Shown: piece by piece, positions 1 to 64,000 of the stretch
How positions within the stretch are numbered: the first letter of the stretch is position 1
Layout of the letters: each line of letters starts with the position of its first letter
DNA from: Chromohalobacter moromii
GTDB lineage: Bacteria > Pseudomonadota > Gammaproteobacteria > Pseudomonadales > Halomonadaceae
Length of the DNA stretch: 64,000 nucleotides
NCBI RefSeq assembly: GCF_023091865.1
Contig: NZ_JAHXDI010000003.1
Location: forward strand, 186,001 to 250,000
Direction of reading: 5' to 3'
Translations under genes and position numbers: made by a program
Notes under the pieces: generated by a model
The model's input: the letters and a program-made list of their open reading frames with translations, nothing else
Told to the model about the DNA's origin: nothing
Databases searched by the model: none

Positions 1-251
1 TGCATCGGGTGATTTTCGAGGAACTGTGCCTCGGGCGCATCGAAGCCGCCTCGCGAGAGGCATTTCTCGCCGTGATCGACGCCTTGCATGCGCGGGGCGC
101 GCAGGCGGTGATTCTCGGCTGCACTGAAATCGCCATGTTGATCAAGGCAACCGACACTCAGGTACCGCTCTACGACACCACGGCGTTGCATGCCCAGGCC
201 GCCGTGAAACGCGCCCTCTCCGACGCCCTCTTGCCGGAAGACACTCCATAG
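1..251 (+). CDS. Aspartate/glutamate racemase family protein, 3' part
   Basis: Only the C-terminal 82 or so residues lie in the window; the reading frame is open from the first base, so the start is outside. The GCTEI motif (bases 118-132) is the second catalytic-cysteine signature of the Asp/Glu/hydantoin racemase superfamily, which interconverts L and D amino acids by a two-cysteine mechanism in the cytoplasm. The motif is followed by the usual short C-terminal helix (ALHAQAAVKRAL). The GTG at base 9 is in frame but would remove most of the enzyme, so it is not taken as the start. Aspartate racemase is the likeliest member; substrate cannot be decided from this fragment. It ends 13 bases before the next gene and probably shares its transcript. 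Confidence 0.8.
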   Translation, partial: HRVIFEELCLGRIEAASREAFLAVIDALHARGAQAVILGCTEIAMLIKATDTQVPLYDTTALHAQAAVKRALSDALLPEDTP

Positions 252-264
252 CCCGGGAGGCTCC

Positions 265-615
265 ATGTCAGCAGACACCACGCAAGACCGCATCAGCCTG
301 CACCCCCACACGCATCGCGTGTGGGTATGGGACGGCGACACCTTGCTCGCCGACAGCACGCACGCCGTCGAGCTGCGCGAGCGCGGGTATCCCCCGCACC
401 AATACCTACCCGAAAGCGACGTGCAGATGGCGCAACTGTTGCGCTCCACCACCGTGACGCACTGCCCCTTCAAGGGCGACGCCACCTACTACAGCACTGA
501 CGAACATCCCGACATCGCCTGGCAATACGCCAACCCGCTGGCGAATATGGCGGCAATTGCCGACCGACTGGCGTTCGATGACAGCGTGGTGACGGTGCAG
601 GTGGACGCCGGGTAA
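265..615 (+). CDS. DUF427 domain protein
   Basis: A 116-residue cytoplasmic protein made up of one DUF427 domain. The family hallmark THCPFKGDATYYS lies at residues 65-77, preceded by the conserved HRVWVWDGDTLLADS segment (residues 17-31) and followed by the IAWQYANPL stretch. Members have a small beta-barrel-like fold and no proven reaction. The ATG follows a GGGAGG ribosome site (bases 254-259). It sits 13 bases after the racemase-family gene, suggesting co-transcription, but the link says little about function. Confidence 0.85.
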   Translation: MSADTTQDRISLHPHTHRVWVWDGDTLLADSTHAVELRERGYPPHQYLPESDVQMAQLLRSTTVTHCPFKGDATYYSTDEHPDIAWQYANPLANMAAIADRLAFDDSVVTVQVDAG

Positions 616-701
616 GCGGGCACGTGCGTGCCATCAGCCAGTCACGAGGCCACGCAGATCGCCATTGGCACCTGGATCGGTGCTTGGATGGATACTTGAC
701 G

Positions 702-1274
702 TCAGTGCACCACGTTGCGGATGAAACGTAGCCGCCCCGCGCCTTCGTTGCGGTAACGGTGGAACTGGTCGCTGGGGTAGACGTGAAAGTCACCAGCCTC
801 GATCGTCACCTCGCGGTCCGCGAGCTCCAGGGTCAGCGTGCCCTCGATCACCACCAGCATCTCGTGCCAGCCGGTGCCATCGGCGACGGACTCGTAACTC
901 TCTCCGGGCTCCATCGACCAGGACCACAGCTCGACCTCCTGTCGCGCCGGCTTGCTCGCCAGCAGCCGGGCGTGACTGTCGGGGAATCGCCCCACCCAGG
1001 CGACTTCGTCGATGCGCGCCGAGTCCTCACTGTCCGGCGGCTGAACCAGGGCGTAGAACAGCACCCCCAGCGCCTCGGCGAGTCGATCCAGCGTGCTCAG
1101 GCTGACATTGACGTCGCCCTTTTCGATATTGACCAGCATCCGCCGACTCACGCCGGCCCGCTCGGCCAACACCTGCTGGCTCAGCGACGCCCCCTGACGC
1201 AGACGCCTCACGTTGGCGGCGACGTGCACCAGGACATCGGGGCGCTCGCTAGACTTGTGCACTATATTGCCCAT
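702..1274 (-). CDS. XRE-family regulator with C-terminal cupin domain
   Basis: 190 residues: an N-terminal helix-turn-helix (about residues 17-72, RRLRQGASLSQQVLAERAGV then SRRMLVNIEKGDVNVSLSTL) and a C-terminal cupin barrel (about 110-185, with GWHEMLVVIEGTL and FHVYPSDQFHRYRN). This architecture is that of one-component regulators that sense a small molecule in the cupin pocket. It is divergent from the RhtA-like exporter starting at 1377, with about 100 bases between the two starts, so the natural inference is that it controls that exporter and itself. The ATG at 1274 has only a weak ribosome site. Confidence 0.88.
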   Translation of the reverse strand: MGNIVHKSSERPDVLVHVAANVRRLRQGASLSQQVLAERAGVSRRMLVNIEKGDVNVSLSTLDRLAEALGVLFYALVQPPDSEDSARIDEVAWVGRFPDSHARLLASKPARQEVELWSWSMEPGESYESVADGTGWHEMLVVIEGTLTLELADREVTIEAGDFHVYPSDQFHRYRNEGAGRLRFIRNVVH

Positions 1275-1376
1275 CCGTACAATCGCGGTTCTCTCGAATG
1301 CCAGCGTCCGGCCATGTCAGCGGGAAGCGACTGGCGCCGTCAGAAGGGCAGCATGCCGCAGAACAAAGGAGGTGTC

Positions 1377-2270
1377 ATGTCAGTCGCCATGCGCGAATTC
1401 GTGGCCAGGGTTTGGCCGGTGGCCATGCTGATCGTGGCAATGTGCTCCATCCAGACCGGGGCGTCCATCGCCAAGACCTTGTTTCCGGTCATCGGCGCCA
1501 CCGGCACGACCTCGATTCGCCTAATCCTCGCCGCGCTGATACTGCTGGTCGTGATGCGGCCCTGGCGCCAGCGGTTCAGCCGCCGTGCCTGGAAGTCGAC
1601 CGTGATCTACGGCGTCGCCCTGGGCGTCATGAACCTGCTGTTCTACCAGGCGCTACAGACGGTTCCGCTGGGGATCGCGGTGGCGCTGGAGTTCACCGGG
1701 CCGCTGACGGTGGCGATGCTCTCCTCGCGGCGTTGGCTGGACCTGCTGTGGGTGGCATTCGCCGTGCTCGGCCTGACATGTCTTCTGTTGCTGGGCGATG
1801 ACAGCAACGGCGCGGTCGATCCTTACGGCGCGGCCTGTGCGCTGGGAGCCGGCGTCTGCTGGGCGCTGTATATCCTGTTCGGACAAAAGGCAGGCTCGGT
1901 CAATGGCGCCCAGAGCGCCACGCTGGGCATCACCATCGCGGCGGTGGTGATCGCCCCCGTCGGTTTGATCGACGTCGGCCCGGCGATTTTCGCGCCGGAG
2001 GTCCTCCCGCTGGCACTCGCCGTCGCCGTGCTTTCCACCGCCCTGCCCTACACGCTCGAAATGGTGGCACTGCCGCGCCTGCCGACCCAGACCTTCGGCA
2101 CGCTGATGAGTCTGGAACCGGCGATCGGCGCGCTCTCCGGCCTGCTGTTCCTGAGCCAGCTTTTGAGTGGCCTGCAGTGGCTGGCCATCGGCCTGATCAT
2201 CGTCGCCTCGATCGGTACCACGCTGACGGTGCGCCGGCGCGATACCTTCGAGACGCCGGTACCGGACTGA
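1377..2270 (+). CDS. EamA/DMT transporter, RhtA-like threonine/homoserine exporter
   Basis: 297 residues with about ten hydrophobic helices and two EamA repeats (roughly residues 12-140 and 150-285). The sequence style (LFYQALQTVPLGIAVALEF followed by TGPL, and the LSTALPYTLEMVALPRLP stretch) is that of the RhtA branch, inner-membrane exporters of threonine and homoserine. An open frame extends far upstream, but the start at 1377 is chosen because AAAGGAGGTG lies just before it and it gives a normal family length. It is divergent from the XRE-cupin regulator, which probably controls it. Substrate is inferred from family resemblance only. Confidence 0.87.
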   Translation: MSVAMREFVARVWPVAMLIVAMCSIQTGASIAKTLFPVIGATGTTSIRLILAALILLVVMRPWRQRFSRRAWKSTVIYGVALGVMNLLFYQALQTVPLGIAVALEFTGPLTVAMLSSRRWLDLLWVAFAVLGLTCLLLLGDDSNGAVDPYGAACALGAGVCWALYILFGQKAGSVNGAQSATLGITIAAVVIAPVGLIDVGPAIFAPEVLPLALAVAVLSTALPYTLEMVALPRLPTQTFGTLMSLEPAIGALSGLLFLSQLLSGLQWLAIGLIIVASIGTTLTVRRRDTFETPVPD

Positions 2271-2277
2271 GAGGCCC

Positions 2278-2311
2278 GGCCGCTTGGGCGTCGTTTCAAG
2301 GCCCAGCGGCC
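2278..2311. terminator. Hairpin between convergent genes
   Basis: GGCCGCT(T)GGGC at 2278-2289 pairs with GCCCAGCGGCC at 2301-2311, leaving an 11-base loop. It lies between the convergent ends of the RhtA-like gene and the beta-lactamase gene and could end transcription from both sides, although no clear T-run follows on either strand. Confidence 0.45.
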
Positions 2312-2321
2312 CCCTAATGCC

Positions 2322-3488
2322 TTACGGCGTGTCGAGGACCCCGAGTTCGGACAGGATGCGGTAGGCTGCCTCGACGCGCGCGTCATTGGGATAGTTCTTG
2401 TTGGCCAGCATCACCAGCCCCGTCTGTTCGCCGGGAAGCATCACGAGGTAGCCGCCGAAGCCGTTGGTGGAGCCGGTCTTGTTGACCCAGACATCGTCGC
2501 GTGGCGCCTGCGGCGGCACGATCGCCTCGGCCGCGTTGGGCTCGAGGATCATGTCGTAACCGTTGCCGGCGCGCAGGGTATCGAGCGCCACGGGCAGCGG
2601 ATACTGCTCCCAGATCAGGGCCTGGGTCATGTCGCCGACCCGGTAATGGCCCTGGCGGGTCGCATCGATGGCCTGCTGAAGCTCGGCGTCGACATCCGCG
2701 AGATGCAGGTTGGCTCGCACCAGCCCGGCCAGATCGGCGGCCGTGGTCTTGAGCCCGTAGGCTTCGTCGTCGAGCACGCCGGGCGAGACACGGATCGGCT
2801 GGCCGTCCTTGGCCTCGCCCATGGCGTAGTGCGCCATGTGCGCCTCGGGAATATCGTACCAGGTGTCCCGCATGCCGAGCGGCGCCAGCACCTTGGCGCG
2901 CATCGTCGGCACGAATTCGCCCCCCAGGCTCGCCGCCGTCTCCAGCCCCAAAAGGCCGATCCCCAGGTTGGAATAGGTACGGCTCTCGCCGATGGGCTCG
3001 CTTGGCTGCCAGTCTCGATACCAGGTCATCAGCGATGCATGGTCGGTCACTTCGTCAGGCACGAACAGCGGCAGCCCGCCGCCGGTGTGAGTACCGAGGT
3101 TGCGCCCATCGATCCTGTCGAAGGCGCTGCCTTCGAGCTCAGGCAGGTAAAGGCTCACGGGCGCCTCGAGGTCGAGCTCGCCCTCGACGGCGGCCAACGA
3201 GGCCAGGGTCGCGGTCAATGTCTTGCTGAGCGAGCCGATCTCGAACAGGGTGTCGTCGTCGACCGGCGTGCCGGTCTCGCGGTTGGCGTCGCCGTAATGG
3301 GCGACCGTCGTGCCCTTCGGCCCGACGAGGGCGACCGCCATGCCGGGGATCTGCTGCGTCTCCATCAACGACGCGATGATGGGATCGAGCACCTCGCGAG
3401 CTTGCCTGTCCGGCGCGTCATCCTGCGCCAGTGCCACATTCCACCCACCCAGTAACGTCAGCGATACCCCCAGCAGCCACCCTTTCAT
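2322..3488 (-). CDS. Class C (AmpC-type) beta-lactamase
   Basis: 388 residues, the normal length for class C serine beta-lactamases, exported to the periplasm by a signal peptide (about residues 1-21, cleaving after ALA). The three active-site elements are in order: SLSK with nucleophile Ser86 and Lys89, YSN at 172-174, and KTG at 337-339. The [11 protein letters not shown] strand before the active site is typical too. The family hydrolyses cephalosporins; DD-peptidase relatives cannot be excluded from sequence alone, but the YSN motif, spacing and GFGGY after KTG favour AmpC. The start at 3488 has GGGAGCAGGA upstream and begins the signal peptide; a longer open frame exists. No ampR-like gene is adjacent, so inducibility is not suggested. 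Confidence 0.9.
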
Positions 3489-3575
3489 TGCGCTTCCTGC
3501 TCCCCTATCGATGAGCCAAATTCCTGAATCGGTATCATGCGGCAAAAAAACGACCACTGGAACTGGCCTCCGAAA

Positions 3576-3600
3576 AAGTTATGTTATAACGTATTAATCG
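3576..3600 (+). promoter_or_regulatory. Putative Zur box upstream of zinT
   Basis: AAGTTATGTTATAACGTATT around 3577-3596 contains the perfect palindrome GTTATAAC (3583-3590) in an AT-rich setting. It resembles the zinc-uptake repressor operator of gammaproteobacteria, which is built around TGTTATAATATAACA-like sequence. It lies about 50 bases before the zinT start, where a Zur repressor would block the promoter when zinc is plentiful. The assignment rests on motif likeness plus the target gene. Confidence 0.55.
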
Positions 3601-3641
3601 CTTTTCAGCCACCATACCGCAATGAGTACCAGGAGATCACG

Positions 3642-4349
3642 ATGCGTCACCTATCCACTCATGCCGCTCTCGCGCTCGGCCTGCTATCGCTGGCGAGCGT
3701 GCCACCGGCCGTCGCGCAGCAGGATGACCACGACCACCATCCACATGAGCACGATCACAGCCACGATCATGACCATAAGCATGAGCACGATCACTCCCAC
3801 GATCATCACGACAGCGATATCTACGCCGGTTACTTCGATGATGATCAGGTCGAGGATCGCGCCTTGTCGGACTGGGAGGGCGACTGGCAGTCGGTCTACC
3901 CCTATCTGCAGAACGGCACGCTGGATGACGTCTTCGCGCACAAGGCCGCACAAAGCGATGACAAGACGGCTGCCGACTACAAGCAGTACTACACGACCGG
4001 CTATCGCACGGACGTCGACCGCATCGTGATCGAGGGCGATCAGGTCTCGTTCTACGGAGACAACGGCAAGCGCACGGGGGAATACACCTACGACGGCCAT
4101 GAAATCCTCACCTACGAGGCGGGCAATCGCGGGGTGCGCTATATCTTCGAGCGCGATGGTGGCAGCGCCGACGCGCCTCGCTACATCCAGTTCAGCGATC
4201 ACACCATCTCTCCCATGGATGCCGACCACTACCATCTTTACTGGGGCGACGATCGCGCCGCCCTGCTGGACGAGGTCACGAACTGGCCGACCTACTACCC
4301 CTCCCATCTAGACGGTGACGCCATCGCACGGGAAATGATGGCGCATTGA
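3642..4349 (+). CDS. zinT: ZinT-family periplasmic metal-binding protein with His-rich N-terminus
   Basis: 235 residues: signal peptide (1-25, ending PPAVA), a histidine-aspartate-rich segment (about residues 30-56, with 14 His) and a ZinT/YodA lipocalin-like domain from about residue 60 to the end, which includes DWEGDWQSVYPYLQNG and the HYHLYWGDD segment. ZinT scavenges zinc (and cadmium) in the periplasm and can hand zinc to the ZnuABC system. The His-rich stretch, like those of ZnuA proteins, would be an additional low-affinity metal sponge. A Zur-like box lies upstream. The ATG at 3642 is preceded by CAGGAGATCACG. It stands alone as a single gene. Confidence 0.9.
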   Translation: MRHLSTHAALALGLLSLASVPPAVAQQDDHDHHPHEHDHSHDHDHKHEHDHSHDHHDSDIYAGYFDDDQVEDRALSDWEGDWQSVYPYLQNGTLDDVFAHKAAQSDDKTAADYKQYYTTGYRTDVDRIVIEGDQVSFYGDNGKRTGEYTYDGHEILTYEAGNRGVRYIFERDGGSADAPRYIQFSDHTISPMDADHYHLYWGDDRAALLDEVTNWPTYYPSHLDGDAIAREMMAH

Positions 4350-4381
4350 CCGGGCCTGTACATGCCACTCGGCATCCTCGG

Positions 4382-4411
4382 CGACAGCCGCCCCGAACGG
4401 AGCGGCTGTCG
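4382..4411. terminator. Bidirectional hairpin between zinT and the yddG-like gene
   Basis: A perfect 10-bp stem, CGACAGCCGC (4382-4391) with GCGGCTGTCG (4402-4411), sits between the convergent ends of the two genes. It overlaps neither stop codon and can serve as terminator for both. Confidence 0.6.
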
Positions 4412-4413
4412 TC

Positions 4414-5295
4414 TCAAGAACTCACCGCCCCCTGGGGACGTCTCTTCAACTGCGTAATGACGGCGCTGCCCAGCACACCCACGAAGGCGATGACCAACGG
4501 CAGACTGAACGCGGCACGCCCCACCAGGATCAGCAGCACCGACGACATGACGGGCACGAAATACGTCAGCACGCCCAGCAACGTGGAGGAGCTTCTCAGC
4601 AGGGCGTAGCCCCAGGTGATGAACGCCAGTCCATAAGGGCCGATCCCGATGAGCGCCGCCACGCCCCAGTCCATCGCCGTCGCGTGCTCGGGAGCGGTTT
4701 CGAACGCACGGTGCAGCCCCCAGGAGGCGACGGCGGCAACGGCGAACAGGTGCTTGTAGTCCACCCAGGACAAGGCGGCGCGCCCCCGGAGATAGAGGGA
4801 GAACATGATCCAGGAAGCGCCGGAGGCCATGCCCTGCATATAGCCCAGTGCCGAGGTCGATTCGCCCTGAGCGTTCGAGAGCACCAGCGGCACCAGCCCC
4901 GCAAACGCCACGGCCGACCCCAGTAAGGTACGCGCCCTAAGACCACGCCCGGCCAGCAAGTCTGCCACGAGCATGAATCCCAACGGCCAGAGGTACGTCA
5001 CGAGCGTGATCTTGGCCGGGTCGCCCTTGCTCAGGGCGGAGAAATAGAAATACAGCGCGCCTGTCAGGCCACCGACCCCCATCAGCCAGAACTTCCCGTC
5101 GCGCCAGGCGGCCACGCCGGACGATGCACCACGCCATCCCATGAGCAGTGCCATCAGCGCAGCCGCCCCCATGGCCACTGCTGCCGTCAACATGGGAGGC
5201 AGATTGATCAGATCGCGCAATACCGGCAGGCTGGCCCAGAGCGTGACGGTCAGAAGGCCCGCCAGTAGTCCGGTGGTGGTGCGTGTGCTGGTCAT
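4414..5295 (-). CDS. yddG: EamA/DMT transporter, YddG-like aromatic amino-acid exporter
   Basis: 293 residues, ten predicted membrane helices in two EamA repeats. Segments such as TLWASLPVLRDLINLPP near the start and SKGDPAKITLVTYLWPLG in the first repeat are characteristic of YddG, the inner-membrane exporter of aromatic amino acids. The start at 5295 is chosen because CAGGAGCAGGCC precedes it; an upstream in-frame ATG would add a hydrophilic tail with no family counterpart. It is divergent from a LysR regulator beginning at 5419. The exporter role is family knowledge; the substrate here is inferred. Confidence 0.85.
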   Translation of the reverse strand: MTSTRTTTGLLAGLLTVTLWASLPVLRDLINLPPMLTAAVAMGAAALMALLMGWRGASSGVAAWRDGKFWLMGVGGLTGALYFYFSALSKGDPAKITLVTYLWPLGFMLVADLLAGRGLRARTLLGSAVAFAGLVPLVLSNAQGESTSALGYMQGMASGASWIMFSLYLRGRAALSWVDYKHLFAVAAVASWGLHRAFETAPEHATAMDWGVAALIGIGPYGLAFITWGYALLRSSSTLLGVLTYFVPVMSSVLLILVGRAAFSLPLVIAFVGVLGSAVITQLKRRPQGAVSS

Positions 5296-5370
5296 GGCCT
5301 GCTCCTGTGTATACCGAATCGGCGTGGGTGGTATGTGACGCGAGCAGTCTGGAGCCGCATGAATTATCAT

Positions 5371-5404
5371 GGAAACGAAGAGTTTCGATATTTCGATCAT
5401 GATT
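5371..5404. promoter_or_regulatory. Candidate LysR operator between yddG-like gene and lysR gene
   Basis: GAAAC-N5-GTTTC (5372-5386) forms a 15-bp inverted repeat inside the 123-bp divergent intergenic region, and ATCATG (5366-5371) and CATGAT (5398-5403) form a wider pair around it. LysR regulators commonly bind such interrupted dyads near their own start. Binding by the neighbouring regulator is an inference. Confidence 0.4.
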
Positions 5405-5418
5405 CGTGATGGTACTGA

Positions 5419-6315
5419 ATGGCTAACTTTCGTCCCTTAGATCTAGTGGTGCTCAACACCTTCGTCACGGTGGTGGACAAGGGAGGGTTTACCGCAGCGA
5501 CGGATGCCTTGCATCTAGCACAATCGACCGTCAGTGCGCACATGAAGCGTCTGGAAGAAACCTTCGGGCAGCCCTTGTTGCAGCGCGGGCGGAAAGCGCC
5601 GACCCCTACGCCGGCGGGGGAACGCCTGCTCTCGCACGCACGGCAGATGCTGCGCCAAAACGCGCTCGCCTGGCAGGATGTCAGCGAGCAACGGCTGGAT
5701 GGCGTGGTACGCCTGGGAATACCCGACGATTACGTGGTCTACCTCCCCGAGGCGCTGTCCGAGTTCGAGGCCCAGTACCCGGGGGTCGAGCTGCAGGTGG
5801 ATTGCGGGCTCAGCGTGGACCTGGTGCAAAGCGTTCGCACCGGCAGCCTGGACCTGGCGATCACCACGCGTCAGCCCAAGAGCCCTGGCGGCGAGGTGCT
5901 GTGTCAGGAGCCCACGGTGTGGGCCGGTGCCCCCGGACATGACACCCAACGCCGCACACCGCTGCCCCTGGCGGTCTCTACAGATGGGGTTTGCATCTTC
6001 AGGGAACGCGCCCTGGCGGCACTCGACGCCGTAGGTATCCCCTGGCGAATCGCCTATACCAGCGCCAGTTTGTCCGGCCTTACGGCCGCGGTACGCGCGG
6101 GCTTGGCGATAACGGTGCTCACACCCTCCATGCTGGGCTCGGACCTGAGCATCATCGATAGCGTCGAGGGGCTCCCCGAGCTGCCCATGACTGAAATCGC
6201 TCTGCACCGCAGCCCGGGACGCCCCAAGGAGGCGGCGCGTCAGCTCGCGTTGAGCCTGCAAGCCCATATTCAGGCCCGATCAACGGTCGACCTTAACAAA
6301 GCGGCGCCAGTATGA
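5419..6315 (+). CDS. LysR-family transcriptional regulator
   Basis: 298 residues, the usual LysR length. The winged helix-turn-helix occupies about residues 6-66 (DLVVLNTFVTVVDKGGFTAA and STVSAHMKRLEETFGQPLLQR), and the type 2 periplasmic-binding-like effector domain runs from about 92 to 285. It is divergent from the YddG-like exporter, which is the most probable target, by analogy with LysR-exporter pairs such as ArgP-ArgO. The effector cannot be named. The Shine-Dalgarno before the ATG is poor, which is common in self-repressing LysR genes. Confidence 0.9.
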   Translation: MANFRPLDLVVLNTFVTVVDKGGFTAATDALHLAQSTVSAHMKRLEETFGQPLLQRGRKAPTPTPAGERLLSHARQMLRQNALAWQDVSEQRLDGVVRLGIPDDYVVYLPEALSEFEAQYPGVELQVDCGLSVDLVQSVRTGSLDLAITTRQPKSPGGEVLCQEPTVWAGAPGHDTQRRTPLPLAVSTDGVCIFRERALAALDAVGIPWRIAYTSASLSGLTAAVRAGLAITVLTPSMLGSDLSIIDSVEGLPELPMTEIALHRSPGRPKEAARQLALSLQAHIQARSTVDLNKAAPV

Positions 6316-6397
6316 GCTGGCGCTCTCACCCCGTAGCATCTTTGGCTACACTGCTGGCATTCTTGTCACTCATCGGATTCCGACTGTAGGAGCTCGC

Positions 6398-6928
6398 ATG
6401 GAGAGTGATCCTGTCACCCATTCATCGTCCGCGGCAGTGGCTGCGCCGCGCTTACAAGCGACTTTGGCGCTGCTTTTATGCCTGCTCGTTCTGGCCGGGT
6501 GTTCGTCGAGCCAACGCATCGAGACGCACGATCCCGGCCCGACCACGGCGGAGGGCCTCTCCATCGAGCGAGCATTGATCATTTCCAACGCCAAGCAGGC
6601 GCTGGGCACACCTTATAAGTGGGGCGGCAATTCGCTGGAGACTGGGTTGGATTGTTCCGGGCTGGTGCAAGTGGCATACCATGCGGCTGGGATTGATGTA
6701 CCACGCACATCCAATCAGCAGTACCAGACGCTCGATTCTCGCGAGCAGGCACGTCCCGGGGATCTGCTGTTCTTCGGCGCCGGGGACCGCGCCACCCACG
6801 TCGGGATTTATCTGGGCGACCGACGGATGATCCACGCCCCCGGCAGTGGCCGTGAGGTCACGGTCTCCTCGCTGAATATCCGCTACTGGCGCAAGCACTA
6901 CTTAGGCGCTGCTGGCCCGGCACCGTGA
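6398..6928 (+). CDS. NlpC/P60 lipoprotein peptidoglycan endopeptidase (MepS/Spr-like)
   Basis: 176 residues. A lipobox LAGC at residues 32-35 predicts lipidation at Cys35. The NlpC/P60 domain covers about residues 58-172, with catalytic Cys86 in DCSGL, His134 in THVGIY and His146 in MIHAP. Such enzymes cut the peptide stems or cross-links of peptidoglycan, letting the wall expand, and are held at the outer or inner membrane by the lipid. AGGAG precedes the ATG. The N-terminal 20 residues before the hydrophobic core are unusually long for a lipoprotein signal, so a later start is possible, though no better ribosome site was seen. Confidence 0.9.
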   Translation: MESDPVTHSSSAAVAAPRLQATLALLLCLLVLAGCSSSQRIETHDPGPTTAEGLSIERALIISNAKQALGTPYKWGGNSLETGLDCSGLVQVAYHAAGIDVPRTSNQQYQTLDSREQARPGDLLFFGAGDRATHVGIYLGDRRMIHAPGSGREVTVSSLNIRYWRKHYLGAAGPAP

Positions 6929-7043
6929 ACGCCTCACGGGCAACGCGCATATTCTTATAACCAAATCGTTATTCGGGGCTTTTTCGTTATTATCGGCGAG
7001 TCGCTATAGTGGCGAACCTATCGCTTACCCCCGGAGACTCGCC

Positions 7044-8081
7044 ATGCGACGACTGTTTCACTGGATCGGCGCGCTCGCGCTGACCGCCCTGCTGCCGGGC
7101 GCGGCCCTGGCCCAGAACAACGAAACGACGACTCTCGAGGTCGGCTACATGCCCATCCTGCCGGTCGCGCAATTGTTCGTCATGGAGGGCGCCGGTTGGA
7201 CCGACGAGGCGGGGCTGGATCTCGAGTTGACGCGCTTCTCCAGCGGTCCGGCCATGGTGCAGGCGCTGGCATCCGGCAAGCTCGACGTGATGAACTTCGG
7301 CATTGGGCCGGCCATGGTCGCCCGAGCCAACGGTGTGCCGATCAAAGTGCTCGCCGCCAGCATCCAGGAGCAGATCGGGCTGATCGCCCGCGGCGAGCTC
7401 GCCAATGCCTTCGAGGGCAATGATCCGGCGGCCGCCATTGCCCAGTTCACCGAGACGCAGGGCCGCAAGCCCAAGATCGCCACCTTCCCCAATGGCTCGG
7501 TACCCTACACCGTGCTGCGCTACTGGCTGGAAGAACAGATCGGGGTCGACGCGGACGCGGTGGATATCGTCACCATGGGGGCCTCAAGGGTTCAGCAATC
7601 GCTGCTGGCTGGCGCGGCGGACGCCGCCTCTACCCTCGAGCCGATCCTCAGTGTCGTGCAGCAACGCGATCCCGACGCTCGAGTCGTGGCACGCGGCAAC
7701 GACATGCTGCCTCACCAGCCCGGCGCGGTGCTGGCAGTACGCGAGGCCGTGCTCAAGGAGCATCCCGAGGCGATCCAGGCTCTGGTCGCGCAGCACGTCC
7801 GCGCCACCGAGATGCTCGAGAACGAGCCCGCGAAGGCCGCGCCGTACGTGCGCGAGTTCGTCGGCAAGCGGCTCATCGACGAGGAAACTGTCACCGCCGC
7901 CTTGTCCTCGCCGTCGTCCAACTATCTGGCCGACCCGCACATGATCATCGACGCCACGCGTACCATGGCCGACTTCCAGCGTCGCATCGGCACGCTGAAG
8001 AAGCCCGTGGACGTGGATGCGCTCTTCGATACGTCGGTCTATGACGCCGTGATGCCCTCGACGGAGAACGCAGCGCCATGA
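7044..8081 (+). CDS. NitT/TauT-family ABC transporter substrate-binding protein
   Basis: 345 residues with a signal peptide (about 1-23, ending AALA) and an NMT1/SsuA-like periplasmic-binding fold: YMPILPVAQLFVMEGAGW near the N-terminus, then FSSGPAMVQALASGKLDVMN and GPAMVARANGVPIKVLAAS. Members bind nitrate, sulfonates, taurine or thiamine precursors in the periplasm; the ligand is not evident. It starts a tight operon: its TGA overlaps the next ATG (ATGA at 8078-8081). CGGAGA precedes the start. Together with the DsrE-like fourth gene, a sulfur-containing ligand is an attractive but unproven guess. Confidence 0.9.
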   Translation: MRRLFHWIGALALTALLPGAALAQNNETTTLEVGYMPILPVAQLFVMEGAGWTDEAGLDLELTRFSSGPAMVQALASGKLDVMNFGIGPAMVARANGVPIKVLAASIQEQIGLIARGELANAFEGNDPAAAIAQFTETQGRKPKIATFPNGSVPYTVLRYWLEEQIGVDADAVDIVTMGASRVQQSLLAGAADAASTLEPILSVVQQRDPDARVVARGNDMLPHQPGAVLAVREAVLKEHPEAIQALVAQHVRATEMLENEPAKAAPYVREFVGKRLIDEETVTAALSSPSSNYLADPHMIIDATRTMADFQRRIGTLKKPVDVDALFDTSVYDAVMPSTENAAP

Positions 8082-8839
8082 CGCGTCCCGCACGCCATCG
8101 ACGCACCCTGATCAGCGCCGTCAGCCTTGCCACCCTGGTGACGCTCTGGGAGACGGCCCTGCGCGTGGGCTGGCTGCCGAGCAACCTGGTGCCATTGCCC
8201 TCGCAGATTCCCGGGGTACTCTGGGCGGAAGTGCTGGACGGCATCTGGCTCGACGTCGTGTTGTCGAGCCTCTCCCATTACAGTATCGGCCTGGTGATCG
8301 GCTCGGTGCTGGGGATTGCGGTCGGCATGGCCGCGGCGCTGCTGCCCCGGTTCGATGCCGCCCACAGCTGGCTGGCACGCCTGCTGCGGCCGATTCCGCC
8401 GCTGGCCTGGATCCCCTTCGCGATCATCTGGTTCGGCGTGACCGAAACCGCCGCTGCTTTCATCATCAGCATCGGCGTGTTCTGGATCAATTACTTCACC
8501 AGCTACAGCGCGGTGCGCGCCATCGACGACGGCTACTACGAAGTCGCCCGGGCCTTCGGCCAGGGCGGTTTCAGCGCGCGGCTGGCCAAGATCAGCCTGC
8601 CGGCGGCGGCGCCGGGCATCCTCGGGGGACTGCGTGCCGGCCTGGGCCAAGGCTGGATGACGGTGGTCGCCGCCGAGCTGTTCGGCATTCCCGGCATCGG
8701 CCAGCGCATGATGGAAGCCTCGGGCCTGCTCGCCACCGATGTGGTGGTGGTCTACATGCTGACCATCGCCGCGCTCTACGCCCTGTTCGACTTCCTGTTC
8801 ATGCGCATTCAGCGGAGGGTTCTACGGTGGCAGCAATGA
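8078..8839 (+). CDS. ABC transporter permease, NitT/TauT family
   Basis: 253 residues, six predicted inner-membrane helices, with the BPD_transp_1 coupling segment around residues 150-185 (EVARAFGQGGFSARLAKISL then PAAAPGILGGLRAGLGQGW), which docks with the ATPase. It resembles SsuC/TauC. Its start overlaps the binding-protein stop and its stop lies within the start region of the ATPase gene, so the three are translationally coupled. A homodimer with two ATPase subunits is the expected complex. Confidence 0.9.
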   Translation: MTRPARHRRTLISAVSLATLVTLWETALRVGWLPSNLVPLPSQIPGVLWAEVLDGIWLDVVLSSLSHYSIGLVIGSVLGIAVGMAAALLPRFDAAHSWLARLLRPIPPLAWIPFAIIWFGVTETAAAFIISIGVFWINYFTSYSAVRAIDDGYYEVARAFGQGGFSARLAKISLPAAAPGILGGLRAGLGQGWMTVVAAELFGIPGIGQRMMEASGLLATDVVVVYMLTIAALYALFDFLFMRIQRRVLRWQQ

Positions 8840-9618
8840 ATGACGCGTCCGCGCCCGTCCTGACGGCACGCGGCGTACGTCTGGGCTTTGCCGACGACGT
8901 CGTGCTCGACGACATCGACCTCGAAGTGGCCCCGCGCGAATTCGTGGCCATGGTCGGCGCTTCGGGCGTGGGCAAATCCACCCTGCTGCGCGCCTTCGCC
9001 GGCTTGCTGGCCCCGCAGCGTGGCGACGTCCATCTCTCCACCGCCGAGGCGTCGGCCAGCCGCGACTGTTCGATGGTCTTCCAGGCGCCGCGATTATTTC
9101 CCTGGCGCCGCGTGCGCGCCAATGTCGAGCTGGGCCTGGAAGGGTTGGGACTATCCCGCGACGAGCGCCGTACCCGTGCCATGGAACCGCTGTCACTAGT
9201 CGGGCTCGAGGAACTCGCCGAGCGCTGGCCACGCACGCTGTCCGGCGGTCAGCAACAGCGAGTGGGCATCGCCCGCGCACTGGCGGTACGGCCTCGGGTG
9301 TTGTTCATGGACGAGCCGTTCTCCGCACTCGACGCCCTGACCCGCCAGCGCCTGCAGAGCGAACTCACCGAGCTGCGCCAGCGCAGCGACGCGGCGATCG
9401 TCTTCGTCACTCATGACATCGAGGAGGCCGTCCTCCTCGCCGACCGCGTCGTGGTGCTGGCCAAACCCGACAAAGGCGCGCCGGCCACGGTGCGTGATAT
9501 CGTCACCATCGACCTGCCGCTCGCCCGGCGCCGCGAGCAGAGCGGCTTTCGCGACCACGTGCAGCGCCTGGAACAGCATATCGGTGTTGCCGCCACCCCC
9601 GAGGAGACGACCTCATGA
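8827..9618 (+). CDS. ABC transporter ATP-binding protein, NitT/TauT family
   Basis: 263 residues. Walker A is GASGVGKST (about residues 44-52), the signature [15 protein letters not shown] follows in the middle, Walker B is RVLFMDEPFSALD, and the switch His lies in VTHDIEEAV. The GTG at 8827 is preferred because GGAGGG lies about seven bases before it; the ATG at 8836 forms an ATGA overlap with the permease stop and is the alternative. It energises the permease encoded just upstream. The EPFSALD form of Walker B and the C-terminal basic region (PLARRREQSGFR) are typical of SsuB/TauB-like ATPases. Confidence 0.9.
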   Translation: MAAMNDASAPVLTARGVRLGFADDVVLDDIDLEVAPREFVAMVGASGVGKSTLLRAFAGLLAPQRGDVHLSTAEASASRDCSMVFQAPRLFPWRRVRANVELGLEGLGLSRDERRTRAMEPLSLVGLEELAERWPRTLSGGQQQRVGIARALAVRPRVLFMDEPFSALDALTRQRLQSELTELRQRSDAAIVFVTHDIEEAVLLADRVVVLAKPDKGAPATVRDIVTIDLPLARRREQSGFRDHVQRLEQHIGVAATPEETTS

Positions 9619-9917
9619 GTGCCTTGCGTGTCGTATTGCATGCTCCCACCGCCGATGGCCTCGCCCGCGCCCGGCGCAATGCACTCAACCTGGCCCGGGC
9701 ACGGCCCGACACCGAGATGCTGATCGTGGCCAACGGCGCCGCCGTGGCCGCCGCCCTGGACACGCCCGACCCGGCCACCGATGCCTGGCTGCGGCTTTGC
9801 CGCAATACCCTCGCGACCCAGGCGCTGGACAACCCCGGCGGCCTCGGGGAAGTCGAGGCCGCAGTGGTCACGCTCGCCGAACTGCAGGCGCAGGGCTGGG
9901 CCTATATCCGCGCTTGA
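9615..9917 (+). CDS. DsrE-like small protein at the end of the ABC operon
   Basis: 100 residues. LRVVLHAPTADGLARARRNA, LNLARARPDTEMLIVANG and a final QGWAYIRA fit the DsrE/DsrF-like alpha/beta fold, whose members shuttle sulfur on cysteine or have undefined roles. There is a single cysteine (about residue 62, LRLCRNTL), in the region where the active Cys of DsrE-type proteins lies, but assignment as catalytic is inference. The start overlaps the ATPase stop (ATGA at 9615-9618), so it is translationally coupled to the transporter. This placement suggests handling of the imported compound or of a sulfur group derived from it. Confidence 0.7.
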   Translation: MSALRVVLHAPTADGLARARRNALNLARARPDTEMLIVANGAAVAAALDTPDPATDAWLRLCRNTLATQALDNPGGLGEVEAAVVTLAELQAQGWAYIRA

Positions 9918-10099
9918 GTCTCGCGGCGCCCCCTTGTGATCCCCGGGGCGCGTCACCATGTGTTGGAGAGAGGGGCGCGGGAAGCGTCACGTATGGGCAA
10001 ATACCCAAGATGCATTTGCTTAGCGAAATCCATTGTTTCCCATGCCCTAGTTTGTGATGCGATGCTCAATGCTTCGCCAATCAGTGAAAGGAGGACGCC

Positions 10100-10732
10100 A
10101 TGGCACTACAACTCGGCGATATTGCCCCGGATTTCACCCAAGATAGCACCGACGGAACGATCAACTTCCATGAGTGGGCCGGCGACAACTGGGTCATCCT
10201 GTTCTCGCATCCCAAGGATTTCACCCCGGTTTGCACCACCGAGCTCGGCGAAGTGTCGCGCCTGAAGCCGGAATTCGAGAAACGCAACGCCAAGGCCATC
10301 GGTCTCTCCGTAGATCCGCTGGACGATCACAAGGCATGGGAAGGCGACATCAAGGAAACCCAGGGCCATGGCCTGAATTTCCCACTGTTGGCGGATGCCG
10401 ACCGTCAGGTCAGCTCGCTATACGGGATGATTCATCCCAACGCCAACGACACCCTGACGGTGCGTAGCGTCTTCATTATCGACCCCAGCAAGAAAGTGCG
10501 CCTGACACTGACCTATCCGGCCAGTACCGGTCGCAACTTCTCAGAGATCCTGCGCGTGCTGGATAGCCTTCAGCTGACCGACAGCCAGAAGGTCGCCACA
10601 CCGGTCAACTGGACCGAAGGCGACGACTGCATCATCGTGCCCTCGGTCGATAACGAAAAGGCTAAGGAACTCTTCCCGCAAGGCTGGGACGAGAAGAAGC
10701 CGTACCTGCGCATGGTCAAGCTGCAGAAGTAA
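10100..10732 (+). CDS. 1-Cys peroxiredoxin (Prx6 family)
   Basis: 210 residues. The peroxidatic cysteine is Cys45 in DFTPVCTTELG, followed by the long C-terminal domain of the Prx6 class (VNWTEGDDCIIVPSV and an end rich in PYLRMVKL). Prx6-type enzymes reduce hydrogen peroxide and organic peroxides in the cytosol. A second cysteine (CIIVPSV) is in the C-terminal domain, but the two-Cys resolving arrangement of AhpC is absent. AAGGAGG precedes the ATG. It is monocistronic and followed by a strong terminator. Confidence 0.93.
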   Translation: MALQLGDIAPDFTQDSTDGTINFHEWAGDNWVILFSHPKDFTPVCTTELGEVSRLKPEFEKRNAKAIGLSVDPLDDHKAWEGDIKETQGHGLNFPLLADADRQVSSLYGMIHPNANDTLTVRSVFIIDPSKKVRLTLTYPASTGRNFSEILRVLDSLQLTDSQKVATPVNWTEGDDCIIVPSVDNEKAKELFPQGWDEKKPYLRMVKLQK

Positions 10733-10784
10733 CCCGTTACACGTGACCTACTGGGTCAGGCGCCGTCCGGTGCCATGACCTTTG

Positions 10785-10821
10785 ATCGCCCGTGGCCTCC
10801 TGGACCACGGGCGATTTTTTT
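10785..10821 (+). terminator. Rho-independent terminator of the peroxiredoxin gene
   Basis: An 11-bp perfect stem, ATCGCCCGTGG (10785-10795) with CCACGGGCGAT (10805-10815), is followed by a run of seven T. It ends the peroxiredoxin transcript. Confidence 0.92.
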
Positions 10822-10868
10822 CATGCGCGCTATTCTGCATGAGACAACCCTTGCCTACGGATACCGCC

Positions 10869-11555
10869 ATGGCGTCGACAATACATATCGTGATACCGAT
10901 CTATCCCGGCGTCACGCAGTTGGATTTCACCGGACCTCATCAATTCTTCTCGCGTGTGCCCCAAACCGAGGTCGTGGTCGCCTCCGTCGGCGGCCTGCCG
11001 GTAGAGGCCCAGGGGCTGACCTTCGCCAACCTGGCCGACCTGGACGTTATCGAGGCATGCGACGTGTTGTGCGTACCGGGCGGGCTGGGGTGCCTCGACG
11101 CCGCAGAGGATGCACGATTCCTTCACGCCATTCAGCGGCTCGCCAGTACCTCGCGGTACCTGACATCGGTCTGCACCGGCTCATTGATCCTGGGCGCGGC
11201 CGGCCTTCTGCGGGGGAGACGTGCGGCCTGTCACTGGGCCTGGCGAGACATGCTGCCACTCTTCGGCGCCATCCCCGATGCGGGGCGCGTCGTGCGGGAC
11301 GGCAACCTCATCACCGGCGGAGGCGTCACGGCCGGCATCGATCTGGCGCTGACGGTCATCGCCGAGCTGCTGGGTGACGAGACCGCCCAGGCGGCGCAAC
11401 TGACGCTGGAATATGCACCCGAGCCGCCCTTCGACGCCGGGCGGCCAGATACCGCACCGGCGTCCGTACATGCGCATGTGCTCGACGGCATGGCGGACAT
11501 GCAGGCATCCCGGTATCGGCAGGCCGAACGCATCGCCACGCACTTGCCCGCGTGA
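10869..11555 (+). CDS. DJ-1/PfpI family protein, isonitrile hydratase-like
   Basis: 228 residues, the same length as I recall for cyclohexyl-isocyanide (isonitrile) hydratase InhA. Rossmann-like DJ-1 fold with the nucleophile Cys102 at the elbow TSVCTGSLILGAAGLL, and Asp19 in the TQLDFTGP segment, matching the Asp/Cys pair used by isonitrile hydratases to turn R-NC into an N-formamide. GGGVTAGIDLAL in the C-terminal half is typical of the GATase1-like group. The start at 10869 gives the family N-terminus; an ATG at 10839 is an alternative and would overlap the preceding terminator region less well. Actual substrate is not known. Confidence 0.82.
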   Translation: MASTIHIVIPIYPGVTQLDFTGPHQFFSRVPQTEVVVASVGGLPVEAQGLTFANLADLDVIEACDVLCVPGGLGCLDAAEDARFLHAIQRLASTSRYLTSVCTGSLILGAAGLLRGRRAACHWAWRDMLPLFGAIPDAGRVVRDGNLITGGGVTAGIDLALTVIAELLGDETAQAAQLTLEYAPEPPFDAGRPDTAPASVHAHVLDGMADMQASRYRQAERIATHLPA

Positions 11556-11905
11556 CGCCGAGCGCGCGGCCCTAGACCACGGGCGAGCGACGTTCGGCCG
11601 ACACACGCCGTGCCCTACGAATCACACGCACCATGCACGCTGCTCGATAAGCAACGAACAACAACAAGATCGCTATCTTGAACGAGGTCTTGATCCGCAT
11701 CGTCGTACCCGGCTCGGCGTCTCATGGGGAAGGAGTACGACGAGTTAATCAGAAGGATGTTAAGGAATGTTGACGCCGTGGTAGACGGCCGTACCCAATA
11801 TCGACCTGCCAAGGGCAGACTTGAGCACAGCCGGGCCTTTTTATAAAAAATATCTGATAAAACCGCGCCGAGATATCCGGCATAGCCTCTCTCGTACTCA
11901 CGGCT
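11556..11905. other. 350-bp intergenic stretch without a convincing gene
   Basis: Lies between the DJ-1 gene and the convergent EamA gene. A 40-codon open frame (11724-11846, beginning MGKEYDELIRRML) lacks a ribosome site and is not recognised. A T-rich segment at 11836-11842 after GCCGGGCC and an A/T-rich patch to 11870 might contain transcript ends, but I see no strong hairpin. Confidence 0.5.
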
Positions 11906-12781
11906 TTATGTCGTGGGACGCGCCTTGATGGCTACCTGCCGTTCATACATGGCAATGGCGACGCCGCTACCGATGATCACCAGCGCGCCGATGAAGACCC
12001 AGATATCCGGTACTTCACCCCACAACCACCAGCCCAGCAGCACCGCCCAGACCATGGCAGTGTAATCGAACGGCGCCGCCAGCGCCGCCGGGGCGTAACG
12101 AAACGCCAGCGTAATGCACGACACCGCGCCCACGCCGAAGATGCCAGAGCCAATGAAACCCAGCCACGCCACCCCCTCAGGCATCTTCCAAACGTTGGGT
12201 AGCAATATCGCACTGACGATCAGGGGTACCAGAGTGGCGTAAAAGACCATCGCCCACAGGCTTTCCTTACCGCCGTAGCGCCGCGCAGTGATCATCATCA
12301 ACGCATAGCACACCGCCGCGCCGACGACGATCAGCGCTCCCCATTGGAAGCCCGCCGCGCCAGGACGCACCACGATCAGAACGCCGGCGAAGCCCACCAG
12401 CGAAGCGATGAACGGCAAGCGTTCGACGCGTTCCTTGAGCAGCGGGCCGGAAAGCAGCGTCACGAACAATGGCGCGGCGAAGGCAATGGCGGTGGTTTCC
12501 GCCAATGGCAGTAGCGTCAGGCCGGTGACGAAACAGAACATCGTGCCGGCAAAGATCAAACCGCGCAGGAGATGAACGCCCGGGCGCCGGGTCTTGAGCT
12601 TTTGCCAGCCGCCATTGAAGCGTGCCAACAGTGCGATCAACGGCAGCGAGATCAGAGTGCGGAAGAAGATGATCTGAATCGGGTCGTACGTGGCGCCTAG
12701 CCACTTGGAAATCGCATCGCCCAGCGCAAGGCACAACACCCCAGCGCACATGATCAAGATTCCCAGCAGGGACGGCGACAT
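11906..12781 (-). CDS. EamA/DMT-family transporter
   Basis: 291 residues with ten hydrophobic helices in two EamA repeats. The first repeat has ALGDAISKWLGATYDPIQII, the linker VERLPFIASLVGFAGVLIVV, and the second SCITLAFRYAPAALAAPFDY; this branch resembles S-adenosylmethionine/RhaT-like or general metabolite exporters, but the substrate cannot be named. The start at 12781 is chosen because GGAGGTGGG lies directly before it; upstream in-frame ATGs lack such a site and add a tail foreign to the family. It is divergent from chaC with about 210 bases between the starts. Confidence 0.87.
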   Translation of the reverse strand: MSPSLLGILIMCAGVLCLALGDAISKWLGATYDPIQIIFFRTLISLPLIALLARFNGGWQKLKTRRPGVHLLRGLIFAGTMFCFVTGLTLLPLAETTAIAFAAPLFVTLLSGPLLKERVERLPFIASLVGFAGVLIVVRPGAAGFQWGALIVVGAAVCYALMMITARRYGGKESLWAMVFYATLVPLIVSAILLPNVWKMPEGVAWLGFIGSGIFGVGAVSCITLAFRYAPAALAAPFDYTAMVWAVLLGWWLWGEVPDIWVFIGALVIIGSGVAIAMYERQVAIKARPTT

Positions 12782-12991
12782 ACCCACCTCCATGAAGAAA
12801 GACCACGCGGCGCCTATCGTAATGCGCCCCGCTACGTGTAATGGAAACGGCCCGAAGAATCGGCCCTTGAGCATAGCCGAATCGAATGCGCACCGCGATG
12901 GTGCAAAAAGAGGTATGCCGCATACCAACGCCAAAACGTGCATAATCGGGGATAGATTCCCGTTTATTCACTCGATGTACGCAAGAGAGTC

Positions 12992-13576
12992 ATGACGCTC
13001 GATACCACCGCAATCAACCAGCAAATGACGCATTTCAACGACCATGAGGCGATCTGGCTGTTCGGCTATGGTTCTCTGATCTGGAAGGCGGATTTCTCGT
13101 TTCTGGAGAGCCGGCCTGCGCATATCATCGGCTGGGAAAGACGTTTCTGGCAGGGCTCGCACGACCACCGCGGCACGCCACAGGCGCCGGGCCGTGTCGC
13201 TACGCTGACCGAACGCCCCGGCGCGGTCTGCCACGGCATGGCCTACCGCATCACCCAGGACGTGCTCGGCCCGCTGGATGTGCGCGAGAAAAACGGCTAC
13301 CTGCGCGTGGTCACAGCGCTGCACTTCGATGACGTCGAGGGAGAGGAAAGCCGCGAGGGCCTGGTCTACCTCGCCAGCGAGGACAATGCCGCCTTCCTGG
13401 GGCCGGCGCCTGATACCGCCATCGCCCGACAGATCGCCGAGTCCCACGGCCCCAGCGGCCCCAACCGCGATTACCTGCTCAACCTGGCCCAAGCGCTGCG
13501 CGAAATGGGACACGACGACCCGCACATCTTCGCTCTGGAGCGCGAATTGCTCGCGCTTCCCACTCAGCCGGCGTGA
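12992..13576 (+). CDS. chaC: ChaC-family gamma-glutamylcyclotransferase
   Basis: 194 residues. The signature FGYGSLIWKADF lies at residues 24-35 and forms the pocket for the gamma-glutamyl group; the REKNGYLRVVTALHFDD segment carries the conserved Glu region of the family. ChaC enzymes cleave glutathione to 5-oxoproline and Cys-Gly in the cytosol. The next genes do not suggest a shared pathway. An ATG eleven codons later is possible, but the first ATG follows AAGAGAG and is kept. Confidence 0.9.
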   Translation: MTLDTTAINQQMTHFNDHEAIWLFGYGSLIWKADFSFLESRPAHIIGWERRFWQGSHDHRGTPQAPGRVATLTERPGAVCHGMAYRITQDVLGPLDVREKNGYLRVVTALHFDDVEGEESREGLVYLASEDNAAFLGPAPDTAIARQIAESHGPSGPNRDYLLNLAQALREMGHDDPHIFALERELLALPTQPA

Positions 13577-13658
13577 AACGACACGTCGGCTGACAGCAGG
13601 TCACGTATCTATCTTGTCACGCAGTATGCAAACCACATACGTTAGATACGTTTTATGA

Positions 13659-15524
13659 TCATCCCCAAAGCTCCCAAAGCCCTATCGTCAGGAACGGAAA
13701 TAAACATAGTAGAACCACTACCATCATAGCCCCCGCAATAAAGGGCACCACGGCCCTGAATACTGCTGAAGGTGACACCTTGGCGATCTGGGATGAGATA
13801 AACACCAAAAGCCCCACTGGCGGAGAGACACCGCCGAGCTGCAGGACAATGATCATAATGATACCGAGCTGAACAGGGTCGACCCCAGCGTTCGTCATCA
13901 TCGGTAAGAACAGTGGAGCGATGATCAGCATCGCCGGGGTCAGATCGAGAAACATCCCCGCCGCCGCCAAGACCACCAGCAGGATGATGAACAATCCCAG
14001 TTGGCCATCAACGATGGTACTTGCCCAAGCGACAATCTCCTGGGGTACTTGCTCGGCGATCAGAACCCAGGCGAAGGGTACCGAGGCAGCGATCAAAAAA
14101 CCCACCAAGGCGGCGTCGGTCCCGCATTCGGCGAAGGCACGATAGAACTTCTTCCAGCCATATTCGCGGAATACAAACTTGCCGAGAACGAACGTCCAGA
14201 TCAACGCTATGACCCCCGCTTCGGTAGCGGTGATAATGCCAAATCGAATTCCTCCCAGAACACCAACGGTAATGACCAGCACCGGTAGGGCACGCAGGAA
14301 GCTACGCCAAACATCGCTCCAGGGGGCTCGAGCAGTGGCCGTCTGGTACTGACGACGCACAGATATCAAGTAGGAGACCCCCATCAGAACGCCCGCACAG
14401 AGAATTGCTGGCAGGATACCGGCCATGAACAACCGAGCGATGGAGACATTCGCCACTGAAGCGTAAACCAGCATGGCAATCGCGGGCGGCACGACATTGG
14501 GCAGAATCGCCGATGAAGCCGTGACCGCACAGGAGAAGGCCGGTGAGTAGCCACGCTGCACCATTTCAGGAACCAGGATCTTGGTGCTACTAGCAGCGTC
14601 GGCGCTCGACGAACCGGAAATACCACCTACCATCAGGCTATTGAGTACGTTGACGTGGGCTAAGCCGCCACGTAAATGACCCACCAGGCTGGAGGCAAAG
14701 TCGATCAGGCGCGTGGACAGACCGCCCAGATTGAGCAGGTAGCCGGTCGAAAGGAAAAAGGGGATAGCCAATAGAATGAACTTGGTCGAACCCGTGACCA
14801 TGTTCTGCACTATCGCTGGCGCTGGAAGAATGAACGACGCCGAGTTAGCCAGGAAGACCCCGAACATCAAAGAAAAGGAGACCGGTACACCAACACCTAA
14901 AGCCACGAAGAATGCGGCCAACATGATCAGGCTAGGCGAAATACCCTGTAACGGAGAAAGCAAGCCATGATCGAGACCTAGATAAAGCAGACCGGCAATA
15001 CCAAGTGCCAAGAAATTGCGAATCAGGGTACGCGTGTTGTCAGCATCTCGAGCAAGCAGGAATACCAAGCCAATCAGACCAAATACAGGAATGACCGCGT
15101 ACTTATATATCTTAGGCCACTCCAAGCTAGCACTGACTCCGCCGACCATCTCGGCAAGCTGGTAGCCACTGAACATCATCATCATTACCGTCAGAGCCAA
15201 GATCAGGCTCTGGATGAAGCTCAGTAGTTCTGCCGACCAACCAGATACATTCTTGGTCAAAAAATCAGCAGCGACGTGGCGCTGCTGGCGGATCCCTAAC
15301 GCCGCCCCGAGGAAGATCAACCAGGTGAACGACCAAACCGCAAACTCAGCGGTCCACGAAAAGGCGTCATTGAATACATAGCGCGAGACTACGCCAGCGA
15401 ATACGTCTATCGTCATCGCCAGCAAAGTGACGAAGACTAACAGGCGGACCACCGACTCCAGCCCAGCAGCGGCGCGCTCCAGACTCAGCACAGGCAGCGT
15501 GTGCGAAAGGCGATAGGCAGACAT
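13659..15524 (-). CDS. TRAP transporter permease with fused small and large subunits (DctQ-DctM)
   Basis: 621 residues. Residues about 15-180 form the DctQ-like small subunit with four helices (VSRYVFNDAFSWTAEFAVWS and AALGIRQQRHVAADF are its conserved parts); residues about 200-620 form the DctM-like large subunit with twelve or so helices, including GGISGSSSADAASSTKILVP and TASSAILPNVVPPAIAMLVY. The fusion places both membrane parts of a sodium-driven TRAP carrier in one polypeptide. The binding protein is encoded directly upstream. The start at 15524 is preceded by TGGAG. Base composition and the gene partners suggest recent acquisition together with the next three genes. Confidence 0.9.
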   Translation of the reverse strand: MSAYRLSHTLPVLSLERAAAGLESVVRLLVFVTLLAMTIDVFAGVVSRYVFNDAFSWTAEFAVWSFTWLIFLGAALGIRQQRHVAADFLTKNVSGWSAELLSFIQSLILALTVMMMMFSGYQLAEMVGGVSASLEWPKIYKYAVIPVFGLIGLVFLLARDADNTRTLIRNFLALGIAGLLYLGLDHGLLSPLQGISPSLIMLAAFFVALGVGVPVSFSLMFGVFLANSASFILPAPAIVQNMVTGSTKFILLAIPFFLSTGYLLNLGGLSTRLIDFASSLVGHLRGGLAHVNVLNSLMVGGISGSSSADAASSTKILVPEMVQRGYSPAFSCAVTASSAILPNVVPPAIAMLVYASVANVSIARLFMAGILPAILCAGVLMGVSYLISVRRQYQTATARAPWSDVWRSFLRALPVLVITVGVLGGIRFGIITATEAGVIALIWTFVLGKFVFREYGWKKFYRAFAECGTDAALVGFLIAASVPFAWVLIAEQVPQEIVAWASTIVDGQLGLFIILLVVLAAAGMFLDLTPAMLIIAPLFLPMMTNAGVDPVQLGIIMIIVLQLGGVSPPVGLLVFISSQIAKVSPSAVFRAVVPFIAGAMMVVVLLCLFPFLTIGLWELWG

Positions 15525-15573
15525 TCGATACGCTCCAGAATGGCAACGCCATTGAGGTGAAATGGAACGTGCA

Positions 15574-15594
15574 GCCCCACCATTGTGGCGGGGC
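15574..15594 (-). repeat. Small hairpin between dctP-like and dctQM-like genes
   Basis: GCCCC (15574-15578) pairs with GGGGC (15590-15594), with CCA/TGG inside and a three-base loop. It sits in the 82-bp gap between binding protein and permease, where such structures often lower permease expression or protect upstream mRNA. No T-run follows. Confidence 0.35.
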
Positions 15595-15606
15595 CGCCTC
15601 CAAGCT

Positions 15607-16608
15607 TCAGTCGGCGTTCTCAATTAGCGAGACGAGTGCCTTGCCGTTGGGAATTTTCTTGATGTACTCCTCTCTGACGGGCTGCATGGCCTCTTTCCAA
15701 GGCCCTTTATCATCGATCTCAATGATGGTGGCACCATCCTCGACAGTCTTGGCTAGAGCCGCCTTATCATCTTGCTGGCGCATCGCAGGCAGCTGCTCCT
15801 GGACTTCGTTGGCAGCCTTGGTGATTTCTTGCTGATATTCCTCCGGCAAACGCTGCCACCAGCTTTGTGAAACCACCCAAGTCCCCATCGCATAAACGTG
15901 CCCAGTTTTTACGTAGTAAGGCGCAACCTCATAGAAGCGATTCGTAAGATAGTTAGTCGCTGTATTATCGAAAAAGTCGATCACCCCTGTTTGCATTGAG
16001 TTGTATATCTCAGGAGCTGGGATTGGCGTAGGATTAGCCCCGGCGGCCTTCCACATAGCGACGTGCAAAGGGCTCTGGATGACGCGCATTTTTTTGCCCT
16101 TGACGTCATCAACCGAGTGAATCGGCGTGCTGCTCATAAGCTGACGGATACCATTAACCGAAAACCCCATTAAGTGAAACCCTTCATCCTCAAACTTGGG
16201 TTCCAACTCATCAGTGAGGGGTTGGTTAATTGCCACCGCTTGCTCATCACTGTTGATCAAATAAGGAAGATCAAGAACCTGAACTTCAGGCACCCAAGAA
16301 GTCAGCACTGAACTAGTAATGATCCCCATCTGTACGGAGCCGAGCCTAATGCCCTCTGCCGATTCACTCTCTCCGCCGAGAACACTGTTAGGAAAAAGCT
16401 TAATATCGACATTGTCATCAGTTCGCTCACGTACCATATCGGCAAACTTCTTAGCCGCAACGTACTTCGTATTACCCTCTGGTACGTCAAGCGAGAGCTT
16501 AGCATTGTACTCGGCTGCCATGGCCGAAGTACTAACGACTGAAGCAGCCAATGTTGATAACAATGCAGTGATTACTGGCAGGCCACTCAAGGAGCTTTTA
16601 ATTTTCAT
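15607..16608 (-). CDS. TRAP transporter substrate-binding protein (DctP family)
   Basis: 333 residues with a signal peptide (about 1-31, ending SAMA). The DctP fold is shown by LGGESESAEGIRLGSVQMGI near residues 75-95, the VDDVKGKKMRVIQSP segment holding the carboxylate-binding Arg, and the MQTGVIDFFDN stretch. It captures an organic acid in the periplasm for the fused permease downstream. The ligand is unknown; the adjacent gluconate 5-dehydrogenase-like enzyme hints at a sugar acid. AGGAA precedes the ATG at 16608. Confidence 0.92.
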   Translation of the reverse strand: MKIKSSLSGLPVITALLSTLAASVVSTSAMAAEYNAKLSLDVPEGNTKYVAAKKFADMVRERTDDNVDIKLFPNSVLGGESESAEGIRLGSVQMGIITSSVLTSWVPEVQVLDLPYLINSDEQAVAINQPLTDELEPKFEDEGFHLMGFSVNGIRQLMSSTPIHSVDDVKGKKMRVIQSPLHVAMWKAAGANPTPIPAPEIYNSMQTGVIDFFDNTATNYLTNRFYEVAPYYVKTGHVYAMGTWVVSQSWWQRLPEEYQQEITKAANEVQEQLPAMRQQDDKAALAKTVEDGATIIEIDDKGPWKEAMQPVREEYIKKIPNGKALVSLIENAD

Positions 16609-16715
16609 GATACGATTCCTATTGATGTTATATTTCACATTTCAACGTATAGGCTAGGAGAATTGTCATTGTCATGAGCGTATGCTCTACTCACTAACCT
16701 GTGTGTAGGATTTCA

Positions 16716-17480
16716 TCAAAGTACGGCGAGCATGCCGCCATCAACGTAGATAATTTGTCCATTGACATAGTTGGAAGCAGGCGATGCTAAGTACACCACC
16801 GTCCCGACCAAGTCTTCAGGCGTTCCCCAACGCCGCGATGGTGTACGCCCAGTAATCCAGCCATTGAAATCCGGATCATCGACGAGCGGTTGCGTCATCT
16901 CGGTAATCATATAACCAGGACCAATCGCATTGGACTGTATACCGTGCTCTGCCCATTCCGCCGCCATCGATTGCGTCAATAATCGTACTCCACCTTTTGC
17001 AGCCGTGTAGGCACCTACAGTAGGACGAGCTACGGAGCTCATCAGTGAACCAATATTGACTACCTTGCCACCCTGGCCGCGCTCTATCATTTGACGTGCG
17101 ACATTGCGACCGAGCAAGAAAGCGCTCGACAAGTTAGTGTTGATGACCGTATCCCACTCATTGCGGGTCAACTCCACCAGCGGCTTGCGCAGTTGCATGC
17201 CCGCATTATTGACTAGGATGTCAATATATACGCCATCCCCCTTGAGGTTACCAAGCGCCTTTTCGATAGCCGCTTCGTCCGTAATGTCGAAGGAAGTTTT
17301 CAGTACATTGAATCCTTCACTGGACAGTACTGAGTGGGCCTCATGCAGCTTATCTTGGTTGCGCCCATGCAAAATGACTTGGGCCCCGGCTTGTGCCAAC
17401 CCCCTCGCCATAGCAAAGCCAAGGCCTCCAGATGAACCTGTAATCAGTGCTGTCTTGCCCGATAGATCAAAAATCGTCAT
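16716..17480 (-). CDS. SDR oxidoreductase, gluconate 5-dehydrogenase-like
   Basis: 254 residues. The cofactor motif TGSSGGLG (about residues 14-21), the NNAG motif, the active Ser in the NIGSLMSSVARP segment, and YTAAKGG with catalytic Tyr and Lys are all present; the C-terminus ends with YVNGQIIYVDGGMLAVL. The overall style (FDLSGKTALITG start, QLRKPLVELTRNEWDTVINT) is that of gluconate 5-dehydrogenase (IdnO/Gno) and the related KduD. It probably oxidises the sugar acid imported by the TRAP system encoded downstream on the same strand. GGGAG precedes the start at 17480. Confidence 0.88.
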   Translation of the reverse strand: MTIFDLSGKTALITGSSGGLGFAMARGLAQAGAQVILHGRNQDKLHEAHSVLSSEGFNVLKTSFDITDEAAIEKALGNLKGDGVYIDILVNNAGMQLRKPLVELTRNEWDTVINTNLSSAFLLGRNVARQMIERGQGGKVVNIGSLMSSVARPTVGAYTAAKGGVRLLTQSMAAEWAEHGIQSNAIGPGYMITEMTQPLVDDPDFNGWITGRTPSRRWGTPEDLVGTVVYLASPASNYVNGQIIYVDGGMLAVL

Positions 17481-17685
17481 AAGCCGCTTACTCCCTTGCA
17501 TCAGGATAGTTAAAGCTGTTGAATAACCGCATCGTCATCCCTAATTTTTCAAGGCTTCAGAAGGAGCACCACGGTCATTCCCCGAGCAGCCATGGTTAAG
17601 CATTCACTACGTGCCACCTTTGTCTAACGCTGCTTTTATGCTCTTAGATTTCGTTGTCTAATAAGAAATATATCGCCAAATTTCA

Positions 17686-17703
17686 AAGTATTCCATAATA
17701 CTT
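17686..17703. promoter_or_regulatory. Perfect palindrome upstream of the GntR/FCD gene
   Basis: AAGTATT-CCAT-AATACTT is an exact 18-bp dyad 26 bases before the regulator start, in the divergent region facing the SDR gene. It is a good candidate operator for the adjacent regulator. Confidence 0.5.
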
Positions 17704-17729
17704 AAGATTAACGATGGACAGGTAAAACA

Positions 17730-18458
17730 ATGTCTGACACAAAAAAATCAGCCGCTTATAGTAAGTCCCAGGGAAATCTGGCTTATGAACGGCTTGAATC
17801 AAGCATTGCTCATATGGATATTCAGCCAGGCGCCTTCATGACCATGGCCGACTTGCAGAAGCAGGTAGGGCTGGGGCGCACCCCAGTGTTGGAAGCTACT
17901 CGCAAACTGACTGACGATACCCTGCTGGAGATGCAAGCAGGCATTGGGATACGGGTCACCCCTATTGACCTGGCGAGAGAGAAGCGATTACTCAAGATCC
18001 GGCGTGATCTGGAGTGTTTCGTACTCGAGATGGCTATCGAGAATGAAAGCGGCTTAGTGCGAAACCAAATGCACCATTTAATTCAAGCTTTGCACGAAGC
18101 CGAGTCGAACAATGACTTGCGTCGATTCAACGACCTCGATAAGCGCATGGATCAACTAATTATTGAAGCCGCCAACGAGCCTTTTGTAGCACGCACACTA
18201 CGACCATTACATACCATATTTCGTCGCTTAGGCTTTCTTTACCAGAGCCATCTAGGAGACACCACCTCAATCAACAAGAACATACTAATTCACATTAAAA
18301 TACTTGATGCTGTTCTCAATCGTGACGTCTCCTCTGCCATCTCCGCCAACCATGAGCTCATGGACTTTATGCATGCCATGTTCGAACCGCTGGACCGGAA
18401 ACTAGAGCCTTCATTCTTTGACGTCAGTATCAAGCCACTCGATGCAGACCTTTACTGA
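17730..18458 (+). CDS. GntR-family regulator with FCD domain
   Basis: 242 residues: an N-terminal GntR winged helix (about 17-85, with GLGRTPVLEATRKLTDDTLL as the recognition part) and an all-helical FCD ligand domain (about 90-225, with RRDLECFVLEMAIENES at its start). The FCD branch senses organic acids, often through a bound metal. It is divergent from the SDR-TRAP gene set and is most likely its repressor. The gene is distinctly AT-rich like its neighbours. The start has the weak AGGTAAAACA upstream. Confidence 0.88.
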   Translation: MSDTKKSAAYSKSQGNLAYERLESSIAHMDIQPGAFMTMADLQKQVGLGRTPVLEATRKLTDDTLLEMQAGIGIRVTPIDLAREKRLLKIRRDLECFVLEMAIENESGLVRNQMHHLIQALHEAESNNDLRRFNDLDKRMDQLIIEAANEPFVARTLRPLHTIFRRLGFLYQSHLGDTTSINKNILIHIKILDAVLNRDVSSAISANHELMDFMHAMFEPLDRKLEPSFFDVSIKPLDADLY

Positions 18459-18509
18459 TCGTCTGAAAGATTAGCCGGCGTGAAGCGCCCCCGCCGGCTG
18501 AAACCGGTG

Positions 18510-18923
18510 TTACGTCTCTACCTTGCCTCGCAGGGCCTTGGTCTTGCCCTTACGGGTTTTCTTGTCGACGCGGCGGCGCTTCGCGCCCTTGGAAGGCTGA
18601 GTGGGGCGGCGCACCTTGTGCTGCTTTACCGCGTCCTGGATCAATGCCTTGAGACGCGCCAGCGCTTCTTCCTTGTTGGCTTCCAGCGTGCGATAACGCT
18701 GCGCCTTGAGGATGATCACACCGTCCTTGCTAATACGCTGATCCGACAGTGCCATCAGTCGTTCTTTGTAGAACGGCGGCAATGACGAGTGGGGAATATC
18801 GAAACGTAGATGCACCGCCGAGGCGACCTTGTTGACGTTCTGGCCACCGGCGCCCTGCGCGCGAATCTGGCTGATATCGATTTCCCAATCGGCGAGCGCC
18901 ACCGTATTGGAGATCCTCAGCAT
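18510..18923 (-). CDS. arfB: Alternative ribosome-rescue factor / peptidyl-tRNA hydrolase ArfB
   Basis: 137 residues. GAGGQNVNK contains the catalytic GGQ loop of class I release factors; there is no codon-recognition domain, and the C-terminus is rich in Lys and Arg (from about residue 105), which in ArfB threads into the empty mRNA channel of stalled ribosomes. It hydrolyses the peptidyl-tRNA to free them. The start at 18923 follows GAGGG and opens the family N-terminus (LRISNTV); an earlier in-frame ATG is possible. Confidence 0.92.
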   Translation of the reverse strand: MLRISNTVALADWEIDISQIRAQGAGGQNVNKVASAVHLRFDIPHSSLPPFYKERLMALSDQRISKDGVIILKAQRYRTLEANKEEALARLKALIQDAVKQHKVRRPTQPSKGAKRRRVDKKTRKGKTKALRGKVET

Positions 18924-19016
18924 GGTGTAGCCCTCGTGACATGACACGCCGAGCACGGCGCGTGAATGATGCGCGTCAGACTACACTATTGGCGGTGCCT
19001 CGGGCGTCGACGCAAA

Positions 19017-19190
19017 TTATAGGGGGTCGTCATCTTGACGCTGTTTAGCGTTCAGAGTGGAGACGTTCGCCGTGTCGTTATGGACACTAACGTTTTGATT
19101 AGCCTCGCTTTCCGCCACCATAGAGAACGGCAGCAATGCAGAGACGACGATGGTTGCCAACATCGAGAACAGCTTGTTGAGTGCTTTCAT
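19017..19190 (-). CDS. Small exported peptide, unrecognised
   Basis: 57 residues. A basic start and a hydrophobic core (MKALNKLFSMLATIVVSALL then PFSMVAESEAN) form a clear signal peptide likely cut near MVA-ESE, leaving a polar, acidic tail (about 28 residues) rich in Asn, Asp and Gln. AGGAG lies before the ATG at 19190, and an earlier in-frame ATG is not needed. No family is recognised. It is transcribed away from the PQQ dehydrogenase pair, and its upstream region contains a 12-bp palindrome (19240-19251). Confidence 0.6.
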   Translation of the reverse strand: MKALNKLFSMLATIVVSALLPFSMVAESEANQNVSVHNDTANVSTLNAKQRQDDDPL

Positions 19191-19534
19191 GACCACTCCT
19201 GGATTTGGTGGTGATGCGGCGTTTTGTCGCATTACACAATTAGCATGCTAAAAGATTCACTGCGCGTCAAGCCCTTCTCGATCATCAAGCCCCATGTACC
19301 GCCTTACGGCGCCTCCACGCACAAATTCGTTAGCAGAAAAATAATTTTTTGAAACAAGACCACAAAAGTCCTACGTTTTTTACTAAAATGGGAGCCGAGA
19401 GCTACGACCAAAGACGTAGCCAAGGCTCAACCATTTCGCTCATCCCCTTTGAGCTTGGCGCTATGTGCCCCAGCCCAACGGCGGAATAAAAGAGCCAGGT
19501 GATCATTCCTGTCCCACAAGGAGACAACAACGCC
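19191..19534. other. Divergent intergenic region between the small peptide and the PQQ dehydrogenase pair
   Basis: 344 bp with no gene on either strand. It is AT-richer in the middle (19320-19395). It contains the palindrome TTAGCATGCTAA at 19240-19251 and, near the right end, the ribosome site AAGGAG (19517-19522). Promoters for both flanking genes must lie here. Confidence 0.6.
19240..19251. promoter_or_regulatory. 12-bp perfect palindrome TTAGCATGCTAA
   Basis: An exact dyad 50 bases upstream of the small exported peptide gene, in the region expected to hold its promoter. MarR-type repressors use sites of this form, but no such regulator is adjacent. Confidence 0.35.
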
Positions 19535-19900
19535 ATGCCACAATCTCGCTCGCAAAGGTTGGGCGCCATTGTGCTGCTGGTAGCCTCGATCGTCGGGTTT
19601 GCCATCGCACTCTATGCCTATTTCACCCCGCTGACCGGGGTCAATGGCACACTTGGCGCGCTTGTCGCCATCCTGGCCAACATCGCCCTGGCCGTCATGG
19701 CGCTCATCTTGCCTGCATTGAAAGGGAACGCCTCGCGTAACGTGTGGCGCGTGCTGATTTTGCTGGGTCTTGCCGGCACCTTCTTCGCAGCCCTCCTCCT
19801 ACATCAATGGTGGATCTGTGTCGCCATGGTGGTCGGCCTAATCGGGCTGATTCTAGATGTGGCCCTCGCGAACCGCACCGCTCATCCCGCCCAACCATAA
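19535..19900 (+). CDS. Four-helix membrane protein, probable anchor/partner of the PQQ dehydrogenase
   Basis: 121 residues with four predicted membrane helices (about 7-28, 37-60, 68-84 and 86-106). It stands 11 bases before the gene for a PQQ dehydrogenase that lacks the membrane domain found at the N-terminus of the E. coli-type glucose dehydrogenase. The number and size of helices resemble that missing domain (five helices in the classical enzyme), so a split membrane-anchor or quinone-docking role is a reasonable inference. No sequence motif proves it. AAGGAG lies 12 bases before the ATG. Confidence 0.72.
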   Translation: MPQSRSQRLGAIVLLVASIVGFAIALYAYFTPLTGVNGTLGALVAILANIALAVMALILPALKGNASRNVWRVLILLGLAGTFFAALLLHQWWICVAMVVGLIGLILDVALANRTAHPAQP

Positions 19901-19911
19901 GGAGCCGTCCC

Positions 19912-21951
19912 ATGCCGACATTGAGAACCACCGCGCAACGCCTGGGCACGGCCACGGCGCTGGCGCTTTTCCTGACGCCTTTGCCGCTTTTGGCGCAGGA
20001 TCAGAGCGCCGACCAAGATGCCTCGAGCGCACAAGAGGGCGCGACGTCACAAGCTTCATCCCAGCAAGCTTCGTCCGAATCGATACCGCTGGTCCCCGGC
20101 ACGCCAACCTGGGATAGCTTCCACGGCCAGCTCAACGCGCAGAAATACAGCCCTCTCGACCAGATCAACGCCGACAACGTCGGTGACCTGGAAAAAGCCT
20201 GGGAAGTGCACACCGGCGATGTCTCCGATGGCTCCGGCGACCTGCCACCCACTGTCTGGTCCGCGACGCCGGTCTTCGCCAACGACACGCTCTATATCGG
20301 CACGCCGTTCTACCGCATTCTCGCGCTAGACCCTGCCACTGGTGAGCAGAAGTGGAGCTTCGATACCGAGTCCACGCTTGAAGCAATGACGCAGCCCGCG
20401 CTCAAGAGCCGCGGTGTCGCCTACTGGGAAGCGGATGACCCGGTCGAAGGCGAGTCCTGCCAGAAAATCGTCTATCTCGGCACCATGGACGCGCAGCTCT
20501 TCGCCGTCGATGCCGACACTGGCGAGAAGTGCACCAGCTTCGCCGATAACGGCGTACTCGACGTCAACCAGTGGAACGACACCCACGCTAAGTGGCCGCT
20601 GTCGCTGCTGCAGCCACCGACCGTGGTCGGCGATCACCTGATCCTCGGCTGGGCCGGCAAGGACTGGGCGTTCGAGCAAGCGCCTCCCGGCACCGTGTTC
20701 TCCATCAATGCCCGCACAGGCGAGCGCGAATGGAGCTTCAACGCCCTTTCCGAAGAGATGCGTGAGAAGAGCGGTACCGCCAACGTGTGGACGCACATGT
20801 CCGCCGACGAGGAAAACGGCCTCGTGTACCTGCCGATCTCCTCGCCGTCACCCAACTATTGGGGCGGCAATCGCACCGAGGAAGCCCCCCTGGCAACCTC
20901 GACCACCGCGCTTGACGTCGATACCGGCGAAGTCGTCTGGTCACGCCAGTGGGTCCACCACGATGTCTGGGACTATGACATCAACTCCGCGCCGACACTG
21001 ATGGACATCACGGTGGATGGCGAGGAAATTCCGGCATTGATCCAAGCCACAAAGCAAGGCTTCCTATTCGTCGTCAACCGTCTGACCGGAGAGGACGTCT
21101 GGCCGATCGAGGAGCGTCCGGTACCGCAGGGTGATGGCTCCGTCAAAGGCGAAGAATACGCGGACACGCAACCCTTCCCAACCAAGCCCGCTCCGCTGCT
21201 CGACCAGTCCGAGAAGCCGAAGATCTGGAAACTCGCCGATGTCGTTGGCGGTGGTCAGTGCTCGGCACTCTGGGATGACCTAACGTACGAGGGCATGTAC
21301 ACGCCGCCCACCACCAAGGGCGAAGGTGCACTGGCCTACCCAGATAGTGCCGGTGGCGTACAATGGGGTGGTGTCGCGTTCGACCCCGTCAGCCAGACGG
21401 CCATCGTCAACACTTCGCACATCGTGCAGACCATCAAGCTCTATGACCGCGAGGCCTACGAGAAGGCCGACAGCGGTTCGGGCAACGAAAGCGGCTTCTC
21501 GCCGCAGACAGGGGCGCCTTACGGCATGCGTCTCGAAGTAGCACGTAACTGGCTCGGCATGCCGTGCTGGGAGCCGCCCTTCGGCGAAGTCGTCGCGCTC
21601 GACATGAAAACCGGCGATGTGAAATGGCGTCGTCCGATCGGCTCCTCGCAGCAGTACGGCTTCTTCATGCCTGAAAGCTGGGGCTCGCCCACCATCGGTG
21701 GCCCTGCCGTCACGGCCGGTAACCTGGTCTTCATCGGGGCCTCGATGGACGCCAAGCTACGCGCCTATTCGCTCGACAGCGGCGAAGAACTGTGGGAAGA
21801 CCAGGCCGAAGCGCCTGCCGTCGCCAACCCCGCCGTCTACGAGTATGAAGGTCGCGAATATGTCGCTTTCGTAGCAGGCGGTAACTCGATCCTGAAGGAT
21901 CAGGTCGGCGACCAAGTCGTCGTCTACGCACTGCCGGAAGACGACGAATAA
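19912..21951 (+). CDS. PQQ-dependent dehydrogenase, membrane-glucose-dehydrogenase family, soluble form
   Basis: 679 residues with a signal peptide (about 1-28, ending LLAQ) and a Ser/Gln/Ala-rich linker to about 55, then the eight-bladed quinoprotein propeller. Conserved points include WSATPVFANDTLYIGTPFYR, WVHHDVWDYDINSAPTLMDI and the last-blade PAVYEYEGREYVAF. This is the glucose/quinate dehydrogenase branch rather than the cytochrome-fused alcohol dehydrogenases: no haem CxxCH motif is present. The protein lacks the usual five-helix membrane domain; the upstream 121-residue membrane protein probably supplies it. Substrate (aldose or polyol) is not certain. PQQ synthesis genes are not in the window. 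AAGGAG precedes the ATG. Confidence 0.88.
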   Translation: MPTLRTTAQRLGTATALALFLTPLPLLAQDQSADQDASSAQEGATSQASSQQASSESIPLVPGTPTWDSFHGQLNAQKYSPLDQINADNVGDLEKAWEVHTGDVSDGSGDLPPTVWSATPVFANDTLYIGTPFYRILALDPATGEQKWSFDTESTLEAMTQPALKSRGVAYWEADDPVEGESCQKIVYLGTMDAQLFAVDADTGEKCTSFADNGVLDVNQWNDTHAKWPLSLLQPPTVVGDHLILGWAGKDWAFEQAPPGTVFSINARTGEREWSFNALSEEMREKSGTANVWTHMSADEENGLVYLPISSPSPNYWGGNRTEEAPLATSTTALDVDTGEVVWSRQWVHHDVWDYDINSAPTLMDITVDGEEIPALIQATKQGFLFVVNRLTGEDVWPIEERPVPQGDGSVKGEEYADTQPFPTKPAPLLDQSEKPKIWKLADVVGGGQCSALWDDLTYEGMYTPPTTKGEGALAYPDSAGGVQWGGVAFDPVSQTAIVNTSHIVQTIKLYDREAYEKADSGSGNESGFSPQTGAPYGMRLEVARNWLGMPCWEPPFGEVVALDMKTGDVKWRRPIGSSQQYGFFMPESWGSPTIGGPAVTAGNLVFIGASMDAKLRAYSLDSGEELWEDQAEAPAVANPAVYEYEGREYVAFVAGGNSILKDQVGDQVVVYALPEDDE

Positions 21952-22001
21952 CGACCGTCAGTAAGCGCTAGAACGCAATATAGAAGTAACGTAGAAAGCA
22001 G

Positions 22002-22034
22002 ACGGGGTGGGCCCATTGGGCCCACCCCGTTTTT
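22002..22034 (+). terminator. Strong rho-independent terminator after the PQQ dehydrogenase gene
   Basis: A 13-bp perfect stem (ACGGGGTGGGCCC at 22002-22014 with GGGCCCACCCCGT at 22018-22030) with a 3-base loop, followed by five T. Confidence 0.95.
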
Positions 22035-22091
22035 ATTGGCTCGCGTCTTTGTGGCTAGGTCTGTAGCCCCGACCAACAGGCTATGAAACGT

Positions 22092-22682
22092 TCACGCCGA
22101 TACAACGCCGGCCAGATGCTCATAGAGTACGGCGAAGCCAATGGCGATGAGAATCAGGCCGCCCAAAACCTCTGCCCACTTGCCGACGACGGTGCCAATA
22201 GCACGACCGAGCAACGTGCCGCAGGTAACCATCAATGTCGTCGCCAGGCCGATAGCCAAGGAAGCCACGACGATATTTATATCCGTCAGCGCTAACGTAA
22301 TCCCCACGGCCAAGGCATCGATGCTGGTCGCCAGCGCCGTGAATGCAATCAGCCATATGGATTTGTCTCCCTGCTGATCTCCGGCAACCTTGATCGCGTC
22401 GGCACCGCCCTTCTGAAGCCCTTCCCAGATCATGTGACCGCCCAGCATCCCCAGCATGGCAAACGCGATCCAGTGGTCGATCCCGGAAACGAAACGCATC
22501 GCGACATGGCCGAGCGCCCATCCCGCCAACGGCATGATCGCCTCCACCACGCCAAACACAAGCCCTATGCGTAGCGCGCTGATGAAGCGTACCTTGCTCA
22601 GTTCGGCACCCCGGCCGACGGAAGCGGCAAAGGCGTCTGTCGACATGGCGAACGCCAACAAGATCAACGACGCAGGATTCAT
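22092..22682 (-). CDS. mntP: MntP-type manganese exporter
   Basis: 196 residues, six membrane helices in two repeats. The repeats carry LLAFAMSTDAFAASVGRGA near the start and FTALATSIDALAVGITLAL in the second half; the Asp residues in these helices are the metal-binding ones in MntP. The protein exports Mn2+ from the cytoplasm. The start at 22682 precedes MNPASLILL. No yybP-ykoY riboswitch is evident in the AT-rich upstream region. Confidence 0.93.
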   Translation of the reverse strand: MNPASLILLAFAMSTDAFAASVGRGAELSKVRFISALRIGLVFGVVEAIMPLAGWALGHVAMRFVSGIDHWIAFAMLGMLGGHMIWEGLQKGGADAIKVAGDQQGDKSIWLIAFTALATSIDALAVGITLALTDINIVVASLAIGLATTLMVTCGTLLGRAIGTVVGKWAEVLGGLILIAIGFAVLYEHLAGVVSA

Positions 22683-23022
22683 GTGGTCTCCATAATGCAC
22701 TGCAGGCGATGCTGAGAACGCATCTTCATTCCCAAAACCCGATTATTTTTGTCAACTTTTCAAACAGCCTATACCCGACATCCCTGAATAACAATAACTA
22801 CCTGAAAATAAAGTAAAAATTAACCTGGATTGATCAATATCGTGGCGGTTAACACTCTGCGAGCATGCTTCGAATGAATAACCAAGGTTTAACAATCCCT
22901 TGCGATTTATAGGGAAAAGCAAACGTACTGCGACGTTTCAGCGCAATAGCTGAAAAACGCTTGGCATATCATCGCCATATCACACATTCTGAAGATCGTT
23001 TCGACGGGGAAGGGATACCGCC
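22683..23022. other. AT-rich divergent region between mntP and tspO
   Basis: 340 bp with no gene. A consensus -35 box TTGACA reads toward mntP (22755-22750) but has no convincing -10. A site TTGATCAATATCGT at 22830-22843 matches the FNR/Anr consensus at eight of ten positions and lies about 180 bases before tspO. Confidence 0.55.
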
Positions 23023-23520
23023 ATGCAAGCATTTTCGACTCGCCACCAGGTCCTCGGTCTAATCGGCTGGCTGGTGGTCAGCTTCATTACCGCCGGGATC
23101 GGCGCCATCGCATCAGTGGATGCCACGCAGTTCTACGCCGAACTCACGCAGCCCAGTTGGGCACCCCCCGCCGGCGCCTTCGGCCCGGTGTGGACGACCC
23201 TTTTCGCCTTGATGGGCGTCGCCGCCTGGCTGGTCTGGCGGGAAGGCGGCTGGCGTCGGCACCAGGGCGTACTGACGCTGTTCATCGTGCATCTCGCCAT
23301 CAATGCACTCTGGAGCTGGCTGTTCTTCGTCTGGCACCAAGGGGCGCTGGCCTTCGTGGAGGTCATACTGTTATGGGGCATGATCCTCGCCACGCTCATC
23401 GCCTTTTGGCGCGTGCGTCCGCTGGCCGGGCTGCTTCTGGTGCCTTACCTAGCCTGGGTGACGCTGGCCACGGCACTGACCTACACCGTGTGGCAACTCA
23501 ACCCACAATTGCTGGGGTAA
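23023..23520 (+). CDS. tspO: TspO/MBR family protein
   Basis: 165 residues, five membrane helices, many tryptophans. QPSWAPPAGAFGPVWTTLFA (about residues 43-62) is the classic TspO signature, followed by INALWSWLFF and the ALTYTVWQLNP end. TspO proteins are outer- or inner-membrane tryptophan-rich proteins that bind porphyrins and affect oxygen- or stress-dependent expression. GGGGAAGGGA precedes the ATG. Confidence 0.93.
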   Translation: MQAFSTRHQVLGLIGWLVVSFITAGIGAIASVDATQFYAELTQPSWAPPAGAFGPVWTTLFALMGVAAWLVWREGGWRRHQGVLTLFIVHLAINALWSWLFFVWHQGALAFVEVILLWGMILATLIAFWRVRPLAGLLLVPYLAWVTLATALTYTVWQLNPQLLG

Positions 23521-23584
23521 GGCCAACTCTCGGGAAGGAAGCGCCTTACTGAAAATCCGGCTGACGTCGAACGAGTAGGATGGC

Positions 23585-24175
23585 CTAGAATGGTGGGGCC
23601 CGGTGCTCGCGCTGGCGTTTACTCGCCTCGATCCACCATGTCAGATCATCCGCAAACCGGCCAAACGCACGTTCAAAGGATTTGCCAGCATCACCGACGG
23701 GCGTGCCGTTCTCGTCCAACGTATTGGTAATCTGACCGACTGCGACCGTGCTGGAAATGACCACCATACCCATCTCAGCTAAAGTCCCGTGCCAGGCCAG
23801 ATTGGCGTGAGCACCGCCAAGACGGCCGGCCGAATAGCTGACGATACCGGCTGGGCGCCAGAACCACTCTTCCAGAAAGTGATCGGTCAGGTTCTTCAGA
23901 CCCGGCTGCATGCCCCAGTTGTATTCGCCAGTGACGAAGATGAAACCATCGGCCTCGCGAATCTTGGCCGCCAGTGCCTCCATCGGTGCCGGCGCCTCGC
24001 CCTTGGGATACTCCTTGTACATGCGATCCAGCATCGGCAGATCGACGGCCTTGGCATCGACCAGTTCGGCATCAGCGCCGCAATTCTTCAACGCACAGAC
24101 GATATAGTCGGCGAGCCGAATGCCGGCGCGATCGGACCGGTAGGAGCCGTAGAAAACCAGAATACGATCGGCCAT
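23585..24175 (-). CDS. NADPH-dependent FMN reductase family protein
   Basis: 196 residues. The flavodoxin-like fold starts with ILVFYGSYRSDRAGIRLADY (phosphate-binding loop for FMN), and EYNWGMQPGLKNLTDHF contains the family E-Y-N-x-G/s-x-P-x-x-L-K-N-x-x-D pattern. Such enzymes reduce FMN, quinones or azo dyes with NAD(P)H in the cytosol. The start at 24175 follows GAGGTG and removes an 85-residue upstream extension without flavodoxin features. Confidence 0.9.
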   Translation of the reverse strand: MADRILVFYGSYRSDRAGIRLADYIVCALKNCGADAELVDAKAVDLPMLDRMYKEYPKGEAPAPMEALAAKIREADGFIFVTGEYNWGMQPGLKNLTDHFLEEWFWRPAGIVSYSAGRLGGAHANLAWHGTLAEMGMVVISSTVAVGQITNTLDENGTPVGDAGKSFERAFGRFADDLTWWIEASKRQREHRAPPF

Positions 24176-24343
24176 GAGCAAGCACCTCGAACGCGAAGGG
24201 TGATTGGACAGACAAGCCCCTTCAGAGTAGCGCCGTCGAGGAAAAGCCACCACGACCACCCCCATGCGAAAGCCTACTTTATCTCCCGCGCGGAACCGGG
24301 CATGACTGTGTAGAGAACATCCAAAAATGCACAGGAGCCTGAC

Positions 24344-24877
24344 ATGCCGACCCACGCCACCACCGAATTCTGGAAGGACCTCGCCCCCATCGCCGAAAGC
24401 TTCAAGCCCGATGCCAGACCCGAGGTTCACATCGCCAACGCGCCCACCGAGGATGAGCGCTACTACGTACCGTTCTCCGAGACCGTCTCGTCCCGGCCAC
24501 TATGGATCTCGCCTTCGCAAAACCGCTGGTGCGATGTCCTCATGGCCAAGGGCGCTGGGCTGGTCAACCGCCACTACCACCCGCATGAAGTCTTCGCCTA
24601 CACCATCTCTGGTAAATGGGGTTACCTGGAGCACGACTGGGTCGCCACCGCTGGCGACTTCATCTACGAAACGCCCGGCGAAGGCCACACCCTCGTTGCC
24701 TACGACCACCCCGACCCGATGCGCGTCTTCTTCATCGTCACCGGCCCACTCATCTGGCTCGACGAGAACGGCGACTCCTGCGGCCACTTCGACGTGCACG
24801 ACTACATCGCCCTCTGCCGCGAGCACTACGACAAAGTCGGCCTCGGCGCCGACCTGGTGGACAGCCTCTTCCGCTAA
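24344..24877 (+). CDS. Cupin protein of the 2,4'-dihydroxyacetophenone dioxygenase family
   Basis: 177 residues, one cupin barrel. The first cupin motif, GLVNRHYHPHEVFAYTISGK (about residues 71-90), gives two metal-binding His and a Glu, and the second, GDFIYETPGEGHTLVAY, gives the third His. The resemblance is to 2,4'-dihydroxyacetophenone dioxygenase, an iron enzyme that cleaves between carbonyl and hydroxymethyl carbons. The real substrate in this organism is unknown. It is followed by a terminator, so it is likely monocistronic. Confidence 0.75.
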   Translation: MPTHATTEFWKDLAPIAESFKPDARPEVHIANAPTEDERYYVPFSETVSSRPLWISPSQNRWCDVLMAKGAGLVNRHYHPHEVFAYTISGKWGYLEHDWVATAGDFIYETPGEGHTLVAYDHPDPMRVFFIVTGPLIWLDENGDSCGHFDVHDYIALCREHYDKVGLGADLVDSLFR

Positions 24878-24903
24878 TCACCGATTTTTAAGCTCACCGC
24901 CAC

Positions 24904-24935
24904 CACGCCGCCACACACCCAGCGGCGTGTTTTTT
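24904..24935 (+). terminator. Terminator of the cupin dioxygenase-like gene
   Basis: Stem CACGCCGC (24904-24911) with GCGGCGTG (24922-24929), then six T. Confidence 0.85.
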
Positions 24936-25117
24936 CACACGCTTTGACTACAGTGAATGTAGCGTTAGGTGTGGGAAGGGTAATAACTGGAAACAATCCG
25001 AAGTAGAAATGTCAACAAGGCCGGGAGCGTATCCATCCGTCTTATAAAACCATTACGACGTTAGAATACGATCGTCCTTTCGCTGACCACTCAATAGTGC
25101 CAATAAAGGAGAAACCT

Positions 25118-25249
25118 ATGGGAATCAAACCAGGCCCAAAAAGAACTGCCGAATCAACTGGCAAGCCAGATAAGCGTCAACGGGATAACAAAAATACTCC
25201 CGGAAACACTCCCTCACTTAAGCCTCACAAACACAAGAAAGGAGACTAA
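25118..25249 (+). CDS. 43-residue basic hydrophilic peptide, unrecognised
   Basis: A short gene between the cupin gene and ydfG. AAAGGAG lies six bases before the ATG, which is a near-ideal ribosome site. The peptide contains 11 Lys, 3 Arg, 6 Pro and no hydrophobic segment, beginning MGIKPGPKRT and ending HKHKKGD, so it is likely disordered and nucleic-acid- or ribosome-facing if expressed. Base composition is lower in GC than the genes around it. No family recognised; function is open. Confidence 0.5.
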   Translation: MGIKPGPKRTAESTGKPDKRQRDNKNTPGNTPSLKPHKHKKGD

Positions 25250-25374
25250 TAAAAGAATAACCGCACCTAGCCTGCCACAAGGATGTGGACTTCCTCCGAC
25301 CTTTAAACCGTACTCTCTGCATTCCCGCTCCCAGCCGACCCCGGCCTCACAGCATGGGCGTAGCGACTTTTCCC

Positions 25375-26929
<1,555 letters not shown>

Positions 26930-27178
26930 GGCAGCTCCTGGGATCTGAATGAGGCACTGGCACAGCAGCCTAGCCAGCTTGTAAAGGCCACGGTAGGGCC
27001 AGTTACGGTGTCCCGATGGGACATCCCGCCGCCACGGCGGTCGGCACAGGTACGCTGCTACCCGCGAAACACCAGCGTGCGGGACGGTACGAACTTGGAG
27101 GGGGGTAGTCGGATCAAGTCAAGCGGAGGGAAGCGGTAACGCGACACGGCGCACTTCGTCTTGAAGGGCCGTGCCGCG

Positions 27179-27207
27179 TTCCTAGTGTGCAGTGCACTAC
27201 ATAGGAA
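27179..27207. repeat. 29-bp imperfect palindrome downstream of katG
   Basis: TTCCTA at 27179-27184 and TAGGAA at 27202-27207 frame GTGTGCAGTGCACTACA, which itself contains TGCA dyads. It lies eight bases past the katG stop and may act as a terminator or mRNA 3' end, though no T-run follows. Confidence 0.4.
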
Positions 27208-27214
27208 GGAGGTG

Positions 27215-29684
<2,470 letters not shown>

Positions 29685-31001
29685 ATGACCACGACCAACG
29701 ACCTCGTTCGCCAGCTCGACCGCCAGTATGTTTTCCATTCCTGGTCCCAACAGGGCCAGCTCGATCCGCTGGTGATTGCCGGCGGCGCGGGCTGCCGTCT
29801 CTGGGATTACGCGGGCAAGGAGTATCTGGATTTCAGCAGCCAGTTGGTGAATACCAACATCGGCCATCAGCACCCCAAAGTCATCGCCGCGATCAAGGAG
29901 CAGGCCGAGACACTCACCACAGTAGCGCCAGCGCACGCCAATCTGGCCCGAGGCGAGGCCGCCAAGCGCATTGTGGAGCGTGCGCCGCAAGGCTTCTCCA
30001 AGGTGTTCTTCACCAATGCCGGGGCGGATGCCAACGAGAACGCCATCCGCATGGCGCGCAGTTACACCGGACGCGACAAGATCCTCTCGGCGTATCGCTC
30101 CTATCACGGCAATACCGGGTCGGCCATCGTCGCCACGGGCGACCCGCGTCGCGTGCCCAACGAGTTCGCGCGCGGCCATGCGCACTTTTTCAATCCCTAC
30201 CTGTATCGCAGCGACTTCTGGGCCAGCGACGAGCAAGAGGAATGTCAGCGCGCCTTGCAGCACCTGCGCCGAGTCATCGAATGTGAGGGCCCCGGCGCCA
30301 TTGCCGCCATTCTGCTCGAGCCGATTCCCGGTACGGCGGGCGTACTGATGCCCCCGGCAAACTACTTGAAGGGCGTGCGAGCGTTGGCCGACGAGTTCGG
30401 TATCCTGTTGATCTTCGATGAAGTGATGGCCGGTTTCGGGCGTACCGGGCGCTGGTTCGCCTTCGAGCACTTCGATGTCACGCCGGATCTGATCGTCTTT
30501 GCCAAGGGTGTCAATTCCGGTTATGTACCCGCCGGCGGCGTTGTGGTCTCGGACGCCATCAGCCGTCATTTCGACGAGCGCATGTTCTTCGGCGGCCTGA
30601 CCTACTCCGGGCATCCGCTGGCGATGGCCTCTATCGTCGCCACGCTGGATGCAATGCGCGACGAAGGGGTCGTGGAAAACGCCGCCCGCATCGGCGAAGG
30701 CGTGCTCGGCCAGGGGCTCGAGCGCCTGGCGCGCGAGCATGCCATCGTCGGCGAAACACGCGGACTGGGAGTCTTTCATGCCCTGGAACTGGTCAGCGAC
30801 CGCGAGAGCCGCACGCCGCTATCAGCGAGTGCGATGAGCGAGATCAAGCACGCCCTACTCGCCGAAGGCATGCTGCCGTTCGTGGCCGAGAACCGCATTC
30901 ATGTGGTCCCGCCGTGCATCGTCAGCGAGGCGGAAATCCAGCAGGGACTGGCGATTCTGGATAACGTTTTGGGCGAGATGTCGGCCAAGCACGCCGCTTG
31001 A
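29685..31001 (+). CDS. Class III PLP-dependent aminotransferase
   Basis: 438 residues, typical of fold-type I omega-aminotransferases. The PLP lysine is Lys274 in VFAKGVNSGY; Asp245 in LIFDEVMAGFGRTG binds the pyridine nitrogen; NAGADANENAIRMAR is the phosphate-binding segment. Candidates are taurine-, beta-alanine- or putrescine-type transaminases; none can be chosen. It is convergent with a MocR-type regulator and close to an amino-acid ABC operon, suggesting catabolism of an imported amino compound. The start at 29685 gives the family N-terminus; the upstream extension in frame is rejected. Confidence 0.88.
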   Translation: MTTTNDLVRQLDRQYVFHSWSQQGQLDPLVIAGGAGCRLWDYAGKEYLDFSSQLVNTNIGHQHPKVIAAIKEQAETLTTVAPAHANLARGEAAKRIVERAPQGFSKVFFTNAGADANENAIRMARSYTGRDKILSAYRSYHGNTGSAIVATGDPRRVPNEFARGHAHFFNPYLYRSDFWASDEQEECQRALQHLRRVIECEGPGAIAAILLEPIPGTAGVLMPPANYLKGVRALADEFGILLIFDEVMAGFGRTGRWFAFEHFDVTPDLIVFAKGVNSGYVPAGGVVVSDAISRHFDERMFFGGLTYSGHPLAMASIVATLDAMRDEGVVENAARIGEGVLGQGLERLAREHAIVGETRGLGVFHALELVSDRESRTPLSASAMSEIKHALLAEGMLPFVAENRIHVVPPCIVSEAEIQQGLAILDNVLGEMSAKHAA

Positions 31002-31048
31002 TTGCCTGGATCGCGGGCGGCATCGCCACCGCAAAGCTAGATAACATG

Positions 31049-31068
31049 CGCCGGGCTTTTGCCCGGCG
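31049..31068. terminator. Bidirectional terminator between aminotransferase and MocR-type genes
   Basis: CGCCGGGC (31049-31056) and GCCCGGCG (31061-31068) form an 8-bp GC stem with a TTTT loop between convergent genes. Confidence 0.65.
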
Positions 31069-31085
31069 TCGTCGCGGGTACGCCG

Positions 31086-32546
31086 CTACTCTAGCGTTCT
31101 CGCTAGGCGTTCGATGCCCGGTTCGATGCGTTCGGCGTCGATGGCACCGAACCCCAGGCGCATGAAGTTGCGCGGTGGCACGCGCTCAAAGAAATGCTGA
31201 AAACCCGGCTCGATGAGCACGCCGTTTTGCGCGGCCTGCCAGGCCAGGCGTTGGGTATCCACGTCTTGCGGAGCTTCCAACCAGAACACGCTGGCATGGT
31301 CACCGCCGACCCGACGGCAACTGGGCATATGCGTCGTGATGGCCTCATTCATCGTCTCCCAGCGCTGGCGCATCTCGTCGGCGAACTGGCGCAGATAGCG
31401 GTCGTAATGGCCCTGGGCGAGAAACTGCGCCATCTGCTGTTGCAGCGCCGAGGGCGGATGACGATACATCAGCCGCCGCAGGGCGCGCAGTTCGTCGACC
31501 AGTTCGGCGTCAGCAACCAAGTAGCCCAGTCGCAGTCCCGGTGAGAGCGGTTTGGACAGGCTACTCATATAGATCACCCGCCCCCCAACACGGCTGGCTT
31601 TCAGCGCCGGTTGCGCATGACGATCGAAGTTCACCTCAGCGTCATAGTCGTCCTCGAGCACGATCTGATCGAAGCACTGGACCTGTTGAATCAACTGCTC
31701 GCGACGCGCACGACCCATGGTAACGCCGGTCGGCCCCTGATGGCTGGGCGTCACGTAGAGATAGTCGCAGCGTGGCGTCTCGGCATCGAGTTGCATGCCC
31801 TCGCCGTCCACATGCTGATAGTGAAGTTGGGCACCCTGGCGCAGGAAGACATTGACCGCCTCGCGATACCCGGGGTTCTCGACGGCGACACGCGTTTGCC
31901 GGTCGAATAGCAACTGCGCAATCAAGAACAACGCGTTCTGTGAGCCGAGGGTCACCAAAATCTCATCGCTCTGCGCATGAATGCCACGTTTGGGCAGCAC
32001 TCGCGTGCGCAATTGCTCGATCAGCATAGGATCGTCCTGATCGTAGCGATCACTGAGCCAGTGACGCTCGCGGTTCCCGCCCAGCAGGCGTCTCGAAGTC
32101 TCGCGCCATTGTTCGAGGGGAAACAACCGCGTATCCAGTTGCCCATAGACGAAGGGGAACTCGTAATGCATCCAGTTGCTGGGGCGCAGTACGCCCTGCA
32201 AGTGACTGGGGCGATGCGTGAAGCGTTTGCTCCAGGAAGGTGCATCCACCGTCGTCTGGCTCGTGGCTTGGGCCAGCGCCAGGGTATCGCTGTCATGATA
32301 AGCGTCGTGTAGGTAGTAACCGCTACGCGGTCGGCTGACCAGGTAGCCATCCTCGACCAGGCCTTCGTACACCAACGCCACTGTATTGCGCGAAATGCCC
32401 AATTGCAGGGACAAGCGGCGACATGACGGCAACGCCTCATCGGCGGGAATGGTCCCGGTGTGGATAGCATCGAGCAGCGACTCACGCAATTGTTCCTGCA
32501 ACCCACGCTGGGTATCGAAATCGAGATGGAAATAATGGTCGAGCAT
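31086..32546 (-). CDS. MocR/PdxR-type regulator (GntR domain fused to aminotransferase fold)
   Basis: 486 residues. The winged helix lies at about residues 14-80 (ESLLDAIHTGTIPADEALPS, LGISRNTVALVYEGLVEDGY), and a class I aminotransferase-like domain runs from about 115 to 480, with SSLSKPLSPGLRLGY carrying the PLP lysine. MocR proteins sense PLP alone or PLP bound to an amino compound; examples are GabR, TauR, EnuR and PdxR. The neighbours (aminotransferase on one side, amino-acid ABC operon divergent on the other) make both likely targets. GGGAG precedes the start at 32546. Confidence 0.9.
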   Translation of the reverse strand: MLDHYFHLDFDTQRGLQEQLRESLLDAIHTGTIPADEALPSCRRLSLQLGISRNTVALVYEGLVEDGYLVSRPRSGYYLHDAYHDSDTLALAQATSQTTVDAPSWSKRFTHRPSHLQGVLRPSNWMHYEFPFVYGQLDTRLFPLEQWRETSRRLLGGNRERHWLSDRYDQDDPMLIEQLRTRVLPKRGIHAQSDEILVTLGSQNALFLIAQLLFDRQTRVAVENPGYREAVNVFLRQGAQLHYQHVDGEGMQLDAETPRCDYLYVTPSHQGPTGVTMGRARREQLIQQVQCFDQIVLEDDYDAEVNFDRHAQPALKASRVGGRVIYMSSLSKPLSPGLRLGYLVADAELVDELRALRRLMYRHPPSALQQQMAQFLAQGHYDRYLRQFADEMRQRWETMNEAITTHMPSCRRVGGDHASVFWLEAPQDVDTQRLAWQAAQNGVLIEPGFQHFFERVPPRNFMRLGFGAIDAERIEPGIERLARTLE

Positions 32547-32796
32547 CGTTTTCTCCCGATGAGGCATCACACCGGAGTAGATGCAAGGAGCGCGCCATGA
32601 CGCTGCACTGGCTGGATGGACACATGATTAGGCATCGAAACATCTGGCCAGTCGGCATCCCCCAACTGGCTCTATAGCGACCAACGTCGAATTCTTTAGG
32701 GTGGACTCACCACGTTCGAGATTGCCCCGCATGGCGAGCCGTCTTCGGTCTCAGCCAACGATCTCAACAACAACAGCAACAGCGAAGGTGATTATG

Positions 32797-33720
32797 ATGC
32801 TTCCCACGACTCGCAACGCAGGTCGCACTAAAGGTCCCATTTCCTCCCACTGCTTCCCCAAGGCCCGTTTCTCCAAGACGATTGCCGCCACCATAGCCGG
32901 TACCTTGATGTCGTTGTCGCTACCCGCCCTGGCGGCGGATCTGGAGGAAATCCAAGAACGCGGCTACATGGAGGTGGCCACCGAGGATAACTACGCGCCC
33001 TTCAACTTCATCGAGGGCGGCGATGCCAAGGGCTTCAATGCCGATGTGCTCGAAGAGCTGCGCGATTACGCCGATTTCGAGATTCGTCAGGAAATCCTGC
33101 CATGGACAGGCCTGCTGGCAGCCGTCTCCAACGATCAGTACGACATGGCCTTGACCGGCGCATCCGTCTCAGATGAACGTTTGCGCGTGTTCAACTACAC
33201 CCCGCCCTATGCCTCCGCCCAGCATTTCGCCATCAAACGCGCCGACGATGACAGCATCAGCGATGTCGACGATCTCAGCGACAAGACCGTCGGCGTCCAG
33301 GCCGGCAGCGTACTGCTCTCGCGCCTGCCGGAACTGGAGACGATGCTCGAGGATGACGGTGGCGAACTCGGCGAAGTCGTACAGTATGAATCCTATCCCG
33401 AAGCCTTCGCCGATCTCGCCAATGGACGCCTGGATTACGTCATCGATTCAGCGGTGCCAGTGAATACGCTAGTGGCGTCCAAGCCGGACGTCTTCGCCAA
33501 AGGCCCGGCGGTGTCCGGGGCGGGCTATGTCTCCTGGCCAGTGCCCAAGGACAGCCCTGAACTGCTGGAGTACATGACTGGCTTCCTGGAACACCTCAAG
33601 GAAAACGGTCGCCTCGCCGAGCTGCAAGAAAAATGGTTCGGTGAAAGCTTCCCGAATCTGCCCGAGAAACCACTCAAGAGCGTCGAACAGTTCCACGAAC
33701 TGGCCGGTCTCGACGACTGA
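32797..33720 (+). CDS. Polar amino-acid ABC transporter substrate-binding protein
   Basis: 307 residues. A long basic N-region (about 30 residues) leads into a hydrophobic signal segment ending SLPALAAD. The SBP_bac_3 domain follows: YMEVATEDNYAPFNFIEGGD and GFNADVLEELRDYADFEIRQ, then TVGVQAGS in the hinge region. It binds a polar amino acid or related compound in the periplasm for the next three genes. Two ATGs in tandem (32794, 32797) exist; the second has the better spacing from AAGGTG. Confidence 0.9.
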   Translation: MLPTTRNAGRTKGPISSHCFPKARFSKTIAATIAGTLMSLSLPALAADLEEIQERGYMEVATEDNYAPFNFIEGGDAKGFNADVLEELRDYADFEIRQEILPWTGLLAAVSNDQYDMALTGASVSDERLRVFNYTPPYASAQHFAIKRADDDSISDVDDLSDKTVGVQAGSVLLSRLPELETMLEDDGGELGEVVQYESYPEAFADLANGRLDYVIDSAVPVNTLVASKPDVFAKGPAVSGAGYVSWPVPKDSPELLEYMTGFLEHLKENGRLAELQEKWFGESFPNLPEKPLKSVEQFHELAGLDD

Positions 33721-33741
33721 GAGCTTGCCGCCTGTGTCACT

Positions 33742-33770
33742 GCGACGCCGTGGACCAGCCACGGCGTCGC
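33742..33770 (+). repeat. 12-bp hairpin between binding protein and permease
   Basis: GCGACGCCGTGG (33742-33753) pairs with CCACGGCGTCGC (33759-33770), loop of five. Such stems between binding protein and permease genes commonly stop or stabilise the upstream transcript so the binding protein is made in excess. A short T-rich stretch (CCTTATTCCTT) follows. Confidence 0.7.
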
Positions 33771-33798
33771 CCTTATTCCTTAGCTCGGGGACTCTGTC

Positions 33799-34440
33799 AT
33801 GAATGCCAGCGCCTGGCACATGTTGCTGGAAGGGGCCTGGACCACCCTCTGGATCTCCGCTGTCTCGATTGCCATCGGGGTCATGGCGGGTTTGGTCATC
33901 GCCCTGATTCGCCTCGCGCGAATTCCCATCGTCGACCAACTTCTCGTTCTCTACATCAGCGTGGCCCGCGCCACTCCCCTGGTGACCCTGGCACTGTTCA
34001 TCTTTCTCAGCGCTCCTGACCTGGGGCTCGACCTCAACCGCAGCGTCGCCGGCATCCTGGCGTTGACGCTCAATACCACCGCTTTCAATGCCGAGATCTG
34101 GCGAAGCGCATTTCGCAATTTCTCTCGCGAGCAAAGCGAAGCGGCCATGGCAACGGGCATGACGCCATGGGTTACCTTTCGCCGCATCATGTTGCCGCAG
34201 ATGGTGATTACCAGCTTGCCCGGGCTGGTCAACGAGATGTCGTTTCTGATCAAGGGCAGCCCCGCCATCGCGGTGATCGGCATCGTCGATCTGACCCGCG
34301 TGACCAATCGCATCTCGGCCGTGACCTATGAGCCACTGCCGCCCATTCTCGTCGCCGGCGTGCTCTACATGGCAATAATCGGTTGCCTGGTATGGCTACA
34401 GCGTCTCGCCGAACGCCGTGCCAACCGGCTGGCAACGTGA
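33799..34440 (+). CDS. Amino-acid ABC transporter permease (first)
   Basis: 213 residues, five predicted helices, HisM/GlnP family. The coupling region EQSEAAMATGMTPWVTFRRI then MLPQMVITSLPGLVNEM (about 118-155) is intact. It pairs with the next permease to form the membrane channel. A CGGGGACTC stretch precedes the ATG. Confidence 0.9.
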   Translation: MNASAWHMLLEGAWTTLWISAVSIAIGVMAGLVIALIRLARIPIVDQLLVLYISVARATPLVTLALFIFLSAPDLGLDLNRSVAGILALTLNTTAFNAEIWRSAFRNFSREQSEAAMATGMTPWVTFRRIMLPQMVITSLPGLVNEMSFLIKGSPAIAVIGIVDLTRVTNRISAVTYEPLPPILVAGVLYMAIIGCLVWLQRLAERRANRLAT

Positions 34441-34464
34441 GAATAGAACGGTGAGGATACGAGC

Positions 34465-35130
34465 ATGAGCAATTGGGAAATCCTATGGGATGAACGCGCA
34501 CAGTTCTGGAGCGGTTTTCTGAGCACCCTGGAAATATTTGGCCTGTCGATCGTGGGTGCCTTTGTGATCGGCTGCGGGCTGCTTTATTTACTCGAAGAAA
34601 GCCGCAAGCGACTAACCATACCGCTGAGAATATTCATCGACGCAATGCGTATGCTGCCGTTTTTGATACTCGCCTATCTGCTGTATTACGGCTTGCCAAG
34701 TGTCGGTATTCGCCTCGATGCCTGGTGGTCAGGGGTCGGGGCGCTGGCGGTGTATCACGGCGCCTATTTCGCCGAAATTTTCCGTGGCAACCGCTTAACC
34801 TTTCCGCCAGGGCAGATCGAAGCCGCCAAGGCGCATGGCTTCACCAAGGGCAAGATGTTCTTTCGACTGCTGCTCCCTCAGATCATCATGCAAACCCGTC
34901 AGTTGCTGGGCAACCAGTTGATCTATGCGCTCAAGGACACGGCCTTTCTCGTCATCATCACCGTGAGTGAGCTGACCGCCGCCGCCAACAGCTTATCGAG
35001 TACCTATTTCATTCCCACCGAGGCGTTCATCGTCGTGATCGGTTTCTACTGGGCGATCAGCGTGACGATGGAGATCATCATCAAACAATGTGGGCGTTTC
35101 AGCGCCAAACGGGGGTTCGACAATGTCTGA
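34465..35130 (+). CDS. Amino-acid ABC transporter permease (second)
   Basis: 221 residues, five helices, HisQ/HisM-like. The coupling helix region [20 protein letters not shown] and [18 protein letters not shown] is clear. GAGGA lies before the ATG. Its last codons overlap the start of the ATPase gene by eight bases, indicating translational coupling. Confidence 0.9.
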
Positions 35131-35911
35131 AGCAAACACGTCTGAGATGGCGGCGGTTTCGATCCGCCACCTTTCGAAAAGCTTCGATGATGTCGAGGTG
35201 TTGCGCGATGTCGAACTGGAGGTGAAAACCGGCGAGGTGGTCACGATCATCGGTTCGTCCGGCTCGGGCAAGTCGACGTTATTGCGTTGTATCAATTGGC
35301 TGGAAAAGCCCGACCGGGGCAGCATTCATATTGCCGGGCAGCGCATAGGGGTCCATGAGGACGGCCGCCCTATGCCAGTGCGTGAGCTGGCCAAGGTCCG
35401 CGCCAAGACCGGCATGGTCTTCCAGGGCTTCAACCTGTGGCCGCACCTCAACGTGCTGCACAACGTCACCGAGGCACCCATCCACGTACAGGGAGCGTCC
35501 AAGCGCGAGGCCGAGGAGCGGGCCATGGCCTTGCTCGAGAAAGTCGGCATGGTGGATAAGCGTGATAGCTATCCCAACACGCTCTCGGGCGGCCAGAAGC
35601 AGCGTGTGGCCATCGCCCGGGCGCTGGCCATGCAGCCGGAGGTGATGCTCTTCGACGAGCCCACCTCGGCGCTGGACCCGGAGCTGGTGGGCGAAGTACT
35701 GGCGGTAATCAAGGACCTTTCCGCCGAGGGCTACACCATGGTCATGGTGACGCACGAGATGGCCTTCGCCCGTGCGGTGTCCGATCAGGTCGTCTTCCTG
35801 GAAAAAGGTTTGATCATCGAACGCGCCGACCCGGAGACCTTCTTCACCACCCCCAAGACTGACCGTGTGCGCAAGTTCCTCGAAAATCACGATACGCCCT
35901 CGCCCGCCTGA
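35123..35911 (+). CDS. Amino-acid ABC transporter ATP-binding protein
   Basis: 262 residues. Walker [11 protein letters not shown]-loop in [13 protein letters not shown], signature [15 protein letters not shown], Walker [16 protein letters not shown], and switch His in [11 protein letters not shown] are all normal for the HisP/GlnQ group. It energises the two permeases encoded just upstream. The start at 35123 overlaps the permease stop; a longer open frame before it lacks family similarity. Confidence 0.92.
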
Positions 35912-35943
35912 ACGGACGAGGACAATGATCTATCGAGCCCCGC

Positions 35944-37359
35944 TCAGCCCGTCTGGGCGGGGTCGGGCACGGTGGGGAAACGCGGTGGATGCGCTTGCAT
36001 GAAGGCATGACAGGCACGCAGCACGCGGATATCGTCGAACTTACCCCCCGCGAGCTGGAATCCCACCGGCATGCCCGTGTCGGTGAAGCCACAGGGCACG
36101 GAAGCGGCAGGTTGCTGGCTGAGATTGAAGGGGTACGAGAACGGCGCCCATTCTTCCCAATCCTGCATGCCGCTGCCCGGCGGGACTTCGTGATTGGCCT
36201 CGAACGGTGACACCGACACCGACGGCGTCATCAGCAGGTGATATTTCTGATTGAAATGCTCGAGCCGCTGCGTCAGCCGCGCACGCGCCTCAAGAGCGCG
36301 GAAGAAATCCAGCGCACTCCAGCGTTCAGCGAGACGTGCATTGGTCACCAGCCCTGGGTCGAGCAGGGTGCGTTCGTGCTCGGTGGACCGCGACCAGACC
36401 TCCAACGAGGCGGTGAACCATATCTTCTGGAAGATCTCGATCGGCGACTCGAAGCCGGGGTGAACCTCTTCGACCTCGGCGCCTAACGCCTGAAGCTTCT
36501 CGGCCGCCTCGCGCACACGGGCGGCGATCTGCGGGTCGACCTGGGCATAGCCGAGATCCGGCGAGTAGGCGATGCGCAAGCCGCGCAGATCGCAGTCCAT
36601 GTCCACGCCCCAGTCATCAGGCTGGCCGCGCGTGGCGTAGGGGTCGTGATAGTCGTAGCGTCCGATCACATTGAGCATGCGCGCGGCGTCGGGCACGTTG
36701 CGCGTCAACGGACCGATATGCGAGAGCGTCGGCTCCGTGGCGGGTGGCCATTGCGGCGTCCAGCCGAAGGTCGGCTTGAAGCCGAACACGCCGGTAAACG
36801 CGGCGGGAATGCGGATCGAGCCGCCTGAGTCCCCGCCCTGGTGCAACACGCCCATGTTGAGCGCGGCTGCGGCCGCCGCGCCGCCTGACGACCCGCCCGG
36901 CGTGAGGCGCGTATCCCAAGGATTGTAGGTGGCCCCAAACACGCGATTATCGGTGACGGCCTTCCAGCCGAACTCCGGCGTATTGGTCTTGCCCAGAAAA
37001 ATCGCGCCCGCTTCACGCAGCATGCGCGCCGGCGGCGCGTCGCTTTCGCAGGGCGCATTCGACGTGGTCAACGAGCCATCACGGGCTGGCATGCCGGCCA
37101 CTTCGGTCAAATCTTTCATCGACACCGGCACGCCGTCGATGGGGCTCAGCGGCTTGCCCTGCCCCCAGCGGCGCGCCGAAGCCTTGGCGGCCTGCTCGGC
37201 GCCCTCGTGGTCGATGTACACATAAGCGTTGACCGCATCGTTGAAGCGCTCGATACGCGCAAGCGCAGCACGCGCAGCTTCCAGCGGCGAGGCCTCGCCG
37301 GACCGAAACAGTGCCGTCAGCTGCCCCGCATCCATCATGCCCAGGTCGGTTTCTTGCAT
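35944..37359 (-). CDS. Amidase-signature family amidase
   Basis: 471 residues, the usual length for amidases. The Ser-cisSer-Lys triad is evident: Lys82 in GVPVSMKDLTEVAG, Ser157/Ser158 in TPGGSSGGAAAA, and Ser181 in GDSGGSIRIPAAF. Related enzymes include GatA, aryl amidases and 6-aminohexanoate dimer hydrolase; the absence of GatB/GatC neighbours and the sequence style argue against GatA. It likely releases ammonia or an amine from a small amide. It is convergent with the ABC operon and divergent from a GntR/UTRA regulator, which may control it. GAGGGTG precedes the ATG. Confidence 0.9.
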   Translation of the reverse strand: MQETDLGMMDAGQLTALFRSGEASPLEAARAALARIERFNDAVNAYVYIDHEGAEQAAKASARRWGQGKPLSPIDGVPVSMKDLTEVAGMPARDGSLTTSNAPCESDAPPARMLREAGAIFLGKTNTPEFGWKAVTDNRVFGATYNPWDTRLTPGGSSGGAAAAAALNMGVLHQGGDSGGSIRIPAAFTGVFGFKPTFGWTPQWPPATEPTLSHIGPLTRNVPDAARMLNVIGRYDYHDPYATRGQPDDWGVDMDCDLRGLRIAYSPDLGYAQVDPQIAARVREAAEKLQALGAEVEEVHPGFESPIEIFQKIWFTASLEVWSRSTEHERTLLDPGLVTNARLAERWSALDFFRALEARARLTQRLEHFNQKYHLLMTPSVSVSPFEANHEVPPGSGMQDWEEWAPFSYPFNLSQQPAASVPCGFTDTGMPVGFQLAGGKFDDIRVLRACHAFMQAHPPRFPTVPDPAQTG

Positions 37360-37544
37360 AACACCCTCACATCCTTGTTTGGTGAATGACGTTCATTGGT
37401 TTGCCTCCCTAGGCTAGACGCGACACTTCTGCAGGGCAACGCGACGCGGCATGTCGATGTTGCTTCCACGCCATCAAGCACCATGGGCACGCTTCGTGCC
37501 AATGCTTATCATTGGCCTATGTTTGCGCCGGCCAGGAAACATTA

Positions 37545-38258
37545 ATGCCCGAAAATCCATTCTATCTACAGCTGCGCGACCGCCTGGTGACGTTGATCGA
37601 GACGGGCGAGTTGCCACCCGCGAGCCGCTTGCCCGGCGAGCGCCGCCTGGCCGAGCGCTTCGCGACGACGCGTGTCACGCTGCGCCAGGCGTTGACCCAA
37701 CTGGAAAGCGAGGGGCTTATCCATCGTCGCAACCGGCGCGGCTGGTTCGTCTCGCCAAGGCGCGTGGAATATTCGCCGAATCATGATCAAAGTTTTGACC
37801 AGTACGTGAGTGCGCAAGGACGGCATCCGCATACCGAAGTATTGGACGTGCGGCGCCAACCGGCCCCTGAAGGGGCGGCACAAGCACTCGGCATTATCTG
37901 CGGGCAAGCCGTTTTGCATGTGAAACGGCGTCGCTACATCGATGGCAGGGCGGTATTGTTGGAGCGTATCTGGTTGCGCGACGATCTTTTGCCAGGCCTC
38001 GCCGAGGGCGATTTCTCGACGTCGCTGTGGCAGCGCCTATGGGAAGAGTACGGCCTGGTATTGGCGCGCAAGTCGCTGCGGCTCTACCCCACCGCACTGA
38101 CCGGCGACGAAGCCGAGGCGCTCGGCGTACACAGTGGCTGCGCCGGCCTTTGCGTGACACGCGTCACGCATGACCGCGAGGGTCGCGCCCTCGAGTATGA
38201 TGAGGATTACTGGCTACACGATGCCATCTGCCTGCGCGTGGAGGTGGCCATACCGTGA
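37545..38258 (+). CDS. GntR-family regulator with UTRA domain (HutC/PhnF type)
   Basis: 237 residues: GntR winged helix (about 4-70, with PASRLPGERRLAERFATTRV and TLRQALTQLESEGLIHRR) and the UTRA ligand domain (about 88-232, with HVKRRRYIDGRAVLLERIWL). HutC-type regulators sense small catabolites. It is divergent from the amidase gene, its probable target. The ATG at 37545 is preceded by CAGGAAAC. Confidence 0.88.
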   Translation: MPENPFYLQLRDRLVTLIETGELPPASRLPGERRLAERFATTRVTLRQALTQLESEGLIHRRNRRGWFVSPRRVEYSPNHDQSFDQYVSAQGRHPHTEVLDVRRQPAPEGAAQALGIICGQAVLHVKRRRYIDGRAVLLERIWLRDDLLPGLAEGDFSTSLWQRLWEEYGLVLARKSLRLYPTALTGDEAEALGVHSGCAGLCVTRVTHDREGRALEYDEDYWLHDAICLRVEVAIP

Positions 38259-38274
38259 GGCGCGCCGGGACGCC

Positions 38275-39525
38275 TTATTGTCCGGCGCCCATGGCGACCA
38301 CGACGCAGTCCACTCCCTCGCGTGCCAGCTGCCGGCACCCACGACGCGCCTGGGTTTCCTCAAGGTCCACCAACTGTGCCCGAAAGATTCCCCCATCGCC
38401 TTGCACCGATGATACCGCCACGCGACCGTCGAGATCGGCAGGCAGGAATTCGGCAGCCTGGTCGGCCTGCCGACGCGCCCGGGTACGGTCGCTGAACGCG
38501 CCCACTTGCACGGCCCAGGCGCCGGCCTTATCGGCCGCTGTTCTAGCGTCACCGTGCTCATATGCCGCCTGGGCGATCAAGTCACGAATCGGGTCATCGG
38601 CAGGCGTGGGCGCAGGATCACTCGTTGGGGTGGCCTGCAAGCGGTCCCCGTAAATGTCCGCCTTCGCGATCCAATCACCCTGCGCGACCGACTCGGCGCG
38701 GGCGAAGCCACGATCGAGCAGCTCGCTCATATGGGCATCGCGCGACTGGGCGGTAAAACCACCCATGACCACGGATAGCAGACGACGCCCATCATGTACC
38801 GCGGAAGTCGCTACATTGAAGCCCGAGGCGCGAATATAGCCCGTCTTGAGGCCATCGGTGCCGGCATAGTTGTCGAGCAGCCGGTTGTGCCCTTTGTAGC
38901 GTCTCCCTTGCCACGTGAACTCGGTCTTGGCGAACACCGGATAATAACTCGGGAAGTCTTGCATCAGGCGCAGCGCGAGAATCGCCATATCACGCGCGGT
39001 GGTGACTTGTCGGTCATCGGGAAGTCCCGAGGCATTGCGAAATGTTGTATGCATCATGCCCAAGGCGCGCGCCTTGTCGGTCATCTGTCCAGCGAAGGTG
39101 GACTCGCTACCCGCCAGCCCCTCGGCTACCACCGCCGCCACATCGTTGGCAGATTTGACCACCAGGATATTGATGGCATCTTCCACCTTCACCGTCTCCC
39201 CGGGCCTCACGCCCATTTTGGACGGCGGTTTCGCGGCGGCATGCTGCGATACGGGCAGGCGCGAATCCATGCTCAGCGTGTCGTCCTCGAGCGCCTCGAA
39301 CAGCAAGTAAAGCGTCATCATTTTGGTCAATGACGCCGGATAACGCGTCGCATCGGCGTTGGCGGCATGCAGTACGGCACCGCTCTGGGTATCGATGACG
39401 ATGGAGGCATAACGCGGGTTGGGTGCCGCCTGGGCTGCAGGGAGCATGCACAACGCCATCACGAGGGCGATTAAAATGAGCAGCGCGGAGACCGCACGCG
39501 ATCTATGAGGAAACGGGGACGTCAT
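38275..39525 (-). CDS. D-alanyl-D-alanine carboxypeptidase with C-terminal SPOR domain
   Basis: 416 residues. Signal peptide about 1-33 (ending AAQA). The penicillin-binding domain (about 36-265) has the nucleophile Ser65 in SLTK, SAN at 125-127 and KTG at 227-229. A Pro/Ala/Asp-rich linker leads to a SPOR domain (about 335-412, starting GAWAVQVGAFSDR), which binds denuded septal glycan. It trims the terminal D-Ala of stem peptides, with the SPOR part directing it to division sites. The PBP5 anchor helix at the C-terminus is replaced by SPOR. AAGGA precedes the ATG. The upstream region contains repeated CATTTGTTATG elements. Confidence 0.92.
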   Translation of the reverse strand: MTSPFPHRSRAVSALLILIALVMALCMLPAAQAAPNPRYASIVIDTQSGAVLHAANADATRYPASLTKMMTLYLLFEALEDDTLSMDSRLPVSQHAAAKPPSKMGVRPGETVKVEDAINILVVKSANDVAAVVAEGLAGSESTFAGQMTDKARALGMMHTTFRNASGLPDDRQVTTARDMAILALRLMQDFPSYYPVFAKTEFTWQGRRYKGHNRLLDNYAGTDGLKTGYIRASGFNVATSAVHDGRRLLSVVMGGFTAQSRDAHMSELLDRGFARAESVAQGDWIAKADIYGDRLQATPTSDPAPTPADDPIRDLIAQAAYEHGDARTAADKAGAWAVQVGAFSDRTRARRQADQAAEFLPADLDGRVAVSSVQGDGGIFRAQLVDLEETQARRGCRQLAREGVDCVVVAMGAGQ

Positions 39526-39768
39526 TTGTTATGTCCTTGAAGGAGGAACCCCTCGTGGGTCCACTCGTAACATTTACCGCGACATTTGTTATGGCGACGC
39601 CACAAAGCGCAATGACATAGGGATTATGAGCGAGAGACGCGCTCTGTACAGCCCCTATAGGCATTTTGGGCACCATTCGTGACATTTCGCAAACATTCGT
39701 CACGCGATGATGGCTCCCATGCCCTCCCATGGCGACGCGAGCGCTCGGTTGCGATCACGCCAGGCGTA
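39526..39768. repeat. Repeated CATTTGTTATG-type motifs upstream of the carboxypeptidase gene
   Basis: CATTTGTTATG occurs at 39533-39543 and 39583-39593 (a 50-base interval). Nearby, CATTCGTGAC (39674-39683) and CATTCGTCAC (39694-39703) form a second pair 20 bases apart. The spacing suggests regulatory sites on one face of the DNA, but no protein is assigned. Confidence 0.4.
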
Positions 39769-40749
39769 GTGGAAGATGGCATCATTCATCTGGTATATAC
39801 CAGAAAGAAGTCATCGCACTTAACGCCCCTTGAACCTGCCCGGAGACCCACGCTGAGCGCACTTGCCATTGCCTTGATCGTCGTTTCCGCAGTGCTCCAT
39901 GCTGGCTGGAACCTGCTCGGCAAGCGCGGTGAACCATCGCTGGCGTTTTTCGCCCGCGCCATGGCAGCCGGCAGCATGCTGTATGCGCCGCTCCTGTTCT
40001 GGGGGCCTTCTCCGTTGCGGCTGCCCGATGTCTTCTGGGGTTGGCTCATCGCCACGGGAGCGTGCCAGGCGCTCTACATGGGCGGTCTCGCCTGGGCTTA
40101 TGCACGCGGTGAGGTAAGTCTTCTCTATCCTCTGGCACGCGCCCTGCCAGTTCTGCTCGTGCCCGCCGTCGCACTCCCATGGCTTACCACAAGCACGCTT
40201 AATGGCGGGGACATCCTCGGCATGGCATTGATCGCCGCCAGCGCACTGGTCATGCCCTTGCCCCACTGGCACGCCTTCCGCCTGTCGCGTTACCTCACCC
40301 CTGCACTGGGCTTCGTATTGCTCGCTGCCGTCGGCACTACCGGATACTCGGTGATCGACAAGCACGCCCTGGGCTTGATGACCGCGCACGGCTATACCCC
40401 GCTACAAGCCGGACTGCACTACATGGTGCTGCAAGCCATGACCACCTGGTTGTGGATGTGGCCACTCGTACGCGCATTGCCCAACGAGCGTCACGCGGCA
40501 CGACGGCTGCACCGCTCCCCCGCCGCGCGTCGTGCCTGGCTGACGGGTGCCATGATCCTCGGCACCTACGGACTGGTGTTGATCGCCATGTCCACCAGTG
40601 CCGACGTCAGCCACGTCGTCGCCCTGCGCCAGCTCTCGATTCCCCTCGGCGTTCTAGCCGCCGGTTACTGGTTCCGGGAACGCCTCACTCCGTTACGACT
40701 CGGCGCCATCGCCTTCATGCTCGGGGGGCTGGCGCTCGTGGCATGGTGA
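39769..40749 (+). CDS. EamA/DMT-family transporter
   Basis: About 296-326 residues depending on start; ten helices in two repeats. ALIVVSAVLHAGWNLLGKRG marks the first helix of this branch, and DVSHVVALRQLSIPLGVLAA the end of the second repeat. The start is uncertain: the GTG at 39769 is the nearest standard start that keeps the whole first helix, but homologues of this kind usually begin just at the SALAIALI segment, where only a CTG (39853), preceded by CGGAGA, is available. Substrate unknown. Upstream ATG at 39679 would add a polar tail. Confidence 0.82.
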   Translation: MEDGIIHLVYTRKKSSHLTPLEPARRPTLSALAIALIVVSAVLHAGWNLLGKRGEPSLAFFARAMAAGSMLYAPLLFWGPSPLRLPDVFWGWLIATGACQALYMGGLAWAYARGEVSLLYPLARALPVLLVPAVALPWLTTSTLNGGDILGMALIAASALVMPLPHWHAFRLSRYLTPALGFVLLAAVGTTGYSVIDKHALGLMTAHGYTPLQAGLHYMVLQAMTTWLWMWPLVRALPNERHAARRLHRSPAARRAWLTGAMILGTYGLVLIAMSTSADVSHVVALRQLSIPLGVLAAGYWFRERLTPLRLGAIAFMLGGLALVAW

Positions 40750-40843
40750 GGAAACGCTTGAGCTCGTCCCGGCATGGCACCTATCTTGAAGGGGCACGGC
40801 ACATAAAGGTGTCGCGCTTTACTCACGACGAGGAGATGACGAA

Positions 40844-41119
40844 ATGGAAATCATCATCGAAAACGCCGGCATGGACACCGACGACTTCCACATGATCGCA
40901 GGTGGCGAGACGGGGGATGCCCTGCGCAAGACTGCCAAGAACTACCTCGGCAGCCAAGAAGTCACCGAGCATCAGCTCGAGGAGCTACGCATGGCGGGTG
41001 GCGAAGAATACGAAGCACTGCGCCGCGATATGACGCAACACGCCTTGAGTGTGGTCAATGTGCCCAAGGATACCGCTATCTCACTGGATATCGCTTTCCA
41101 AGGTGGCGCCAAGTCGTAA
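40844..41119 (+). CDS. Conserved-looking 91-residue protein, function unknown
   Basis: A small acidic protein starting MEIIIENAGMDTDDFHMIAG, with no signal peptide or membrane segment. It shows alternating helix-forming acidic and basic stretches (LRKTAKNYLGS, VTEHQLEELRMAGGEEYEAL). Codon use is that of a real gene, and CGAGGAGATGACG gives a good ribosome site. No family recognised. It is monocistronic and followed by a hairpin at 41149-41171. Confidence 0.7.
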   Translation: MEIIIENAGMDTDDFHMIAGGETGDALRKTAKNYLGSQEVTEHQLEELRMAGGEEYEALRRDMTQHALSVVNVPKDTAISLDIAFQGGAKS

Positions 41120-41148
41120 TACCCGTGGGATAATGCGTTGTCAGAAGT

Positions 41149-41171
41149 TATGGGAGCGACACGCTCCCATA
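41149..41171. terminator. Hairpin after the 91-residue gene
   Basis: A 10-bp perfect stem TATGGGAGCG/CGCTCCCATA with a 3-base loop. There is no T-run, so it may be rho-assisted or protective. Confidence 0.5.
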
Positions 41172-41261
41172 GTTCAGGCCGCCTAGATCATGATGAATCC
41201 CGCCCTGGCCTGATCGACCCGCTACCATTGAAGATGCCTACCCTAGTCGCGAGGAGCGTGT

Positions 41262-41660
41262 ATGACGCCACGCCATGACCCCATCGAAGAGACACCGCTG
41301 CCCGACACCACCGATGTGGTGCCGGGAGAAGCGGTGGCATACGCGGACACGTTCCAGGAGCAGCGTTTCTGGCACAAGATCACCCGCTACGGGCGCCGAG
41401 CTGGCCGTGAGGTTACGCGACGAGCGCTCCAGCTCTACTTTGTGCTGCAGCGTCCCGATGTTCCGGTATGGGCGAAGACCACGATCTTCGGTGCACTGGG
41501 ATATTTCATCTCGCCGTTGGACGCAATTCCCGACCTGATTCCCGCCGGCGGTTACGTCGATGACGCCAGCGTGCTCGGTGCCGCGCTGATCGCGGTGTCG
41601 GTCTACATCGATGACGACGTCAAGGCCCGCGCCGAACAGGCCATGCCCAAATGGTTGTGA
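41262..41660 (+). CDS. YkvA-like DUF1232 membrane protein
   Basis: 132 residues. DUF1232 core at about residues 75-105: TIFGALGYFISPLDAIPDL, followed by IPAGGYVDDASVLGAALIAV; two hydrophobic segments. The N-terminal 60 residues are polar and acidic. The ISPLDAIPDLIP motif is the family identifier, but no biochemical role is established. The convergent hairpin downstream separates it from fpr. Confidence 0.9.
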   Translation: MTPRHDPIEETPLPDTTDVVPGEAVAYADTFQEQRFWHKITRYGRRAGREVTRRALQLYFVLQRPDVPVWAKTTIFGALGYFISPLDAIPDLIPAGGYVDDASVLGAALIAVSVYIDDDVKARAEQAMPKWL

Positions 41661-41673
41661 GTGCCCATAGCAA

Positions 41674-41697
41674 AAGCCCCTGACGATGTCAGAGGCT
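41674..41697. terminator. Bidirectional hairpin between DUF1232 gene and fpr
   Basis: AAGCC(C)CTGAC (41674-41684) pairs with GTCAG(A)GGCTT (41687-41697 or so) with a short loop, between the two convergent ends. Confidence 0.6.
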
Positions 41698-41727
41698 TCT
41701 CGTGTCACGCCGGAACACTGCCGTCGA

Positions 41728-42504
41728 TCACTTCTCGACGAAGGCACGCTCGATGACGTAGTCGCCGGGCTCACCCATGCGCGGCGAGATGTTGAAGCCC
41801 AATTCGTCGAGCATGGCGCTGGTGTCGTCGAGCATCGCCGGGCTGCCGCAGATCATCGCGCGGTCTTGCTTGGGGTCGAGCTCGGGGAGACCGGTATCGG
41901 CAAAGAGCTTACCGCTGCGGATATGATCGGTCAGGCGCCCCATGGTGTGAAACTCTTCACGCGTTACCGTGGGATAGTAGACCAGCTTCTCGCTGATCTC
42001 CTCGCCCAGGTACTCGTGAGCCGGCAGATCCTGGGTGATGAAGTCGGCGTAGGCCAGCTCGCTGACGGTACGCACGCCGTGGATCAGCACGATCTTCTCG
42101 AAACGTTCGTAGACTTCCGGATCCTGGATCAGGCTCATGAACGGCGCCAGGCCGGTGCCAGTGGACAGCAGGTATAAATTGCGACCCGGCAACAGGTCAT
42201 CGACGACCAGCGTACCGGTAGGCTTGCGACTGACCATGATCTGATCGCCGACCTTTAGATGCTGCAAACGCGAAGTCAGTGGGCCATCGGGTACCTTGAT
42301 GCTGAAGAACTCAAGATGATCCTCGTAATTGGGGCTGGCCACCGAGTAGGCCCGCAGCAGCGGCTTGCTGTCAGCTTCCAGACCGATCATCACGAACTGG
42401 CCGTTCTTGAAGCGCAGGCTACGCTCACGCGTGGTGCGGAAACTGAACAGCGTATCGTTCCAGTGATGAACGCTGAGAACTTCTTCAAGTGCCAGTTTAC
42501 TCAC
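41728..42504 (-). CDS. fpr: Ferredoxin/flavodoxin-NADP+ reductase
   Basis: 258 residues. FAD-binding LLRAYSVASPNYEDHLEFFS and NADP-binding LLSTGTGLAPFMSLIQDPEV are clear, and AMICGSPAMLDDTSAML with the C-terminal VIERAFVEK is the Fpr form seen in gammaproteobacteria (bacterial subclass II-like). It transfers electrons between NADPH and ferredoxin or flavodoxin and takes part in oxidative stress defence. GTG is the start, with AAGGAG about nine bases before. It is divergent from a LysR gene, matching the fpr-finR pair known from Pseudomonas, where FinR activates fpr under superoxide. Confidence 0.95.
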   Translation of the reverse strand: MSKLALEEVLSVHHWNDTLFSFRTTRERSLRFKNGQFVMIGLEADSKPLLRAYSVASPNYEDHLEFFSIKVPDGPLTSRLQHLKVGDQIMVSRKPTGTLVVDDLLPGRNLYLLSTGTGLAPFMSLIQDPEVYERFEKIVLIHGVRTVSELAYADFITQDLPAHEYLGEEISEKLVYYPTVTREEFHTMGRLTDHIRSGKLFADTGLPELDPKQDRAMICGSPAMLDDTSAMLDELGFNISPRMGEPGDYVIERAFVEK

Positions 42505-42663
42505 GAGACGCTCCTTAACTTATAACCGGAAAGCATTAACTGCTGAAATGGAAGTTGCGCTAATTATAAGACTGCGCCAATATATCTGTTAAATGAATTA
42601 TATGGATATCGGTTATCTACCTGGCCGATATAGGGCGGCCGATGAAACCGCCAGGAGAGCGCC
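42505..42663. promoter_or_regulatory. fpr-finR divergent promoter region
   Basis: 159 bp, AT-rich at 42555-42605, between the two starts. The inverted elements CTTATAA (42518-42524) and TTATAAG (42564-42570) could be part of a LysR-type binding site. FinR control of fpr is known in Pseudomonas; here it is inferred from the arrangement. Confidence 0.5.
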
Positions 42664-43590
42664 ATGCGTTACACACTGCGCCAACTCGAAGTCTTCGTCG
42701 CCATCGCGCAGCATGAAAGCGTGTCTCGCGCGGCACAGCGCCTGGCGATGTCGCAGTCCGCCACCAGCACCGCCCTCGCGGAGCTGGAGCGCCAATTCGA
42801 TTGCCAGTTGCTCGACCGCATCGGCAAGCGGCTCAAGCTCAATGCGCTGGGCTTTCAACTCCTGCCCAAGGCCGTGGCCCTGCTCGACCGCGGTGAGGAA
42901 ATCGAGGAGCTACTCAAGGGTCAGCGCGGCATCGGCTCGCTGGACGTCGGCGCGACGCTGACCATCGGCAATTACCTCGCCACCCTGCTGATCAGCGACT
43001 TCATGCGCCGCCACCCCGGGAGCCGGGTGCGCCTGCACGTGCGCAACACGGCCTCCATCGTCGACCGCATCACCCATCATGACCTGGACTTGGGGCTGAT
43101 TGAGGGCGACTGCCAACACGATGACATCGTCATGCAACCCTGGGTCGAGGACGAACTCACGGTCTTTTGTTCGCCGCGGCACCCTCTGGCCAACGCCGGC
43201 CAAGCGGATCTGGAAACGCTGATGGGCGAGGATTGGATCATGCGTGAGGAGGGCTCGGGAACGCGGCGTACGCTGGATCAAGCAATGCGCCACCGGCGTG
43301 GCCGGCTCAACGTACTGCTTGAGCTGGAGCATACCGAGGCCATCAAGCGCGCGGTGGAATCGGGACTCGGCATCGGCTGTGTTTCGCACCTGGCCCTGCG
43401 CGACGCCTTTCGGCGCGGTAGCCTGGTGCCCATCGCCACCCCTGAACTCGACCTGACGCGTCAGTTCACCTTCATCTGGCATCGCCACAAATACCTGACC
43501 ACCGCCATGCGCGAATTCTTGCGCCTGTGCCGCGAGATGACCGCCGGCGTCCAGCGCAGCGACGACATCGACCTGCCAGCCGTGCCTTAA
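42664..43590 (+). CDS. finR: LysR-family regulator FinR-like
   Basis: 308 residues. Winged helix at about residues 3-62 (LRQLEVFVAIAQHESVSRAA, QSATSTALAELERQFDCQLL), effector domain from about 90 to 292. Divergence from fpr and family style (GIGSLDVGATLTIGNYLATL) match FinR, which activates fpr. A GGAGAG site precedes the ATG. Its TAA stop at 43588-43590 is abutted by the target-site duplication of the insertion sequence, so the coding sequence is intact but its native downstream sequence is displaced by 3.4 kb. Confidence 0.88.
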   Translation: MRYTLRQLEVFVAIAQHESVSRAAQRLAMSQSATSTALAELERQFDCQLLDRIGKRLKLNALGFQLLPKAVALLDRGEEIEELLKGQRGIGSLDVGATLTIGNYLATLLISDFMRRHPGSRVRLHVRNTASIVDRITHHDLDLGLIEGDCQHDDIVMQPWVEDELTVFCSPRHPLANAGQADLETLMGEDWIMREEGSGTRRTLDQAMRHRRGRLNVLLELEHTEAIKRAVESGLGIGCVSHLALRDAFRRGSLVPIATPELDLTRQFTFIWHRHKYLTTAMREFLRLCREMTAGVQRSDDIDLPAVP

Positions 43591-43597
43591 ATCAAAA
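43590..43597 (+). repeat. 8-bp target-site duplication, left copy
   Basis: AATCAAAA directly before the left inverted repeat, identical to 46970-46977. Eight bases is the expected duplication for ISL3-family transposition. Confidence 0.95.
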
Positions 43598-43621
43598 GGG
43601 TAAGCGGATTAAATGGTTGAT
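43598..43621 (+). repeat. Left terminal inverted repeat of the ISPpu12-like element
   Basis: 24 bp beginning GGGTAAGCGGATTAAATGG. It differs from the reverse complement of the right end at three positions (6, 7 and 14). Confidence 0.95.
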
Positions 43622-43684
43622 CTTACCTTTGCATGAGAGTGAGACAGACCGGCATCTCATCGGATTATCTGGTTGATGCTTCAC

Positions 43685-44092
43685 CTACTGCTGGTGCATG
43701 TTTCCTTCGCTAATTCCAGCAAGAACCCCACACGCCTCAACTTCCCGGTCATCGTTGCAACTCGCTCTCAGTGAAACGAGTTGTTTCTCAAGCGCTTGCA
43801 GAGCGGTTATCTGCGACCGCACATGAGAGATGTGATCATCGAGCAAGGCGTTGACGGCGGTACAAGGCTGATGAGGGTCGTCCTGATAGCTCTGTAGTTC
43901 GTGAATCTCAGCCAGTGACAGGCCCAGGATTCTGCAGCGACGGATGAAGGCCAGCCCCTCACCATGCTTCTCGGTATAGACACGGTAACCGTTGTCCTGC
44001 CGATCAGGCGGCGGCAACAAGCCCTGCTGTTCATAGAAGCGGATCGTCTGTGTTTCGACCCCTACCAACTGCGCCAACTGACCAATGCGCAT
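43685..44092 (-). CDS. cadR: MerR-family Cd(II)/Pb(II)-responsive regulator (CadR/PbrR type)
   Basis: 135 residues: N-terminal MerR helix-turn-helix (RIGQLAQLVGVETQTIRFYE), dimerisation helix, and metal-binding cysteines at 77, 112 and 121. The 35- and 9-residue spacings equal those of PbrR Cys79, Cys114 and Cys123. The C-terminal EACGVLAGISEGNMHQQ is typical of the CadR/PbrR group. It probably represses and, with metal, activates the divergent transporter gene by untwisting its 19-bp-spaced promoter. GGAGGAGG precedes the ATG. It is cargo of the insertion sequence. Confidence 0.92.
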   Translation of the reverse strand: MRIGQLAQLVGVETQTIRFYEQQGLLPPPDRQDNGYRVYTEKHGEGLAFIRRCRILGLSLAEIHELQSYQDDPHQPCTAVNALLDDHISHVRSQITALQALEKQLVSLRASCNDDREVEACGVLAGISEGNMHQQ

Positions 44093-44123
44093 CAGCCTCC
44101 TCCCCAACGGATTCTTTACTCTA

Positions 44124-44154
44124 TTGACCTTATAGTAGCTTTATAGTTTTAAAT
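44124..44154 (+). promoter_or_regulatory. MerR-type promoter with 19-bp spacer for the transporter gene
   Basis: -35 TTGACC (44124-44129) and -10 TTAAAT (44149-44154) are separated by 19 bp, the over-long spacer that MerR activators correct. The spacer contains the dyad-like TTATAGTAGCTTTATAG, the expected regulator operator. Confidence 0.75.
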
Positions 44155-44187
44155 GGTACCACAACATTGTTCAAGTGGAGTCGTATC

Positions 44188-45084
44188 ATGAGCAAATCCT
44201 GTGGTGGCGCCTGTGGCGGTGATGCAACGTCCGCAGCGGATACCGATATACAGGCCTCCTCCGAGGCGCCAGGGAGATGGGTCAGTGTTTATGCCGTGCC
44301 GAAGATGGACTGTCCATCAGAAGAACGAATGATTCGCCTAGCCCTGAACGGCTTTGAGGAGATTCGGGCGCTGTCCTTCGACTTGTCGAACCGCCGGCTG
44401 AAGGTCGTGCATGACGGCGAGGTCGAGCCCGTCACCTCGAAACTGAAGACCTTGGGGCTAGGCGCCTCGCTTCAGGAAACCGTCGCTGCAAATCCGGAGA
44501 CCATCAAGGCCGCCGAGTTTTCGGCAGCTTCTGCTAAGCAAGAATCCGGGACCCTGCGCTGGTTGCTCGGCATCAATGCACTTCTGTTCGTGGTGGAAAT
44601 GACTGCCGGTCTGATCGCCCAGTCCACCGGCCTGATTGGAGAATCCCTGGACAATTTTGCCGATGCGGCGGTGTACGGGCTTGCCCTTTATGCGGTTGGA
44701 CATAGCGTGAAAATGCAGGTACGTGCCGCGCATCTTGCTGGTGTACTGCAACTGATCTTGGCTGTGGGCGTGCTCGTAGAGGTGGTGAGACGCTTTGTAT
44801 TCGGTAGTGAGCCTGAATCGCTGGTGATGATGGCTATCGCATTCGTCGCATTGATTGCCAATACCAGTTGTCTGCTGCTCATATCCAAACATCGGGAAGG
44901 CGGGGCGCACATGAAGGCAAGCTGGATATTCTCGGCCAACGACGTGGTGATCAACCTGGGGGTCATCACCGCCGGCGCCCTGGTCGCGTGGACCGGTTCC
45001 AATTATCCGGATCTGATTATCGGCACCATCGCGGGGGGCATTGTACTTAACGGTGCCAGACGCATTTTGGCGTTGAAGGGTTAA
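44188..45084 (+). CDS. Heavy-metal cation transporter with N-terminal HMA-like domain and CDF-like membrane domain
   Basis: 298 residues. The N-terminus has CGGACGG (Cys5, Cys9) and, from about residue 33 to 105, a heavy-metal-associated-like fold with the MDCPSEE motif (Cys42). From about 125 on come six membrane helices of cation diffusion facilitator type: GESLDNFADAAVYGLALYAV in helix 2 and FSANDVVINLGVITAGALV in helix 5. The classical HxxxD metal sites of CDF proteins are changed (Asp/Asn/Asp and Asn-Asp), so the ion path may be atypical. It likely exports Cd, Pb or Zn. GTGGAG precedes the ATG at 44188; a start 21 bases earlier is weaker. Confidence 0.85.
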   Translation: MSKSCGGACGGDATSAADTDIQASSEAPGRWVSVYAVPKMDCPSEERMIRLALNGFEEIRALSFDLSNRRLKVVHDGEVEPVTSKLKTLGLGASLQETVAANPETIKAAEFSAASAKQESGTLRWLLGINALLFVVEMTAGLIAQSTGLIGESLDNFADAAVYGLALYAVGHSVKMQVRAAHLAGVLQLILAVGVLVEVVRRFVFGSEPESLVMMAIAFVALIANTSCLLLISKHREGGAHMKASWIFSANDVVINLGVITAGALVAWTGSNYPDLIIGTIAGGIVLNGARRILALKG

Positions 45085-45087
45085 ATA

Positions 45088-45600
45088 ATGCTCATTATTG
45101 GCAAAAAGCTCTCGCCGTATGCCCTATTGTCCATATCGGGCCTGCTGGCAGCGTCTGATCAGGCTGTAAAGTGGCTGGTGCAGCAATCAATGGCCTATGG
45201 CGAGTATGTTTCGGTGACCCCGTTCTTTAACTGGGTGCACCTATGGAACACCGGTGCCGCATTCAGTCTTTTTGCGAATGGTGGAGGCTGGCAGCGCTAC
45301 TTTTTTATCGGAATCGCGGTAGTGGTCTCGATTTTTCTGATCAAGCTGATCCTTGAAAATCGTCATAAAGGAGAAGCCATCGCTTACAGTCTTATCCTCG
45401 GTGGCGCCATGGGCAACCTGATTGACCGGGTCTTTCGCGGCTATGTTGTGGATTCCTTTGATTTCTATTGGCGAGACTGGCATTGGCCGGCCTTCAACCT
45501 GGCTGATATTGCAATTGTCCTCGGTGCCTTACTTTTCGTTTCCAGCAGCTTGTTGGGTAAAAAAGCAGACACCAATGCCGAGCCGGATGGATCTGACTGA
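45088..45600 (+). CDS. lspA: Signal peptidase II (lipoprotein signal peptidase), IS-borne
   Basis: 170 residues, four membrane helices. The two catalytic Asp lie in GNLIDRVFRGYVVDSFDF and FNLADIAIVLGALLF. LspA cuts prolipoproteins before the lipidated Cys and is normally a single housekeeping gene; an accessory copy travels with lead/cadmium resistance (as with PbrC in pbr operons). It starts three bases after the transporter stop. What it processes here is unknown, since no lipoprotein is in the element. Confidence 0.93.
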   Translation: MLIIGKKLSPYALLSISGLLAASDQAVKWLVQQSMAYGEYVSVTPFFNWVHLWNTGAAFSLFANGGGWQRYFFIGIAVVVSIFLIKLILENRHKGEAIAYSLILGGAMGNLIDRVFRGYVVDSFDFYWRDWHWPAFNLADIAIVLGALLFVSSSLLGKKADTNAEPDGSD

Positions 45601-45621
45601 CACCTACGCCTATACAACACC

Positions 45622-46911
45622 ATGACCGAACTTCCCGACAACATCCTTCACCTGCCGCAATACCAAGTACTGGGCTGCAAATCAACCGACGACGAAATGC
45701 ACTTCCAGGTGGACGTGCCCGATCCCATCGCCTGCGAGGAATGCGGCGTGCAGGGTGAGTTCGTACGGTTCGGCAAGCGTGACGTTCCCTATCGTGATCT
45801 GCCTATCCACGGCAAGCGGGTCACTCTCTGGGTGGTCCGCCGCCGATACACCTGCCGGGCCTGCAAGACAACATTCAGGCCCCAGCTACCGGAGATGGTG
45901 GACGGATTCCGTATGACACTGCGGCTGCATGAGTACGTGGAGAAGGAATCCTTCAACCACCCCTACACCTTTGTGGCGGCACAGACCGGCCTGGACGAGA
46001 AGACGGTGCGCGACATCTTCAACGCCCGCGCCGAGTTCCTGGGGCGCTGGCACCGCTTCGAGACGCCCCGCATCCTGGGCATTGACGAGCTATACCTGAA
46101 CAAGCGCTACCGCTGCATTCTGACCAACATTGAGGAGCGAACCCTGCTCGACCTGCTGGCCACCCGCCGCCAGGACGTGGTGACCAACTACCTGATGAAG
46201 CTGAAAGACCGGCAGAAGGTCGAGATCGTCAGCATGGACATGTGGAACCCCTACCGGGCAGCGGTCAAGGCTGTGCTGCCCCAGGCCCGTATCGTGGTCG
46301 ATAAGTTCCATGTGGTGCGCATGGCCAACGATGCCCTAGAGAGAGTGCGCAAGGGCCTCAGAAAGGAGCTGAAACCGTCCCAGAGCCGGACTCTCAAGGG
46401 AGACCGGAAAATCCTGCTGAAACGCGCTCACGAAGTCTCAGACCGGGAGCGCCTCATCATGGAGACCTGGACAGGCGCGTTCCCGCAACTGCTGGCCGCC
46501 TACGAGCACAAGGAGCGCTTCTACGGCATCTGGGACGCCACCACACGGCTCCAGGCAGAAGCCGCCCTGGACGAGTGGATAGCCACCATCCCGAAGGGCC
46601 AAAAGGAAGTCTGGAGCGATCTGGTCAGGGCAGTGGGAAACTGGCGCGAAGAGACCATGACCTACTTCGAGACGGACATGCCCGTCACCAACGCTTACAC
46701 GGAGTCCATCAACCGACTGGCCAAGGACAAGAACCGTGAAGGGCGCGGTTACTCCTTCGAGGTGATGCGGGCACGAATGCTCTACACCACGAAGCACAAG
46801 AAGAAGGCACCGACTGCGAAGGTCTCTCCTTTCTACAAGAAAACCATCGGTTACGGACTGCCGGACTTCGCAGAGGAACTCAACTACGGAGTCGATCTAT
46901 CAACCATCTGA
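45622..46911 (+). CDS. tnpA: ISL3-family transposase
   Basis: 429 residues. N-terminal Zn-finger-like Cys pairs (CEECG; CRACK) and a helix-turn-helix precede the DDE domain: first Asp in ILGIDELYLNK, second in RIVVDKFHVVRMAND, and the Glu in TNAYTESINRLAKDKNREGR. This is the ISL3 (ISPpu12) type, which cuts and pastes the element and duplicates 8 bp. The frame is intact. It ends 34 bases before the right inverted repeat. The ribosome site is weak. Confidence 0.96.
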   Translation: MTELPDNILHLPQYQVLGCKSTDDEMHFQVDVPDPIACEECGVQGEFVRFGKRDVPYRDLPIHGKRVTLWVVRRRYTCRACKTTFRPQLPEMVDGFRMTLRLHEYVEKESFNHPYTFVAAQTGLDEKTVRDIFNARAEFLGRWHRFETPRILGIDELYLNKRYRCILTNIEERTLLDLLATRRQDVVTNYLMKLKDRQKVEIVSMDMWNPYRAAVKAVLPQARIVVDKFHVVRMANDALERVRKGLRKELKPSQSRTLKGDRKILLKRAHEVSDRERLIMETWTGAFPQLLAAYEHKERFYGIWDATTRLQAEAALDEWIATIPKGQKEVWSDLVRAVGNWREETMTYFETDMPVTNAYTESINRLAKDKNREGRGYSFEVMRARMLYTTKHKKKAPTAKVSPFYKKTIGYGLPDFAEELNYGVDLSTI

Positions 46912-46945
46912 GGGTGGTATCAGATTGATGGGGTGAAGGTGCCCC

Positions 46946-46969
46946 ATCAACCATTAAATCCGTATACCC
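46946..46969 (-). repeat. Right terminal inverted repeat of the ISPpu12-like element
   Basis: 24 bp; its reverse complement begins GGGTATACGGATTTAATGG and matches the left repeat at 21 positions. Confidence 0.95.
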
Positions 46970-46977
46970 AATCAAAA
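46970..46977 (+). repeat. 8-bp target-site duplication, right copy
   Basis: AATCAAAA, identical to the left copy at 43590-43597. It continues into the A-run (T-run on the minus strand) of the next terminator. Confidence 0.95.
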
Positions 46978-47003
46978 AAGCCCACCGGCGTATGCCGATG
47001 GGC
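46974..47003 (-). terminator. Terminator of the chemotaxis receptor gene
   Basis: Read on the minus strand: GCCCATCGGC (47003-46994), loop ATAC, GCCGGTGGGC (46989-46980), then six T. The stem has one mismatch. The insertion sequence abuts the T-run, keeping the hairpin intact. Confidence 0.85.
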
Positions 47004-47035
47004 CGTGGTGGAAAGAAGTGGAGAGATTGCGTGGC

Positions 47036-48877
47036 CTAGGACTTGGTCAACGCCGGGCGTGTCTGCGAGTGCCCGTCCTCGCGCAGGCTGAAACGGCCCA
47101 CGACCTCGGCTAGACGCGAGGCTTGGTCACGCATCTGCTCGGCGGCGACGGTGGATTCCTCGACCATCGAGGCGTTGTGCTGGGTCATTTGATCCAGGTC
47201 ATTGACGGCCTGGTTGACTTGGGTCACGCCTTGGCTTTGCTCCTGCGTGGCAGCATTGATCTCGGCGAGGACGTCGGAGACCCGCGCCACGGCAGTGACG
47301 ATTTCCTGCATGCTGTCACCCGCCATGCGCACCATGTCGGTCCCCTCGCGGGTCTGGGTCACCGAGGCGTCAATCAGCTTCTTGATATCATCAGCCGCCG
47401 AGGCCGAGCGGCTCGCCAGTTGGCGCACCTCATTGGCGACCACCGCGAAACCGCGACCCTGCTCGCCAGCGCGCGCCGCCTCGACCGAGGCATTGAGCGC
47501 GAGAAGGTTGGTCTGGAAGGCAATCTCGTCGATCAAGCGCACGATATCGGAAATCTGCGTCGTCTGGGCATTGACCTCTTCCATGGTATCGACCGCCTTG
47601 CGTGCGATCTCCCCACCATGATTGGCCGCAGTGGTTGCCTCTTGGGAGAGTTGGTCGGCCTGATTGGCAGAATGCGCGGTATTTTCCACCGTGCTGGCAA
47701 TCTGCTCCATGGCAGTAGACGTTTCCTGCAAGCTGGAAGCCGCCTGTTCGGTACGTCGCGAGAGATCCTGGCTGCCGTGGGCGATTTCGCTGGAGGCCTC
47801 GCTCACCGAGGTACTGCTGGCACGGACTGCGAGCAGTACGTCGTTGACGGCATCGGCGAAGCCATTGAAGCCTTGGGCGATTTGCGCCACTTCGTCGCGG
47901 CCGTCGATCTCGAGCCTTCGTGTTAGATCGCCTTCGCCGGAGGCGATATCGAACATGGCATCACGCGCCAAGCGCAGGCGCCGGAAGACGGGGGAAAGTA
48001 GCGCCCACAGCAGCAAGGCGGCAATCAGGCCGGACAAGACCATCGCGATGAGCGTGGAATGCAGCACGCCTTGCACGCCGGCGTTGGCTTCGGCGAGGTC
48101 CAACGCGATGATCAAGCGCCAGTCGGTTTCCGGCACTGTCACAGCATACAACAGGACCTCGCGGCCATTGATGGTGGCTTCTTTGGGGCTCCCCTCGCGC
48201 GCCAGCGTGTCCAGCCATTCCGGTGTCAGGCTATCGTCCAGCGTCGTTGCTGGCTCCAAAGCCAGGTCGGCATCACGATAGGCGATGATATCGCTGTCGC
48301 GGTTGACCAGCAGCGCGAAGCTGGCATCGGTGGGATGAATCGAGGTCACGTTTTCAGTCACGTCAGCCAGGCTAACATCGGCGCCGATCACAGCCTGGGC
48401 CTCACCGTCCTCAATGACCGGCGTGGCGAACGCGACCACCAGGCTGTCGGTCACCATGTCCAGATAAGGCGGACTGACCACCGTATCGCCGGTTTCCACG
48501 GCCGATTGATACCAGGGGCGCTGGGTGGGATCGTAATCCTCGGGAGGCTGCCAGTTATCGTTGGTGATCAAGCGCTTGTCCGGCAGGCCGACATAGACCT
48601 GACTGAAGCCGCCGGCCGCGGCGGTCTGCTGCAAGGCAGGAACGAAGTCGTCGTTCTCGAGCGCCGGGGGCAGCGCCTCGGTCAGGCGCTTCTTGCTCAC
48701 GGCCCAGTCTTCGATTGCATCGACATGGCCGCGCGCCACGGCGCTCAGCGTATCGATATTGGTCGTGCGCTGATGCTGACTCACCAGCCAGTAACTGACG
48801 CCGCCGGTCGCGGCCAAGGCGACCAGGATCATGGCGACGCAGGCCACCATGATCCGGGTGCGAAACGATGTGAACAT
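47036..48877 (-). CDS. Methyl-accepting chemotaxis protein with Cache sensor domain
   Basis: 613 residues. TM1 about 7-29; extracytoplasmic dCache-type domain about 32-275 ([20 protein letters not shown] and GADVSLADV are characteristic); TM2 about 278-300; HAMP about 300-352; then the signalling coiled coil with the conserved hairpin tip [20 protein letters not shown] then [18 protein letters not shown]. Length of 613 and the domain order are standard. It senses a small ligand, perhaps an amino or organic acid, and controls CheA. Start at 48877 has no strong ribosome site. Confidence 0.95.
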
Positions 48878-48977
48878 TAATGAGTGCCTATCGTTGGGGG
48901 ATGCCTCCTTTGATTAACGGCACTCATGGAAAAAACTTTAAGCGAGACGCTTATTCATATTGATTCGAAATTTCACA

Positions 48978-49412
48978 TCAATTGAGAGGCGGGCGAAACT
49001 TCTTGGCCAACTCTTCCTCATCGGCACTCGATAGGTCCTTATCCAAGGTATGGATGACGCAAGCCTGGGTCGGTTTGTCGAGTTTCTGACGAATCAGGCC
49101 CAAGAAGTGCGGCGCGGCGGCGATGATGAACTCATCGGCTTTCCCTTGAGTGCGCGCCTGGCGGAGATAGTCGGCGACTTCCTTGGCGAAGAACGCGGCA
49201 TGCTTTTCCATCGTGGCATCGTCACTGCCGGACTGATGCGGTGAATGCGATACCGCATCGTCGGACTCGCCTTTTCCACCCGTACGCAGATCGCCGGTAT
49301 GCAAACGGCCCTCGGGATGAATCAACGTATCGACTTCACGAACCACGCCGGCTTGATGCGCAAAAACACGCGCACGCGAGGCATTGGCAGTCACGATATA
49401 ACGTTTGTTCAT
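48978..49412 (-). CDS. Host-attachment-type protein (AtsC/Pfam host_attach family)
   Basis: 144 residues. NKRYIVTANASRARVFAHQA and the end segment (EEELAKKFRPPLN) with FIIAAAPHFLGLIRQKLDK in the centre are the marks of the 'protein required for attachment to host cells' family, which resembles the eRF1 domain 1-like nucleases without proven activity. A His/Ser/Asp-rich loop occurs at about 55-75. AAGGAGTC precedes the ATG at 49412; an open frame extends upstream but is not used. No operon partner. Confidence 0.85.
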   Translation of the reverse strand: MNKRYIVTANASRARVFAHQAGVVREVDTLIHPEGRLHTGDLRTGGKGESDDAVSHSPHQSGSDDATMEKHAAFFAKEVADYLRQARTQGKADEFIIAAAPHFLGLIRQKLDKPTQACVIHTLDKDLSSADEEELAKKFRPPLN

Positions 49413-49678
49413 GTCTGACTCCTTGATCGGGGGTTCACCGGCATCTCGGGACAACGGTGCCTCCTGCACCGTTGATGTCCAGCCGCCTTTTCGCGCGAAC
49501 GGCGACCCTCCAAGCATCGAAACCCAGCGTATTTCTGTCAACCTCGCGACAGGCGTCGGTGCGCCGCGACATCCGCGTGGCATGGCAGCAACAGGTTCAC
49601 GCTTGACGCAAACCTGCTAACATCGCGTCGCTGGACAGGAATCACCGGCTAAGAGCGCTATCTGCCAAGGAGAGCGAC

Positions 49679-50143
49679 ATGCGCGATTTTATCTTGATGC
49701 GTCGCCCACTACCGCGACGGACGTTGATCTTTTCTCATTGTGTGCTGCAAGTCGGCCTGCTATTGGCCGGCGGCGCGTGGCTATGGCGCCATTCACCGGC
49801 GGCAAACGGGCTATCGTGGCAGGCAAGCTGGCCGATGCTAGCGCTCGGCGGGGGCGTGCTGCTACTCGCGATGGCGTTGGTGCGCCTGTTCGCCGAGTTA
49901 TGGATGGTGCCTCATCACATGCAGGCACGCCGAGGCGGTTTTGCCCCCGGCGACGTAATGACGCGCGCCATCGACCGGCGCCCGGCCATGCACGACCCAG
50001 AACAGGCCTGGATCGGCACGGCGAAGCCGCTCGACCCCGATGAAGGCGTGGTGGGCCAAGCGCGCGTGGCGCAGCCCCGCCAACCAGCCACTGCAAAACG
50101 CCAGCCCACCTCTCCCTCCCAACGTCAGGAACCCAGCCTCTAG
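49679..50143 (+). CDS. Small membrane protein, function unknown
   Basis: 154 residues, two membrane helices (about 16-36 and 51-74), then a polar Pro/Gln/Arg-rich cytoplasmic tail (from about 80). AAGGAGAGCGAC precedes the ATG. No family is recognised. The tail has no obvious motif. It is convergent with the aap operon. Confidence 0.6.
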   Translation: MRDFILMRRPLPRRTLIFSHCVLQVGLLLAGGAWLWRHSPAANGLSWQASWPMLALGGGVLLLAMALVRLFAELWMVPHHMQARRGGFAPGDVMTRAIDRRPAMHDPEQAWIGTAKPLDPDEGVVGQARVAQPRQPATAKRQPTSPSQRQEPSL

Positions 50144-50163
50144 CGATTGAGCATGTCGTCCCG

Positions 50164-50931
50164 CTAGTGACCGAGAATTTGGCTGAGGAACAGCTTGGTG
50201 CGCTCGGAACGCGGGTTATTGAAGAACGTCTCCGGCGGCGCTTCTTCGATAATCTGTCCCTGGTCCATGAAGATGACGCGATCGGCCACGGTCTTGGCAA
50301 ACCCCATCTCGTGCGTGACGCAGAGCATGGTCATGCCTTCGCGGGCCAGCTCGACCATGACATCGAGCACTTCCTTGATCATTTCAGGGTCGAGCGCCGA
50401 CGTCGGCTCGTCGAACAGCATCACTTCGGGGCGCATGCAAAGCGCCCGCGCGATCGCCACGCGCTGCTGTTGCCCTCCCGACAATTGCCCCGGGTACTTG
50501 TACGCTTGATCGGCGATCTGTACGCGCTCCAGATACTCCATCGCGGTCTTGTGGGCCTCGGCGCGCGGTTTCTTCTGCACCCACGTCTGTGACAGGCAGC
50601 AGTTCTCCAGCACGCTGAGGTGCGGAAACAGGTTGAAGTGCTGGAACACCATGCCGACGTTGCGGCGAATCTGCTCAATGCGCTTGACGTCCTGAGTCAT
50701 GGGCACGCCATTGACCACGATCTCGCCTTGCTGGTGAGTTTCGAGATGATTGATGCAACGAATCAACGTCGACTTGCCCGACCCCGAGGGGCCGCACACG
50801 ACGATTCGCTCGCCACGTTTCACCGTCAGGTCGATATCGCGCAGAACGTGAAAATCGCCGTACCACTTGTTGAGCCCCGTCATCTCGATCATCGGCGTGT
50901 CGCCGTGAGAGGTAGCAGTCGCTTCGTTCAT
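50164..50931 (-). CDS. aapP: General L-amino acid ABC transporter ATP-binding protein AapP
   Basis: 255 residues. Walker [11 protein letters not shown]-loop in [19 protein letters not shown], signature [15 protein letters not shown], Walker [17 protein letters not shown], switch His in [11 protein letters not shown]. The best family fit is AapP/BztD, the ATPase of general amino-acid importers. It is the last gene of a four-gene operon on the minus strand. AAGGAA precedes the ATG. Confidence 0.93.
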
Positions 50932-50976
50932 GATGAAGTTCCTTGGCGTTATCGTTATTGGTTTCGTCGTTGTGGT

Positions 50977-52086
50977 TCAGTTCGTGTGGCCGGTCTGTAG
51001 GCGCTTCTCGATGTACTGGCTATAACGCGACATGCTGAAACAGAACACCCAGAACACCAGCGCGGCAAACACATACCCCTCAGTGGCAAAGCCCAGCCAA
51101 TCACTATCGGTCAGGCCCGCGCGGATGATCGCCAGCAGATCGAACAGCCCGATGATCAAGACCAGCGAGGTATCCTTGAACAGCGCAATGAAGGTATTGA
51201 CGATCCCCGGGATGACCAACTTCAAGGCCTGAGGCAATACGATCAGTCCCATACGATGCCAATACCCGAGCCCCAGCGCCTTACCCGCTTCGTCCTGCCC
51301 ACTGGGAATCGCCTGTAGCCCGCCTCGGATGACTTCCGCCATATAGGCACTCCAGAACAGCATGATCCCCACCAGGGCGCGCAGGAGCTTGTCGAACTCG
51401 ACCTCGGTCGGCACGAACAGTGGCAACATCACCGAGGCCATGAACAACACGGTGATGAGCGGCACGCCGCGCCAGAATTCAATGAAAACGACGCTCACCG
51501 CCCTGACCAGCGGCATGTTCGAACGCCGCCCCAAGGCCAGTACGATCCCGATCGGTAACGAACCGACGATACCGATCGTGGCCACGGTCAGGGTCAACAT
51601 GAGCCCGCCCCAATTACGGGTCGAGACGTGCATTAGCCCGAAATGGCCCCCCAGAAGCAGGACATACGCCGCTATCGGAAAGCCGACCACTGCGATGATC
51701 GCGGCCCAGCGTTTGCCCGGGATTCTAGGAATCGCCAACCAGGCAAGCAGTCCGGCCATCAACGCGAAGACGATATCTACCCGCCAGCGCGCTGCTTCAG
51801 GGTAGAAGCCGTAGATGATCGACTCGAACCGTGCGCTGATGAATACCCAGCAGGCGCCTTCGCCACTGCATGCCTGACGCGAGTCACCGAGCCAGTCGGC
51901 CTGAATCAAGGCCCATTGCACGAAAGGCCACAATGCCCATAGCAATACACCAATGGTGATCACCGACACCACGCTATTGATAGGGCCGTTAAACAGATTG
52001 CGCTGTAGCCACTTCACGACGCCCCGGTGCGCATTCGGTGGACGCCGCGCTTCAATCATCACATCACGCATGGATTCACCGGCCAT
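50977..52086 (-). CDS. aapM: General L-amino acid ABC transporter permease AapM
   Basis: 369 residues, longer than ordinary permeases because of an N-terminal extension with extra helices typical of AapM/BztC. The inner-membrane coupling segment AIPSGQDEAGKALGLGYWHR, then MGLIVLPQALKLVIPGIVN, is conserved. AAGGAGCGTTGAG precedes the start at 52086, only one base after the aapQ stop, so the two are translationally coupled. Confidence 0.93.
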   Translation of the reverse strand: MAGESMRDVMIEARRPPNAHRGVVKWLQRNLFNGPINSVVSVITIGVLLWALWPFVQWALIQADWLGDSRQACSGEGACWVFISARFESIIYGFYPEAARWRVDIVFALMAGLLAWLAIPRIPGKRWAAIIAVVGFPIAAYVLLLGGHFGLMHVSTRNWGGLMLTLTVATIGIVGSLPIGIVLALGRRSNMPLVRAVSVVFIEFWRGVPLITVLFMASVMLPLFVPTEVEFDKLLRALVGIMLFWSAYMAEVIRGGLQAIPSGQDEAGKALGLGYWHRMGLIVLPQALKLVIPGIVNTFIALFKDTSLVLIIGLFDLLAIIRAGLTDSDWLGFATEGYVFAALVFWVFCFSMSRYSQYIEKRLQTGHTN

Positions 52087-52087
52087 C

Positions 52088-53266
52088 TCAACGCTCCTTG
52101 AGCAACGTACGCGCGTTATAAACATTCATCAGTGCCGATACCACCAGGCTGATCACCAGATACACGGCCATGGTCATGGCAACGATCTCGATGGCCTGTC
52201 CGGTCTGATTGAGGGTCGTGCCCGAGAAGACAGCCACCAAGTCGGGATAACCGATCGCCGTGGCCAACGAAGAGTTCTTGATGAGATTCAGATACTGGCT
52301 CGTCAGTTGCGGCACGATGACGCGCATCGCCTGGGGAATCACCACCTTGCGCAAGGTAATACCGCCCGGCAGGCTCAGCGCATTGGCCGCCTCGACTTGC
52401 CCGTCGGGAACCGACTGGATGCCCGAGCGCACGATCTCGGCAATGAATGCAGCCGTGTAGATCGACAAGGCCAGCCATAAAGCGACCAGCTCAGGCAGGA
52501 TCCGCACGCCTCCGCTGAAATTGAAGCCTGTCAGCTCGGGAATGGACCATTCGAGTGGCGTCCCTGTAAGCAGGAATACCAATAACGGCGTACCGATGAT
52601 CAAGCCCGCTCCCAACCAATAGATTGGCAAAGCCTTGCCAGTGCGGACCTGACGACGTTTCGCATAGACACCTAGCGCAATTGCCGCGATAAGGCCCACG
52701 AGAAGAGCCCAGGGAGTCGCCGCGAACCCGCTGAGTGGTTGCGGATCGGGAATGACCAAACCGCGCACATTGATGAAGATGACTTCCAGCAGGCTGAGAC
52801 TTTGACGCGGGCTGGGCAGTGCCTGCAGTACCGCGAAATACCAGAACAGGATCTGGACCAGCAGAGGGATGTTACGAAAGATTTCCACGTAGGCAGTCGC
52901 TAGGCGCGCTAACAACCAGTTCGACGACAGCCTGGCAATCCCTACCGCGAAGCCAATGATCGTCGCTACCACGATACCCAATGCCGAGACCAATAGGGTA
53001 TTGAGCAGGCCCACGACGAAGGTACGCCCATAGGTGCTATCGCCCGAGTACTCGATCAGCGTCTGCGGTATGGAGAAGCCCGCTCGCTCATCGAGGAAAC
53101 CAAAGCCCGTGGAAATTCCTCGCGCTTCGAGGTTGGCCATCGTATTGGCGACGATAAAACCAATTAACGCCGCTAACGCCGCTAATAACACACCTTGTAG
53201 TACATAGGCACGAAACGTCGGATTACGCCACAACGCAACCCGATCGCCGGAAGGAGAACGCGACAT
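52088..53266 (-). CDS. aapQ: General L-amino acid ABC transporter permease AapQ
   Basis: 392 residues, with the periplasmic insertion and extra helices of the AapQ/BztB group. ISTGFGFLDERAGFSIPQTL near residue 55 and VVIPQAMRVIVPQLTSQYLN near the C-terminal coupling helix are typical. It pairs with AapM in the membrane. AGAGGATC precedes the ATG. The binding-protein gene lies upstream across a stable hairpin. Confidence 0.93.
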   Translation of the reverse strand: MSRSPSGDRVALWRNPTFRAYVLQGVLLAALAALIGFIVANTMANLEARGISTGFGFLDERAGFSIPQTLIEYSGDSTYGRTFVVGLLNTLLVSALGIVVATIIGFAVGIARLSSNWLLARLATAYVEIFRNIPLLVQILFWYFAVLQALPSPRQSLSLLEVIFINVRGLVIPDPQPLSGFAATPWALLVGLIAAIALGVYAKRRQVRTGKALPIYWLGAGLIIGTPLLVFLLTGTPLEWSIPELTGFNFSGGVRILPELVALWLALSIYTAAFIAEIVRSGIQSVPDGQVEAANALSLPGGITLRKVVIPQAMRVIVPQLTSQYLNLIKNSSLATAIGYPDLVAVFSGTTLNQTGQAIEIVAMTMAVYLVISLVVSALMNVYNARTLLKER

Positions 53267-53296
53267 GTCGATCCTCTAATACGCTGACACAAGAAG

Positions 53297-53321
53297 GCAC
53301 CCCGCAGATCATGCGGGGTGC
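53297..53321 (-). repeat. 10-bp hairpin between aapJ and aapQ
   Basis: GCACCCCGCA (53297-53306) pairs perfectly with TGCGGGGTGC (53312-53321). Placed after the binding-protein gene, it likely stops a fraction of transcripts or protects aapJ mRNA. The T-run is weak (CCTTCTT). Confidence 0.7.
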
Positions 53322-53347
53322 TATAACCAAGTACTTAACGAACCGTA

Positions 53348-54376
53348 TCAGCGGATCGGCGGCGCGTAGAGGATCCCTCCTTCGTTCCACAGGGCGTTCA
53401 TGCCCCGCTGGATTTTCAGAGGTGAATCCTCACCCACCGTGCTGGAGAAGACCTCTCCGTAGTTGCCGACGTCCTTGATGATGTTGTACGCCCAGTCGTT
53501 GGGCAGGCCGAGTTGCTCGCCATAGTTGCCGTCCTTGCCCAGCAGGCGTGCCACCCCGGGGTTGGGCGGGTTATCGCGCATCTCATCGACGTTGTCGCTG
53601 TTAACGCCCATTTCCTCGGCGTTGACCATGGCGAAGATGGTCCACTGCACGATATCCAGCCATTGGTCGTCACCCTGGCGCACCACCGGGCCCAGCGGTT
53701 CCTTGGAAATCAGCGTCTCGAGGATCTCGACGCTATCCGGTTCGGGAAGCTGCAAACGCAGTGCGCTCAGCTGAGAGGTATCCGAGGTCAGAACGTCACA
53801 GCGCCCGTGGGCAAACCCCTGGGCGGTCTGGTCGGGCGTGTCGAACGTCACGGTGTTGATATCGATATCGCGCGAGGGGAAGTAGTCAGCCAGGTTCAGT
53901 TCGTGCGTGGTGCCGGACTGAATGCAGATGGAAGCGCCGTTGAGGTCTTCCAGGCTTTCAATGCCTAGATCCTTGCTCACCATGAACCCTTGGCCGTCGT
54001 AAAAGGTCGTGGCGGTGAAGTTCAACCCCAGCGAGTTGTCGCGGGTCGCCGTCCAGGTCGTGTTACGCGAAAGGACATCGATTTCGCCCGACTGCAGCGC
54101 GGTAAAGCGCTCCTTCGCGGTCAAAGGTGTAAATTCGACTTTCTCGGGGTCGCCAAAGATAGCGGCGGCAATCCCTCGGCAGGTTTCCACATCGAGCCCT
54201 TGCCACTTGCCATCGGAATCCGGTGCCGAGAACCCCGCCAGCCCGACATTCACCCCACAGTTGAGGGAGCCACGTTCCTTTACATCATCGAGCGTCGCCG
54301 CCTGGGAGGCCGTTGCCAGTCCTCCCAGCAGTAGGGCGGCAGGAACGGCAACCATGAACTTGTTCTTGTACAACAT
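53348..54376 (-). CDS. aapJ: General L-amino acid ABC transporter substrate-binding protein AapJ
   Basis: 342 residues with a signal peptide (about 1-26, ending SQA). LNCGVNVGLAGFSAPDSDGK and WTATRDNSLGLNFTATTFYD are signature parts of AapJ/BztA, which bind many L-amino acids. Compared with ordinary SBP_bac_3 proteins it is longer by a C-terminal extension (about 70 residues) that ends NEGGILYAPPIR. AAGGAG precedes the ATG at 54376. It is the first and probably most abundant product of the operon. Confidence 0.95.
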   Translation of the reverse strand: MLYKNKFMVAVPAALLLGGLATASQAATLDDVKERGSLNCGVNVGLAGFSAPDSDGKWQGLDVETCRGIAAAIFGDPEKVEFTPLTAKERFTALQSGEIDVLSRNTTWTATRDNSLGLNFTATTFYDGQGFMVSKDLGIESLEDLNGASICIQSGTTHELNLADYFPSRDIDINTVTFDTPDQTAQGFAHGRCDVLTSDTSQLSALRLQLPEPDSVEILETLISKEPLGPVVRQGDDQWLDIVQWTIFAMVNAEEMGVNSDNVDEMRDNPPNPGVARLLGKDGNYGEQLGLPNDWAYNIIKDVGNYGEVFSSTVGEDSPLKIQRGMNALWNEGGILYAPPIR

Positions 54377-54500
54377 GCAGAAGCTCCTTGCGTTATTGTG
54401 ATGGCTTGTTCGAGAGCCACGCCTCACATTAGCAAAGAGCTTGCCAGTACAGCCAATATACCTAAGTCACGTACCTTTAACGTTTTTCACACGTTGCGCA

Positions 54501-55364
54501 TCACACCAATAATGCACGACGCATGAACGGTGGCAGCGTCAATGCACCACGATGGGTCTCGATGCTGTAGTACTCGAGCGGGAATTCCACCGCAGCGGCA
54601 GCGGTCTCGCGAAAGCGCGTCACGTCGTTATTCTTGCCGGCCAGCGTGACGCTCCACCAGCCCGAAGGATAGACCGGCTGCGGAAACGGCAGCGTGGCAA
54701 CGCTATCGAAGCCGGCGCGCTCCATGTCGGCGCGCAGCTCACGAATGATCGAGGCGGTATGGTAAAGCGGTGACTCGCTTTGCTGCACCAGCACACCGCC
54801 GTCGGCCAGCAAGCGGTGACAACGCGCCAGGAAGTCGGCCTCGAAAAGTCCTTCCGCCGGGCCCACTGGATCGGTGGAATCGATAATCATGACGTCGACG
54901 CTGCCTGCCGGCGCGTTCTCGACCCACTTGACGCCATCCTCGAACTTGAGCGTGGCACGCGGGTCGTCGTTGGACGCCGTCAGCTCGGGAAAGTAACGCT
55001 GCGAGGCCCGGGTGACCTCTTCGTCGATGTCGATCTGCACGACCTCTTCAACATCAGGATGCTTGAGCACCTCGCGCAGCGTACCGCAGTCACCGCCGCC
55101 GATGATCACCACGCGCTTGGGTGCGGCGTGAGAGAACAGCGCCGGATGCGCGATCATCTCGTGATAGAGGAAGTTGTCACGCGTGCTGAGCATCACGCAG
55201 CCGTCGAGTACCATCAAGTTGCCGTAGGTCTCAGTGGCGTAGACTTCCAGGTGCTGATAGGGGCTTTGCACCTCGTGCAGCTTGTCCTTGATCATGAGTG
55301 AAAAAGCACTGCCGTGGCTGTCGAACACTTCGGTGAACCAGCCCTGGTCGAGACGCTCGGTCAT
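54501..55364 (-). CDS. speE: Spermidine synthase
   Basis: 287 residues. The aminopropyl-transfer fold has VVIIGGGDCGTLREVLKH (SAM-like site), QIDIDEEVTRAS, and DVMIIDSTDPVGPAEGLF with the catalytic Asp region. It makes spermidine from putrescine and decarboxylated SAM. No speD is adjacent in this window. GAGGG precedes the ATG at 55364; a preceding 18-residue extension is not used. Confidence 0.95.
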   Translation of the reverse strand: MTERLDQGWFTEVFDSHGSAFSLMIKDKLHEVQSPYQHLEVYATETYGNLMVLDGCVMLSTRDNFLYHEMIAHPALFSHAAPKRVVIIGGGDCGTLREVLKHPDVEEVVQIDIDEEVTRASQRYFPELTASNDDPRATLKFEDGVKWVENAPAGSVDVMIIDSTDPVGPAEGLFEADFLARCHRLLADGGVLVQQSESPLYHTASIIRELRADMERAGFDSVATLPFPQPVYPSGWWSVTLAGKNNDVTRFRETAAAAVEFPLEYYSIETHRGALTLPPFMRRALLV

Positions 55365-55442
55365 GGGAACCCTCGTAATCGCTATCGTCAAAGCCCCTTC
55401 GAGAGGCCGGAATCGCATTCATGGAAAGTCGCGCAACATAGC

Positions 55443-55811
55443 CTATCCGCGCGCGACAAGAAAGCGCCTGGGCAGCAGCCAATGGCAGGCTCCCACCGCA
55501 GCGAGTGCCCCCAGCGTATTGGCCAGCGCATCGGCCCAATCGGCGCCGCTACGGCCCGGCACGCCTAATTGCAGGCCCTCAATGAGGATGCCGCAGCCAA
55601 TGGCTAAGCTAAGCGCCGCCACCGCACTCAGGCCACCCAGCCGCATGAGTGCCGCCAGCCCCCCATAAGCGATGAAATGGTTGAACTTATCCCAGGGCAG
55701 GTTTTGTGGCATTTCCGCACCAGGCGTCAGACTACCCCAGGCGATCACGGCGACGCTGATGGCGGCCAGCGCCAAGCACGACCCGCGAAGCAGGCGAAGA
55801 GAAACGGACAT
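55443..55811 (-). CDS. VanZ-like family membrane protein
   Basis: 122 residues, four hydrophobic helices. AWGSLTPGAEMPQNLPWDKF and NHFIAYGGLAALM, then GCGILIEGLQLGVPGRSGADWADALAN in part (G-E-x-L-Q and R-x-x-x-D-x-x-A-N), are the VanZ-like family residues. Function is not established outside teicoplanin resistance. AAGGAGCGTGAG precedes the ATG. Confidence 0.85.
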   Translation of the reverse strand: MSVSLRLLRGSCLALAAISVAVIAWGSLTPGAEMPQNLPWDKFNHFIAYGGLAALMRLGGLSAVAALSLAIGCGILIEGLQLGVPGRSGADWADALANTLGALAAVGACHWLLPRRFLVARG

Positions 55812-55839
55812 GGCTCACGCTCCTTGTGGCGGGGACATG

Positions 55840-56316
55840 TTATGACGGGGAGTCATGGACGGCATCTGCATCAGCGTCCACCAAGGTGAGCGGCAACCCC
55901 AACCGCCGACAGGTCGTTTCATCCAGGTGCGATACCCAGCGCGCACGCGCTTGTTGCGACCAGTCGGTCGCCGGTGCCAGATGATGGCGCCAGCGGCCGA
56001 CGACATGATAGACACCATCGCGCCAAGCACGCGGGCACCACCGTAGGGACGCCAAGCCGCGCCAGGGCCACTGAAGCCCTTGGGCCAGGCGCCACAACGC
56101 GGCGCTGTCACGGTGCAGCTCGCCCCCGCGTACCAACCAAACGCTATCGAGCTGGCCGGGGTCGGCCCCGAAGTGCTCGCCCAAACGTCGCGCCGACGCC
56201 TCGTGCAAGCTCGCCAGGTACACCGGTGCCCGCGCGTGGCGCAGCACGAAGTGTGCCGCGCGCCGACACAACGGGCACTCGGCGTCGAGCACGAGTAGCA
56301 TGGCGCGTTCAGCCAT
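55840..56316 (-). CDS. DUF393 / DCC-family thiol-disulfide oxidoreductase-like protein
   Basis: 158 residues. [20 protein letters not shown] holds the CPLC redox-like pair at the N-terminus, and the body ([54 protein letters not shown]) matches the DCC family. The ATG at 56316 lies inside the hemE stop region, an 8-base overlap, which indicates translational coupling with hemE. A later ATG (56301) is a less likely start. Whether it acts in haem-related redox work is inference. Confidence 0.85.
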
Positions 56317-57370
56317 GATAGCGCGGACTGAGTTCATGTAATGCATCGATGAACGCAGCGACATGATCGGGATCAGTAAATTGGCTAACGCCGTGGCCCA
56401 GATTGAAGATATGCCCCGGCCCACTGCCGTAACTGGCCAGAATGCGCGCCACTTCATCGCGAATCGCCTGGGGCGAGGCAAAGAGCACGTTGGGATCGAG
56501 ATTGCCCTGCAGCGCCACACGATCACCCACACGGGCCCGCGCGTCGCTCAGCTCGGTGGTCCAGTCCAGGCCCACGGCATCGGCACCGCTGTCGGCGATG
56601 GTTTCCAGCCACTGGCCGCCCTGCTTGGTGAACAAGATCACCGGCACGTGGCGCCCCTCGTGTTCGCGGATCAGCCCCTCGACGATGCGCGCCATATAGG
56701 CCAGCGAGAATTCGCGATACGCCAGCGTCGACAGCACCCCGCCCCAAGTATCGAAGATCTGCACGACCTGGGCTCCGGCGCGAATCTGGGCGTTGAGGTA
56801 GTCGGTGACCGACCGCGCCAGCTTGTCGAGCAGCGCGTGCATCGCCGCGGGATCGCCGTACATCAGCGCCTTGGCGTGCCGGAAATCCTTGCTCGAGCCG
56901 CCTTCGATCATATAGGTGGCCAGCGTCCAGGGGCTGCCCGTAAAGCCGATCAACGGCACGCTGTCCGCCAGCTCGTGGCGAATGGTGCGTACCGCGTTCA
57001 TCACATAATCGAGATCGCGCTCGGCGTCGGGCACGCGCAGCGCAGCTACATCGTCGGCACTGCGCACTGTCTTGCGAAACTTGGGGCCTTCGCCCGTTTC
57101 GAAGTAGAGCCCCAGGTCCATGGCGTCGGGGATCGTGAGGATATCGGAAAACAGAATCGCCGCATCGAGCGAATAACGACGCAGTGGCTGCATGGTGACC
57201 TCGCACGCCTGCTCGGCATTGCGGCACAGGTTCATGAAGCTACCGGCCTGACCCCGGATGTCGCGATATTCTGGGAGATAGCGGCCCGCCTGGCGCATCA
57301 TCCATACCGGCGTGCGGTCTACCGGCTGACGCGCCAAGGCGCGCAGTAAACGGTCGTTTTGCAAAGGCAT
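56309..57370 (-). CDS. hemE: Uroporphyrinogen decarboxylase
   Basis: 353 residues. [20 protein letters not shown] near the N-terminus provides the substrate-binding Arg residues, and [20 protein letters not shown] and [20 protein letters not shown] are typical HemE blocks. It turns uroporphyrinogen III into coproporphyrinogen III in haem synthesis. TGGAGCTGTC precedes the ATG at 57370. It is divergent from ribA and overlaps the DUF393 gene at its 3' end. Confidence 0.97.
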
Positions 57371-57591
57371 GACAGCTCCATAGATCGATTTTGCCCTCAT
57401 TGTAACGAATGCCGAGCGCGGCGACTTGATTCACGGTGACGCATCCCCATTTAGTAGCCTGCTAGCAACGTATTGTCCCGTAGTGACCGCGCACGGCACT
57501 CACGGGATGAGCCCCGCGTCACGGCCTGCTAGAATGTTCGCCCCGGACGCTTCCCCTTTCCGCACCGCAATGTGCATCACCGAGGTTCATC

Positions 57592-58221
57592 GTGACGATT
57601 CGCTTCATCGCCGCCTCTCAACTGCCTACCCCTTGGGCCACCTTCACCATGCATGGTTTCGAGGACGAGGCGACAGGCAAGGAACATATTGCCTTGACCC
57701 TGGGCGATGTCTCGACATCCGAGCCCGTGCTAGGGCGCGTGCACTCGGAGTGCTTGACGGGGGACGCCCTGTTCTCGATGCGCTGCGACTGCGGCTACCA
57801 ATTGCAGGAGGCACTCAAGCGCATCGCCGACGAAGGGCGCGGCGTGCTGCTCTACTTACGCCAGGAAGGCCGTGGCATCGGCTTGCTGAACAAGATCCGC
57901 GCCTATCATCTTCAGGATCAGGGCTTCGACACCGTAGAAGCCAACGAGCACCTGGGCTTCGGCGCCGACATGCGGCGCTATGACCTCTGCGTGCCCATGC
58001 TCGACCACCTGGGCGTGCAAGCGCTCAAGTTGATGACCAACAACCCGCGCAAGGTCGACGCCCTGACGCGCGATGGCGTGCGCGTCGCCGAGCGCCTGGC
58101 GATCACCGCCGGTCGCAACCCTCACAACGAGCAGTACCTGGCCACTAAGGTCGGCAAGCTCGGACACATGATGGCACTGGATGACTTTTCCCCCACCCGC
58201 AAGGGTGACCGGGAACGCTGA
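57592..58221 (+). CDS. ribA: GTP cyclohydrolase II
   Basis: 209 residues. Zinc ligands Cys54, Cys65 and Cys67 lie in [20 protein letters not shown], and [20 protein letters not shown] is the catalytic segment. It is the stand-alone RibA form, without a fused RibB domain, and makes the first riboflavin precursor from GTP. GTG is the start, after GAGG. The upstream region is short, and no FMN riboswitch was seen in it. Confidence 0.96.
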
Positions 58222-58298
58222 CGCTGCCATTTGACGAACTATACTGATGCGCATGTTGTCTCGATATCAGCGCACCGTGCCACGTCCAGGAGTTCGCC

Positions 58299-58982
58299 AT
58301 GTCACATGAGTCACCACCCTTGTCGCCCGAACAAGACGCTCCTTTTTCCGGCCTCGAAGAAGCACTGCATAGCATCAGCCATGGGATCGGCGCCGTACTC
58401 AGCCTTGCCGGCATGGTCGTGCTCATCGTTGCAGCCAGCCTGGCGGCTGAGGTCGACCCCTGGAAGATCGTCAGCGTCAGCCTCTACGGCATCTGTCTGT
58501 TGCTTCTGTACACGGCCTCGACGCTCTATCACGGCCTGCGTAGCGCGCGCCTCAAGCGTCTTTTCCAGGTATTCGATCACTGTGCGATCTACCTGTTGAT
58601 CGCCGGCACCTATACGCCTTTCTTGCTGGTCAACTTGCGCGGCCCCTTGGGCTGGACATTGTTCGCGGCGATCTGGAGCCTCGCGCTAGGCGGCATCGCG
58701 CTGAAGATCGCCTGGCCGCATCGTTTGAGCATTCTGCGCGTAGGGATCTACCTGTTGATGGGCTGGATGATCGTGCTGGCTGCCGGCGAACTCGATGCCC
58801 GCCTCAATACTCCCGGCCTCGCCCTGCTGGTCGCAGGCGGCATCACCTACACGCTGGGCGTGGTGTTCTATGCGATCCGTGCGATTCCCTTCCATCATGC
58901 CATCTGGCACCTGTTCGTCTTGGGTGGCAGTGTGTGTCACTACTTCGCCGTCTACACCGCCGTGCTGCCGTTTCAGGCGTAA
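58299..58982 (+). CDS. Hemolysin III / PAQR-type membrane protein
   Basis: 227 residues, seven membrane helices. EEALHSISHGIGAVLSLAGM, STLYHGL, FQVFDHCAIYLLIAGTYTPF and HAIWHLFVLGGSVCHYFAVY place the conserved Ser, His and Asp residues of the PAQR/YqfA family, which may form a metal site. The 'hemolysin' name is historical. It lies 33 bases before the ABC exporter gene. Confidence 0.92.
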   Translation: MSHESPPLSPEQDAPFSGLEEALHSISHGIGAVLSLAGMVVLIVAASLAAEVDPWKIVSVSLYGICLLLLYTASTLYHGLRSARLKRLFQVFDHCAIYLLIAGTYTPFLLVNLRGPLGWTLFAAIWSLALGGIALKIAWPHRLSILRVGIYLLMGWMIVLAAGELDARLNTPGLALLVAGGITYTLGVVFYAIRAIPFHHAIWHLFVLGGSVCHYFAVYTAVLPFQA

Positions 58983-59014
58983 ATCGCGGCGGCGTCGCCC
59001 TGCCAGGAAATGCC

Positions 59015-60865
59015 ATGTTCCGCTGGTTCGAAAACCGTCTCGCCCCTTTTCCGCCCCAAGAGCCACAACGCCCACCGGACACACTGATCGCCTTCTGCCT
59101 GCATTATACCCGTGGCGCCTGGCCTTATCTGATGGTCGCCACGGTATTGATGGCACTGATTGCGGGTATCGAAGTATGGATGTTCGGCTTTCTCGGCAAC
59201 ATCGTCGATTGGCTGGCGGCCCAGGATCGCGAGACGTTCCTCGCCGATCAAGGCTGGAAGCTGGCCGGCATGGCGTTGATCGTGCTGGTGCTGCTGCCTG
59301 GCATGGTGGGGCTGCATTCGCTATTTCAGCAGCAGACGCTGATGGGCAATTTCCCCATGCGCATCCGCTGGCAGGCGCATCGCTATCTACTGCGGCAGTC
59401 GATGGGCTTCTATCAGGACGAGTTCGCGGGGCGTATCGCTACCAAGGTGATGCAGACGTCGCTGGCCGTTCGCGAGTGCGTGATCAAGCTATTCGATGTG
59501 CTCAATTATGTCAGCGTCTACTTCCTGGGCACGCTGATCCTGGTGGGCAATGCCGATTGGCGGTTGGCGCTCCCGCTCCTTGCCTGGTTGATCGGCTATC
59601 TCGTACTGCTGCGCATTTTCGTGCCCATCATGGGACGCGTGTCCAAGTCCCAGGCCGACGCCCGCTCGCGCATGACGGGTCGCATCGTCGACAGCTACAG
59701 CAACATCCAGACCGTCAAACTATTCTCCCACGCTCAGCGGGAAGCGGCGTTCGCCAAGGACGGCATGCAGGGTTTCCTCGTCACCGTGCATCGCCAGATG
59801 CGTCTGGTCACGGGGCTTTACGGCCTGCTCTATTTGCTCAATGCGCTGTTACTGTTCAGCATCGGTTGGCTATCGATTCAGCTATGGCTGGGCGAGGCAG
59901 TCAGCGTCGGCGCGGTCGCCGTGGCGCTGGGCTTGGTGATGCGTCTATGGGGCATGTCGCAGTGGATCATGTGGGAAGTCTCGGCGCTGTTCGAGAATAT
60001 CGGCACGGTTCAGGATGGCATGGCGACACTCTCGTTGCCGCGCCAGATCGAGGACCGGCAAAACGCCCCGCCACTGCACGTCGAGAAGGGGGAAATCGTC
60101 TTCGACCGGATTCGCTTTCACTACGGCAAGGGCAGCGGTGTCATCGACGAGTTGTCGCTTGCCATTCAGTCGGGTGAGAAGATCGGGCTGATCGGCCCTT
60201 CGGGGGCCGGCAAGTCAACGCTGGTCAATTTGCTGCTGCGATTCTACGAGCTGGAAGGTGGCGCGATCCGCATCGATGGCCAGAACATCGCCGAGGTAAC
60301 CCAGGAGAGCCTGCGCGCGCAGATCGGCATGGTCACCCAGGATACCTCGTTGCTGCACCGCTCGGTGCGCGACAACCTGCTTTACGGGCGCCCGGATGCC
60401 ACCGACGAGATGGCCTGGAAAGCGGCCCGCGGGGCACATGTCGCCGACTTCATCGAGTCACTGCGCGATACCCAGGGCCGCATCGGTTTCGACGCGCATG
60501 TCGGCGAGCGCGGCGTGAAGCTCTCCGGCGGGCAACGCCAACGCTTGGCCATCGCCCGCGTGATGCTCAAGGACGCGCCGATCCTGATTCTCGATGAAGC
60601 GACCTCAGCACTCGACTCCGACGTCGAAGCGGCAATTCAAGAGAATCTCGACCAACTGATGAAAGGCAAGACGGTGATCGCCATCGCCCACCGGCTCTCC
60701 ACGATCGCCGCCATGGACCGCCTGGTAGTCATGGAGAACGGACGCATCGTCGAGCAGGGCAGCCACGCCGAGCTGATCCGCCACGATGGCCTCTATGCAC
60801 GCCTGTGGCGGCGCCAGTCGGGCGGCTTCCTGGAGAGTGAGGTAGCGGCGACCGAGACGCCCTGA
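59015..60865 (+). CDS. ABC exporter, fused permease and ATPase (MsbA-like)
   Basis: 616 residues: six-helix type I exporter domain (about 25-345) then the ATPase, with Walker [10 protein letters not shown], signature [16 protein letters not shown], Walker [15 protein letters not shown], switch His in IAHRLSTI. The start at 59015 follows CAGGAAATG. It is a half-transporter forming a homodimer for export of a lipid, peptide or drug. Substrate is not deducible. It follows the PAQR-like gene by 32 bases and could be co-transcribed. Confidence 0.92.
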
Positions 60866-60872
60866 GCCCTCG

Positions 60873-61379
60873 CTAACCCTGTGACGACGGCAGGCCCTCA
60901 ACACCGTCGAGTGCCGAGTCATTGCTGCCGGCCTCGGGAATGACACTAAAGGTGCCGTCGGTCTCCAGCACCACCGCGTGTACGCTCTCGATGTCGGCGA
61001 TACCGCTCTCTCGGATGGCCGCCATGACCTCGGCCTCGACCACACGTTCCTGACGCATCGCTGCATGGCGATACTCACCCGCGTACAGCAGCAATGTCGG
61101 CTGCGACTTGACCAAGTTCTTGACCCTTGGCGAGCGCACCGAGGAGAACGTGATGGCGAACTGCAACAGCACGATGATCGCAAACGCCGTAAGGCTCTGC
61201 GCCAGCGACACCTGCGTCGAGACCAACGCAGTGGAAAGCGTCGACCCCAGCGAGATAGTGACGACGAAATCGAAGGCGTTCCACTTCGACAGCGTGCGCT
61301 TGCCGGAAAGTCGGATCACGACGATCAGGACCAGATAACTGATGATACCGACGACGATCGTGTGCGCGACCGGATGCAT
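60873..61379 (-). CDS. DUF421 (YetF-type) membrane protein
   Basis: 168 residues. Three N-terminal membrane helices (about 7-70), then a cytoplasmic DUF421 domain with KSQPTLLLYAGEYRHAAMRQ, SGIADIESVHAVVLETDGTF. The family is widespread and of unknown function. GAGGAGTTCCATC precedes the ATG at 61379. It is convergent with the ABC exporter, with only seven bases between the stops. Confidence 0.9.
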   Translation of the reverse strand: MHPVAHTIVVGIISYLVLIVVIRLSGKRTLSKWNAFDFVVTISLGSTLSTALVSTQVSLAQSLTAFAIIVLLQFAITFSSVRSPRVKNLVKSQPTLLLYAGEYRHAAMRQERVVEAEVMAAIRESGIADIESVHAVVLETDGTFSVIPEAGSNDSALDGVEGLPSSQG

Positions 61380-61695
61380 GATGGAACTCCTCGGGAAGGA
61401 AGGGTGAAAGAGCCTGTCAGCGTAGGCGGCCCATCCTCTTCCGACCACCCCTTCCGGCTCCCTGAGCGGCCTTTCTTCCCTTGAATACGTTCACACACAG
61501 CATGTGAAGCGTAGAACAAAGCAGCGAAAATCGTGTTTGCCAGCCCACGCCCCTTCCCGGAGAGTTGACATCGAGTAGCGTGTGTTATTTTAATAGCACA
61601 TCACTGTGACTCTAATAACAAAACGACAAGCCACATGCTGGCGTATGCCGTTCCCTGTATAACAACCCACAATCGAACGTCATCAGGATGCTGAT
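61380..61695. other. Divergent intergenic region between the DUF421 and nucleoside transporter genes
   Basis: 316 bp without a gene. It contains the promoter described at 61565-61600. The left half (61420-61500) has no recognised site. Confidence 0.55.
61565..61600 (+). promoter_or_regulatory. Promoter with palindrome over the -10 box, upstream of nupC-like gene
   Basis: -35 TTGACA (61565-61570), 18-bp spacer, -10 TTTAAT (61589-61594). A dyad of 18-20 bp, TGTGTTATTTTAATAGCACA (61581-61600), covers the -10 box; one base breaks the symmetry. A repressor sitting here would block nucleoside uptake genes. The regulator is unknown; neither a CytR nor a LacI-type gene is adjacent. Confidence 0.65.
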
Positions 61696-62958
61696 ATGAC
61701 CGCTATCATGAGCCTGGTAGGGATGGCGACGCTGATCCTTATCGCTGTGCTGTTTTCCTCCAATCGCAAGTCGATTCGGCTGCGCACGGTAGGTGGCGCC
61801 TTCGCCATTCAAGCCGCCATCGGCGCCTTCGTACTTTACATTCCTTTCGGACAAGCCGTCCTGGCCACGATCTCGGAGGGGGTCAGCCAGGTCATCGTCT
61901 ATGCCAACGACGGTATCGACTTCTTGTTCGGCGACCTGGCCAACCCTGACAGCGTCGGGTTCGTCTTCGCCTTCAAGGTCCTCCCGGTCATCATCTTCTT
62001 CTCGTCGCTGATCGCCGTGCTCTACCACCTGAAGATCATGCAGTGGGTCATCCGCCTGCTGGGGGGCGCGCTCCAGCGCGTACTGGGTACCTCACGCACT
62101 GAATCGATGTCGGCCACGGCGAACATCTTCGTCGGACAGACCGAAGCCCCCTTGGTCGTACGCCCCTTCATCGCCTCCATGACGCGCTCGGAGCTATTTG
62201 CAGTCATGTGCGGCGGGCTGGCCTCGGTGGCAGGGTCGGTGCTGGCAGGATATGCGAGTCTGGGCATCCCCATGGAATACCTGATCGCGGCGTCCTTCAT
62301 GGCGGCGCCGGGTGGGCTGCTCTTCGCCAAACTGTTGATGCCGGAAACCGAAACGCCCGATGACAGTATCTCCCGCGCCGAAGAAAAGATCGAAGCGGAT
62401 GACAAGCCCGCCAACGTGCTCGATGCCGCCGCCACCGGTGCTACCTCAGGCATGATGCTGGCGGCCAACGTCGGCGCCATGCTGCTGGCATTCATCGGCT
62501 TGATCGCGCTGATCAACGGCATTCTCGGCGGCGTGGGCGGCTGGTTCGGCATGGACTCGCTGAGCCTGGAGATGATTCTCGGCTGGCTCTTCGCGCCGCT
62601 GGCCTTCCTGCTCGGCATTCCCTGGAGCGAAGCCACGCTCGCCGGCTCGTTCATCGGCCAGAAGATCGTCGTCAACGAGTTCGTCGCCTTCATCAACCTG
62701 GCGCCGTATATCTCCGGCGATACCGTGGTGGCCGCCACCGGCGAGGCCATGTCCAAGCACACCGCCGCCGTACTGTCCTTCGCGCTTTGCGGCTTCGCCA
62801 ACTTGTCCTCGATCGCCATTCTCCTCGGCGGGCTCGGCCTCATGGCGCCCAATCGCCGCCAGGAAATCGCCCGCTACGGCCTCAAGGCCGTGCTCGCCGG
62901 GACACTGTCCAATCTGATGTCGGCCACCATTGCAGGGCTTTTCATTAGCTTGGCGTAA
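61696..62958 (+). CDS. nupC: Concentrative nucleoside transporter (NupC/NupX type)
   Basis: 420 residues, about ten membrane helices. [20 protein letters not shown] carries the conserved Q-T-E of the CNT nucleoside site, and [12 protein letters not shown] and [16 protein letters not shown] are further family signatures. It imports nucleosides with H+ or Na+. The ATG at 61696 has the weak AGGATGCTGAT upstream. It pairs with the Tsx-like porin gene 54 bases downstream. Confidence 0.93.
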
Positions 62959-63012
62959 CGCTGAACGTATCTCGACCACAACGTACAAAACGTAACGATG
63001 GGAAGAATGACC

Positions 63013-63867
63013 ATGAACAAGATCACAATAAGCAAGTGGGTTGGGGCGTCGTGCTTTGCCACGATGGTAGGTGCTACTCCGGCCATGGCGGCGGATTATT
63101 CAGAGGGCATTCACGAAGACGACAACCTCTGGTTGACCTTCAATCTGATGCACAGCGAGGACAACCGCCTGCCTTTTCGTAACGCTCAGGATACCTACGT
63201 CGAGATGGAATTCGGCGGGCGCTCGGGCATCGTCGACCTCTACGGTTATGTCGACATGTTCGATGCCCTCGACGACGGTAGCGACGATCAGAGCGGCGGC
63301 GACAACGTGTTCATCAAGCTCGCGCCGCGCTTCTCGCTGGACGCCATGAGCGGTCGCGATCTCTCCGTGGGTCCGGTCAAGGAATGGTACATCGCCACCG
63401 TGACGACGATCGGCGACAACGGCCCTGGCGGCGGTCTGTGGGAGCACTATGTCGGCCTGGGGTCGGACGTCGAAGTGCCCTGGTTCGGCGAAATCGGCCT
63501 CAACCTCACCGCACGCTACGTGCGTGAGAACTACGGCGGTCCGGATGAGAGCTCATGGGACGGTTTCATGGCCTCTACCAACTGGTTCAAGCCGTTCTAC
63601 ACCTTCTCCAATGGCAGCTATTTTTCCTACCAGGGATATATCGACTATAAATTCGGCGCGGATACCGTCGCCGAACAGGCGGGACGCAGCAGCAACAGTC
63701 TGGAGTGGTTCAACGGCCTGTATTACCACACCGACCGTTTTGCCATCGGCTATGGCCTGAAGCTCTACAACAACATGGCCTTCTATCGCGACGACACCGA
63801 TGCCTCCGGCGTCCGCCAGGACACCTCAGGCCCGGGTCATTACTTCAGCATCAACTACAAGTTCTGA
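63013..63867 (+). CDS. tsx: Tsx-like nucleoside-specific outer-membrane channel
   Basis: 284 residues with a signal peptide (about 1-26, ending AMAA). The beta-barrel shows alternating hydrophobic strands, and WLTFNLMHSEDNRLPFRNAQ, YVEMEFGGRSGIVDLYGYVD are the characteristic Tsx start; it ends with the outer-membrane-type aromatic residue (NYKF). Tsx lets nucleosides cross the outer membrane. It follows the nupC-like symporter gene, so both probably work in the same path. Two in-frame ATGs (63007 and 63013) exist; the second begins the usual signal sequence. Confidence 0.9.
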   Translation: MNKITISKWVGASCFATMVGATPAMAADYSEGIHEDDNLWLTFNLMHSEDNRLPFRNAQDTYVEMEFGGRSGIVDLYGYVDMFDALDDGSDDQSGGDNVFIKLAPRFSLDAMSGRDLSVGPVKEWYIATVTTIGDNGPGGGLWEHYVGLGSDVEVPWFGEIGLNLTARYVRENYGGPDESSWDGFMASTNWFKPFYTFSNGSYFSYQGYIDYKFGADTVAEQAGRSSNSLEWFNGLYYHTDRFAIGYGLKLYNNMAFYRDDTDASGVRQDTSGPGHYFSINYKF

Positions 63868-64000
63868 CGCATTCGCGTGTCCGCCACCTCCGGCGGGCAC
63901 GCATCATCCACCAGCGCCATCCGTCGAGGCGCGCATGCAACGCACAAGGCGTGGCGGAACGTCCGGCTTACCAGCCGGCAGGCGCCCCGAGATCACGGCT
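63868..64000. other. Window end without gene
   Basis: 133 bp downstream of the Tsx-like gene. A weak GC stem (GTCCGCC with GGCGGGC, around 63880-63899) without T-run is seen; nothing else can be supported. Confidence 0.4.

Follow-up and report, generated by a model that had tools for sequence, protein, structure and literature searches.

A complete, recently inserted ISPpu12 copy in Chromohalobacter moromii, with putative control of its transposase operon by a CadR-like regulator

In the 64,000-nucleotide stretch of the Chromohalobacter moromii genome that we analysed (hereafter the window), four intact genes encoding a cadR-like regulator, a metal transporter-like protein, LspA and a transposase lie in this order within a mobile element bounded by inverted repeats and a perfect, AT-rich 8-bp duplication (Table 1). 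The initial annotation had proposed an ISPpu12-like element of 3372 bp with this gene order, 24-bp inverted repeats with three mismatches and a perfect 8-bp duplication, all of which was confirmed in the sequence, and the family profiles agree with the four gene assignments. Chance can be excluded for both the inverted repeats and the duplication, since none of 200,000 pairs of positions drawn at random from the window matched in inverted orientation over 24 bases with three or fewer mismatches (the minimum was 7), and 8 of 200,000 had an 8-mer in common.

Table 1 Features of the element and of its insertion site in the window
Feature	Position	Strand	Length or basis
Left copy of 8-bp target duplication, AATCAAAA	43590..43597		
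ISPpu12 (Tn6018) element, ISL3 family	43598..46969	+	3372 bp
Left terminal inverted repeat, 24 bp	43598..43621	+	21/24 matched to right end
cadR-like MerR regulator, 135 aa	43685..44092	-	TIGR02047 CadR-PbrR, 206.4 bits (cut-off 151.45)
MerR-type promoter: TTGACC, 19-nt spacer, TTAAAT	44124..44154	+	Sequence
CDF-family transporter-like protein, 298 aa	44188..45084	+	Pfam/profile matches; Phe at usual TM5 His
lspA, signal peptidase II, 170 aa	45088..45600	+	Family profile match
tnpA, ISL3-family transposase, 429 aa, open reading frame intact	45622..46911	+	
Right terminal inverted repeat, 24 bp	46946..46969	-	
Right copy of 8-bp target duplication, AATCAAAA	46970..46977		
Terminator-like hairpin of downstream chemoreceptor gene, outside element	46979..47004	-	

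The element is a complete ISPpu12 (=Tn6018), which is already known and widespread. Compared directly against the pWW0 record, it is 99.47% (99.466%) identical to the type copy over 3372 bp, with 18 mismatches and no gaps, and the proposed match to ISPpu12 therefore holds over the full length, with high identity and agreeing ends. ISPpu12 of plasmid pWW0, reportedly the subject of Williams et al. in 2002, shares with the window copy the length of 3372 bp, the 21/24 inverted repeats and the identical four-gene order; 14 of the 18 substitutions between the two fall in element positions 294-370 of cadR, and the pWW0 copy, unlike ours, is without matching 8-bp flanks. The same length and 21/24 repeats are tabulated for ISPpu12 in the available part of a published survey (PMC3056050). 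The transposase carries ISL3 DDE, zinc ribbon and HTH domains (PF01610, PF14690 and PF13542, all above cut-off; NF033550 298.8 bits, cut-off 180), which places it in the ISL3 family. Members of this family produce 8-bp AT-rich target duplications, as in the window; perfect 8-bp duplications were found at 66 of the 88 distinct sites of full-length copies, with a mean GC of 20% in the target duplications versus 55% in their flanks. An isoform from a Lubin mine Pseudomonas, ISPpu12a, is likewise described in the available portions of two reports (PMC4133298, PMC4447125) as a 3372-bp ISL3 element with the same gene set, and it is mobile, since it was captured on a trap plasmid. The DEH composite transposon of Pseudomonas sp. 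PP3 is also made of ISPpu12 copies, two of which flank dehalogenase genes according to the available text (PMC12060670), whereas in the window ISPpu12 occurs once and has captured no genes. The window copy is probably active.

The gene for the regulator is named tnpR in the available text on a published ISPpu12 isoform, and Cys77, Cys112 and Cys121 of its product are kept throughout an alignment of 42 sequences, of which 27 are distinct and one is that of the window. The TTGAC of the promoter is invariant in 25/25 distinct cadR-CDF spacers, 18 of which adjoin a cadR less than 98.5% identical, and downstream the intergenic gaps measure 3 bp (CDF-lspA) and 21 bp (lspA-tnpA). No sigma-70-like site with 16-18 spacing was found in 43400-47200; shuffled sequences gave a mean of 2.4 (sd 1.7), hence this is weak evidence. 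LspA retains the two Asp regions that are conserved in signal peptidase II, and it may mature lipoproteins. We infer that the cadR-like regulator (TnpR) would sense a thiophilic metal through Cys77/112/121 and switch the overlong MerR-type promoter, from which the CDF gene, lspA and tnpA would be transcribed as one operon. Because the regulator-controlled promoter would then drive transporter, lspA and transposase together, the sensor would gate transposition, and the “metal cargo” would at least partly be a control unit of transposition. A complete, recent ISPpu12 copy with such putative CadR-like control of the CDF-lspA-tnpA operon is the best explanation overall, and one in which we have high confidence. 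The title of a 2010 study by Christie-Oleza is said to present the regulator as acting on ISPpu12 transposition, and the inducer as a conjugative interaction, not metal.

The transporter-like protein belongs to the CDF superfamily (Pfam Cation_efflux 52.2 bits, cut-off 26.6); TIGR01297 scores below its cut-off (58.8 against 82.35), an N-terminal HMA-like match is weak and below cut-off, and a PDB sequence search gave one match at E 0.21. Canonical CDF Zn/Cd exporters have a His-x3-Asp motif in TM5 and, at the C-terminus, a cytoplasmic domain. The window protein has neither: in the alignment, Phe replaces the usual TM5 His in 22/22 diverged homologues (23/23 with the window), and the Cation_efflux match reaches residue 294 of 298, so that there is no room for a further C-terminal domain. 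The three cargo genes have dN/dS values of 0.10-0.34 against homologues with dS 0.19-0.85, values that are limited by mosaic exchange between modules, and this purifying selection means that the CDF protein does something. The selection on the cargo and the CDF and CadR-PbrR family matches would also fit a plain resistance transposon, in which CadR induces a Cd/Zn/Co efflux pump and LspA while tnpA is merely downstream, as would the cadR-CDF-lspA cassettes without an adjoining intact ISPpu12 transposase seen at three loci. We nevertheless consider such a transposon unlikely, given that the TM5 His is replaced throughout the diverged homologues and that the module of ISPpu12a, which is likened to the window element by its description, conferred resistance to Cd, Co or Zn on none of the transconjugants tested and in a few cases went with lower tolerance, as far as the available portion of that report goes (PMC4447125). 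With this isoform lacking Cd/Co/Zn resistance and the usual histidine missing in the subfamily, the metal-resistance cargo claimed in the initial annotation is not supported and is a weak reading of these genes. The CDF protein is conserved, is atypical as a transporter and probably does not serve as a Cd/Zn/Co efflux pump, with transport of another metal being possible; metal-sensor control of a transporter-lspA-transposase operon is more likely than resistance cargo.

In the Chromohalobacter genome the element is inserted into the terminator region that separates a LysR gene from a chemoreceptor gene, and the right duplication copy retains the T-tract of the terminator-like hairpin of the latter. 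ISPpu12 might target intrinsic terminators specifically, as a strong hairpin adjoins 9/65 perfect-duplication sites (window included) compared with 4.7% in GC-matched controls. This three- to fourfold excess is only borderline with intergenic GC-matched controls, for which two laxer cut-offs gave 8/31 (p 0.018) and 6/31 (p 0.034) but two stricter ones p 0.06 and 0.15, four cut-offs having been tried and the window, which prompted the test, being counted among the sites. Terminator targeting is thus not established; AT preference and survival between genes account for most of the excess, and we regard it as improbable that terminators themselves are recognised. A literature search for a target preference of insertion sequences involving terminators found no papers.

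The element has a single match in its own 3.47-Mb assembly (6 contigs), a check for other copies finding none beyond it. The insertion is not fixed among relatives, the element being absent at this site in 8 of 9 congeners (one is uninformative), and in two congeners the empty site is preserved, with AATCAAAA present once. Because of the perfect duplication, the single copy and these empty sites, the insertion is recent; the element entered its AT-rich 8-bp target through transposition of the ISL3 type. Near-identical copies, 2-5 bases different, occur in gamma-, beta- and alphaproteobacteria (2-5 mismatches to the window copy in Thalassospira, 3 in Paraburkholderia), which bears out the recent spread between distant hosts that the initial annotation had claimed alongside a Halomonadaceae host, correctly as the genus is Chromohalobacter; its description of the element as unusual did not hold for this halophilic host, a full-length match being present in 29 of 275 genomes of the family (own included). 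At least 80% of the element is covered in 203 plasmid records, and 35 of the 40 plasmid records among the matches listed carry an ISPpu12 annotation at the match. No match of the element was found in 50,697 phage records; its left end is present in two viral-contig stretches. It is highly improbable that the genus has long carried this copy by vertical inheritance, for although one of the nine congeners has another full-length copy and two further ones have copies cut at contig ends, none shows the element at this place, the full-length copy sits in a different target (CTAAATTC), and the Thalassospira and Paraburkholderia copies differ so little.

We also observed sibling ISL3 elements with related right-end transposases (74-97% identical) and other cargo, namely mercury (mer), cobalt/nickel (dmeF-type), amino-acid exporter and oxidoreductase genes, and with perfect 8-bp duplications. 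The idea that tnpA-only ISL3 elements gave rise to ISPpu12 was not borne out, since the tnpA-only DNA matches proved, where both ends were found, to be elements with other cargo. In these siblings the cargo unit would be placed between the left end and the right-end transposase. Their cargo is diverse, and a tentative, rather doubtful extension is that ISPpu12 belongs to an ISL3 transposon family with exchangeable sensor and exporter/detoxification cargo, in which a stress sensor would gate the transposase.

ISPpu12 itself is already known, and the window copy adds one host genus to a widespread mobile unit that is frequent on enterobacterial plasmids; the point of interest is the putative, testable wiring of the transposase behind a metal sensor. 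Should the transposase be under the control of a metal-sensing regulator, gene spread by the element would rise under metal exposure, and if the reading as a family of sensor-gated transposons is true, toxicant exposure would trigger both defence and mobility. The siblings suggest that sensor-plus-effector cargo before the transposase is common in this ISL3 group rather than peculiar to ISPpu12.

The element in the window proved intact, as the initial annotation had proposed: AATCAAAA stood on both of its flanks, none of 200,000 random pairs of window positions gave an inverted match as good as its ends (see the table), and its four genes, coding for a MerR-type regulator on the minus strand (a CadR-PbrR equivalog), a CDF-family protein, a signal peptidase II and an ISL3 transposase, were all intact. 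Alignment with the type copy on plasmid pWW0 (NC_003350, L083:34397-37768) was gapless over the full 3372 bases and showed 18 substitutions, and both length and repeats equal those in the table entry for ISPpu12 in PMC3056050 (3372 bp, 21/24). Together with a passage of PMC5561048 that gives Tn6018 as another name for ISPpu12, these agreements lead us to assign the element without reserve to ISPpu12, an already known element, and the identification made initially was thus right. Fourteen of the 18 substitutions fell inside cadR, at element positions 294-370, and this clustering indicates local mosaicism, with an apparent recombination patch within cadR, in either the pWW0 copy or the common form.

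The window belongs to Chromohalobacter, a genus of the Halomonadaceae. The own assembly held one ISPpu12 match, placed between a LysR-type gene and a chemoreceptor gene that converge on it. In eight of nine Chromohalobacter congeners no element separated the LysR-side from the chemoreceptor-side sequence, the two lying at most 24 bases apart (in one of the eight, G003, the chemoreceptor-side match was 39 bases only), and in G002 and G003 the flank alignments overlapped by exactly 8 bases, namely AATCAAAA. In the ninth congener (G009, loci L089/L292) the LysR stop is directly followed by unrelated sequence close to the end of a contig, and this genome gives no information on the site. The duplicated bases belong to the T-tract of a terminator-like hairpin of the chemoreceptor gene; this T-tract is preserved by the right duplication copy, and both neighbour genes were therefore left intact by the insertion.

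Full-length matches, one per genome and with the own genome included each time, occurred in 29 of 275 Halomonadaceae genomes; in even samples of the order and of the class they occurred in 18 of 390 and two of 369 genomes, respectively. The element is thus common in Halomonadaceae, and its initial description as unusual does not hold. Matches were also present in 476 plasmid records (203 covering at least 80% of the element) and in 177 of 5426 complete E. coli genomes (19 covering at least 80%), while a near-mode search of phage records returned none. Species genomes held at least 80 loci; among those listed, 63 of 80 were full copies, 51 of these at 99.5% identity or more. The closest full copies among the matches listed, in Vreelandella, Alloalcanivorax and Thalassospira, each differed by 2 bases, and such near-identical copies strongly support the proposed recent horizontal spread between distant hosts. 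In Pseudomonas bharatica CSV86 (G1011, L008), where 40 of 230 candidates were scored, full copies numbered at least 18 and partial copies were numerous. The same genome also held, in many copies, a second ISL3 element that shares ISPpu12 positions 2133-3372 at 99%.

The full-length copies compared occupied 88 distinct sites, and 66 of these had a perfect 8-bp duplication. These duplications averaged 20% GC, compared with 55% for the flanking DNA; position -2 was T in 40 of the 66 and position +2 was A in 35. An ORF heuristic placed 31 of 65 sites between genes, compared with 31% of GC-matched control positions. A preference for terminators was considered and set aside, being mostly accounted for by the AT preference plus survival between genes.

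Pairwise Nei-Gojobori dN/dS, taken against homologues with dS of 0.19-0.85, was 0.12-0.28 for cadR, 0.10-0.25 for the CDF gene, 0.18-0.34 for lspA and, in three comparisons only, 0.05-0.11 for tnpA. The low values show all three cargo genes to be under purifying selection, although these figures are of limited weight given the module exchange visible at locus L073, where dS was 0 in lspA versus 0.26 in the CDF gene. The LspA alignment with a solved signal peptidase II spans both conserved Asp regions, which have a catalytic role in that enzyme. The CDF protein falls in a conserved subfamily: two Asp in TM2 were kept in all 22 diverged homologues, and all 22 had Phe where a canonical CDF protein, the DmeF-like one of locus L147, has the metal-binding His of TM5. 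This replacement fits the published behaviour of the module of ISPpu12a, an isoform from Pseudomonas, which according to PMC4447125 raised Cd, Co or Zn tolerance in no tested transconjugant, was accompanied by lower tolerance in a few cases and 'probably was inactive'; a metal-resistance function of the cargo, as first annotated, is on both grounds unsupported. Three loci (L219, L220 and L221) held cadR-CDF-lspA cassettes of 80-92% protein identity without an adjoining intact ISPpu12 transposase, and are possible sources of the ISPpu12 cargo.

ISPpu12, its surroundings in the window and sibling ISL3 elements (L, compared loci; G, genomes; TSD, 8-bp target duplication)
Feature	Coordinates	Length	Content	Ends or TSD
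ISPpu12 copy	43598-46969	3372 bp		24-bp inverted repeats, 21/24 matched
LysR-type gene	42664-43590 (+)			
Hairpin	46979-47004		Terminator-like	
Chemoreceptor gene	47036-48877 (-)			
L266 (G226)	8171-13088	4918 bp	LysR, flavin oxidoreductase, pirin, isochorismatase leading into tnpA	TSD AAAATTAT
L267 (G197)	6414-9538	3125 bp	dmeF-type Co/Ni exporter, metal-sensing repressor	Perfect TSD GGATTTAG
L268 (G700)	4590-11141	6552 bp	Possible ISL3 element; P-type metal ATPase, MerR-like match, MFS protein	
L269 (G126)	1980-7121	5142 bp	merR, merT, merP, merF, merA	TSD CGAATTTG
L270			ABC ATPase; tnpA broken	
L271			LysR with AzlCD; tnpA broken	
L272 (G1000)	789-3955		L267-type element	
L274			HTH-cupin with LysE, DHDPS-family and YgjV-like proteins	
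L275			MFS and CMD-family proteins (part of its genes scanned)	

Twelve tnpA-only matches, chosen among those listed from the family and order searches, were fetched with their upstream DNA (L266-L277). Nine had a matching pair of ends, seven of these with perfect 8-bp duplications; that of L268 was off by one and that of L272 differed at one base of eight, and no second end was found in the fetched stretches of L273, L276 and L277. The seven siblings with perfect duplications (L266, L267, L269, L270, L271, L274 and L275) have ends in common with ISPpu12 and transposases 74-97% identical, with different cargo. The transposase of L267 and L272 is of ISPpu12 type (97% aa). In L268, a 99% identical transposase lies downstream of the listed cargo. 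A regulator was among the examined genes in five of the seven siblings, that of L269 resting on a MerR match and plasmid annotation. Three Halomonas plasmids, both listed for Halomonas sp. THAF12 and one of HAL1, carried the intact L269 mer element at 100% identity, and a Paracoccus plasmid carried it at 97.9% (L269-type copies are covered by records H46-H49); no plasmid record covered 80% of the L266 element. In L266, L271, L274 and L275 the transposase lies behind the cargo and is read the same way, and in L267, L269 (where merR points toward tnpA) and L270 the cargo operon is directed away from it, so that co-transcription of the two is no general rule among the siblings. Literature linking ISL3 elements to mercury or to passenger or cargo genes, judged mostly by title and from few subscription journals, gave no title describing the sibling group; within these limits, and with ISfinder outside the comparison, we claim no priority for it.

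In ISPpu12 itself, Cys77, Cys112 and Cys121 of the cadR-like regulator were kept in 42/42 aligned sequences (27 distinct, the window included). Between cadR and the CDF gene lies a 95-bp spacer with a MerR-type promoter, TTGACC-19-TTAAAT. Its TTGAC did not vary among the 25 distinct spacers, of which 18 adjoin a cadR less than 98.5% identical. The CDF gene, lspA and tnpA are co-directional and separated by 3 and 21 bp; a scan of the region for sigma-70 sites of normal spacing returned no further promoter-like sequence, which is weak evidence. On the simplest reading, the three genes would form a single operon under the cadR-like gene. In an ISPpu12 isoform that gene is named tnpR in the literature, and according to the title of a 2010 paper by Christie-Oleza it regulates how two ISL3 elements transpose once a conjugative interaction has occurred. 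Read with that title, the operon arrangement indicates that at least part of what was initially called metal-response cargo probably serves as the control unit of transposition, through which metal may induce the element to transpose.
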